A stretch of 36,472 nt of DNA from a virus, in the IMG/VR virus record IMGVR_UViG_3300009146_000027, positions 1 to 36,472 of that record; one strand, written 5' to 3'. The number at the start of each line of letters is the position of its first letter. Positions within the stretch are counted from its first letter, which is position 1. This document shows positions 1-36,472 of the stretch, piece after piece. Position numbers and translations under genes: made by a program. Below the pieces are notes generated by a model that saw only the letters and a program-made list of their open reading frames with translations, had not been told where the DNA came from and did no database searches.

Positions 1-815
1 GTTGCAGCATAAGTTAGACTCATTGATTCTAACATAGAAAGTAACGTTATAGTTTGATTAGCTGAAGTAATAATAATGTTATTCCAGAATACATTAGTAG
101 TTTCTAATGTTGGTGAATTATTTAAATACAATGTATTACTATTAGTCGTTGTATCTAATGTACCATTAACAGTTAAAGTTCCTGTACCATAGTTCACATT
201 TACACCTAATACAACATCACTTTCAATGGTTAGATTATTATTAAGAATTGATGTTGCACTTCCTGTCCATGAAGTACCTACCATTATTATATTGGTAGTT
301 CCAGTAACATTACCACTTAATATACTCAACTGATTTGTATAAATAGTACTTCCATTCAATGCTGTAGTTGTACTATTAGCAACAAGATTATTGACACTCC
401 AATTATCAGCTAATGTTTTTACTACTGTTGTTGCTCCACCAGCAAGGTTTAAGCTGTTAGGCCATACCCTACCATTGGAAGTCATTGTACCACTTGCACC
501 TAATACATTTAATGCACCTGTTCCAGAAATAGTATAGTTATTATGTAGTGTTATATTGCTTGTAAATGAAAGTGTTCCTGTATGAACCATAGCACCAGTA
601 AATCCTGATGTATATGTTAATGATAAGATAGTTATAGCTGTACTTATTGTGCTAGTTCCATTAGCACTTGCTCCTACTCCATTAAAGATTACATTATCTG
701 CTGTTGTTGGCACACTTGCATTATTAGAACCACCTGAAGTAGCACTCCAATTAGTGCTACCAGTTGCATTCCAGTTCGTGCTAGAACCACCTCCTACCCA
801 GTATCTATCTGCCAT
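1..815 (-). CDS. Phage appendage/structural protein, beta-solenoid-like, partial (C-terminus outside window)
   Basis: The frame starts with ATG at 815 and is open to the window edge (271 codons seen). It begins MADRYWVGGGSS and continues as Gly/Thr/Asn/Ser-rich sequence with short alternating beta-strand units, typical of a beta-solenoid or beta-helix appendage protein. The RYWVGG opening is a recurrent N-terminus of phage structural proteins as I remember them. It is a clear paralogue of the gene just upstream in transcription (818-2029): both share the opening, a TADNVIF-type segment, an SNG-(R/K)-(V/I)-W segment and an N-(V/I)-x-WNNI segment in the same order. Only 2 nt separate the two genes. 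Role in fibre or receptor binding is inferred from composition and position. Confidence 0.75.
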   Translation of the reverse strand, partial: MADRYWVGGGSSTNWNATGSTNWSATSGGSNNASVPTTADNVIFNGVGASANGTSTISTAITILSLTYTSGFTGAMVHTGTLSFTSNITLHNNYTISGTGALNVLGASGTMTSNGRVWPNSLNLAGGATTVVKTLADNWSVNNLVANSTTTALNGSTIYTNQLSILSGNVTGTTNIIMVGTSWTGSATSILNNNLTIESDVVLGVNVNYGTGTLTVNGTLDTTTNSNTLYLNNSPTLETTNVFWNNIIITSANQTITLLSMLESMSLTYAA

Positions 816-817
816 AA

Positions 818-2029
818 TTAAAAAAGTGCTGCTACTGGTTTAAAATCACTATATCTATTTACATTAATACAATCTGTTACCGTTCCATTCCATGTATTGA
901 TACTTCTACTATAAAATCCCGGTATTGATATAGATGTTGTATCAGCATCTATTCTAGTAAAATTAGCCATCACATCACATATAGTTACATTGCCAGCCCA
1001 TCCTATATGATTAAAAAATATCTTTGCTTTTATACTTGCACTACTTGAAGTTACAGTTATATTTGAACCTAACCTACATTGGCATATTGACATAGATTCC
1101 CATATCTCATATTGTACAGCAGCTTGTAATGTTACTGTTTGTGCTGATGCTGAATTACAATTCAATGAATTAATATCAAATCCAGCAGTACCAGCAAAAA
1201 CAACACTAACTGTACCCATTGTTATTGATTCACCCCTCAATACAGATAATAAGGTCAATGTTCCTGAACCATTTACAGTTATATTATTCCAGACAACAGT
1301 AGGCCCAGTATCAAATGTAGCACCCGCAGTAATTAAATTAACTGCTGTTACTGTTATCGTTCCTGATACATAGGTTAATGTTCCTGTGTTATATGTTACA
1401 TTACCACCACCACCACCTATGGTAATATTACCATTTAACCACATATTATTATATATAATATGGGTAGTTGCAGTTTGCCATGTACCTCCTTGTAAGTCTA
1501 AAAGTGTAGTTCCTTGTATATGACCATTAGTATTACTAATGCCATTTTTCATAACAAGAGTATTACCATTCATGGTATTAGTACCTGTACCAACAGTAAC
1601 TAATCCATTAACAGTCCAATTATCTATTAAATTCTTTGTACCACCACCTGAAATAGTCATACCAGCAGTCCATATCTTACCATTTGAAACTAAGTTCGTA
1701 GTTCCTGCACCTGTAAGAGTTAATGTTCCGAATGTACCCGTATAAGTAGCAGTTGCACTTAAAGTAACTGGATTACCTGTTACTGTTAATGGTTGATTAG
1801 CTTGAAGTGTACCACTAAATCCAGTTTGATTTATTGATATAATAGTAAAGGCAACATTGATATTACTACTTCCATTAGCATTTGCACCCACACCATCAAA
1901 TATTACGGTATCAGCACTTGTTGGAATAGCTGCATTATTAGCACCACCAGAAGATAATGACCAATTGGTATTGCCCGTTGCATTCCAGTTAACACTACTG
2001 CCACCACCTACCCAATACTTATTAGCCAT
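818..2029 (-). CDS. Phage appendage/structural protein, paralogue of the following gene
   Basis: 403 residues beginning MANKYWVGGGSS, with TSADTVIFDGVG near residues 37-48. The middle is Thr/Gly/Asn-rich beta-strand repeats; the C-terminal ~100 residues are different, containing several Cys (SICQCRLGS) and a folded-looking domain. Start ATG overlaps the stop of the upstream gene by one base (TAATG), so the genes are translationally coupled. The tandem copy at 1-815 aligns along most of the visible length, indicating gene duplication with divergence. Likely an exposed virion appendage; exact role unknown. Confidence 0.8.
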   Translation of the reverse strand: MANKYWVGGGSSVNWNATGNTNWSLSSGGANNAAIPTSADTVIFDGVGANANGSSNINVAFTIISINQTGFSGTLQANQPLTVTGNPVTLSATATYTGTFGTLTLTGAGTTNLVSNGKIWTAGMTISGGGTKNLIDNWTVNGLVTVGTGTNTMNGNTLVMKNGISNTNGHIQGTTLLDLQGGTWQTATTHIIYNNMWLNGNITIGGGGGNVTYNTGTLTYVSGTITVTAVNLITAGATFDTGPTVVWNNITVNGSGTLTLLSVLRGESITMGTVSVVFAGTAGFDINSLNCNSASAQTVTLQAAVQYEIWESMSICQCRLGSNITVTSSSASIKAKIFFNHIGWAGNVTICDVMANFTRIDADTTSISIPGFYSRSINTWNGTVTDCINVNRYSDFKPVAALF

Positions 2030-3660
2030 TAGGTCTTAGTTAAAAAGATTGTTACTGTTACTCTTGTTACTATTCCTGCTGATACAGCTATGAATTCTAA
2101 TCTACTATTTGCTGATATAGCTGATGTTGTCCATCCTGATATTGCTGCTGTATTACTTTGCGCACTACTTAATGTAGGTTTATTACCTGCACCTATAATA
2201 GATGATGCACCTACTTTAACATCAAATACAGCATTACCAGTTAAATCTGCTATAATATCCCATCCAGTTACAGTACAGGCATATGGTACTAGTGCATAAC
2301 CATAACTAGTATTAGATGCAATGATAACTGAACCCATTCCATCAACTGTAACTCCTTTGGTATCTTTCTTTAAGTTAGGGTCAAGTAACCATGATGAACC
2401 TGAACCAGATACTATTACATCACCTTTATCACCATCAGTTACTCCTGCACCACCAGTTCCTTCTCCATTCTTATTAACAAATACAAATGTACATTTCTGT
2501 CCATTTACTATACCACCAGTACCATGTTGAATATGAGTAATAGGAATCTTCCACCATCCACCCATATCTACAAGAAGTCCTGTTATATCAAACTGCACAA
2601 ATCTTGTCGCATCATTGGATTGTTGAATATGTAATAGCCAACTTCCTTCTACTTCTGCAAACATAGCAGATACATCCATTGCTATATCATATGTCACATC
2701 ATCTATATAAACAAAGGTCATTGCTCCAAAATCAACAGTATTGTTTAATCTGAACTTACCAATACCGGGGTCAGCAGCAGTAGTAACATTATCAAATGCC
2801 CATGCAAAGACTTCAGTTTGTCCTCCATCTATACCAGCTTCACCTTGCGGGCCTTGCTCACCTTGTTCACCTTGCTCTCCCGGTGGCCCCGGTAATCCCG
2901 GTATTCCTTGAATACCTTGCTCACCCTGCTCACCTTGAATGCCTTGGTCACCTGGAATTCCTTGTTCACCAGTTTCACCTTTCATTGATGCTAACCATTC
3001 TTCCTCTGTTCCAACAAAGCCATTATCAAGTGCTGTTTCATATGCTGACTTACCTTCTTCACCTTGAATACCTTGTTCTCCTTGAGGGCCAGTATCTCCA
3101 GTATCACCTTTATCTCCCTTTTCACCTTTTGCTCCTCTAACAATTATACCTAATATACAAAGGTTATCACCTATCAAATCACCAGAACCTTCCAAATATG
3201 AAAGACCTATTGTAATATAATCACCATTGTCTACTGCATCAGTTACTATATTATATCTTGCATAAATAGTTGAATCATCTTTATCTTGAACATAAAATAT
3301 ATTACCTACATCACCAATTAACAAAAGTGGTTTTCTATCAGTATTATCTGCATCAAGTTTATTAATCCATACTACTGTTGATGTTTCTGCATCTATATTA
3401 TTACTCCTAAATGTTCCTGCTATTGGTGGTGCTTCTTGAATATCAATATATAAATATTCAAATAGACTTATACTTCCTCCCGGTTCACCTACAAGTGATA
3501 AAAGCCATTCTTCTTCAGTACCTACGAAGCCATTATCTACTGCAACTTCATATGCACTATCACCTTCATTAGAACCTGTAGGTATTACAATTGTAGAAGA
3601 ACAACTACAATTCTTATCTAGTGATTTCTTTATTTTTTTATAATCAGGTACTATCTTCAT
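2029..3660 (-). CDS. Collagen-like tail/appendage protein with two SAYE-EEEW modules
   Basis: 543 residues. Residues 35-53 read SAYEVAVDNGFVGTEEEWL; a near copy follows at about 205-223. This module is common in phage and surface fibre proteins next to collagen repeats. Gly-X-Y repeats run from residue 176 to about 203 and again from about 227 to 280 (units such as GEQGIQ, GEKGDK, GLPGPP), predicting a trimeric triple helix. An N-terminal beta domain of about 110 residues lies before the first collagen segment, and a C-terminal ~250-residue beta-rich domain follows the second. Few bases separate it from 3671-4855, and it overlaps 818-2029 by one base, so all belong to one operon. Function as a trimeric fibre is inferred. 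Confidence 0.85.
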   Translation of the reverse strand: MKIVPDYKKIKKSLDKNCSCSSTIVIPTGSNEGDSAYEVAVDNGFVGTEEEWLLSLVGEPGGSISLFEYLYIDIQEAPPIAGTFRSNNIDAETSTVVWINKLDADNTDRKPLLLIGDVGNIFYVQDKDDSTIYARYNIVTDAVDNGDYITIGLSYLEGSGDLIGDNLCILGIIVRGAKGEKGDKGDTGDTGPQGEQGIQGEEGKSAYETALDNGFVGTEEEWLASMKGETGEQGIPGDQGIQGEQGEQGIQGIPGLPGPPGEQGEQGEQGPQGEAGIDGGQTEVFAWAFDNVTTAADPGIGKFRLNNTVDFGAMTFVYIDDVTYDIAMDVSAMFAEVEGSWLLHIQQSNDATRFVQFDITGLLVDMGGWWKIPITHIQHGTGGIVNGQKCTFVFVNKNGEGTGGAGVTDGDKGDVIVSGSGSSWLLDPNLKKDTKGVTVDGMGSVIIASNTSYGYALVPYACTVTGWDIIADLTGNAVFDVKVGASSIIGAGNKPTLSSAQSNTAAISGWTTSAISANSRLEFIAVSAGIVTRVTVTIFLTKT

Positions 3661-3670
3661 AGTTTAAGTA

Positions 3671-4855
3671 TTAGCCAACAGCAGCTATTCCAATTATGTC
3701 TATAGTGTAGTTTGGCATTGCAAAAGTATGACTTAAAGTTGCATGTGCGCCTCCTGCATTAAATAAGATATTAGCATGATTTGCACTCTCTCTAACAAGT
3801 AATGAGAACTGTGTTCCGGGTTCACCAGAGTATACTACACTAGCAACAATAGTAGAACCTACAGCAGCAGAGAATGAACCTGCTGCATAACCACCAACAG
3901 TATTATTAACTGTTCCAACTCCATTTACAGTAATTACTAACTTACCATAAGTATTTGATGCAGCAGAAAGTCTATCCATACTCCAATTAGCAGTTACCAT
4001 TGCTACACTTGTATATGTTAATACTAAGTCACCATTCATTCCTGACCATTGCATAGTATATGTTCCAGCACCAGTTGGAGTTGCACTAGTACCATTACAA
4101 GAACCAGTTACTATAGCAGTTCCATTAGTTACCATTAACTTCACATTAGCATCAACAGCAGGTAAGAATGAACTTGTATTGTTTATTATACCTGTAAGTG
4201 GATATGGCCCATCATATATTAAATCAACTGGTGTAGTATTATTTTGACCTATATATAATTTAACATTGGTTGCGGTATTACCATTAGTATGTTGAATTGA
4301 ATAATGGTTATTACTAGGTTCAGTTAACTTAGTAAATGTACATTCTTTAGTATAAGTACTAGGGTCAACTTCAGATATTACTTTTATTGTATAAGTAGTA
4401 TTACCAGTTAATCCACTAAATATACCAGTTATAGGTGTAGAAAAAGGTGGTGTCTTAATTTGTTCTGTAGCTACTTCAGTACCACCTGCATTAAGTATCT
4501 TAATTGTATACTTATTAATATCTCCACCTAAATGACTGAATTGATAAGCAATTGTAGTATCTGTTGCTGTAGCTGAAAATACTATAGCACAAGTCATTAC
4601 AATGGTTTCATTTTCCATAAATGGCCTATCTTCTTCATCTGCACATAATGAAGTTACTCTATAACTCCATAATTTATTATAATAAGCAGGTTCAGTTATA
4701 GCATTATCAATAAATTCATAATTTGCTTCTCCTGATGCTACAGGTGTAAATTCTACATATTCACTAGGATTAGATTGGCGATAACGTATCACCTGATAGA
4801 AAGGTGGTGCATTTACTGCTTCATCCCATTTTATCTTTACAATAGGTATAGCCAT
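3671..4855 (-). CDS. Structural protein with fibronectin type III / Ig-like domains
   Basis: 394 residues, beta-rich. The N-terminal region has an FN3-like pattern (an IKW start, a YRVTSLCA strand near residues 65-72, then a GLTGNTTYTIKV strand typical of FN3 strands E-F near 147-158). The C-terminal half is Thr/Ser/Asn-rich with repeated short strands and resembles a further Ig-like or beta-sandwich domain. Such domains decorate phage heads and tails and often bind carbohydrate. Separated from neighbours by about 11 nt on each side. No close family recognised. Confidence 0.75.
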   Translation of the reverse strand: MAIPIVKIKWDEAVNAPPFYQVIRYRQSNPSEYVEFTPVASGEANYEFIDNAITEPAYYNKLWSYRVTSLCADEEDRPFMENETIVMTCAIVFSATATDTTIAYQFSHLGGDINKYTIKILNAGGTEVATEQIKTPPFSTPITGIFSGLTGNTTYTIKVISEVDPSTYTKECTFTKLTEPSNNHYSIQHTNGNTATNVKLYIGQNNTTPVDLIYDGPYPLTGIINNTSSFLPAVDANVKLMVTNGTAIVTGSCNGTSATPTGAGTYTMQWSGMNGDLVLTYTSVAMVTANWSMDRLSAASNTYGKLVITVNGVGTVNNTVGGYAAGSFSAAVGSTIVASVVYSGEPGTQFSLLVRESANHANILFNAGGAHATLSHTFAMPNYTIDIIGIAAVG

Positions 4856-4866
4856 TTAATCTTAAT

Positions 4867-5685
4867 TTAAGTAACTTCAATAACTACGTTCTGTGCTGCT
4901 GTACACAATACAATAACTGGTTCATCTACAGTTATATCTACATTACAAACAGTAGCACTACTAGAATAGGTAGCTTTAATAGGTATTGCTTTAATACCTG
5001 ATGGTTCAGTACCATCGTATTCTATTGGGAATGTAGCATTACCATTACCGGGAGTTACCGGGAATGAAGATAGAGAACCACTAAATCCATGTACATTAGT
5101 ATCAATTTCAACTGCTAGATTTCCATATCCAGTAATAGTATAAGGAACTACAATAGTTCCACTACTAGGTTCACCAGCAATAAATGTTCCAACATAAAGC
5201 GTACTAGGACAATCTATTACTACTGTAAATTCAATTGGAACAAAGTTGATTGTAATATTTCCATAAGCAAAACATCTTGTCTTATCAGTAAGTTTGACAA
5301 AGACTTCTGTTTCAAATTCCGCATCCTGTACTCTATTTAATATGATATAGTTCTGCGTTTCTTCTACTAGTTCGTAGATACTTTCATCATATATCCATTC
5401 AACTGTATATGGTTCAACTCCATTATGAGCAGAAGGTATGATTACTTTAATCTTATAATAATCAATATCCTGTTTAGTTAATGCTGCAATATAGAAGTTG
5501 CACACCTTGTAAAGAATATCATCATCACATGGTTCAGGAGTATTGCAATCACTAGGAACAATACAACTGCTATTTGCTATGTATGTATTTATTAGTGGCT
5601 TAGGACTTAATTTACCCGTTTTTATACCATATCGTTTACGATTGATATAACCACTAATATATTGTAGTATTGATTTATTAGACAC
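4867..5685 (-). CDS. Structural protein with Ig-like beta domain, GTG start
   Basis: 272 residues; the start is GTG at 5685, overlapping the end of the upstream gene by 8 nt, which supports coupling. The N-terminal ~35 residues are basic (SGYINRKRYGIKTGK); the rest is beta-rich with a Cys-containing patch (CIVPSDCNTPEPCDDD near residues 41-56) and at least one Ig/FN-like domain toward the C-terminus. Continues the appendage gene cluster. No specific function recognised. Confidence 0.7.
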   Translation of the reverse strand: MSNKSILQYISGYINRKRYGIKTGKLSPKPLINTYIANSSCIVPSDCNTPEPCDDDILYKVCNFYIAALTKQDIDYYKIKVIIPSAHNGVEPYTVEWIYDESIYELVEETQNYIILNRVQDAEFETEVFVKLTDKTRCFAYGNITINFVPIEFTVVIDCPSTLYVGTFIAGEPSSGTIVVPYTITGYGNLAVEIDTNVHGFSGSLSSFPVTPGNGNATFPIEYDGTEPSGIKAIPIKATYSSSATVCNVDITVDEPVIVLCTAAQNVVIEVT

Positions 5686-6649
5686 AATTACAATTTTGTA
5701 AGGTTGGTTCTAACCAAGTTAAAAGTCTTTTATATAACATGCATAGTTCATCACACCCACATGCACAATTTGAACCTATTGTTAATCCATAATGTGCCAT
5801 AAGTATCTCTACTTGTTCATCTTCAGTTAACAAAGGTAACTGTTCAAACACATCACATTTAGTATGGCAATCAAGGAAGAAACATTGACTTTCTATAATT
5901 TGTGTACCAGAAACCTTAATAATTATAACTGTTACTTTATATACTCCATCAGGAAACTTTAATGCATTCATGATTTCAGGACTTAATGAAAGAGCAACAT
6001 TTGTTAATATGCTATTCTTTCCTGAATACATAAAGTAAAAAGGTTGCATGATAGGTACTCCATCAAACTGATAATCAAGGAATATTGGAACTATGTTTTC
6101 AGGGAATCCTTCTAAACCATAAATAAAAGAATCTTCTTTAGTTACACTATCGCAAGTACCAACAACTTCATTTTCAACAGGAACTTCACTAACATCACTT
6201 ACATCGCTAACATCAGAAACATCACTTACATCACTAAGGTCACTTAGATCACTAACGTCACTTATATCACTTTCATCAACAGTATCTTCTGAAGAAGGAA
6301 AGTTAGCATTGATATAATCATTAATCATTGCTGTTATATCATCAAGATCAGCACATTCTAATACTGCAACAAAGTTTTCATCAAAGGTAATACTGAATAC
6401 TTCGCCAGTATCAAAGTTCTTTAAATATATACCTTTAACAACAGCGTGTCTTTCACCATTAGGTTTTAATATATCAACATTCCATACTTTATTCGGAGTT
6501 ATAACAAGAGTATCTTCGTATATTTGAGGACAACAGTTATATTGAAGTTTAATATCTATCTGAACATATTCAGATGGATTATTAATTACATCAGTTAAGT
6601 TATCAGATGTTGCTAATATATTCTTAGACTGGTAGGCTTGTAGAATCAT
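5678..6649 (-). CDS. Structural protein with (S-D-V/L/I) repeat linker
   Basis: 323 residues. An N-terminal beta-rich domain (residues 1 to about 118) and a Cys-rich C-terminal domain (TKCDVFEQLP, NCACGCDEL, LQNCNC) are joined by a low-complexity acidic linker of about ten SD(V/L/I) triplets around residues 124-155. The linker is coded by an imperfect 9-bp tandem repeat at about 6186-6285 and should be flexible and prone to copy-number slippage. A terminator-like hairpin lies 20 nt upstream of the start, so the gene may be expressed at a lower or different level from the gene before it. Likely virion component; family not recognised. Confidence 0.75.
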   Translation of the reverse strand: MILQAYQSKNILATSDNLTDVINNPSEYVQIDIKLQYNCCPQIYEDTLVITPNKVWNVDILKPNGERHAVVKGIYLKNFDTGEVFSITFDENFVAVLECADLDDITAMINDYINANFPSSEDTVDESDISDVSDLSDLSDVSDVSDVSDVSDVSEVPVENEVVGTCDSVTKEDSFIYGLEGFPENIVPIFLDYQFDGVPIMQPFYFMYSGKNSILTNVALSLSPEIMNALKFPDGVYKVTVIIIKVSGTQIIESQCFFLDCHTKCDVFEQLPLLTEDEQVEILMAHYGLTIGSNCACGCDELCMLYKRLLTWLEPTLQNCNCV

Positions 6650-6668
6650 TTTTCTTATTTTAAATATT

Positions 6669-6699
6669 AAAAAAGGGAAGAATAGAAATTCCCCCCTTT
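6669..6699 (-). terminator. Rho-independent-type terminator after the Cys-rich structural gene
   Basis: On the minus strand GGGAA (93-89) pairs with TTCCC (79-75), with an alternative outer AAAGGG/CCCTTT pairing, followed directly by six T. It follows the stop of 6744-7949 and precedes the start at 6649 by about 20 nt. A second small hairpin (GTAGA-GTAT-TCTAC, 6706-6719) precedes it. Confidence 0.6.
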
Positions 6700-6743
6700 A
6701 GTTAAGTAGAGTATTCTACAAAACACAACTAGATTATAATAAT

Positions 6744-7949
6744 TTAAGCTATTCCATCCAAAGCATAAGAAGCATTACTCTTATGAGGCGTTAAGGCATC
6801 TGCTGCCATTACCTGTGTACAAGCAGGACATGCTGCAAGATCATCTGCAAGTGCATCACCACCAAATGCCTGATTTGTGATTGCATCAAGAATTGCAACA
6901 AGAGAGTTAATTGTAGCTGTCTCTCCGCAAGGTATTGCTACAATGCTATCGGTATTAGCTTCATAAGTTCTATCTTCTCTTGTTTCAACATGGTAGTTCA
7001 GGTTAATCATTACATACCTACCTGAATCAACAGCAAATGTTTCAATACCGGGTCTTTCAAGTCCAAACAAAGCAGATTGCCTGTAGATACCGGGAGAAGC
7101 ATTCCATCCACCTGCAAAGTATTCAAGTTGTTTTACATCGTAACCAGCACCTTCTTCATACAATAAATCCTGTATTGTTGTTACTTTACCATTACAGTTA
7201 AAGCCACCAATCAAGGAAGTGATTATCTTTGTTCCCCTTGGAAACTCATAACCAAGATTGATGCAGCAATAGTTCTGAAATTTTGTTGGATGCGTTGTTA
7301 CACGTATACCAAGACCCAAATCAGCATTAGCAACATCATCAACCCATGCCTGATAATCTTCCAATTCAACAACTTCAGGTGTTCCCGGTGTAGTTGTATA
7401 ATCAATCAATTCCGCAGTTAGTAATTGATCTGTATCTTTGTTGATTTCAAGAACAAGAAGATAAGCTGCTTCTGCTGCAAAGTTCTTACAGGTCATATCA
7501 CAACCTACACCGCAACAAGATGTGTAAACAGAGAAGGTTTTGGCAGGTGTATTAAAACCATACCTTGTCATTGCAGACTGATTTTCAAACCGGAACTTGA
7601 TTGAGTATTCAGTTTCACAGAATGCAAAGAAATCAGTTATATCAACAATCTGCTCCTGTGGTGGTGTATAACAACGTGATGTTACCAGCTTGATATTGTT
7701 CTTTTGAATTGCTTGACCTGCTGACTTTCGTATATCATTAATTACACCAGTTTTACCTGCACTAATACCAACAGCCAAATAAAGATTACGTGCTTTCAAT
7801 GCAGTTGTTGCATTAACAGCAAGATTGGTATCAGCATTATACACACCAATTTGACCTAACAGTAACGCAGAAATGCTACTGTCATTAGCTGCTACAGCTT
7901 GGTTACCAGATGTAACCAAAACCTGAAAAATGGCATTAGGACTTAACAT
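6744..7949 (-). CDS. Probable abundant virion protein, Cys-rich
   Basis: 401 residues, opening MLSPNAIFQVLVTSGNQAVA, then an ALLLGQIGVYN strand: this N-terminal pattern recurs in structural proteins of Bacteroidota phages. Conspicuous Cys clusters: TSCCGVGCDMTC around residues 143-154, YCCINLGY near 227-234 and CPACTQ near 376-381, suggesting disulfides or metal sites. Compared with neighbouring minus-strand genes it uses more C- and G-ending codons, as the capsid gene does, and is followed by its own terminator, both consistent with high late expression. Which structure it forms (head fibre, decoration, tail) cannot be told from sequence alone. Confidence 0.7.
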   Translation of the reverse strand: MLSPNAIFQVLVTSGNQAVAANDSSISALLLGQIGVYNADTNLAVNATTALKARNLYLAVGISAGKTGVINDIRKSAGQAIQKNNIKLVTSRCYTPPQEQIVDITDFFAFCETEYSIKFRFENQSAMTRYGFNTPAKTFSVYTSCCGVGCDMTCKNFAAEAAYLLVLEINKDTDQLLTAELIDYTTTPGTPEVVELEDYQAWVDDVANADLGLGIRVTTHPTKFQNYCCINLGYEFPRGTKIITSLIGGFNCNGKVTTIQDLLYEEGAGYDVKQLEYFAGGWNASPGIYRQSALFGLERPGIETFAVDSGRYVMINLNYHVETREDRTYEANTDSIVAIPCGETATINSLVAILDAITNQAFGGDALADDLAACPACTQVMAADALTPHKSNASYALDGIA

Positions 7950-7972
7950 GTTCTATAAATTTTATTGTTTTA

Positions 7973-8695
7973 TTAATCAGTGTTTTTTACCTTTTCCTGC
8001 TTTGATTGTTTGTCACCTTGAATATCTCCTATTGTTATTAGTACTGCTATATCAACTATATCTCTATGTACAGTACTAGGCAATTGACAATCCTGTGAAC
8101 CTGTTAATACTGTTGTCTTATCTGGTAACCTATATGTTCCTCCGGGAAAATCTTGTGCATTATGCATGAACAAAGACTTCTTATAATATCCTAAACAAAG
8201 CTTATCAACAACAAATGTTTCATCAGTATATACATGAATATCATTACCTACAAATAACAGATTGCAATCTTCCCATTCAAAACTTGAGTTATCAAAAGGA
8301 CTAGCTTCATCCCTATTACCATGTGCTTTACTTAATCCTCTTAATTTCCTTTTACATTCACCTTTACTTGCTAGAACATTGGACTTAACATAATAACGAT
8401 ATTCTATTGGTATCTGCGCTTTATATATTAAATCATTTATCTTAATAACTGGTAAACAAGTACCTTGTTCATCTATCTGTTCTATTACCAAGCTTCTTAA
8501 ATCATCCTTAATCCTTTGATTAACTTCAAATCCTAATATCTGATTTTGTCTTGGAAAAGCTACAGCTTTTACCAACATATCTTCTGCTTCGTTTAACTTC
8601 CAATCTATTTCAGGAACAAGTAAATTTCTATCCTTTTGACTATCAATCTTATTAAGCTTTTGCTTAAAGTCATAATGCATATCCCGAATAGTCAT
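7973..8695 (-). CDS. Conserved head-to-tail/ring-type structural protein
   Basis: 240 residues. The start TIRDMHYDFKQKLNKIDS followed by IDWKLNEAEDMLVKA is a pattern I recognise from proteins encoded shortly after the capsid gene in crAss-like and other Bacteroidota phages, where they are annotated as structural or connector components. The protein is mixed alpha/beta with an N-terminal helical region (1-85). Its C-terminus is charged and Gln/Lys-rich. Position two genes after the capsid gene supports a head-tail connector or ring role; this is inference. Confidence 0.65.
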   Translation of the reverse strand: MTIRDMHYDFKQKLNKIDSQKDRNLLVPEIDWKLNEAEDMLVKAVAFPRQNQILGFEVNQRIKDDLRSLVIEQIDEQGTCLPVIKINDLIYKAQIPIEYRYYVKSNVLASKGECKRKLRGLSKAHGNRDEASPFDNSSFEWEDCNLLFVGNDIHVYTDETFVVDKLCLGYYKKSLFMHNAQDFPGGTYRLPDKTTVLTGSQDCQLPSTVHRDIVDIAVLITIGDIQGDKQSKQEKVKNTD

Positions 8696-8702
8696 AAGAT
8701 AA

Positions 8703-9500
8703 TTAACTATTTAGCTGTTCTAATATCTTTCCTTTTATACTTTGATTTTCAGGATTCCTTAACCATTCTGCTGCATCTTCAACAGAATTAGCAATTACAT
8801 CACCCATCCATACTAAGTTAGAACCATCTTTTACTATTATCTGTCTGCTTATTGCTTCAAGTATTGTAGAACGTGAGAACCTTTCTGCTTTACTTGTGTT
8901 TATCTCCTTCCAAACATCATTAGGACTTTCACTTATAAATTCATCCAGTTCTACTTTAATAAAGCTTGGTGACTTTCCTCTAAGTGATTTTTTACCATCA
9001 CTTAATATCCATACCAAACTAATTCTTTCAGCATCATTCATTTCAGAAATCTTCTTATACACTTCCTCTTTACGTTCTATCTTTAATGCTCTTTCTTCTA
9101 CTTCTTCCTCTTCATCAAAGATAACGTGAGTTGCATAAGGCCAAGCACCATTGTCATATTCCTTCATGGAATTAGCAACATATTTACTTGCCTTTAGAAG
9201 TTTTACTAAAACATATTGCCTAGCATCCTTCGTATCAAAGATCATTGTGTTATTAGATAACACCATACTAAATCTCTTTTCTGACCATGTTGGATGCGGT
9301 TCATCATGTATGAACTTATTATCCAACGAAGTACCTAATAACCTTCCATAGTGAGTTTCTTCTTCAGGTGTTAGCCCTGTAGCATAACCTCCTATGTTTT
9401 CATCATATAATGCTTCTACTACTTTTGGTCTAGTAAAAGATTCCTTTTCCGTTTTCCCATGCCATTTCTTGACCGGGATTGGTCTTACTTCTACTTTCAT
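8703..9500 (-). CDS. Conserved capsid-proximal protein (crAss-like neighbourhood)
   Basis: 265 residues. Motifs VKKWHGK (10-16), ATGLTPEEE (40-48), a KLLKASKYVANSMKEY segment near 99-114 and ATHVIFDEEEEVEE match my memory of a conserved protein directly following the capsid gene in crAss-like phages. The C-terminal half is helical and charged. Start follows the leader AAAACACAACACAAT-ATG, and a 10-bp hairpin sits 28 nt upstream of it, separating it from the capsid gene. Function unproven; structural or assembly role inferred. Confidence 0.65.
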   Translation of the reverse strand: MKVEVRPIPVKKWHGKTEKESFTRPKVVEALYDENIGGYATGLTPEEETHYGRLLGTSLDNKFIHDEPHPTWSEKRFSMVLSNNTMIFDTKDARQYVLVKLLKASKYVANSMKEYDNGAWPYATHVIFDEEEEVEERALKIERKEEVYKKISEMNDAERISLVWILSDGKKSLRGKSPSFIKVELDEFISESPNDVWKEINTSKAERFSRSTILEAISRQIIVKDGSNLVWMGDVIANSVEDAAEWLRNPENQSIKGKILEQLNS

Positions 9501-9528
9501 ATTGTGTTGTGTTTTGTTCTACTAAAAT

Positions 9529-9556
9529 AGTGGAAGGAATATTTCATCCTTCCACT
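9529..9556 (-). terminator. Hairpin between capsid gene and next gene
   Basis: Perfect 10-bp stem AGTGGAAGGA / TCCTTCCACT with an 8-nt loop. On the minus strand it is followed by ATTTTAG rather than a strong T-run, so it is either a leaky terminator that favours capsid expression or an mRNA-processing/stability hairpin. It lies 7 nt after the capsid stop. Confidence 0.55.
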
Positions 9557-9562
9557 AAGTGC

Positions 9563-11014
9563 TTAGTTACGAGAGAGTATTAATTCACCGCAACGAGTTA
9601 CATCTTCGATATGTACACCTTTCCTATCCTGTACCAGCAATTCGTAATAGTCACCTGTATGTGCCATTAAGTTATTCTTTGCAGGGCCATAAGGATTCTG
9701 TGTACCAGCAACATAACCTACTTTGAATTCATCTTTCTTGTTAATTAAAGATATGTTGCTATTGTTCTTATCACCGAAGTCAAGGAATGTGATACGTTGA
9801 GATTCTGTAGGATAACCAGTAACAGGGTCAATTTCCATGTTGATTTCACGATCATCATAAAGAGGTAAATGTACTAGTTCAAGTGAAGAACCATTTGCCA
9901 TCTTATACATGGTGTATTGATAACCATAAGAGAGTGCATTTGTATGATATGGAGAAGATACACTCTGTACGAATTTATCATCAACAACCTGAAGGAATCC
10001 ACGTTTAGCATCAATCCTTTCAATTGCACGATGGAAATTCAACATACCATATTCGCCAGTTAGTCCTTTCACATGGCGTTGCGCTCCCGGTTTTACCCTA
10101 CCATAGAATATATCCATAAGATATTCCTCAATCAACCTTGCAGATAGCACAGAGAAATGATGTACATGACTATCTTCGAGTTGTTCATGAATACCGGGGA
10201 AGGTATTTACTGGCCTTCCATTACCACCTATTACTGTATTTACTTTACGGGAATAGATATTGGCAATGTCAAGTTCCTTATACCATTGCTGCCAGTATTC
10301 AACTTCAGCATATTTAATCCAACTTTTAACCATCTGTCCATCAGATGTTGGTATCATTACAGCTAATGCTTCATTAGCAACGTCACCAGTTACCATGTAA
10401 CTTTTACGGAAACGTCCTAATTCATTTTCAAGGGATAAGTTGCTGCTGTATTGAGTAGAACCAGCCTGTTCTGCACCTTCTTCGTAAACAGAGTACAGTT
10501 TGCTCCAAAGTGTACCTGTACTGAAATATTTAGATGCAATAAAGAATTGCGGGTCGTCAGTCATGATACGGAGTTTATATACCCATCCTTTACCATGACG
10601 TTGTGGTGGTGTAACTACACGACACTGATTACGTTTATCTGAAGTACCGGGATGAATTACATCACCGGGTTTCCACCAGTTTTCATCAAACTTCTGGTCA
10701 AAGTCCACCTTATATTTACCAATAGTAGTATTACTATCAGGCTGCATATTTTCAACTACAACCAATGGCCTTGTAGATGCACCTCTTAGTTGCCACTCCC
10801 AAGAGGATTTATCAATAGTTTTAGTTCGCCCTTCTTTGACAAGCATTGAAGTCAATGCATTATCACTATACTGTTGCGAAGTAAATAGCTTTGTCATAAC
10901 ACCTTCCATGACATGTGGCTTTGCTATTAGCGCAGCACCAAGATGATTCATTTCTGTCATGTTAGCATGCCAAGGCATCTTCTTGGTAATAAGACGACTT
11001 TCTATCTTTGCCAT
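9563..11014 (-). CDS. Major capsid protein (probable)
   Basis: 483 residues, the usual size of a crAss-like HK97-fold major capsid protein. It lies immediately after a scaffold-like gene, portal and TerL in transcription order. N-terminal helical region (MAKIESRLITKKMPWHANM), then a long mixed beta region with the SSWEWQLRGAST segment near residues 69-80 and a KPGDVIHPGTSD loop around 115-126. Codon choice is richer in C/G-ending codons than in flanking non-structural genes, and a hairpin follows the stop, both fitting very high expression. HK97 fold is inferred from context and length; no diagnostic catalytic motif exists for this family. Confidence 0.75.
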   Translation of the reverse strand: MAKIESRLITKKMPWHANMTEMNHLGAALIAKPHVMEGVMTKLFTSQQYSDNALTSMLVKEGRTKTIDKSSWEWQLRGASTRPLVVVENMQPDSNTTIGKYKVDFDQKFDENWWKPGDVIHPGTSDKRNQCRVVTPPQRHGKGWVYKLRIMTDDPQFFIASKYFSTGTLWSKLYSVYEEGAEQAGSTQYSSNLSLENELGRFRKSYMVTGDVANEALAVMIPTSDGQMVKSWIKYAEVEYWQQWYKELDIANIYSRKVNTVIGGNGRPVNTFPGIHEQLEDSHVHHFSVLSARLIEEYLMDIFYGRVKPGAQRHVKGLTGEYGMLNFHRAIERIDAKRGFLQVVDDKFVQSVSSPYHTNALSYGYQYTMYKMANGSSLELVHLPLYDDREINMEIDPVTGYPTESQRITFLDFGDKNNSNISLINKKDEFKVGYVAGTQNPYGPAKNNLMAHTGDYYELLVQDRKGVHIEDVTRCGELILSRN

Positions 11015-11042
11015 TGTTTAATTTTTTATATACGTATTAAAG

Positions 11043-12260
11043 TTATCCAATTAAATCAGCTAATGTTTTAGCCTGTTCTACTCTTGCTGATGAAGGAATC
11101 TTTTTCTCTTTGCTTTGCTCAAGTCGTTCTCTAATTGAATGTACTTTCTTTTGTTCACCTTTCTTCTCAATCTCTGGTAACTTAAAGTCATTCATTAATA
11201 TCTTAGCTAAAGCTGCTGTTTCCTCATCATTATCTAAAGCCTTATCTAACCTTATTTGGAATGGTGTTCTATATCCACCTTTTGTTTTAACAGAAGCACT
11301 GATGATAAAGTCAGTTAGTTTTCCTCTTTCTTTTGATGATATTGGTATTCCAGCTACTTCATCCTTCTTCAATACCTCAATCATTGCTTTCTTAAATTCA
11401 GCAGCATCATCAACTGCTTTTTGTTTGGCTGCGGCTTGTCTTTCTAAAAGTTGTTTTTTATCATGTGCTTCCTTCTCAATAAAGAAGGTATGATATTTCT
11501 TAGCATACTTATCAACTCTTGCGGCATCTTTTAAGAACTCAAAACGTTCATCAATTTCTTCTTCATCCAATCCCTCTATCTCTCTTAGATATGTTTTGAT
11601 TACCTTATGCTTATTGGTATCAACTGTAAGGTCAAGGTCAGGTTTGAAAGTTGGTTGACTATATACTTGTAAGAACTTATTAGTTGCTCCACCATCTTTC
11701 TTATACTTGATAAATTGTTTTGCATCATTATCAAGACCTTTAAAGAAATCATCTATTGTTTCATCTACTCTTTGTTCTAGTTCTTTATCCTGTAATTCAA
11801 AGAACGCATCTTCATCTATTTCCGCATCCTTATCTATTTCAATTGAGAGTACTCCTTTTTCTTTGAGACTATGTGCGAGACTGGTATAGAATTTAACATC
11901 ATCTTCTTCATTATCTCCATCAGTATCGCCAGTTTCATCACCCTTCTTGTTTTTGTCTTTATTTCCTTCATCCTTTTTTCCTTCCTTATTACCTTCCTTC
12001 TTCCTGTCAACACCATCAAAGTCTTTAAAGGGGTCATCTTTTAAGTCTTTATCATCTTTATCATCCTTATCATCATCATCTTTATCATCACCATCTTTCT
12101 TGTTCTTATCATCCTTGGGCTTTTCATCTTTAGGCTTATCATCTTTCTTATCATCTTTACCATCTACTTTAACTGGGTCTGTTTTACTAAAATCAAACAG
12201 TTCTTCATCATCATCGAAGTACTTCTCCAATGGTTCTTGTTGTGTTTTGTCGCTTGGCAT
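11043..12260 (-). CDS. Scaffold-like prohead protein with Asp/Lys-rich N-terminus
   Basis: 405 residues from ATG at 12260 (MPSDKTQQEP); a TTG three codons upstream would add MYQ but is less likely. Residues ~25-115 are an extreme D/K-rich low-complexity tract; from ~120 to the end the protein is helical and highly charged, with predicted coiled coil at about 255-290. Location between portal and capsid genes, charge and helical content are typical of scaffolding proteins. A protease domain was looked for and not seen. Confidence 0.65.
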   Translation of the reverse strand: MPSDKTQQEPLEKYFDDDEELFDFSKTDPVKVDGKDDKKDDKPKDEKPKDDKNKKDGDDKDDDDKDDKDDKDLKDDPFKDFDGVDRKKEGNKEGKKDEGNKDKNKKGDETGDTDGDNEEDDVKFYTSLAHSLKEKGVLSIEIDKDAEIDEDAFFELQDKELEQRVDETIDDFFKGLDNDAKQFIKYKKDGGATNKFLQVYSQPTFKPDLDLTVDTNKHKVIKTYLREIEGLDEEEIDERFEFLKDAARVDKYAKKYHTFFIEKEAHDKKQLLERQAAAKQKAVDDAAEFKKAMIEVLKKDEVAGIPISSKERGKLTDFIISASVKTKGGYRTPFQIRLDKALDNDEETAALAKILMNDFKLPEIEKKGEQKKVHSIRERLEQSKEKKIPSSARVEQAKTLADLIG

Positions 12261-12274
12261 CTGATACAAATTTA

Positions 12275-12309
12275 AGTTTGAAAATGTAATTTTTTACAGT
12301 TTGAAAATG
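12275..12309 (-). repeat. Two 12-bp direct repeats in the portal/scaffold spacer
   Basis: AGTTTGAAAATG occurs at 12275-12286 and again at 12298-12309 (minus strand CATTTTCAAACT twice, 23 bp apart), in the short gap between portal stop and scaffold start. The core CATTTTCAAA also forms the palindrome at 18797-18815. Possible regulatory site; no function shown. Confidence 0.4.
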
Positions 12310-12335
12310 AACTCCTCAAATATGAAATATAATAG

Positions 12336-14765
12336 CTATTTCCCTTTTGGTTTTTGTGATGCTTTCTTATCTTCAATCCTAAGTTTCTCTTTATCTACTT
12401 CTTTTGTATGTTCAAATTGTTTCTCCTTTAAAAGAATTTCTGATTCCATCTGGTCAAGTTTACCTTGTACTACCATAGCATCTAAACCATTCTTATATAT
12501 TTCAATTACATCTGGAGTTCTATCCTTATCTACATCTTTATCTTCTGCAAATCCTAATGCTTGTATTGTTGCTTTCTGTAACTCAATCTTACCTTTTTCT
12601 TTTATTTCATCAATAGCTTGTTTATCATCATGCTTCCATGTTTCTCTCTGGAACTCTCTTGCTTTCTCTGCTTCTTGTGCCTGTGCATCTGTTGCAGCAG
12701 TTTGTTTTTGCAAATCCCTAGCATGTTTCTGATCTTCTGATATTTCAAGTAACTCTTCTGATTCCTGTATACCCTCACTTCTTATTATTTTAACTACATC
12801 TGACATTTCAATCATTTGATTCTGCATAGCTGCATGAGCAAGTTGTTCTACCATCTTCTTAGCTTCAGCAGACTTACTGGAATTTAAAACAAAAAGTCCA
12901 TATGTACTAGCATCCAGTAATTTCTGGTCTACTGTTAACATATGAACTGACATATCATCTAATATGTACGATAACTTTTTAGGTTTACCACCTGACCATG
13001 CTATCTTTGCTTGTTCAGTTAAAGCAGTTAAACATCTTTGCTTTACCTGATTATGTAAATCGAATAAGGGTTCTAATATAGTTGTTCCTTGTATAATTGA
13101 TTGTTTAGTATTTGTTACTGCATCTGATGTTGCAATCTCACCTTCCATTTGTTTAGTTACACCAATAGCTGAACCTGCTTTGTTTTCAAGATATTCAGCT
13201 ATCTGCATATACTTACTAATATCTGATACAAGAGACATATCTATCTCTTTAGCCATATTAGTAACATCACTTCCTTTAACTCCTTCTTCTGATGGATTCA
13301 TCCATCCTATCTTTAAGGCATTTAAGAAATAAGTCCATTTATCAATATCAACTCCCATTGATCTTGGAATTGCTTTGATATTCATAAGTAGTATCTTACC
13401 TTGGTCAGAAGCCATAAGCAATTCTATACGATACATTACTATATTGTATAGATATTGATAACCCTTAATCCTATCCATTGGAGAGGTAGGTTCAGAGTTC
13501 ATATTGTCATATGATACTCCGTAATAAGATAACTTAGGACTATGAAGATTATCTAGGTCTTTATGTTGTCCCGGTACTGGCCTACAATCAATGAATAAGT
13601 CTCTACCTAGTTTCCACATTTCATGCACTTGTGGTATCCATTCCCATTCAATACTTAAATCACCAAGAGCAGGACTCAATGTATAGTTTTCACCTACCAT
13701 ATCCTCCTGCTCTTGACCATCTTCATCTAAGTACTTAACAAAACCTACTTTTCTTAACGAGACTAAGTTGTAATGAAATACTTGTTTAGTTCTCGCATCC
13801 ACACTATAATTAACTGTAGAAAAATCAAATAATAAATCATCACCATAGTAACCATGTGCTAAATTATAATCACCATATATTTCATCTTCAATTTGTTTCT
13901 TTGTTAGTTTATTACCAAAGTAATTAACTATCTGATCTGGTGTCATTCTATATTCTGCTCTTGCCCATGAACCATCTTCTATAAAATCATTTTCTTCTTT
14001 TGTGGTATCATGATTAAAGCGAATAGGATTTACATTAGCTATATAAGGTTCATCTGCTCTTACTCCTATATTATATACCTCTTTAGCTGATAATGTAGCA
14101 TGTTTCCATCCTCTATGAAACTTATGTTCTACTTGTTCTTTCTGTATAATGTATTCTAATATCTGGTGCATCATTGCTTCAGCAGGGTCTTGATGCTTAC
14201 GTTTCATGTACTTACGTACTTCTTCTGGTGTCTTTGCTTCTAGTTCTTGTGCTATTTGTTTCTTAATCTCTTCTTGTTGATCTGCTGTTAATTGTTGTCC
14301 TTGTTGTTGCTGCTGCTGATACTGCATTTCAATCTCTTGCTTAATAGGCAATAAGATTGAATTAACAACAAATTGTGAAATCATATTAAACTCTGCCTGT
14401 TCCTTCCTAGTGGTAGCTTCTTCATTAACTGCCAAGACCTTCCATCCGAAAGGTCTCTTTAATTCTAATCCATGTAAAACTTTTATCTTTGCACTAGTTA
14501 TATCTCTATTAGTTAAGGTTGCGGGTAACTCTCCAAGATTCTCTCCGAAAGGTTTGACTACATAATCAAAATCTTTCATATTTACGACATTGTTAAACAA
14601 GTCGTAATTAGTTTTCATCCTGTCTATTTCACCCACACCACCAAAGCCCACAACATTGTTGCACAAGCTATCTATTCCCCTTGCTCTCTCCTTATACCAC
14701 TCATTATCATTTGCTTCCTTCTGCTTTTGAGTAAGCATATCATGCTTAGGTACAGAAAAATCCAT
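12336..14765 (-). CDS. Portal protein
   Basis: 809 residues, the large size typical of crAss-like portals. The N-terminal region has DYVVKPFG (71-78), then LPATLTNRDITSAKIKVLHG and ELKRPFGWKV, which match the pattern (paths to a conserved (E)-x-KRP-(F/H) segment) I associate with crAss-like portal proteins. A Gln-rich low-complexity insertion (six consecutive Q near residue 150) interrupts the N-terminal helical region. The C-terminal ~150 residues are charged coiled coil. It lies directly after TerL (22 nt gap) and before the scaffold-like gene. It would form the dodecameric DNA channel of the head vertex. Confidence 0.8.
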   Translation of the reverse strand: MDFSVPKHDMLTQKQKEANDNEWYKERARGIDSLCNNVVGFGGVGEIDRMKTNYDLFNNVVNMKDFDYVVKPFGENLGELPATLTNRDITSAKIKVLHGLELKRPFGWKVLAVNEEATTRKEQAEFNMISQFVVNSILLPIKQEIEMQYQQQQQQGQQLTADQQEEIKKQIAQELEAKTPEEVRKYMKRKHQDPAEAMMHQILEYIIQKEQVEHKFHRGWKHATLSAKEVYNIGVRADEPYIANVNPIRFNHDTTKEENDFIEDGSWARAEYRMTPDQIVNYFGNKLTKKQIEDEIYGDYNLAHGYYGDDLLFDFSTVNYSVDARTKQVFHYNLVSLRKVGFVKYLDEDGQEQEDMVGENYTLSPALGDLSIEWEWIPQVHEMWKLGRDLFIDCRPVPGQHKDLDNLHSPKLSYYGVSYDNMNSEPTSPMDRIKGYQYLYNIVMYRIELLMASDQGKILLMNIKAIPRSMGVDIDKWTYFLNALKIGWMNPSEEGVKGSDVTNMAKEIDMSLVSDISKYMQIAEYLENKAGSAIGVTKQMEGEIATSDAVTNTKQSIIQGTTILEPLFDLHNQVKQRCLTALTEQAKIAWSGGKPKKLSYILDDMSVHMLTVDQKLLDASTYGLFVLNSSKSAEAKKMVEQLAHAAMQNQMIEMSDVVKIIRSEGIQESEELLEISEDQKHARDLQKQTAATDAQAQEAEKAREFQRETWKHDDKQAIDEIKEKGKIELQKATIQALGFAEDKDVDKDRTPDVIEIYKNGLDAMVVQGKLDQMESEILLKEKQFEHTKEVDKEKLRIEDKKASQKPKGK

Positions 14766-14787
14766 TAGATATTAGGTTTTTTCAAAT

Positions 14788-16884
14788 CTATGAATTCTTT
14801 CTATATAAATTACTAATAAGTTCAAGTAATTTTTCATCTTTTTTTACTTCAACATCATACTCCTTACCCAACTCTTCTTCATTAATTTGGAACATGACCA
14901 TGATTAAAGCACTCACCCTGTCATAATTGCCCTTTCTGTTATACATAATAAGTTGTTCTAACAATCCCGGTGAATCTATATAATCAATAACAGTAAGAAC
15001 CCTTCCATCTTCCATTACATTCATTGGTGTAAGAAGCCAAGTCTTAATGTATTTTTCACCCGCATCCTTTAATTGTTCATTCATATGACAACCATAGATT
15101 CTCTCGGTTTCAGATTCTTTAATTGCCTTTGATATAACTGCATCAGGTTGTGCTGCTAGAAGATTTAACTTCTTACGTCTAACAAAATAAGATTTAACAT
15201 GTGTTACTTCATTCTCATACATTCCCTCCGTATTGAATAACATGATTAACAGTTCAAATATCTTATTAACATCATCAGGGTCTTGTGGTCTACCAGTATA
15301 TTCAGCTACTACACAATCTCTGCTAAAGCTACCACGTTGTATACCTTTATAAACTATTATGCTTGCTAAAGACTTACCCATTACTTGTCTATATGGGTCA
15401 TATCCTATTTTGTATAGTCCCTTTGGTGCATTAGGTAAAGGATATTCATATATAATAACAGCACCATTAAGATTATTAGATGCTGGTCTATTAAACCATA
15501 TAGGTTCAAGCTTACCTATTAAGTCTGGTGTTACACTAACCTTACCATCTACTAATGCTAATTCACATGGTACACCACGTTTTAAGTAAAGCTTCTCATT
15601 TACTACTTTAGTTAACCTTGCTCTTAATTCAACTATAGGAAAGTCATTAAGAGATACACTTAGGAAAGCTTCAGCAGGACAAGTACAATATTCCTGCATC
15701 CTTAACTGTACTACACTAGAACCAGAAGATTGAGTTACCATCTTATCTCTTATTCCCTTCTCGTATGCTAATGCACTCTGTACATCTGAATTACCATCTT
15801 CATCATAGAAACCTTCCATATTCCATTGAATAGGATGAAAGAATCCACATGTTCCACCTTCTGCATTTTCATCCCATATATTAGTAAATGGCATGATACC
15901 ATATAAATCAGGATTATAGAACATTTCAGCAAACTCTAATGTTCCACTTTCCATATCACCACCAGTACCAAAAATAAGAATCTGTCCTGTTATATATCTA
16001 CCTGCACTTAAACCGGGAGCAGTTGCAACAAATGCTGATATTAGATTAGGAAATACACCAGATTCTTCAAATAGAACTATTACAGCATCTTTACCTTTAG
16101 CTGCATCTGGATTGTCTTTAAAGGTTAATGCCATTATTTCTGACATATAACCTGATTCAATACCTATACCATCTACTACTTTCTTATAAGATGCTCTACG
16201 ATGATCTTGTTTATCTACGTAATCTCTTGCTTTTCTCCAACCAGTATGTTCATTTAAGAAGTTTAATTGCTCTGTAATCATTGCCATTGTACCTCTTGGA
16301 TACAAGTACTTCTTATCAAATGCACCAACTATACAAAGTGAATTACGTTCTGTATTATATTTATTAACACAGATATATCCATTCTTATAAGAATAACCTT
16401 TACGTCTTGATTTACCAACAATTACATGTCTTGCACCATCAAGATATATATCTTTTATTGTTACTGATAATCTTAAATCTTCTAAAGCTTTCTTCTCTAT
16501 ACCATCCCTTGCTATATTAATAGAATGATAATAGTTATAATCACCATCCCAAAAGTCAGGCATAGATACTATCTTCTTAGCCATCTTACTTTCAGGATTC
16601 TCTCCCGCTGCTACCTTCTTAATTTGGCTAAAGTTCATATAGCCATAATGCTCACCACTTATCTTTACTCCACCAGATGAATATCCATTCTTACATCTAT
16701 CTAATTGCTCTTGCCAATACTCTTGCCAAGCTGGTGTTCCCCAAGGGTCAGGAGTATAATATCCATGTTTCATGAAGTGATTACCTTCTTCCTTGAAGCA
16801 TTGGGTATTAATAAAGATGCCATCAGGATTCCTGATAGCATTTAACCTTGAGTGGTTTGAGGTAAGTCCAGATAAACTATTCAT
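14788..16884 (-). CDS. terL: Terminase large subunit
   Basis: 698 residues. ATPase domain: Walker A-like GKSRRKGY at 157-164, Walker B VIVLFEES at 268-275 with catalytic Glu, coupling segment ILIFGTGG at 302-309. C-terminal RNase H-like nuclease: GYDPYR with Asp496 and a final acidic site in NYDRVSAL (Asp655). It cuts concatemeric DNA and drives packaging through the portal encoded just downstream. The start overlaps the preceding gene by 4 nt (ATGA). Walker A is a variant without the usual GxxxxGK spacing to Ser/Thr, as often seen in phage terminases. Confidence 0.9.
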   Translation of the reverse strand: MNSLSGLTSNHSRLNAIRNPDGIFINTQCFKEEGNHFMKHGYYTPDPWGTPAWQEYWQEQLDRCKNGYSSGGVKISGEHYGYMNFSQIKKVAAGENPESKMAKKIVSMPDFWDGDYNYYHSINIARDGIEKKALEDLRLSVTIKDIYLDGARHVIVGKSRRKGYSYKNGYICVNKYNTERNSLCIVGAFDKKYLYPRGTMAMITEQLNFLNEHTGWRKARDYVDKQDHRRASYKKVVDGIGIESGYMSEIMALTFKDNPDAAKGKDAVIVLFEESGVFPNLISAFVATAPGLSAGRYITGQILIFGTGGDMESGTLEFAEMFYNPDLYGIMPFTNIWDENAEGGTCGFFHPIQWNMEGFYDEDGNSDVQSALAYEKGIRDKMVTQSSGSSVVQLRMQEYCTCPAEAFLSVSLNDFPIVELRARLTKVVNEKLYLKRGVPCELALVDGKVSVTPDLIGKLEPIWFNRPASNNLNGAVIIYEYPLPNAPKGLYKIGYDPYRQVMGKSLASIIVYKGIQRGSFSRDCVVAEYTGRPQDPDDVNKIFELLIMLFNTEGMYENEVTHVKSYFVRRKKLNLLAAQPDAVISKAIKESETERIYGCHMNEQLKDAGEKYIKTWLLTPMNVMEDGRVLTVIDYIDSPGLLEQLIMYNRKGNYDRVSALIMVMFQINEEELGKEYDVEVKKDEKLLELISNLYRKNS

Positions 16885-17444
16885 ATCTCAAAGAAGTTTA
16901 TCTCTCTATTACCTTTTGCTCTAGTATCTGAAAGTTCTTCTTGTTCAATTCTCTTTTCTATTGATTCAAGATTACTAAGTATTTGATTTGTATCTGCTAA
17001 TGCAGATGTTAATTCTCTTGGTTTATATAAAGGTGCGCCAGTTCTACTATTTCGTAACTTCAAAGTACCTTCTTCGCTAAAGAATTCCTTTAATTGTTCT
17101 GCCGCAATCTTTGCTGAAATTAAATAGGAATAAGTTAATGATGAAGCCTTCACATCTTCACGATACGTATTAACTAAATCTTTAACTTTCTGATCTGGTC
17201 TCCATTCTGGATTGTCTCTAAATATCCTTTCAGCTATCTTCCTGGGTTTAAGCTTCTCATTATATGCTCTAAAAGGATTGTTCTTTCTCATACTCACTCT
17301 AAAGTAAATAAAAGCAAACTCTTTTAAAGCTATATCTTTCTTAGGTGATTCATCCCTATTCCAGATTTCAGCATATTCAGGTATTAATAGTATCTCCTTA
17401 GAAGGCCATACTACAAAATCCTTTACTTCAAAAAATTCGTTCAT
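16881..17444 (-). CDS. Terminase-adjacent conserved protein, possible small terminase subunit
   Basis: 187 residues, mostly helical: an N-terminal FFEVKDFVVWPSKEILLIPEY segment, a central helical region with many Lys/Arg, and a C-terminal coiled coil (LADTNQILSNLESIEKRIEQ). It overlaps terL by 4 nt and precedes it in transcription, the position of terS in many phages. No helix-turn-helix is obvious by eye, so the TerS assignment is only positional. Confidence 0.55.
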   Translation of the reverse strand: MNEFFEVKDFVVWPSKEILLIPEYAEIWNRDESPKKDIALKEFAFIYFRVSMRKNNPFRAYNEKLKPRKIAERIFRDNPEWRPDQKVKDLVNTYREDVKASSLTYSYLISAKIAAEQLKEFFSEEGTLKLRNSRTGAPLYKPRELTSALADTNQILSNLESIEKRIEQEELSDTRAKGNREINFFEI

Positions 17445-17751
17445 CTTGTACTTTAGCTTTAATCATCAATTTGTAAGACTTAGGATTATTATTAACTATA
17501 GTTTTAAGAGTACAACTTTGAACAACTAATGCATAATTTCTACCTTCTGATATAATATGTATTGGTATAGTATCAATAGCAGTATATTTAACAGTTAACC
17601 TTTGTTCTTGTTCATTCCAGTTTGCACCAGCACAACCACATGATGTTTCAATTGATATAACTTTAATATCACCAGTAAAGTTAAAAAAAGCAGTTGCTTT
17701 TTGTCTAGGTTTTAATGTACCTAAATCAACTAGTAGTTTGTCCCAAGGCAT
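17428..17751 (-). CDS. DUF1573-like beta-sandwich protein
   Basis: 107 residues from ATG at 17751 (MPWDKLLVDLGTL). An upstream ATG at 17790 would overlap the previous gene by 65 nt and is disfavoured. The core LKPRQKATAFFNFTGDI, then SIETSCGCAGANW matches the DUF1573/ASH-type motif (an LKPG-type turn, then TSCGC followed by an aromatic) found widely in Bacteroidota. It lacks a signal peptide. In phages of this group it often sits next to the Cys-rich protein encoded here just upstream (17726-18043), suggesting a functional pair. Role unknown; possibly virion decoration. Confidence 0.65.
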   Translation of the reverse strand: MPWDKLLVDLGTLKPRQKATAFFNFTGDIKVISIETSCGCAGANWNEQEQRLTVKYTAIDTIPIHIISEGRNYALVVQSCTLKTIVNNNPKSYKLMIKAKVQDERIF

Positions 17752-18043
17752 CTTTATATATTTTTGTAGTCTTATACCATTTCCATACAACTTTATTCAT
17801 CATATTTGGATAACATTTTCCTTTACATTGCTTATCAGAGAATTGTAAATTAGTAGTTACACAACCACATTCATCACATGTTCCATTATCATAACAAGAT
17901 TTACGCATTACTCTAGTACGAAAAACATATTGTTCTTTAATATGTTCCTTTAAAAATCTTGAATATCCATGATAATATAACCAATGTCTTATGTTACCCT
18001 GAATATATGCTTTAATGTTCCTCCAATTCTTCTTCGCTTTCAT
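17726..18043 (-). CDS. Cys-rich putative metal-binding protein
   Basis: 105 residues. The C-terminal half carries CYDNGTCDECGC (50-61) followed by CKGKCYPNMM, giving a CxxxxxCxxCxC...CxxxC array compatible with one or two zinc sites. The N-terminal half is basic and aromatic (IRHWLYYHGYSRFLKEHIKEQ), possibly membrane- or nucleic-acid-associated. I recognise this arrangement as a recurrent partner of DUF1573-like proteins in Bacteroidota phages. It overlaps both neighbours (26 and 32 nt), so it is tightly coupled in the operon. Confidence 0.65.
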   Translation of the reverse strand: MKAKKNWRNIKAYIQGNIRHWLYYHGYSRFLKEHIKEQYVFRTRVMRKSCYDNGTCDECGCVTTNLQFSDKQCKGKCYPNMMNKVVWKWYKTTKIYKDALGQTTS

Positions 18044-18338
18044 GCCTATTAATTACGTGATTTAATTTTATTAACTCACTCTCATAGGTTATTCGAGTTA
18101 TCTTACCTGCTTTATATAAGTTCTCATACTTCATCTTAGCAGCAATAGCCATTCCTCTTTTAACTCCAAATGTACCAATATACTTTAAACGAATACTAGG
18201 AACATTAGGTAAAGTCATTGCTCTATTTACGAATAATAAAGCAGAATAACATATCCTACCAATGTCATTAACATCAAGTTCAGGATAATCATCTTTAATT
18301 GTTTCGTAGAATCTCTCAACTAAAGTCTTACAATTCAT
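18012..18338 (-). CDS. Conserved small phage protein (IRLKYIGTF type)
   Basis: 108 residues. The segment PSIRLKYIGTFGVKRGMA (47-64) is a pattern I recall from small conserved proteins in the terminase neighbourhood of Bacteroidota phages; flanks are helical, and the C-terminus is acidic (ESEEELEE). It overlaps the next gene by 32 nt and the preceding by 4 nt. Function unknown. Confidence 0.6.
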   Translation of the reverse strand: MNCKTLVERFYETIKDDYPELDVNDIGRICYSALLFVNRAMTLPNVPSIRLKYIGTFGVKRGMAIAAKMKYENLYKAGKITRITYESELIKLNHVINRHESEEELEEH

Positions 18339-18682
18339 TTACATATGAGTTTAAACATGTATAATTGTTCAGAATCTTTTGGGTGTAAGGTAGGATGAAT
18401 TTGCAAATTATCATCAATAGCTATTATACATTTTTTTATAGAAAGACTTCTTAAAAAATTACTTAGACCTGCATCACTCAAATCAAGCCTTGCTTTAACT
18501 TTCTTTCTACTAAGAGTACTAAACATATTGTCAGCAAGATCACCTTCCAATGACATAAAAGCAGATAGTACATCTATCTCCCTATTTGTTAAACCTAATC
18601 TAGCAATTGAATTAACCAAGTTAAGATGAACCTCATAGTAATCTTGTCTATCTAACTCTAGTGTTTTCTTATATGGTTTCAT
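18335..18682 (-). CDS. Winged-helix DNA-binding protein, first gene of the late operon
   Basis: 115 residues. LTNREIDVLSAFMSL (31-45) is helix 1 of a wHTH; SRKKVKARLDLSDAGLSNFL gives the helix-turn-recognition helix, and the following IAIDDNLQIHP the wing. The pattern (starts with 'S-R-K', then LDLSD-GLSN) is common to a family of phage wHTH proteins that accompany IRLKY-type proteins. As the first gene behind the 18683-18986 control region it could regulate late transcription or act in packaging-site recognition; both are inference. Leader CCGAAACACAAC-ATG and a 10-bp hairpin lie just upstream. Confidence 0.65.
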   Translation of the reverse strand: MKPYKKTLELDRQDYYEVHLNLVNSIARLGLTNREIDVLSAFMSLEGDLADNMFSTLSRKKVKARLDLSDAGLSNFLRSLSIKKCIIAIDDNLQIHPTLHPKDSEQLYMFKLICK

Positions 18683-18699
18683 GTTGTGTTTCGGAATAT

Positions 18700-18727
18700 C
18701 TTCACCTACTAGTTAAAGTAGGTGAAG
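18700..18727 (-). promoter_or_regulatory. Hairpin in the 5' leader of the late operon
   Basis: Perfect 10-bp stem CTTCACCTAC / GTAGGTGAAG with an 8-nt loop, ending 17 nt before the start codon at 18682. It has no T-run on either strand, so it is more likely a 5' mRNA structure (stability or processing) than a terminator. Confidence 0.5.
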
Positions 18728-18840
18728 GTTTCCTTGAGTTGTGTTTGTAAGAACATCTTCTTACTAAAGGGAACTTAATTTTTAAAGTTAAAGTTTTTTC
18801 ATTTTCAAAATGAAACTTTTTTAAGTTTATCATTTAAATT

Positions 18841-18873
18841 TTAAAATGAAAACCCCGGTAGAAACCGGGGCTT
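18841..18873 (-). terminator. Terminator upstream of the late operon
   Basis: Stem CCCCGGT / ACCGGGG (18853-18859 with 18864-18870), 4-nt loop, followed on the minus strand by TTTTCATTTT. It would end transcripts coming from the gene cluster 25453-18987 and isolate the late operon. Confidence 0.65.
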
Positions 18874-18986
18874 GCTTTTGAAACGTCATGTTTTCAAAAA
18901 GAAACTAATTGATCTGTAAAGAGTTATAGAGTTTAGATTAACATTAAAAGAATATGTGCAATGTAAAGATAGTACATTATTATATA

Positions 18987-19238
18987 TTATCCTTCATTAA
19001 ATTGTTTTTGTAATTCGCTACGTTGTGCTTCATACTCCTTTATCATATGGTTAACTATCCTACTGTATAGTTCATCACCATGTTTATAAATATTAACGAT
19101 AACCTGATCTCCATAATTAGCTCTATTTCTTGAAATCTTTATCTCAATTAAACCAGAGCGAAGATGTTCTAATTTTCCATCTACTTCTCTTATCTTATCA
19201 TTAATAGTTATCAGTTCCTTTAGTTTTTCCTCCGTCAT
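18987..19238 (-). CDS. Small helical protein, unknown
   Basis: 83 residues, with coiled-coil-like charged helices at both ends (KLKELITINDKIREVDGKLEH and MIKEYEAQRSELQKQF). Overlaps the preceding gene by 38 nt. No family recognised. Last gene before the terminator at 18841. Confidence 0.6.
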   Translation of the reverse strand: MTEEKLKELITINDKIREVDGKLEHLRSGLIEIKISRNRANYGDQVIVNIYKHGDELYSRIVNHMIKEYEAQRSELQKQFNEG

Positions 19239-19638
19239 TGTCTATTTTTTTTAGTTGTTTTAAATAATCTTCAATAATAGATATATCTTTTTTTATGACT
19301 CTATCTTTAATTATTTGTCTTGAACTCATAATACCATAATTAAAAATAGATTGTATTAACATTCTAACTACATTAAACTTACATTGTTCATCTTGTATTT
19401 GCTCATATTCTTTATCTGTTGGTATTCTTTCACGATAATAAGTTTCTCTGAATATCAATGTTCTATTAACATATATTCTACCATCATAAAGAATATGTAT
19501 ATCTTCTGGAGTACGAGTATATTGATAACGTACTTCATTAGTAGGTATCATATTTTCTCTTAATTTTTGAATGTTAAGATTCGTTTGTAAACCTAAACAC
19601 AAGTCAATTATCAATTGTTCTAATTCTTCTACTTGCAT
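19201..19638 (-). CDS. Hypothetical phage protein
   Basis: 145 residues. Helical start (VEELEQLIIDLCLGLQ), a central Tyr/Arg-rich part (RYQYTRTPEDIHILYDGRIY), and a basic C-terminal helix (LKQLKKIDNDGGKTKG). No recognised motif. It ends inside the next gene, indicating coupled translation. Confidence 0.65.
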   Translation of the reverse strand: MQVEELEQLIIDLCLGLQTNLNIQKLRENMIPTNEVRYQYTRTPEDIHILYDGRIYVNRTLIFRETYYRERIPTDKEYEQIQDEQCKFNVVRMLIQSIFNYGIMSSRQIIKDRVIKKDISIIEDYLKQLKKIDNDGGKTKGTDNY

Positions 19639-19641
19639 AAG

Positions 19642-19791
19642 TTAATCATTTAATGCTCTGTCTTTCATTTCTTTAATAAGTCTTAATATCTCATTAGCTG
19701 TTTGTTCATTAATTCGAGAATCAACAGCAGATACTTTTATAAAATCTTCAAGATTATCAATATCGGTTAATAACTGATTAAGCTTTTCCAT
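19642..19791 (-). CDS. Small helical protein, 49 residues
   Basis: Short frame found by direct translation: MEKLNQLLTDIDNLEDF..., ending KEMKDRALND, stop TAA at 19642-19644. It fits precisely between its neighbours (10 nt after one stop, 3 nt before the next start), with an A-rich leader, so it is probably a real gene. Predicted to be an amphipathic helical hairpin. Function unknown. Confidence 0.6.
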   Translation of the reverse strand: MEKLNQLLTDIDNLEDFIKVSAVDSRINEQTANEILRLIKEMKDRALND

Positions 19792-19801
19792 GATTAAAAT
19801 T

Positions 19802-20098
19802 TTAAACATTTATGAGTGCGACATTTTCTTTAATGTATTGAATTTCTCTTACAATGAATTGATATAAGTCCTCCCTAACCTTATCTGAATCTTTATTTAC
19901 TTCAACATATTTTCTAGTATCATTAGCTGAACTCCACATTTCTAATCCTATCCAGTTAATATGAATAGTCTTACCTGTAGTTACAACTTCAAAAAGTAAT
20001 TCAGTATCATCCAATGTAGAATCCATTATCTTTTTATTTAAGGTTTCTACAAGCTTATATGCTTTACGTACATCTATAGTACCTATATATTCGTTCAT
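19802..20098 (-). CDS. Hypothetical phage protein
   Basis: 98 residues, helical at both ends with a central beta segment (LLFEVVTTGKTIHINWIGLEMW, about 43-64). Start overlaps the preceding stop by 4 nt. No family recognised. Confidence 0.6.
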   Translation of the reverse strand: MNEYIGTIDVRKAYKLVETLNKKIMDSTLDDTELLFEVVTTGKTIHINWIGLEMWSSANDTRKYVEVNKDSDKVREDLYQFIVREIQYIKENVALINV

Positions 20099-20562
20099 CT
20101 TTTACTTATTATTTTATTGACACTTGTGTAAAGTTCTAATAAGATTTTACTATCAGTTTCTTCTATCTTCTTCCAATCCCACATCCAAGGATTACCATTT
20201 GCAATGAATCTATTGTATTCACCATAATCTTGACACATCTTATATGCTAATTCATTGTTAGGATGCAACTCTTTAATGAGATTAATTATAGCTGGTCTAT
20301 CTTCTTCTTTAGGTTCAGTATTAAAGTCATTAACTAAGTTAACAACATACTTCTTTATTTCTTCAAACTTAACTTGACTAAAGTTCTTTTCGTAGAATAC
20401 CTGTAATAGAACTGGTTCATCTGAATTAGTTCTAACAGGTACACATAATACATGATAGTCATGAAATCTTTTAGAATAAATATCTTCCATTATTAAAAGA
20501 TTATCTAAGTCACCTCTTAACACCTCTAACTCTAACTTAATTACTATTATTGGTTTTGGCAT
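20095..20562 (-). CDS. Hypothetical phage protein
   Basis: 155 residues, mixed alpha/beta. An N-terminal beta strand (IIVIKLELEVLRG), a core with HDYHVLCVPVR, and a Trp-rich stretch NPWMWDWKK near residues 123-131. No recognised motif. Four-base overlap with 19802-20098; 3 nt from 20566-20862. Confidence 0.65.
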   Translation of the reverse strand: MPKPIIVIKLELEVLRGDLDNLLIMEDIYSKRFHDYHVLCVPVRTNSDEPVLLQVFYEKNFSQVKFEEIKKYVVNLVNDFNTEPKEEDRPAIINLIKELHPNNELAYKMCQDYGEYNRFIANGNPWMWDWKKIEETDSKILLELYTSVNKIISKR

Positions 20563-20565
20563 AAA

Positions 20566-20862
20566 TTATAGTTTACACATTCTAAGTAAATAACTAAAGA
20601 ATCCATATGATGAATCATCAACTCTAAAACCCTTATCTCTATTACGATTCATTTCAACTTTAAACATTTCATATGACTTACGTAAATCTTCACCATTAAA
20701 CAAGGCTTGATTACGAGTAGCATATTCTTCTCTTGTCTTATACTTAGTCTTACCCCAAAAGTATTTATTGAATGTATCAACTACTATATCATATAAGATT
20801 AATTCAGCTTCTATATTTTCAGGCAACTTATATGCTGGCCTATTTCTTGGACTACTTATCAT
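20566..20862 (-). CDS. Hypothetical phage protein
   Basis: 98 residues, helical, basic. EELILYDIV-type helix then FWGKTKYKTREEYATRNQA, FNGEDLRKSYEMFKVEM. No family recognised. Its start overlaps the end of the preceding zinc-ribbon gene by 11 nt. Confidence 0.6.
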   Translation of the reverse strand: MISSPRNRPAYKLPENIEAELILYDIVVDTFNKYFWGKTKYKTREEYATRNQALFNGEDLRKSYEMFKVEMNRNRDKGFRVDDSSYGFFSYLLRMCKL

Positions 20863-21139
20863 TGCTAAAAGTTGATGTGAATATGATAATTGAAGTTACA
20901 GCTAATACTAATGCACTAATTAGTATAATTGTTATTAAAGTTCTTATAGTAGCTTCATAATAAGACATGGTATCATCCTTCCACTTATGATAATCAGTAA
21001 ACCTTTTCCAAAGAATGTCTCTATTCTTGTACTTATTATAGCAACATACTGGACAATCATATAACTTTGGTGCGCTAGAGTTACATTCAGGACAAAAGCC
21101 GAACAATAACCTCCATTTTCCGAGGATTTTAGGGTACAT
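20852..21139 (-). CDS. Zinc-ribbon membrane protein
   Basis: 95 residues. Zinc ribbon CPEC(16-19)...CPVC(29-32), then a WKRFTDYHKW segment, and a hydrophobic membrane helix at about 67-90 (TLITIILISALVLAVTSIII). The ribbon and the W-(K/T)-x-(F/Y) segment resemble 24494-24694, so the two are probably distant paralogues. First gene after the bidirectional terminator at 21246-21294. Confidence 0.7.
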   Translation of the reverse strand: MYPKILGKWRLLFGFCPECNSSAPKLYDCPVCCYNKYKNRDILWKRFTDYHKWKDDTMSYYEATIRTLITIILISALVLAVTSIIIFTSTFSNDK

Positions 21140-21245
21140 AATGTTGTATAATATATATGGTGTATATAGATTCTAATAAACAGGGCAAAAACTATAGAAA
21201 ATCTAAAGAAGCAGGGAATTTGGTAGGCAGTTTTAGAAAATATTT

Positions 21246-21294
21246 AAAAAAAACCCGTTTTTTTGAAAGAGTTCAGAAAATTGGGTTCTTTTTT
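21246..21294. terminator. Bidirectional terminator
   Basis: Stem AACCC (21252-21256) / GGGTT (21283-21287) with an A/T-rich loop; flanked by eight A on the left and six T on the right, so it reads as a terminator from both strands. It separates the gene block 25453-21462 from 21139-18987. The rest of 21140-21461 has no convincing gene apart from a possible tiny minus-strand frame. Confidence 0.5.
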
Positions 21295-21311
21295 GTGGCA
21301 AAATCAAGAGA

Positions 21312-21347
21312 TCAGCAACTCTTCTTGCCTTTCTTTTTACCTTTCAT
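21312..21347 (-). CDS. Possible tiny basic peptide (11 residues)
   Basis: Minus-strand frame MKGKKKGKKSC, preceded by an A/C-rich leader (AAACAACACATTACC) like those of real starts nearby. Seven of 11 residues are Lys. It could be a translated micropeptide or chance. A 71-codon plus-strand frame across the same bases is judged non-coding. Confidence 0.25.
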   Translation of the reverse strand: MKGKKKGKKSC

Positions 21348-21461
21348 GGTAATGTGTTGTTTGAGTGAATGAAGATATAACATTTAGTAACAAGTTGTGT
21401 GAGTTTGTGAAAATTTATTATAATAAGCTACCGCACCCTTGGATAAAATTTGTATAATAGA

Positions 21462-22187
21462 TTACCCAAATGATTTACGAGCATCAGTTTCATTATCAAA
21501 TAATGCACAGCCCCATATCTTCCAATTACTTCTTCTGTTCTTAAAGTGTTCATCTGATGAAAATGAACTTCTTGTATAAGGTTCTATCTTACTATCAGGA
21601 TTTTTCCTAGCATACTCTCTAACTGCATCATCAAATGTTTGTCCTACACCTTTTCCTATCATTTGTGCATCAGAAGATTGACCTGTAGCTTGAAAACCTT
21701 CCATCCATATCTCATATACATTAGCAGGAATTATATTATTTTCATTATAATCTATTTCTTTGTTTCTTTCAACAACTTTAACATTCATATCATCACTAAA
21801 TGGAACTTCGTGTTTATTTCTTCCATACCATCTTTCTCTCATATTAATAGCATCATTAAATATTTTTAAACATTCAATTAAAACACCACGTAATATAAAA
21901 TCAGGAGTATTACTATCTTTCTCCATTGAGTGTCTATTGATAAGAGTCTCTAATTCTTGTTCAAATGAAGGTGGGTCTATTATTCCATCTTCTATTGGTG
22001 CAGCATTCTCAAACATATTATCTGATAACTTAACAACCTTCTGTAACATATCATCAGGTGATACTTGTTCACCATTAACTGTTTGACTATCTATTGTTAA
22101 TTCTTTAGAACCAGTAAGTATAACTAATGCTGCAATTAAGTTTCTACCCTCATGTGTTTGTGTATTAATCTCTGATAAATTTTTCAT
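21462..22187 (-). CDS. Conserved phage protein with C-terminal ARKSFG domain
   Basis: 241 residues. The N-terminal part (GRNLIAALVILTGSK, then DDMLQKVVKLSDNMF) and the C-terminal domain (WMEGFQATGQSSDAQMIG, near 160-177, then IWGCALFDNETDARKSFG at the end) match two patterns I recognise in many phage proteins of unknown function; the last, 'LFDNE-x-x-AR-x-SFG', is very characteristic. Leader AAAACACAAC-ATG with a 13-bp hairpin just upstream. Function unknown. Confidence 0.75.
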   Translation of the reverse strand: MKNLSEINTQTHEGRNLIAALVILTGSKELTIDSQTVNGEQVSPDDMLQKVVKLSDNMFENAAPIEDGIIDPPSFEQELETLINRHSMEKDSNTPDFILRGVLIECLKIFNDAINMRERWYGRNKHEVPFSDDMNVKVVERNKEIDYNENNIIPANVYEIWMEGFQATGQSSDAQMIGKGVGQTFDDAVREYARKNPDSKIEPYTRSSFSSDEHFKNRRSNWKIWGCALFDNETDARKSFG

Positions 22188-22203
22188 GTTGTGTTTTGTT
22201 TAG

Positions 22204-22235
22204 AATAACTAGTGGTTATCATACCACTAGTTATT
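22204..22235 (-). promoter_or_regulatory. 13-bp hairpin in the spacer before the ARKSFG gene
   Basis: AATAACTAGTGGT (22204-22216) pairs perfectly with ACCACTAGTTATT (22223-22235), 6-nt loop. It ends 16 nt before the start at 22187 and lies 8 nt after the previous stop. On the minus strand there is no T-run, so an insulating or processing role is more likely than termination. Confidence 0.5.
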
Positions 22236-22243
22236 AGCAATCA

Positions 22244-22747
22244 TCATTTAGGTGCTGGATTTGGATTCTCTGGTAAATCTCCACCGGGAGTAAATGCTAT
22301 CCATGACCATCCTATACCGGGAACATATACAAATACCCACCAACCACCTTCACTTGGAGGTAAGTTAATAGGATGTTCAGGTTTAGGTGCATTAGGGTCT
22401 GGTGGTGTAGTTTGATCTGGTGGTAAGTCACCGGGAAGTGTTTGGTCAGGGTGTGGAGCATTGGGGTCTACTGGTGGTGGTTCAGTAGGAGGTAATGTAT
22501 TATCAGGATAGCTACCACCTGGGGGTACAACGATAGGGAAGAAAGGAAATAGAGGTAAATCCTGATTAGGTCTTTCTGCACTTCCACTAGGAGGTTCTCC
22601 GGGCCATGCTCCACCGGGAGGTACTACTATAGGCACAAAAGGAAAGAGTGGTAAGTCATGATCTGGTCTAGGTATATTTCCACCACCACCTATAGGTGGT
22701 TTAGTAGGTGGTTGCAATGGAATGATTATAGCTTTAAAAGGTTCCAT
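22244..22747 (-). CDS. Proline-rich phage protein with PDQTLP repeats
   Basis: 167 residues, about one quarter Pro. An internal duplication: QDLPLFPFFPIVVPPGG and HDLPLFPFVPIVVPPGG about 40 residues apart, then HPDQTLPGDLPPDQTTPP; it ends in a small aromatic domain (GGWWVFVYVPGIGWSWIAF). Proline-rich proteins with PDQ-x-LP repeats and a terminal W-rich domain occur in many phages of unknown function. Likely extended and possibly virion-associated. Confidence 0.7.
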   Translation of the reverse strand: MEPFKAIIIPLQPPTKPPIGGGGNIPRPDHDLPLFPFVPIVVPPGGAWPGEPPSGSAERPNQDLPLFPFFPIVVPPGGSYPDNTLPPTEPPPVDPNAPHPDQTLPGDLPPDQTTPPDPNAPKPEHPINLPPSEGGWWVFVYVPGIGWSWIAFTPGGDLPENPNPAPK

Positions 22748-22839
22748 GTAATTAGTTTATAAAGAATAAGTAATATAGTTACTAACGTTATTATAATTTG
22801 GATTTCTCTAAATCTAGGTGGTGGTCTTATTGGCATCAT
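22726..22839 (-). CDS. Small single-span membrane protein, 37 residues
   Basis: Found by translation: MMPIRPPPRFREIQ followed by a hydrophobic helix (IIITLVTILLILYKLI). Start 22839, stop TAA 22726-22728, overlapping the start of the proline-rich gene by 22 nt and 15 nt after the previous stop. A/T-rich leader AACAAATAAA. Topology N-in is suggested by Arg residues before the helix. Function unknown. Confidence 0.5.
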   Translation of the reverse strand: MMPIRPPPRFREIQIIITLVTILLILYKLITWNLLKL

Positions 22840-22854
22840 TTTATTTGTTACTTA

Positions 22855-23118
22855 TTAAAGATTAGAAGTTGCAGCTTTAACAGCCCACATTGCACCTTCT
22901 TCATAAGCTGTTTGTGCTAATGACCATAAGCGAATAGCTTCACCTTTTTGTACATCAGTTAAACTGGTATTCTCCTTAACTGTTTTAATACCATCTTCAC
23001 AAAAATCAATTAACATTGCTACATCATTTTTAATAGAAGCTACATCTTGTCTTTCAAGATTATTAAAATTACGTCTTACTCTAGCTTCTCCTTTTGTCAT
23101 TGAGACTTCTGTTTCCAT
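22855..23118 (-). CDS. Acb2/Tad1-like helical-hairpin protein (candidate cyclic-nucleotide sponge)
   Basis: 87 residues. MTKGEARVRRNFN (7-19), a long helix through IKNDVAMLIDFCEDG, then a second helix ending RLWSLAQTAYEEGAMWAVKAAT. The pattern 'GE-x-RVR-x-(F)N ... LA-x-T-x-(Y/H)-x-x-AMWAVKA' is that of a widespread small phage protein family that, as I recall, is now linked to the Acb2/Tad1 hairpin domain; Acb2 proteins sequester cyclic oligonucleotides made by CBASS and gcADPR made by Thoeris. That link is from memory of family naming. Binding residues have not been verified. Leader AAAACAAAACACA-ATG. Confidence 0.6.
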   Translation of the reverse strand: METEVSMTKGEARVRRNFNNLERQDVASIKNDVAMLIDFCEDGIKTVKENTSLTDVQKGEAIRLWSLAQTAYEEGAMWAVKAATSNL

Positions 23119-23136
23119 TGTGTTTTGTTTTATTTA

Positions 23137-23676
23137 TTAAAGATACTTTAACCATATTCTTATATCATGTGGTGCAACGTTATTACCACCAAAGTAAGGA
23201 TATAACTTATATCCTATTGCTTTATCAGTAGTTGCTGCTCTAGGCATTCCTATTAATATACTTAATTCTTTAATATAGAAAAGATAGTCAACATTATTTA
23301 CTACAATACCACAGGTATAAACTGTATTTATTTCTATAATTGATAATTCTTTCTCTGACCATTCACCATCATTATACACATACGCAAATAACCTAAGTGC
23401 ATCATCTGAATATCTCCAACCAAATCTAGCACTAAATTGCTGGTGATGTGAATTGTTATCTGAAAAGCCAGTTAGTTTATTAATATCATGTTGGTCTTGT
23501 GATGGGAGAGTATATATAGCAGAACTATCAAAACGTACTTTAAATTTATACTCATTAGTTTCAACTCTAATTAGTCTTTCAGAGTAATGTCTACCTTCTG
23601 GAATAAAATATTCTTTGAAGTCTTTATTCTTTTTCTTTTTACAACGTACATTAATTGTTATCCTTTTATTTTTCAT
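23137..23676 (-). CDS. Beta-sandwich protein of a Bacteroidota/phage family
   Basis: 179 residues. Core motif DINKLTGFSDNNSHHQQFSA (64-83), then RFGWRYSDDALRLFAYVYNDG, and at the C-terminus GYKLYPYFGGNNVAPHDI. This combination (DINK-x-x-GFSD ... HH ... SARFGWR ... YPYFGG ... APHDI) is a family I recognise in Bacteroidota genomes and phages; it looks like a jelly-roll, carbohydrate-binding-like fold. The N-terminus is very basic (KKKKNKDFK) and shows no signal peptide. ATGA overlap with the next gene. Confidence 0.7.
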   Translation of the reverse strand: MKNKRITINVRCKKKKNKDFKEYFIPEGRHYSERLIRVETNEYKFKVRFDSSAIYTLPSQDQHDINKLTGFSDNNSHHQQFSARFGWRYSDDALRLFAYVYNDGEWSEKELSIIEINTVYTCGIVVNNVDYLFYIKELSILIGMPRAATTDKAIGYKLYPYFGGNNVAPHDIRIWLKYL

Positions 23677-23897
23677 GTTTGTGGATTATGTTTAGGCCAT
23701 GTATCTCTACAGAATAAGTACAATTGATATAAAGCAAATTCAGTCATATCTTTTAACTTATTTCTATCCCATACCCATCCATGTATATCAGAGTATCTAC
23801 CTTTATTTAAAATAAGAGGATGGTCTTGTACATCTGTATAAGGATATACTCCTAATACTAAATGTATAAAATCTTCTTTAGTTAAATCAATCTGCAT
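23673..23897 (-). CDS. Small conserved phage protein
   Basis: 74 residues. DFIHLVLGVYPYTDVQDHPLI, then GRYSDIHGWVWDRNKL and LYQLYLFCRD. The order 'LGxxP ... G-x-(Y)-x-x-(H/F) ... W-x-W-(D/N) ... LYxLYLF' recurs in small phage proteins I remember without known function. Overlaps 23137-23676 by 4 nt. Confidence 0.6.
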   Translation of the reverse strand: MQIDLTKEDFIHLVLGVYPYTDVQDHPLILNKGRYSDIHGWVWDRNKLKDMTEFALYQLYLFCRDTWPKHNPQT

Positions 23898-23898
23898 A

Positions 23899-24114
23899 TT
23901 AAGTTAATGTTATTCTATGTGAAAGTTCTATATCATCTTCTCTAACAAAGAATCTAAATCCATCAATATTTTGACATTGATAATAAGCACCTTCATCATC
24001 ATTATGAACATGCACTATTCGAACTAATTCACTATTATCAAATCCATGTGAATTAGAATTACTAGTAATTTTTACAATATCTCTTTGTTGAAATTTAGGA
24101 TTAATATCAGGCAT
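23899..24114 (-). CDS. Small beta-barrel (SH3/KOW-like) protein
   Basis: 71 residues, all beta: FQQRDIVKIT, SNSHGFDNSELVRIVHV, GAYYQCQNIDGFRFFVREDDIEL. The 'HGF-x-x-x-E-x-V-R-(I/V)-V' and 'W/F-F-V-R-x-(D/E)-D-I' segments form a pattern found in small phage proteins with an SH3-like barrel. Function unknown. Confidence 0.6.
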   Translation of the reverse strand: MPDINPKFQQRDIVKITSNSNSHGFDNSELVRIVHVHNDDEGAYYQCQNIDGFRFFVREDDIELSHRITLT

Positions 24115-24119
24115 AACAA

Positions 24120-24377
24120 TTATATTTTTTTATCTAAGGATGCGGTTAACTCTGGATACTCCATTTTGATATATGAATCAAGTTGATCTTTCCAATAGTT
24201 AACAGCTTGTTCATTAGCATTATGATGATGTACTATTTCCATTGTTTTAAGGTCAATGGTTATACTTGGTTTTGCTCTATTATACACTCTTTCAATTTGA
24301 GATATAAGATACTTAATAATTTCATCATTATGAAATCTTTGTACTATTCTAGTATAATTTATTTGAGGCTCAAGCAT
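24120..24377 (-). CDS. Hypothetical phage protein, 85 residues
   Basis: The best start is ATG at 24377 (MLEPQINYTRIVQRF), one base after the stop of the preceding gene; a longer frame upstream overlaps that gene almost fully and is rejected. Helical, with HHHN near residue 49 and WKDQLDSYIKMEY. No family recognised. Confidence 0.55.
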   Translation of the reverse strand: MLEPQINYTRIVQRFHNDEIIKYLISQIERVYNRAKPSITIDLKTMEIVHHHNANEQAVNYWKDQLDSYIKMEYPELTASLDKKI

Positions 24378-24378
24378 C

Positions 24379-24510
24379 TTATTTCTTTTTCTTCCTTTTA
24401 GGTAGAGTCTTTTGATTAGTGACTGCTGACCAATGTTTGCAATCCACTTTACCTTTAAATCCTTTAGTTGCATAACAGGCTTTTTGCTGTGCTTTACTTT
24501 TGAATGGCAT
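24379..24510 (-). CDS. Small basic conserved phage protein (MPFKSKAQQKACYA type)
   Basis: 43 residues, found by translation: MPFKSKAQQKACYATKGF, then KVDCKHWSAVT, ending in a Lys/Arg-rich tail (LPKRKKKK). This is a very common small phage protein family ('FKS-x-(A)-Q-(R/Q)-(A)C-(F/Y)AT') of unknown function. The start has an unusually good Shine-Dalgarno sequence for this genome, AAGGAGGTATTAA-ATG, lying inside the end of the preceding gene, which it overlaps by 17 nt. Confidence 0.75.
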   Translation of the reverse strand: MPFKSKAQQKACYATKGFKGKVDCKHWSAVTNQKTLPKRKKKK

Positions 24511-24694
24511 TTAATACCTCCTTATATTTAGTCCACCATTGATTAAGTAATACATGATTAGGATAATATTGATAATTATCACAAACATTGCAATACCATT
24601 TATCTATATCTTTTGATTGGCATTTAGGACATACATGAAATATCTGATACCTAATATAACCACGAATTAGTTTGAGTTTAGATTTGAATGGCAT
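24494..24694 (-). CDS. Zinc-ribbon protein
   Basis: 66 residues. Zinc ribbon CPKC (22-25) ... CNVC (35-38), then VLLNQWWTKYKEVL. The N-terminus MPFKSKLKL repeats the first six residues of the protein encoded next (24379-24510), perhaps a duplication of the start region. It resembles the ribbon part of 20852-21139. Confidence 0.65.
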   Translation of the reverse strand: MPFKSKLKLIRGYIRYQIFHVCPKCQSKDIDKWYCNVCDNYQYYPNHVLLNQWWTKYKEVLNAIQK

Positions 24695-24699
24695 GGCGT

Positions 24700-24948
24700 T
24701 TACATTATATTAAATCCATTAATATCTTGTTCAGTTAATTTTCTTAATACTGCAAATGATTTGATACAACCATAAGGTTGATAACCCATTGCATCTTTTG
24801 ACCTTATCATTGGTGGCATACCGGGAACTAGTGCATGAACATAATAACTTACTTCATAGAACCCTTCGTTATATTCTACTAGAAGTAAATCATCTTCATT
24901 TGGACTTGCTTCTTCTGTATCAAAGAATACTAATTTCTTAGTTTTCAT
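24700..24948 (-). CDS. Hypothetical phage protein
   Basis: 82 residues: KLVFFDTEEASPNEDDLLLVEYN, FYEVSYYVHALVP, then SFAVLRKLTEQDING. The opening resembles small phage proteins with a two-stranded beta start and a (P)xxxxxVLV segment, but I cannot name the family. Overlaps 24938-25453 by 11 nt. Confidence 0.6.
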   Translation of the reverse strand: MKTKKLVFFDTEEASPNEDDLLLVEYNEGFYEVSYYVHALVPGMPPMIRSKDAMGYQPYGCIKSFAVLRKLTEQDINGFNIM

Positions 24949-25453
24949 TTGTTATCAAATTTATTTCTTTAACAGGTTGTTTATCTGTAATTAAATCAGG
25001 TCTTATTCTATTAGTTCTAAATAACATAGCTGCTGTTGTACTTAGTACTGCGAAGTATTCACCATAACTAATATAATATGGATTTACAATATAGATATTG
25101 GTAGTTTCAGTTTTAATAAGTACCTTCATTTCTATAAATCCTTTGATTGCTTTACAGTAATTTCCATTGTTCTTTATTTCAGGTTTACATTCCCATAATA
25201 CATTATACATTTTCAGTTCTCTTTGTATTATATTAACTAGATTCCATTGAGCAGGTGTACACATTGACCCTAATTCTTTATTGATTATAATAAAGTCTCT
25301 ATCTAATCTTATATTCTTTAAGTTTGCTACAGCACCTCTTTTAAATGATGTACCATTTATATCATTTATAATAACATTACCTTCTATAGTTGGAGTATTA
25401 AATAACATATCCATAATGACTACATATGACGGAGATATTTTTCTCTGAATCAT
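24938..25453 (-). CDS. Winged-helix protein, RepL-like C-terminus; possible regulator or initiator
   Basis: 171 residues. The C-terminal part NYCKAIKGFIEMKVLIKTE (98-116) then NIYIVNPYYISYGEY has the order found in RepL-type and related wHTH proteins: a helix '(Y/F)-x-x-AIK-x-(L/F)-x-x-x-x-(I/L)-I-x-x-T', then 'Y-x-(I/V)-NP-x-(Y)-x-x-x-G'. It is the first gene of the minus arm and starts at the edge of the divergent control region with its two TTGGCTAA palindromes, so autoregulation is plausible. A replication-initiation role is the alternative. Confidence 0.5.
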   Translation of the reverse strand: MIQRKISPSYVVIMDMLFNTPTIEGNVIINDINGTSFKRGAVANLKNIRLDRDFIIINKELGSMCTPAQWNLVNIIQRELKMYNVLWECKPEIKNNGNYCKAIKGFIEMKVLIKTETTNIYIVNPYYISYGEYFAVLSTTAAMLFRTNRIRPDLITDKQPVKEINLITNEN

Positions 25454-25472
25454 TCATAAAGATAAACTATAT

Positions 25473-25489
25473 TTGGCTAATCTAGCCAT
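25473..25489. promoter_or_regulatory. Operator-like palindrome 1
   Basis: TTGGCTAATCTAGCCAT: half-sites TGGCTA / TAGCCA around ATC. It is 20 bp from the start of the wHTH gene, the position of an autoregulatory operator. Confidence 0.5.
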
Positions 25490-25503
25490 TTTTTTTAGAG
25501 AAA

Positions 25504-25520
25504 TTGGCTAATTTAGCCAA
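25504..25520. promoter_or_regulatory. Operator-like palindrome 2
   Basis: TTGGCTAATTTAGCCAA: perfect 8-bp inverted repeat around a central T. Its centre (25512) is 31 bp, three helical turns, from that of palindrome 1, so two dimers would bind the same DNA face. Confidence 0.55.
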
Positions 25521-25765
25521 GAAAATGGTATATAACTAATTAGCAATCAGCAAGATGTAAAAGTAGTCTCTAATAGAGATAAGACCCTATACATTAATCA
25601 GAAAAGTAATAACATGTAAAATTGTCAAGAGCCTGTTAAAATGTCAACATTGCAAGATAGGTAAGAATAATGTATAAACATAATAGTCATACAAAATTTT
25701 TGTAAAAAATTTTTAAAGATAAATGGAAACGTAATCCTCCCTACAACTAACCCTCACTAATTTTC

Positions 25766-25783
25766 GGGGAGATAGGTATCCCC
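25766..25783 (+). promoter_or_regulatory. Leader hairpin before the first plus-strand gene
   Basis: GGGGA (25766-25770) pairs with TCCCC (25779-25783), 8-nt loop, ending 17 nt before ATG 25801. No T-run follows. Confidence 0.45.
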
Positions 25784-25800
25784 CCACTAAAATCACCTTT

Positions 25801-26082
25801 ATGAATATTTCCGAGATTAAGAAAGCTTTAGGCGTAGAGACATTACCTTTCGAAGAAGGTCTTGCTAATCAGGATGGTACTCCATCATTGTATGGTACTA
25901 TTTGGGATAACACTACACGTAGGCAAGTTAGTATCCTCAAGACTGATTTGACCAGTGTAATCGCTAATCCAACACGTTCTGATTTGTACATGCATCATAG
26001 CCAGCCAGTATCCACTGGTTCAGGCAAGATGTTTGACAACTATCGTATTGGTATCATGGCTAATGTCATTGGTACGTTGTAG
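25801..26082 (+). CDS. Early protein, 93 residues, likely highly expressed
   Basis: First gene of the plus arm: MNISEIKKALGVETLPFEEG, later TRSDLYMHHSQPVSTGSG. No family recognised. It uses more C/G-ending and CGT/GGT codons than the genes after it, has a structured leader and a strong terminator right after its stop, so it should form a separate, abundant mRNA. Possibly an early host-takeover or DNA-binding protein, but nothing in the sequence shows that. Confidence 0.7.
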   Translation: MNISEIKKALGVETLPFEEGLANQDGTPSLYGTIWDNTTRRQVSILKTDLTSVIANPTRSDLYMHHSQPVSTGSGKMFDNYRIGIMANVIGTL

Positions 26083-26084
26083 GT

Positions 26085-26110
26085 AAGGGGGCGTAAGCCC
26101 CTTTATTTTT
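26085..26110 (+). terminator. Strong terminator with GTAA tetraloop
   Basis: AAGGGGGC (26085-26092) pairs with GCCCCTTT (26097-26104; one G-U) around the loop GTAA, a GNRA-type tetraloop, followed by ATTTTT. It starts 3 nt after the stop. The next 247 bp hold no gene; they contain small palindromes (TGTTATAACA 26235-26244, GTTAC-TAA-GTAAC 26262-26274) and a weak promoter candidate (TTTG at 26209, TATCTTG at 26230). Confidence 0.8.
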
Positions 26111-26357
26111 CATACACAATGTTAGAACTAGCAGAAATCAAGAGATATTCATTAAAGTTAATAAGGTAGGGTGTTAGTACAGGATATATACTATGAGAGA
26201 GAGTACAGTTTGCATAATTGCGTCAGACATATCTTGTTATAACATAAACTTATAGCTACTTGTTACTAAGTAACCTTCCTAATTTCATCAACCTTTTCAC
26301 TATCACCAATTTTCTCATAATCAGGGTTTATAATAATAGCCCAAAATACAATCCAAA

Positions 26358-26705
26358 ATGAAAAACTTTGCAATCCTTTTAAGTATCATTGCTTTCTTAG
26401 TTATTATGATGAGCAGTTGTTCAGAATCTCAACCTACAATTAAAGCAGCAGGTAGTGTTGACAGTATCATTATTGCACGTAATGAAATACTCAATGAGAA
26501 AGTACTTGCAAAAGTACATTCTTGGCCTATTCGTGTTGATGAAGAATTTATTTCCGAATTGAAATGGGTTCATCCAGCATTTGTTGCTGGTGACATAGTT
26601 ACATTAGGTGGAGTTCATTCTACTTATATGATTGATTCAATAATTGTCCTTGATACAGAAGGACATTATACTGGTGATCTAAACATACTAGATGATGACA
26701 ATTAA
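26358..26705 (+). CDS. Predicted lipoprotein
   Basis: 115 residues. Signal peptide MKNFAILLSIIAFLVIMMSSC: short basic start, hydrophobic helix and lipobox-like MSSC with Cys21 to be lipidated, followed by SES. The mature part is a ~90-residue beta-rich domain. Phage-encoded lipoproteins on early operons often block superinfection by binding receptors or injected-DNA channels; this function is inferred only. An inverted repeat overlaps its stop codon. Confidence 0.7.
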   Translation: MKNFAILLSIIAFLVIMMSSCSESQPTIKAAGSVDSIIIARNEILNEKVLAKVHSWPIRVDEEFISELKWVHPAFVAGDIVTLGGVHSTYMIDSIIVLDTEGHYTGDLNILDDDN

Positions 26706-26717
26706 GTCATCATCTAG
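26688..26717 (+). repeat. 12-bp inverted repeat across the lipoprotein stop codon
   Basis: CTAGATGATGAC (26688-26699) and GTCATCATCTAG (26706-26717) are perfect complements; the 6-nt loop contains the TAA stop. T-run after it is weak (TTTAAAT). It may protect the mRNA 3' end or form the first domain of the following RNA. Confidence 0.55.
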
Positions 26718-26908
26718 TTTAAATAACAAACGTGGTGTTGATGCAAAAAGACCACATTAAACAATTCATTAAACTTGCATCTAGTGTACTGGTTAAGCAT
26801 TCCAGATAATACACGATTTAACATGCTTAGATAATAGTAAAAGGCTATATTGGGGACGATATAGTGACAAGCAATAAGGCCGCTTTGAAGTGCCTATTCA
26901 TTTTCTTT
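26718..26908 (+). ncRNA. Candidate structured RNA with two H-type pseudoknots
   Basis: No gene fits. Stems seen: GTGGT (26732-26736)/ACCAC (26751-26755), whose loop carries GATGCAA (26740-26746) complementary to TTGCATC (26775-26781), a pseudoknot. GTGT (26784-26787)/ACAC (26811-26814) and CTGG (26789-26792)/CCAG (26802-26805), whose loop carries TAAGCAT (26794-26800) complementary to ATGCTTA (26823-26829), a second pseudoknot. Then CTATAT (26845-26850)/ATATAG (26859-26864), and a final hairpin at about 26873-26898 followed by CATTTTCTTTT, a terminator. No known family recognised; could be a regulatory RNA, anti-terminator or processed spacer. Confidence 0.5.
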
Positions 26909-26930
26909 TAAACCCTTAAAATAAAATAAC

Positions 26931-27284
26931 GTGGAAAAATCACAAATGTTAGCGATACTGGAATTTGGTAATATATATGAATTTAAATTCTTAACAAGTG
27001 AAGAGTGGTGGAGTATAGTAACTAAATCAGCAACTGTAATAACTACAAGGTTATTACCTTATGGTATAGTAAATACTGCAATCATTGATAAAACAGAATA
27101 TAATCAAGTATCATATTACAAAGGCCATCCTTCTGAATCAGAGCAATGTGTATATTGTTCTAATCGTCATTATACAATAGAAGATACAGAATCTTTTATT
27201 AAGATAATGACACAAGGTATAGCACCAGTATGGCCTGAACCAGAAGAAATGCAACACCTACTTTGCGAAGATACTGATTATTAA
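26931..27284 (+). CDS. Hypothetical early protein, GTG start
   Basis: 117 residues from GTG at 26931; an internal ATG at 26946 would shorten it by five. Mixed alpha/beta: MLAILEFGNIYEFKF, SEEWWSIV, then CVYCSNRHYTIEDTESF. One CxxC. No family recognised. A-rich leader AAAATAAAATAAC. Confidence 0.6.
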   Translation: MEKSQMLAILEFGNIYEFKFLTSEEWWSIVTKSATVITTRLLPYGIVNTAIIDKTEYNQVSYYKGHPSESEQCVYCSNRHYTIEDTESFIKIMTQGIAPVWPEPEEMQHLLCEDTDY

Positions 27285-27287
27285 GAT

Positions 27288-27381
27288 ATTGGTCAATATG
27301 CTCATTTGTACGTGTACTGATGGAAGGCTATAACAATCTATCCAGAGGAGGAAATACACCTAGAGTATTGACCAATTTTTT
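27288..27381 (+). ncRNA. Candidate structured RNA closed by an 11-bp helix
   Basis: ATTGGTCAATA (27288-27298) pairs perfectly with TATTGACCAAT (27366-27376), followed by five T; CTC/GAG (27301-27303 with 27363-27365) continues the helix. Inside, GTGTA (27312-27316)/TACAC (27355-27359) and TGGA (27321-27324)/TCCA (27341-27344) leave the purine tract GAGGAGGAAA unpaired. It could be a terminator with an elaborated loop or a small RNA. Confidence 0.55.
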
Positions 27382-27401
27382 ACCTTTTAAAACTATTCAC
27401 A

Positions 27402-27860
27402 ATGAAAATTAAATTATGTTGGTTCAACCAACATTGGAATGTTTATCTTTATTCAGATGATAGTCTCTGGATAGGGAATAGAACAGAGAAAATTATTAGG
27501 GATGAAACACCGGGTCATGAAGGTGAGTATAGATTGCGTGAATATAAACATGCTGAAATACCTATATTTACGTTTGGATTCTTTGCAGATGATGCAAAAC
27601 AGAGGCCGGGGCATGGTGGTGAATGGTCAAGTAATTCACCAGTCATTAATAGAGTGTTTGGTACAACTCTTAGAGAAATTGCTGTAGACCAGATGAGTGT
27701 AGCTGTTCCTATTGAATGGCTAAAAGAATTGTTGGGTGATAATGTTGAATGGGGAGCATCAATGTGGTCACCAAATTATCTTGAAATTAAATCTGCAAAA
27801 GATTATCCCAATCCAGAATATGACCAATGGATTGAAATAATTCCGAAGCTTGTCAGCTAA
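27402..27860 (+). CDS. Hypothetical early protein
   Basis: 152 residues, beta-rich and Trp-rich: MKIKLCWFNQHWNVYLYSDD at the start, then TFGFFADD, AVPIEWLKELLG. Start directly behind TATTCACA (27394-27401). No family recognised. Structured elements on both sides isolate it from its neighbours. Confidence 0.65.
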   Translation: MKIKLCWFNQHWNVYLYSDDSLWIGNRTEKIIRDETPGHEGEYRLREYKHAEIPIFTFGFFADDAKQRPGHGGEWSSNSPVINRVFGTTLREIAVDQMSVAVPIEWLKELLGDNVEWGASMWSPNYLEIKSAKDYPNPEYDQWIEIIPKLVS

Positions 27861-27875
27861 GGAACAACACCCAAA

Positions 27876-27994
27876 GTAATCAGAGATACATACAAGGTAT
27901 ACATTGTAGCCTACGTGCATAAGTTCATAGTTATTACGCATACCTTCACCAAGAGGAAGATGTAATGATGTTCACTTATTGTATCTCTGATTAC
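27876..27994 (+). ncRNA. Candidate structured RNA closed by a 15-bp helix
   Basis: GTAATCAGAGATACA (27876-27890) pairs perfectly with TGTATCTCTGATTAC (27980-27994). Within it AAGGTAT (27894-27900) pairs with ATACCTT (27940-27946), and smaller hairpins such as GTAG-C-CTAC lie inside. A purine tract AAGAGGAAGA (27951-27960) is unpaired. There is no T-run directly after the helix, so it is not a simple terminator. Confidence 0.5.
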
Positions 27995-28041
27995 AGAGGG
28001 TAAATTAAAATGTCATTTATTCACTTTTAAATATTCACAAA

Positions 28042-28533
28042 TTGAAACAGTTTAATCAGGTTATTACAGTTGAAGTGTCAGTAGATTCTATTGCACAAAA
28101 GTTATTGGAATCAATGAATGTTGATTTCAAACATGCAGAATTAGTAACAGAAGCAGTTATTGGTTCAGCATTGCATTCCGGGAAATTAAGTTACATTTAC
28201 AATGCCTTAAATGGCTTTACTAATGACATTAACTTCAAAGTTGGTGACAAAGTAAGAACTACAAAGAAAGCATATATGTACAAAACTCCAAGTTCCAAAG
28301 AAAGGAGCAGTTCTGAATATGCTACAATGGATAATTGCGTAGTATTGGAGATAGATGAATACCGGGATGCTAAATTGTTGCTGGAATATGACCATTACAA
28401 TCGTGATGAAACCATTGTTCGTAAACAGGAATGGGTAAGTCATACTGAATGTTCACAAATTGAACCATCAATTGATTTGCGTAAATCAAATGGTGCAGAG
28501 ATAATGGGGCCACAGTACACCATGGAAGATTAA
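28042..28533 (+). CDS. Hypothetical early protein, TTG start
   Basis: 163 residues. The first codon is TTG at 28042, two nt after TATTCACA (28032-28039), the motif that precedes other early starts, so this start is favoured. Segments: VITVEVSVDSIAQKLLES, NFKVGDKVRTTKKAYMYK (about 69-86, SH3-like start), ATMDNCVVLEI. Likely a helical N-terminus with an SH3-like beta-barrel after residue 65. No family recognised. Confidence 0.65.
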   Translation: MKQFNQVITVEVSVDSIAQKLLESMNVDFKHAELVTEAVIGSALHSGKLSYIYNALNGFTNDINFKVGDKVRTTKKAYMYKTPSSKERSSSEYATMDNCVVLEIDEYRDAKLLLEYDHYNRDETIVRKQEWVSHTECSQIEPSIDLRKSNGAEIMGPQYTMED

Positions 28534-28541
28534 TCAAACAC

Positions 28542-28584
28542 TTATCGCATCCTATTATATTCAAAACATAATAGGATGCGGTAA
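28542..28584 (+). repeat. 17-bp hairpin between early genes
   Basis: CGCATCCTATTAT (28546-28558) pairs with ATAATAGGATGCG (28568-28580); TTAT/GTAA extends it outward to about 17 bp with one G-U pair. Loop ATTCAAAAC. Followed by TTTCTATTT; could terminate or process transcripts. Confidence 0.6.
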
Positions 28585-28617
28585 TTTCTATTTACAAATC
28601 AAAACAAAAAAAGAAGT

Positions 28618-28911
28618 ATGAAACCTTCACAGTTAAAGTTGAAATTGTTTTTCATTGGTATGCTGATTGTTGCTATGTTTGCAAACAGCAAATGTTTCAG
28701 TCAGAATGCCAAATTGGACAGCAAAGGTAATTATGTGCAGATCAAAGCACCAATTGATACAACTGGTACACCAACTGGAAAGACATTCACCACAACAAAG
28801 GGTGATGTGTATCCTGTCCTGATTTCTAAATCGGGTAGCCTGTTTGTAGTAAGAACATCAGCGAAAGGTACACGCTATAAGATGTATCTTAAAACAGAAC
28901 CAAAGATATAG
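28618..28911 (+). CDS. Exported small protein
   Basis: 97 residues. Signal peptide about 1-29 (KLKLFFIGMLIVAMFANSKCFSQ; probable cleavage after CFS or SQN). The mature part DVYPVLISKSGSLFVVRTSAKGTRYKMYL has the 'YPV-x-(I/V)S-(K)-x-G-x-x-(F/Y)-(V/I)-x-RTS-x-K' pattern of small Bacteroidota proteins annotated as hypothetical. Codon use resembles highly expressed genes. It would act in the periplasm or envelope of the host; role unknown. Confidence 0.7.
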   Translation: MKPSQLKLKLFFIGMLIVAMFANSKCFSQNAKLDSKGNYVQIKAPIDTTGTPTGKTFTTTKGDVYPVLISKSGSLFVVRTSAKGTRYKMYLKTEPKI

Positions 28912-28938
28912 GTTTTGAGTTTTTGGGTTTTCGATGAT

Positions 28939-28973
28939 AGAGTAGTAACACAGAAATGTGTTACTCTCTTTTG
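28939..28973 (+). terminator. Terminator with GAAA tetraloop
   Basis: AGAG-T-AGTAACACA (28939-28952) pairs with TGTGTTACTCTCT (28957-28969), one bulged T, loop GAAA; then TTTTG. Ends the transcript of the exported protein. Confidence 0.75.
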
Positions 28974-29015
28974 TTATTTCAAATATGAAATCAATTCACC
29001 AATAATATATTCACA

Positions 29016-29243
29016 ATGAGCATGCCTATTAATGTTATAATGCGTATTAATAATATCGCATATAAACAGTCTATTCCTACTGAATTAAAAGTAGGAGATT
29101 TAGTTTTTGATACTAAAGATAATAGCTATGGATATGTAGATATGATACACGATGAAAAACGTGTAGCTGTAAGGGATGGCCATGTTACTGAATTAGGAGT
29201 ATCTATTGAAAGACTTAGATTATTAACACCAATAAATAGTTAG
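29016..29243 (+). CDS. Small hypothetical protein, SH3/KOW-like
   Basis: 75 residues, beta-rich: ELKVGDLVFDTKDNSYGYVDMI (24-45) then KRVAVRDGHV. The 'VGDLV-x-D' turn and following strands suggest an SH3-like barrel. Starts immediately after TATTCACA (29008-29015). Confidence 0.65.
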   Translation: MSMPINVIMRINNIAYKQSIPTELKVGDLVFDTKDNSYGYVDMIHDEKRVAVRDGHVTELGVSIERLRLLTPINS

Positions 29244-29245
29244 CA

Positions 29246-29647
29246 ATGAAAACATTAAAAGTTTACTGTAATTACCATAACGAAAGTGGTACATGTACAG
29301 AAGAAGATTATAATGATGCAAAGAATGGTACTAATCCATCAAGAATGGTAAGAGTACAATTTAAAGACTTCTCACATGCTGTTCCTTTTCACACAATAGC
29401 AATCATTGATGATACGTCTATTGATTTATTAAAAAGACTATTAACATTAAGAAAGAAAGGTCAGTTATTTACTCATGCAAATATGGTAGATGATGGTGAT
29501 GGTAATTTTGATGATATGTCTACATTAAATGAAGAATTATTAGACATATTAGATAAAGCAGAAAAAGTTATCAAAAACTATAAAGAACCAGAACCATCAT
29601 TTAATGATATTGATAATACAGGTATTGGTATAAACAGAAATAGTTAA
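29246..29647 (+). CDS. Hypothetical early protein
   Basis: 133 residues, 2 nt after the previous stop. KTLKVYCNYHNESGTCTEEDY at the start (two Cys, one His), a central helix IDLLKRLLTLRKKG, and an acidic Gly/Asp-rich C-terminus. No family recognised. Confidence 0.6.
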   Translation: MKTLKVYCNYHNESGTCTEEDYNDAKNGTNPSRMVRVQFKDFSHAVPFHTIAIIDDTSIDLLKRLLTLRKKGQLFTHANMVDDGDGNFDDMSTLNEELLDILDKAEKVIKNYKEPEPSFNDIDNTGIGINRNS

Positions 29648-29650
29648 CAA

Positions 29651-29686
29651 TGACCTGCAAACCTCAATGTTGAGTTAGGCAGGTCA
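29651..29686 (+). repeat. Cloverleaf-like inverted repeat between early genes
   Basis: TGACCTGC (29651-29658) pairs with GCAGGTCA (29679-29686); a second stem CTCAA/TTGAG lies inside (29663-29667 with 29670-29674). Ends 19 nt before the next start. Confidence 0.5.
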
Positions 29687-29705
29687 CTTCTAAATCCAAT
29701 TAAAA

Positions 29706-30002
29706 ATGGCAACAAAGAAGATTAAGACAAGTAGATATGATCAAAAGTATCAAAAGCTATCAAATGCTTTTGCAGCATTATTAGGAGTTAACGGAGAAGA
29801 GTTTGTAAATGAAATAATGGTAACAAGTAAGTTATCATATAACTCATATCAAAAGATATGTGAGTTAACATTATATCACAGTTATGAAATTCTTGCAGAA
29901 CACTTCGGAGTAGTTCAATCTTATTACTTTAACACAGTAATAGAAGAAAGAGCAAGGAGACACAAACAAACAACAGAAACTCTTTGGATAACAAGCCTAT
30001 GA
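29706..30002 (+). CDS. Helix-turn-helix-like small protein
   Basis: 98 residues, helical. SYQKICELTLYHSYEILAEHFGVVQSYYFNTVIEERAR (about 49-86) has the layout of a DnaA-C/TrpR-like HTH: a helix, 'SYEILAEHFG' and then 'V-x-x-x-x-x-x-(T)-V'. The N-terminus is basic. Possibly an early transcription or replication regulator. Its TGA overlaps the next ATG (ATGA). Confidence 0.5.
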   Translation: MATKKIKTSRYDQKYQKLSNAFAALLGVNGEEFVNEIMVTSKLSYNSYQKICELTLYHSYEILAEHFGVVQSYYFNTVIEERARRHKQTTETLWITSL

Positions 30003-30106
30003 AAATCTTTTTAATTATTGTAATAGTTATCATAACTTTACAATCTTGTGCATCTACAGGTTATGGGTGTCAAGGTAAAAGCAGATTAATAACCAGAGTC
30101 CAATAA
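29999..30106 (+). CDS. Tiny lipoprotein, 35 residues
   Basis: Found by translation: MKIFLIIVIVIITLQSCAST, then YGCQGKSRLITRVQ. A classical short lipoprotein signal (basic start, hydrophobic helix, LQSC lipobox, Cys17) leaving a mature peptide of 19 residues. Very small lipoproteins of this form ('SC-A-(S/T)-G-Y-x-C-x-G-(K/R)') occur in Bacteroidota genomes and phages. ATGA coupling to the previous gene supports translation. Function unknown; envelope or superinfection role possible. Confidence 0.65.
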   Translation: MKIFLIIVIVIITLQSCASTGYGCQGKSRLITRVQ

Positions 30107-30129
30107 TTATTCACCAGAAAACTATTCAC

Positions 30130-30813
30130 ATGAAAACAAAAAAGATTACAAATCTTAGTGAAGAGATGCAACATGATACTATTGCAATGTATCATGATAA
30201 CATCAGAAAATTGCAAGAAATGAAAGATGCAGTAATGCCAAAGTATGAAGAGAAACTGGCATTCTTAAAGCAGGTCAGAGAGGACTTCATTGAAATTGAT
30301 GAAGAAGTTAAAATACTTGATAGCAAAATCGAGAAACTGTATAAGTGGATTGATGCATTTAAAGGTTTCAAAGGCTCTGAATTTGAAACTGAATATGAAG
30401 TACGTGGTGTTGTTAAAGAAAAAACATTTGTTGTAAGAGTTAAGTGGTTAACTGAAATTAATGCCATAATAAAGAAACAAAATAGATTTCTTACATGGGG
30501 TGAAATTTGGAAGTTAATGAGTGAAGATACTAGAATTGTTGATTTGGCGAATCAAACCAAAATGGGTTTTAAATTCTCTAAAGTAACAATTCTAAGAGGA
30601 CTTGATACTCATGCAAACAATCTTAGCAATGCAAAAGGTAGAATGGTATCTATCTATCAGGATAAATATGGATTACCTGAATGGGTAAATCACAATGGTA
30701 AATTGATAAGCCCTGAACATGCTAAAGAGTTTATGGGAATTGAAACAAGTCCTGATGTTATTGTATTACCTATTAAAAGAAAATACGAAAGAAGAAACCA
30801 TGCTCATAACTAG
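30130..30813 (+). CDS. Coiled-coil plus wHTH-like protein
   Basis: 227 residues. Residues ~10-75 form a long charged coiled coil (HDNIRKLQEMKDAVMPKYEE, IDEEVKILDSKIEKLYKWID). After about 105 it appears globular, with helices and KFSKVTILRGLDTHANNL, PEWVNHNGKLISPEHAKEF. Possibly a DNA-binding protein with a dimerisation helix. Start overlaps TATTCACA (30123-30130). Confidence 0.6.
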   Translation: MKTKKITNLSEEMQHDTIAMYHDNIRKLQEMKDAVMPKYEEKLAFLKQVREDFIEIDEEVKILDSKIEKLYKWIDAFKGFKGSEFETEYEVRGVVKEKTFVVRVKWLTEINAIIKKQNRFLTWGEIWKLMSEDTRIVDLANQTKMGFKFSKVTILRGLDTHANNLSNAKGRMVSIYQDKYGLPEWVNHNGKLISPEHAKEFMGIETSPDVIVLPIKRKYERRNHAHN

Positions 30814-31051
30814 AAGAAGCGAATTAACAGGCAAGTTAAATACAAGAGACTTGCCTGTTACTTTTAGACAATTGATAATGTTTTATTGTAATAAACATCA
30901 TCTGGAGATAATATTCCCATGCTTATCACCAGAAGATAAAGAGTTTCTTAGAACAGGAATAACAAAAGAAGAATGGGAACTAATCCGAAAAAAAAATCCA
31001 ATCTATGAAGATGGCAATCACAGGTCACAGACCTCACAAATTGGGGAATGA
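30800..31051 (+). CDS. Conserved small phage protein (TGKxNTRDLPVT type)
   Basis: 83 residues from ATG at 30800, overlapping the end of the preceding gene by 14 nt; an earlier in-frame ATG at 30719 would overlap it far more and is rejected. LTGKLNTRDLPVTFRQLIMF (9-28), then PCLSPEDKEFLRTGITKEEW: the pattern '(S)-x-TGK-x-NT-x-x-(L/I)-x-VT ... P-x-L-(S)-x-x-(E/D)-(R/K)-EF-x-x-(T)GIT-x-EEW' is very widespread in phages. Function unknown. Confidence 0.75.
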   Translation: MLITRRSELTGKLNTRDLPVTFRQLIMFYCNKHHLEIIFPCLSPEDKEFLRTGITKEEWELIRKKNPIYEDGNHRSQTSQIGE

Positions 31052-31493
31052 CTATCAATTAACAAGTGATCTGATTAAAGAAATCAAGAAATTGATACAG
31101 ATGCAGATTGATATGTATCAACCTGATATAATGATAACAGGTATGGCACTTGGTATTGATACAGTATTCGCAATCTTAGCTGTTGAAAATCAAATACCAT
31201 TTATAGCTGCTGTTCCATTTAAAGGTCAAGATAGTATGTGGCCTACAGCATCAAGAAAAGCGTATCTTAATTTAATTAACCAAGCAAAAGAGGTTGTAGT
31301 TATATCTGAAGGTAATTTTACAGCAGCAAAGATGCAATTAAGAAATCAATGGATGGTTGATAATTGTGATTTGTTATTAGCTGTATGGGATGGAACATCA
31401 GGTGGAACTGCTAATTGTATTAAATATGCAATAAACCAAGGTAAACAAATAATTCATATTAACCCTAAAACTTTAAAAGCAGAATTTATATGA
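31005..31493 (+). CDS. SLOG-superfamily (YpsA/DprA-like) nucleotide-binding protein
   Basis: 162 residues. TGHRPHKLG (6-14), TGMALGID (45-52), VPFKGQ (70-75), then NCDLLLAVWDGTSGGTANCI: the order of the SLOG fold as in YpsA (DUF1273) and the DprA Rossmann domain. SLOG proteins bind nucleotides or nucleotide-derived signals. In a phage, possible roles are sensing or hydrolysing defence signals or acting in recombination. Start is at 31005 or 31011. It overlaps the previous gene by 47 nt and the next by 4 nt. Confidence 0.75.
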   Translation: MKMAITGHRPHKLGNDYQLTSDLIKEIKKLIQMQIDMYQPDIMITGMALGIDTVFAILAVENQIPFIAAVPFKGQDSMWPTASRKAYLNLINQAKEVVVISEGNFTAAKMQLRNQWMVDNCDLLLAVWDGTSGGTANCIKYAINQGKQIIHINPKTLKAEFI

Positions 31494-31738
31494 AATATGT
31501 TGTAATGATAATAATAGCAATCATGGGAGTGGTTGCTATTTTTCTTTCCAGTTCAAAAGTTCACATGTGTCCATATGAATTATGTCCCTATATAGGAATG
31601 ACAGAATTTAAAGATGATATTTGTGGTTGTCCTGTAGGTTCAGACTGTAATTTATTAGACAAAATTCATTTTGACTATCCACAATGGTCATATGAAGAGT
31701 GTGAAAGGGAATTATTCAGTCCATTAAGTCTTAAATAA
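31490..31738 (+). CDS. Membrane-anchored Cys-rich protein
   Basis: 82 residues. N-terminal hydrophobic helix (VVMIIIAIMGVVAIFL, 4-19), then a six-Cys domain: HMCPYELCPYIG, DICGCPVGSDC, and one Cys near the C-terminus. Disulfide-rich and probably periplasmic. ATGA overlap with the SLOG gene. Confidence 0.65.
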   Translation: MKYVVMIIIAIMGVVAIFLSSSKVHMCPYELCPYIGMTEFKDDICGCPVGSDCNLLDKIHFDYPQWSYEECERELFSPLSLK

Positions 31739-31793
31739 AAGAAATTTAGATAATGGTATAATTTTTTATTACATTTATTAAAACATTTAAATC

Positions 31794-31991
31794 ATGGAAG
31801 TTTTAGTACGGGTAGACCTTGATACAGAACTCGCCTTGAAATGGTGGGGAAGGTTACCAGATGTAATGAAAAATCATTACTCTATTTCATATTGCTGCAA
31901 GTATGTAGCAAATATTACTCCAAGCGAAATACACAACATTTGGCAGAAAGAAGCTGTCAAATACAATCCCACACCTATATATGTTGATTAA
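31794..31991 (+). CDS. Small hypothetical protein
   Basis: 65 residues: VLVRVDLDTELALKWWGRLPDVMKN, then YCCKYVANITPSEIHNIW. Helical, no family recognised. The spacer before it (31739-31793) has no structure. Confidence 0.55.
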   Translation: MEVLVRVDLDTELALKWWGRLPDVMKNHYSISYCCKYVANITPSEIHNIWQKEAVKYNPTPIYVD

Positions 31992-32013
31992 CCATTTAAA
32001 AACAAAACAAAAC

Positions 32014-32310
32014 ATGAAGAAACTCATGATGCTGCTGTTAGTATGCGTATCACTAACAGCATTTGGTCAAGTTAAGGCCGCTGCTATTGAAGATGATCTG
32101 CCCATAGTAGAACAATCTACATCAACACAGGTTGATAACATTAAAGAAATGAATTACCAGGGAGACTACGTGATCGTGGCTGATGATGATTGGTATGAAC
32201 CAATTGTTGTTACATATGAAGATGTATCTTTAAATAAACGAAGAAAAGAAAGATACAAATTCATTGCTGCAATAAAGTATATGAGCGTAGCATATAAGAA
32301 TACAGTATAA
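32014..32310 (+). CDS. Exported protein
   Basis: 98 residues from ATG at 32014, after AAAACAAAAC; an upstream ATG at 31981 is rejected. Signal peptide MKKLMMLLLVCVSLTAFGQVKA with probable cleavage near residue 18-22. Mature part acidic and Tyr-rich (GDYVIVADDDWYEPIVVTYED), then a basic end. Followed by a strong terminator. Confidence 0.7.
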   Translation: MKKLMMLLLVCVSLTAFGQVKAAAIEDDLPIVEQSTSTQVDNIKEMNYQGDYVIVADDDWYEPIVVTYEDVSLNKRRKERYKFIAAIKYMSVAYKNTV

Positions 32311-32334
32311 ATAGAGGTTTTAATTAAGGAAAGA

Positions 32335-32369
32335 AAATGCCTGATAGAAATATCAGGCATTTCTTTTTT
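32335..32369 (+). terminator. Strong terminator with GAAA tetraloop
   Basis: 12-bp perfect stem AAATGCCTGATA (32335-32346) / TATCAGGCATTT (32351-32362), loop GAAA, then CTTTTTT. Confidence 0.85.
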
Positions 32370-32409
32370 AATAAATCAAGATGATAAAGTACCCACCTTT
32401 ACAATCGTT

Positions 32410-32494
32410 AAAGACTGCTTTAACAGGTATCAAAGAATAAAGGATATTTAGAGATAACCCCAAGGTGTAACCTTGAGCAGTCTTTTTTTTTCAT
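32410..32494 (+). ncRNA. Candidate structured RNA closed by a 10-bp helix
   Basis: AAAGACTGCT (32410-32419) pairs with AGCAGTCTTT (32476-32485), followed by T-run to 32491. Inside, CAAGGT (32461-32466)/ACCTTG (32470-32475) forms a coaxial hairpin next to the 3' strand, and GGTATC/GATA-A-CC (32427-32432 with 32452-32458) a bulged stem. Lies between a terminator and the next gene, so it could be a separate small RNA with its own promoter. A further small hairpin TGTCTA...TAGACA is at 32518-32540. Confidence 0.5.
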
Positions 32495-32594
32495 TTCCTA
32501 AATCAATAAGGTTATTCTGTCTATTCTAGCTAGGTAGACATTTTAATATTCACAATTTAAACAATTACAAAAAAACAATCACAAAAAACAGAAC

Positions 32595-33284
32595 ATGGAA
32601 ACAAACAAAGCAGTAGCAGCAGCTACATTGGTTAGCGAAACAGTCTTAGACAATGGTGCAGTAGTGTCAATCAGTAAAGGTGCAATTACCGTAGATAAGG
32701 TAGAAGCATCACAGTATCAAAAGAACAAAACACTGACTGCAACTCTCCGGCAAATCTTTAAAAATGTTTTCACTTATCCTGAAGCACAGGTAAGTAACAA
32801 CATGCAGGACAACCTGTTTAAAGCAGAAGATTTCGGATTTGATATGAAATCAATTGAACGTGATGAAAACAGGGTTGCTTTCATTGATGTGCCTATGAAT
32901 AGCACAGTAGAAAGCATCGCTGCACTCCTTACAAAAAATGCTACGGCGTGTCTGTACAAAGTGTTGTCTAATCAGCCAATACTTACAGATAACCAGAAAC
33001 GTGCAATTGAATCTGTTGACATTCCGTTGACATTGGATGATGTGGCAAATTCACAGGTAGTTCGCTATCCTGAAAATGCCAAGGATAAAGAAGGTAACAG
33101 TATTGCAAATGATCTCATTCTTGATAAGAATGGTAAAGTGCAATATCGTGCTGTATTCTTTAAGACAACTCCAACAGCAGACATTGACAACAGGAATGCA
33201 GACCCATCTGATTTCTATGCTTCACCGGAGATAAGTGCAGAAGTGTTAACTGCACTTAATGCACCATCACAACTTATTCCTTAA
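32595..33284 (+). CDS. Abundant-type early protein, unknown
   Basis: 229 residues. METNKAVAAATLVSETVLDNG, a helical middle, KDKEGNSIANDLILDKNGK, and an Ala/Pro/Asn-rich end. Acidic overall. Codon use is richer in C/G-ending codons than the genes around it, like the capsid and 25801-26082 genes. Leader AACAATCACAAAAAACAGAAC. No family recognised; possible ssDNA-binding or recombination-accessory role is only positional guesswork. Confidence 0.65.
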   Translation: METNKAVAAATLVSETVLDNGAVVSISKGAITVDKVEASQYQKNKTLTATLRQIFKNVFTYPEAQVSNNMQDNLFKAEDFGFDMKSIERDENRVAFIDVPMNSTVESIAALLTKNATACLYKVLSNQPILTDNQKRAIESVDIPLTLDDVANSQVVRYPENAKDKEGNSIANDLILDKNGKVQYRAVFFKTTPTADIDNRNADPSDFYASPEISAEVLTALNAPSQLIP

Positions 33285-33292
33285 ACAAACAC

Positions 33293-33324
33293 AATAGTAG
33301 TAGTCAGTAATGGCTACTACTATT
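33293..33324 (+). repeat. 11-bp hairpin after the abundant early gene
   Basis: AATAGTAGTAG (33293-33303) / CTACTACTATT (33314-33324), 10-nt loop, 9 nt after the stop. Followed by AAAACACAAAAGGAGGT-ATG, which opens an 11-codon frame (33339-33374) before the terminator at 33411. Confidence 0.55.
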
Positions 33325-33410
33325 AAAACACAAAAGGAGGTATGTTTTCTGAAACTCATTGGGTAAGCCCGTTATAGCTATGATGAATGAATAAAATTAG
33401 TTGAACAAAG

Positions 33411-33449
33411 AATACAGAGTGGATTTGGTTTTCCGGCTCTGTATTTTTT
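33411..33449 (+). terminator. Terminator
   Basis: AATACAGAG (33411-33419) / CTCTGTATT (33437-33445), then TTTT to 33449. Confidence 0.75.
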
Positions 33450-33518
33450 GTATTAATTAATATTCATTACTTTTATCCAAGGATGCGATAACAAATTCAC
33501 CAATTTCAATCTATTCAC

Positions 33519-33749
33519 ATGAAAATCAAATTCATTGACCCGCTTCAAATAGTTATCAATAGATATGCTCAAATATGGAGTGAAGATTGCTTAACATTAG
33601 CAATAGATATAACTAATGGTATTGAACCAGAAGGAGTAGCTATTAAGTTGTTCAATCAAAAGTTAAGAACATTAGAGTATATTGTAAAGAATGGATGCTG
33701 CCCAAAGCATACCATAATGATACTAACAGATATACAAAATCAAAATTAA
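33519..33749 (+). CDS. Small hypothetical protein
   Basis: 76 residues: MKIKFIDPLQIVINRYAQIW, LAIDITNGIEPEGVAIKLFN, GCCPKHTIMIL. Helical, no family recognised. ATG overlaps the last base of TATTCACA (33512-33519). Confidence 0.6.
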   Translation: MKIKFIDPLQIVINRYAQIWSEDCLTLAIDITNGIEPEGVAIKLFNQKLRTLEYIVKNGCCPKHTIMILTDIQNQN

Positions 33750-33763
33750 CTAAACGGTTTCTA

Positions 33764-33784
33764 AGAGTGGTTCGATTCCACTCT
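33764..33784 (+). other. Orphan tRNA-like T-arm
   Basis: AGAGTGG-TTCGATT-CCACTCT: a 7-bp stem with a perfect T-loop; the inner GGTTCGATTCC matches the tRNA B-box consensus exactly. GGTTAC follows, but no GTAACC partner, D-arm or sound anticodon arm is found upstream, so it is not a complete tRNA. Confidence 0.55.
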
Positions 33785-33823
33785 GGTTACATCTGATGTG
33801 AATAGTCAGAAAAGGTGAATAGT

Positions 33824-33866
33824 GTAGGGAGAGGACATATTTATGTGTACTCCCTACTTTTTTTTA
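33824..33866 (+). terminator. Terminator before the helicase gene
   Basis: GTAGGGAG (33824-33831) / CTCCCTAC (33850-33857) with ACAT/ATGT inside the loop, followed by eight T. Flanking AAGGTG/CACCTT may add an outer helix. Confidence 0.8.
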
Positions 33867-33911
33867 TTTTTCCCACCTTAATTTTTTTTTACTACTACAA
33901 ACTTTAATGTC

Positions 33912-35357
33912 ATGTTATCTTCCCATCAATTAGAGAAGGCTAATGAAGTGTTGGATTTAATCCGACAAAATCAAAAGATAATTGTTATTGAAGGAAGTGC
34001 AGGTACAGGTAAAACTTACATGGTAAATGAGTTAATTACCATGATTAGAAATGAGTTTTATAAGTATGGTCTTGTTTATGTTACTGCACCAACACATAAA
34101 GCAGTAGATGTAATCACCAGTAAGATTGAGTATAAATCATACATTGAATTTAAAACAATCCATAGTGGATTGCAATTACAACGTAGATTTATGAATGGTG
34201 AAGCTGTTTATGCGAAGAAGAGATTTAATCCAAGGTATCCACCATTTCCTAATGGTAAGTTATTAATCGTAGATGAAGCAAGTATGGTTGGTAACAAAGC
34301 TGTAGAAGGTAATGGTGCAAGACTACCGGGAATGTTAGACTTAATCGAAGAATTCAAAGATCAAATGACAATCATTTATCTAGGTGACAGGAAACAACTC
34401 AATCCTGTTAATGAGAATGATAGTCCAGTATTTACAAAGGGTTATCCTATTGTTAATTTAACTGAAATCAAAAGACAGGGAGAAGGTAATCCTATTATTC
34501 ATTTATCTCATAATTTAAAGCTTATATGGACTAAGCAAGAAGATGTGATGATGATGGATAAACAAATAACAAAGAAAGTATTTTCAGAAGAACAAGGAAA
34601 GGAATTAGAACTAACTATCATTAAGAAGGTAATGGTAGGTTATACTTTCACAGCAGATAGACAGAAGATAATTAGTAGATTAGCTGCAACAAATGGTACA
34701 ACAGAGTATAAATATTTAGCATATACAAATGAAGAAGTAGATGCTATGAATACTGCTGTTAGAAAGGAAATTTATGGTAATCCAAAGAAGGTAGAAGTTG
34801 GTGAACGTATTATATTTAATGCTCCATATGAAGAGTATATGAATAATCAGGAAATCTTAGTTGAATCATGTGATGTAATAGTAAGGAGATTAGAAATACC
34901 AACTTCTGAATCTGTATTGCAAGATATAGATGGTAAATTAGAAATTGTTAATCGTGTAAAAATGGCTAATAATACAAGGCCACAAATAGATTCAGGAGGT
35001 AAGACAATTCCAACATATGATATATTTCAATGTAAATGTTATTTAATCAATGATAATGTTGTAGTAGTACATGAAGATAGTGAAAGAGAGTATCATGATA
35101 TAATAATGGATATACAAAGAAAGATAGATAGAGAGGGGTTGGATTACAAAGCAAAGTATTATTTTAAAGAACAGGTTGCGGATATAACATATGCACATGC
35201 TGTAACAGTTCACAAGAGCCAAGGTAGCACATATGAAAAAGTCATAATCAATTTTCCTTCTATTATGATAAACAGAAATAACGAAGAAAGAAGAAGAATG
35301 ACATATACTGCAATTACAAGGGCATCTGATTTAGTAATCCTATTCAATGTAAAGTAA
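33912..35357 (+). CDS. SF1B DNA helicase, Dda/RecD2-like
   Basis: 481 residues. Walker A GSAGTGKT (28-35); motif Ia APTHK (59-63); Walker B VDEAS (120-124); motif III GDRKQLNP (158-165); motif V HKSQGS (434-439); motif VI YTAITRAS (465-472). Length and motif order are close to T4 Dda. The region between motifs III and V holds a beta-rich insertion with repeated charged segments (about 330-420). It probably unwinds DNA 5'-3' at replication or recombination forks and is followed by polymerase-type genes, forming a replication operon. Confidence 0.88.
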   Translation: MLSSHQLEKANEVLDLIRQNQKIIVIEGSAGTGKTYMVNELITMIRNEFYKYGLVYVTAPTHKAVDVITSKIEYKSYIEFKTIHSGLQLQRRFMNGEAVYAKKRFNPRYPPFPNGKLLIVDEASMVGNKAVEGNGARLPGMLDLIEEFKDQMTIIYLGDRKQLNPVNENDSPVFTKGYPIVNLTEIKRQGEGNPIIHLSHNLKLIWTKQEDVMMMDKQITKKVFSEEQGKELELTIIKKVMVGYTFTADRQKIISRLAATNGTTEYKYLAYTNEEVDAMNTAVRKEIYGNPKKVEVGERIIFNAPYEEYMNNQEILVESCDVIVRRLEIPTSESVLQDIDGKLEIVNRVKMANNTRPQIDSGGKTIPTYDIFQCKCYLINDNVVVVHEDSEREYHDIIMDIQRKIDREGLDYKAKYYFKEQVADITYAHAVTVHKSQGSTYEKVIINFPSIMINRNNEERRRMTYTAITRASDLVILFNVK

Positions 35358-35473
35358 TGGAAACAATAAAATCAATCCTTCTAATAATATTCACAGTACT
35401 GGTAAGTCTAACAGTATTAATGTTATTGGTAACTTTAATTTATAACTTATGGAAAAACTTTAAGGAGAAATAA
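35357..35473 (+). CDS. Small single-span membrane protein, 38 residues
   Basis: Found by translation: METIKSILLIIFTVLVSLTV, then MLLVTLIYNLWKNFKEK. Its ATG overlaps the helicase stop by one base (TAATG) and its stop is one base before the next ATG, so it fits the operon perfectly. One long hydrophobic helix (5-29) and a basic C-terminus inside. Could be a holin-like or membrane-anchoring peptide; no evidence favours either. Confidence 0.6.
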   Translation: METIKSILLIIFTVLVSLTVLMLLVTLIYNLWKNFKEK

Positions 35474-35474
35474 C

Positions 35475-35663
35475 ATGATAGAAATCATATTAAAAAATGG
35501 ACACAAAGTTCTCATTAGTGATTTAATTGTAGCTAATCTAATTAGTAAAGCTATAATAGATAGAGCATTAAGTCCTATTATACTAGCTAAGGATTATGAC
35601 CCAAATGAATTAGTATTATTTTTACGAATCGAAGATATTTGTCTTATTACACGTAAATATTAG
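35475..35663 (+). CDS. Small hypothetical protein
   Basis: 62 residues: MIEIILKNGHKVLISDLIVAN then IEDICLITRKY. Mixed alpha/beta. It has a rare Shine-Dalgarno-like AAGGAG 9 nt before the start. No family recognised. Confidence 0.6.
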   Translation: MIEIILKNGHKVLISDLIVANLISKAIIDRALSPIILAKDYDPNELVLFLRIEDICLITRKY

Positions 35664-35665
35664 TT

Positions 35666-36472
35666 ATGAGCAAGATATGGATACATGATACTGAAAACTA
35701 TCGCAATCTATTTCTCTATAGAGCAAGAAATATAGAAACAAGAGAAGAAAGGATATTTCAGATTAGTCCATTAGCTGACCAAAGAAATGAATTAGTGATA
35801 CATCTACGAGATGAAGTGGAGATGTTGATAGGATTTAATAGTCTATCTTATGACTGTCCACTAATTCATTATTTTATTACCAAGCTATTTGTAAAGAAAG
35901 ATATGCATGGTAAACAGTTGACAAACATTTTATGTGAGAAGAGCAAGGAACTAATTGAAAAGTCTAATAACAATCCTTGGATAAACAGGATAAAGAATCC
36001 ATTCAGAAAGCAAATGGATTTGTTTACAATACATCATTTTGATAATAAACAGAAGAGAACTAGTTTAAAGGTTCTAATGTTTGTATTCAGAATGAGAAAT
36101 GTAGAAGAACTACCATTTGAACCGGGAACAGTATTAACAATAGAAGGAATAAATAAGGTAATCAGTTATTGTGGAAATGACATTGATGGAACTGAATTAT
36201 TTTATGATAAATCCAAGGATGCGATTGCTTTTAGAGAAAGAATGTCACAAATTTATGGCATTGATTTTACAAATGCCAATGATGTTAAGATAGGTGAATT
36301 AATACTTATCAGAACATTAGCAGATAGATGGAAAGTGCCTTATGATGATATAATGAGAATGAGGACAAGAAGAGAGAGTATCAAAATCAATGATATTCTA
36401 TTTCCTTATATCTCATTTCAATCAGAGATACTAGATGAGTTTCTAGTATGGTGGAGAACTAAGACTATAGTA
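35666..36472 (+). CDS. DNA polymerase-associated 3'-5' exonuclease domain (partial)
   Basis: 269 codons seen, open at the window edge. DTENYRNLFL (8-17) gives the DxE exonuclease motif I, GFNSLSYDCPLIH (52-64) motif II, then QMDLFTIHHFDNKQKRTSLKVL, ELPFEPGTV and YCGNDIDGTELFYD (motif III with the catalytic Asp). This order, especially '(I/M)DL-(F/Y)-x-IHHFDNK-x-(K/R)-x-TSLK', is that of phage DNA polymerase exonuclease domains that I recognise. A polymerase domain may follow beyond 36472. Three bases separate it from the preceding gene. Confidence 0.78.
   Translation, partial: MSKIWIHDTENYRNLFLYRARNIETREERIFQISPLADQRNELVIHLRDEVEMLIGFNSLSYDCPLIHYFITKLFVKKDMHGKQLTNILCEKSKELIEKSNNNPWINRIKNPFRKQMDLFTIHHFDNKQKRTSLKVLMFVFRMRNVEELPFEPGTVLTIEGINKVISYCGNDIDGTELFYDKSKDAIAFRERMSQIYGIDFTNANDVKIGELILIRTLADRWKVPYDDIMRMRTRRESIKINDILFPYISFQSEILDEFLVWWRTKTIV

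Follow-up and report, generated by a model that had tools for sequence, protein, structure and literature searches.

A T-arm-like hairpin is the 5' domain of a conserved RNA-like element, a candidate antisense RNA of phage early genes

The T-arm-like hairpin at 33764-33784 (+ strand) is the 5' domain of an RNA-like element of about 110 nt that lies between a gene for a 76-aa protein and a Dda-like helicase gene in the window, i.e., the whole 36,472-base virus record analyzed here. Judging from the sequence, there is about an even chance that this element is a phage antisense small RNA, similar in its action to the C4 RNA of phages P1 and P7, that keeps several early genes from being translated, the 76-aa gene (start at 33519) among them. 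Such an RNA would originate at the 3' end of the 76-aa gene or immediately after it; it would start with the T-arm-like hairpin, carry two seeds in its middle part, one in a hairpin loop and one in the adjoining linker, and end in an intrinsic terminator. The seeds would pair with a two-part motif, AUUCACC-n-UAUUCACA, directly before the start codons of several early genes, and, by masking the start region, this pairing would repress the targets jointly, which in the case of the 76-aa gene would amount to feedback on the neighbor. The T-arm may stabilize the RNA, or RNase P or another enzyme that processes tRNAs may recognize it as the mark of the 5' end. From the predicted hairpins and terminator, the conservation, the motif, and the ordered complementarity, all of which are seen in the sequence, we infer that the element would be transcribed and processed, would pair in the cell and repress, and that its T-arm would have a role in this. 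If this reading is correct, several early genes would be governed by a single short RNA through the motif that they share at their start codons, in a phage group with Flavobacterium as the host of its known relatives, and tRNA-like structure and antisense control would be joined in one phage RNA, as in C4 of P1/P7. The motif and the seeds yield direct and cheap predictions.

The hairpin, AGAGUGG-UUCGAUU-CCACUCU, has a 7-bp stem (33764-33770/33778-33784) and the loop UUCGAUU (33771-33777). The hairpin is real rather than a chance product: its core, GGTTCGANNCC, occurs once in the 36,472 bases, with a mean of 0.00 and a maximum of 0 in 100 dinucleotide shuffles. An earlier note made from the sequence alone had placed a T-arm correctly at 33757-33792, and its remark that this arm has no acceptor partner holds within the element, but four weak or bulged outer pairs lengthen the stem. 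The terminator that it placed at 33824 is also borne out, with a stem at 33824-33831/33850-33857 followed by 8 T (33824-33865 in total, + strand). Absent from that note were a second hairpin, two copies of GUGAAUA, and their complementarity to gene leaders. Hairpin 2 (33792-33810, +), UCUGAU-GUGAAUA-GUCAGA, is predicted by the fold to present GUGAAUA as the entire 7-nt loop (33798-33804, antisense seed 1) on a 6-bp stem, and antisense seed 2, GGUGAAUA (33814-33821, +), contains the second GUGAAUA at 33815-33821. From 5' to 3', the element thus consists of the T-arm, hairpin 2, seed 2, and the terminator. The region 33745-33880 folds at -39.2 kcal/mol, compared with -27.74 kcal/mol (standard deviation, 3.67) for its shuffled versions (z = -3.12; 0/200 equally stable). 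A possible outer helix between AAGGUG (33812-33817) and CACCUU (33874-33879), followed by a second T run (33812-33890 overall, +), would compete with seed 2; it is uncertain because the fold of a longer window favors a different partner. The stretch AGAAAAGGUGA at 33810-33819 resembles a Shine-Dalgarno sequence, so that seed 2 could in principle also meet the 3' end of 16S rRNA. Elsewhere in the window, positions 32398-32496, before a 229-aa gene, may form another structured RNA with a terminator (z = -2.81; 2/200 shuffles as stable).

The replication genes of the window resemble those of Fipvunavirus phages of Flavobacterium, its helicase being 37.4% identical to those of FpV4 and Fpv1, and the 29 phage records matched by blastn of 32500-36472 are all Flavobacterium phages. 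The 76-aa gene (33519-33749, +), directly upstream of the element, has no PHROGs or Pfam match, and the best hit of its protein among the phages searched is poor (E value, 0.8). Downstream of the element, the helicase gene (33912-35357, +; phrog_325, E value of 4.3e-86), whose own leader lacks the motif, served as the anchor for finding the locus in relatives. Beyond the window, the element is present in two IMG/VR contigs: L002, which is the window's own phage (99.98% over 4650 nt), and L003, the only diverged relative with the element (helicase 89% identical). The element is known from two lineages only. The exact T-arm, the T-arm with the following block, and hairpin 2 alone, searched against viral contigs, each returned L002 and L003 only, as did single-query searches with the helicase or the 76-aa protein. 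In Fpv1, the space between gp75 and the helicase holds just a simple hairpin and a T run, and no RNA comparable to the element was found in this phage.

Comparison of the window with L003 showed that 90 of the 93 positions of 33729-33821 are identical, with surroundings at 62 to 85%. This conservation maximum corresponds to the RNA-like part and includes the last six codons and the stop codon of the 76-aa gene (21/21). Hairpin 2 and seed 2 are identical at 29/29 positions and the T-arm region (33757-33792) at 33/36, compared with 27/37 for the terminator, 38/55 for the stretch after it, and 76/89 where the helicase gene begins. Of the initial 210 nt of the 76-aa gene, 164 are identical; in this gene, 21 codons changed silently and 14 changed the residue, with 26 of the 46 differences at third positions. 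The leader of the gene is overall identical at only 25/40 positions, although it retains both motifs. The terminator stem is likewise retained in L003 despite changed letters. Since the stems of the T-arm and hairpin 2 are invariant, they provide no covariation evidence, and the single target gene visible on the L003 contig has an unchanged motif facing unchanged seeds, i.e., no seed/target co-change.

The complement of GUGAAUA, UAUUCAC (TATTCAC in DNA), ranks above all other 7-mers in enrichment within the 25 nt preceding the gene starts of the window, where it occurs in 6 of 54 leaders versus 10 times in all sense sequence (uncorrected P = 4.7e-7); it also ranks first when automatic ORFs are used (5/52 leaders). 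TATTCAC lies 0 to 3 nt before the start of five genes (27402, 28042, 29016, 30130, and 33519) and 14 nt before 20862 (minus strand), with further copies 41 nt before 32595 and 80 nt before 35475. In 28042, 29016, 30130, and 33519 it is preceded by ATTCAC, at distances of 14, 15, 15, and 18 nt, respectively, and the complement of the element features the same two-motif layout with a spacing of 17 nt. The distal copy continues as CACC in three of these four genes (CACT in 28042), and the proximal copy reads CACA in all of them, as in the complement of the element, so that both the order and the end letters of the motifs fit collinear pairing. Gene 27402 has no distal motif; here, ACCUUUU is complementary to AAAAGGU of the element, and the leader is 83% complementary over 23 nt. 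GTGAATA itself occurs twice in the element, once as a complete loop, and its four remaining sense copies in the window are isolated from one another. A search for the dual leader motif yielded 82 stretches, and in none of the 81 loci scanned on the motif strand (L075-L155) was the antisense pair found. Two of these loci, L128 and L155, belong to the window's own phage and stop short of the element (L155 was also the one locus, 100% identical, found with the protein of gene 30130), and the repeated motif of L105 falls inside a repetitive protein gene.

The best predicted target, at -25.9 kcal/mol, is the leader of gene 30130 (227 aa), TATTCACC-n-CTATTCAC before ATG (30090-30129, +). It is followed by the leader of the 76-aa gene, ATTCACC-n-CTATTCAC directly before ATG (33493-33518, +; -25.3 kcal/mol), and by that of gene 27402 (152 aa), ACCTTTT-AAAA-CTATTCACA before ATG (27379-27401, +; -24.6 kcal/mol). 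Weaker predicted targets are the leaders of gene 28042 (163 aa; TTG start assumed), TATTCACT-n-TATTCACA (28018-28041, +; -19.2 kcal/mol), and gene 29016 (75 aa), ATTCACC-n-TATTCACA (28994-29015, +; -17.2 kcal/mol). When 33793-33826 was compared with the + strand by RNAduplex, the leaders of 30130, 33519, and 27402 took ranks 2, 3, and 4, each duplex reaching the ATG; rank 1 (-26.1 kcal/mol, at 8341) falls on the noncoding strand of the left arm, whose best sense (coding) site scored -24.8 kcal/mol (at 7802). Cofolding of the element with five leaders gave a gain of 7.2 to 14.4 kcal/mol.

To put a number on this complementarity, we took the 36 nt holding both seeds (33791-33826), a segment picked after the motif had been seen, and found 9 of 54 leaders below the 2nd percentile of 276 coding windows; the shifted grid segment at +33801 scores 4. 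None of 300 native segments of similar GC content (maximum, 6) and none of 300 shuffles (maximum, 5) reached nine, and the T-arm, the terminator, and the upstream segment count 1, 1, and 0 leaders, respectively. The segment ranks first on both scores, of 1820 sense segments and of 1822 after addition by hand. Four of the nine leaders (22747, 12260, 25801, and 6649) lack the motif and may be noise. In the AT-richer Fpv1, the same count goes up to 10/79 leaders, for AT-rich segments and with -15.6 as the best energy reached there, and the leader count alone is therefore not decisive. Taken with its conservation in L003, the element has what is expected of a trans-acting small RNA, a conserved seed complementary to several leaders. 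Being complementary to several gene start regions, this part may thus switch those genes off by pairing.

Among known systems, the element is closest in its predicted action to the C4 RNA of P1/P7, which, as far as described in the available text of PMC12197685, is an antisense RNA that binds, probably via its loops, to complementary sequences around a ribosome-binding site and thereby blocks translation. The likeness, read from the sequence, would be that of a phage antisense RNA with two stretches complementary to a translation start region. However, C4 acts on the ant mRNA, whereas the predicted targets of the element are several unrelated leaders, and the T-arm domain of the element has no counterpart in C4 as described in the portions of text consulted. 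The C4 family of Rfam did not match at gathering score and is not among the seven subthreshold hits in 33290-33920. C4 is a substrate of RNase P (PMC11143913, available in part), and by analogy this enzyme could generate the 5' end of the element at the T-arm. The sar RNA of P22 and the OOP RNA of lambda are other phage antisense RNAs acting on phage mRNAs, sar by interfering with translation initiation, but each has one named mRNA target in the description given by the accessible part of PMC12197685, in contrast to the several leaders predicted here. Small RNAs derived from 3' untranslated regions that exert feedback on their own mRNA form a further class. The element is like them in following a stop codon and ending in a terminator, with the leader of its neighbor as the second-best predicted target. 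No Bacteroidetes-type promoter was found near the element. Among the titles and abstract openings surveyed, in a literature without most subscription journals, none deals with this RNA or with a comparable natural RNase P guide.

The T-arm had led the earlier note to three suggestions: the 3' end of a host tRNA used as an attachment site, a tRNA relic, or a tRNA-mimicking RNA element before the terminator. For a tRNA gene with a full cloverleaf (acceptor, D, anticodon, and T), neither ARAGORN nor Rfam gave a match; ARAGORN called 0 tRNA or tmRNA genes in the whole window, and none of the 4227 Rfam families matched the window at gathering score, RF00023 (tmRNA) included. Relaxed Rfam thresholds revealed no tRNA or tmRNA in 33290-33920 or 25400-36472, and the seven hits at E ≤ 10 in 33290-33920 are all below gathering score and of unrelated families. 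Matches of the element to phages by blastn were short, many of them within tRNA genes. The attachment site finds no support in our searches: the T-arm 21-mer had 0 exact matches among the genomes of 84,980 species (one genome each), and the 19-mer from the T-loop to the "acceptor" had 1 exact match in the same set, on a Desulfobulbus metagenome-assembled contig on which ARAGORN found no tRNA. A phage integrase (PF00589) was found in none of the six frames of the window, a fragment of a genome, while 14/14 control genomes were positive. Of the two observations that were to speak against the T-arm, i.e., no host tRNA with the sequence and no conservation in relatives, the former was made by exact search, whereas the element proved nearly invariant in L003. 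A tRNA relic is conceivable in an altered form only, as the RNA found in relatives upstream of the same helicase is a tmRNA. The tRNA-mimicking element, to which no role had been assigned, is the closest of the three to the evidence. Two further candidates were rejected. A whole or divergent tmRNA in the window has no model match, and the stretch that its body would occupy is the 76-aa gene, with mostly third-position changes. A permuted tRNA with UAGUCAG as the 5' acceptor strand would find its partner in CUGGUUA of the window, but in L003 this pairing contains a C-A mismatch, as judged by eye.

An Infernal-type search of relatives, as proposed with the T-arm, did reveal tmRNAs, although none in the window. 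Forty loci encode relatives of the helicase, and 36 were scanned for tmRNA (eight loci, near-copies among them, were not given to Rfam). At gathering score, Rfam matched a tmRNA in 15 of the 36 (7/20 and 8/16 in two batches), always upstream of the helicase, on its strand, and 25 nt to 2 kb away; ARAGORN called a tmRNA in 7 of 35 helicase loci, with variable tag peptides. Matches in Fpv1 (L005, 1848-2262) and FpV4 (L004, 658-1072) scored 58.2 bits (gathering score, 47), in stretches for which the records list only protein genes; that of Fpv1 sits in 2.3 kb without an annotated gene. These unannotated matches in two Flavobacterium phages are useful in themselves, and the phrase "phage-encoded tmRNA" had no match in the literature searched, most subscription journals being outside its scope. 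The other 13 are metagenomic relatives with a tmRNA upstream of the Dda-like helicase (L015, L018, L022, L023, L024, L026, L032, L034, L036, L037, L041, L044, and L047). In the whole contig of L003 (L049), no tmRNA matched at gathering score. Several of these tmRNAs share the T-loop UUCGAUU with the element, which is also placed upstream of the same helicase gene but lacks the acceptor pairing, D-domain, and tag frame of a tmRNA; nothing in the window matches the tmRNA model. Because distant relatives carry an unannotated tmRNA at this place, the T-arm may descend from one, an origin that, as read from sequence, is plausible but unproven.

The strongest rival to an antisense RNA, rather unlikely in our view, is that the two-part motif is a DNA element, such as a phage promoter or operator before early genes, of which the element carries one opposite-strand copy incidentally. 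Genes with the motif do tend to begin new units, with a predicted terminator shortly before 29016 and a terminator-like hairpin before 33519, and no host-type promoter was found in that arm; the copies farther upstream of 32595 and 35475 would also suit a DNA element, as would the fact that homology between L003 and the window starts at 33494, beside the distal motif. In addition, the leaders resemble repeated cassettes: 30119-30141 and 33508-33530 are 87% alike, with the similarity running into the coding part, and the leaders may share the motif because the cassettes were copied. Yet a TATTCAC only 0 to 3 nt from the start codon in five genes is too close for a -10 element, unless it lies at the very 5' end, the spacing between the motifs varies from 14 to 18 nt, and the ACCUUUU match of 27402 differs from the motif. 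Moreover, the opposite strand at the element has no gene following it, and the copy in the element is displayed as a hairpin loop on a 6-bp stem. It seems improbable, too, that the element is the plain structured 3' end of the 76-aa mRNA, with two hairpins, a terminator, and a coincidental complementarity to leaders. Its place directly after the gene, the intrinsic terminator, and the lack of a detected promoter would agree with this, but a plain 3' end would not require hairpin 2 and seed 2 to stay invariant next to a terminator that changed, nor would it be expected to rank first in leader complementarity.

The conservation pattern also fits poorly with the T-arm being a relic of the 3' end of a tmRNA once located before the helicase, the remainder having little or a new function, since a relic would not stay 90/93 identical beside a gene at 164/210. 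The tmRNAs upstream of the helicase in relatives and their identical T-loop favor such a relic, whereas the missing tmRNA features and the position of the Fpv1 tmRNA, on the opposite side of gp75, oppose it; we regard it as quite improbable as an account of function, and as an account of origin it is compatible with the antisense RNA. Lastly, the T-arm might be a natural guide acting in trans, in which UAACCAG of a leader pairs with CUGGUUA beside the T-stem as the missing acceptor strand and RNase P cuts the hybrid. A T-stem and loop flanked by target-pairing sequence is the design of artificial external guide sequences, according to the available part of PMC11143913; the main antisense part of the element differs in lying 8 to 30 nt from the T-stem, and RNase P cutting would here be only putative. 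The exact complement of 33781-33789, UAACCAGAG, has a single other occurrence in the window, at -40 of the best predicted target, 30130 (noted at 30090-30098 as TAACCAGAG), and UAUCCAGAG, with 1 mismatch, lies at -63 of 27402. But, by our estimate, chance alone would give about one 9-nt match of 54 leaders to an RNA of 110 nt, this contact cannot be collinear with seed pairing, and the other leaders show little enrichment (3/54 below the 2nd percentile of 162 coding windows). L003, in turn, reads CUAGUUA, and although it contains UAACUAG 3 times, the single target known in it is not preceded by any of these copies. We hold such a guide to be very unlikely, and equally its extension, in which host RNase P would be recruited by the phage to cleave early phage mRNAs at the same time as the seeds block the start codons.

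Some observations were made in relatives besides those bearing on the antisense RNA. Another phage of the group, G007 (L070-L074), has a leader word of its own, AAACTTA/ACTTACA, close before several ATGs; inspection by eye found no antisense RNA to it. Across five other phages, it is the one exception to enriched leader words being AT-rich. L029 holds, at 2227-2350, a T-arm whose stem has 8 bp, together with acceptor strands that match each other (TAGGGAC/GTCCCTA) at a distance of about 100 nt, as judged by eye; neither ARAGORN nor Rfam called this structure, which is perhaps an odd tRNA. L019 and L022 are two helicase loci near the two ends of one 105-kb contig, each with a tmRNA-like 3' end, and reflect either a duplication or an assembly artifact. 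In one further relative, a group I intron match (L016, 149-374; 82.8 bits) lies upstream of the helicase.
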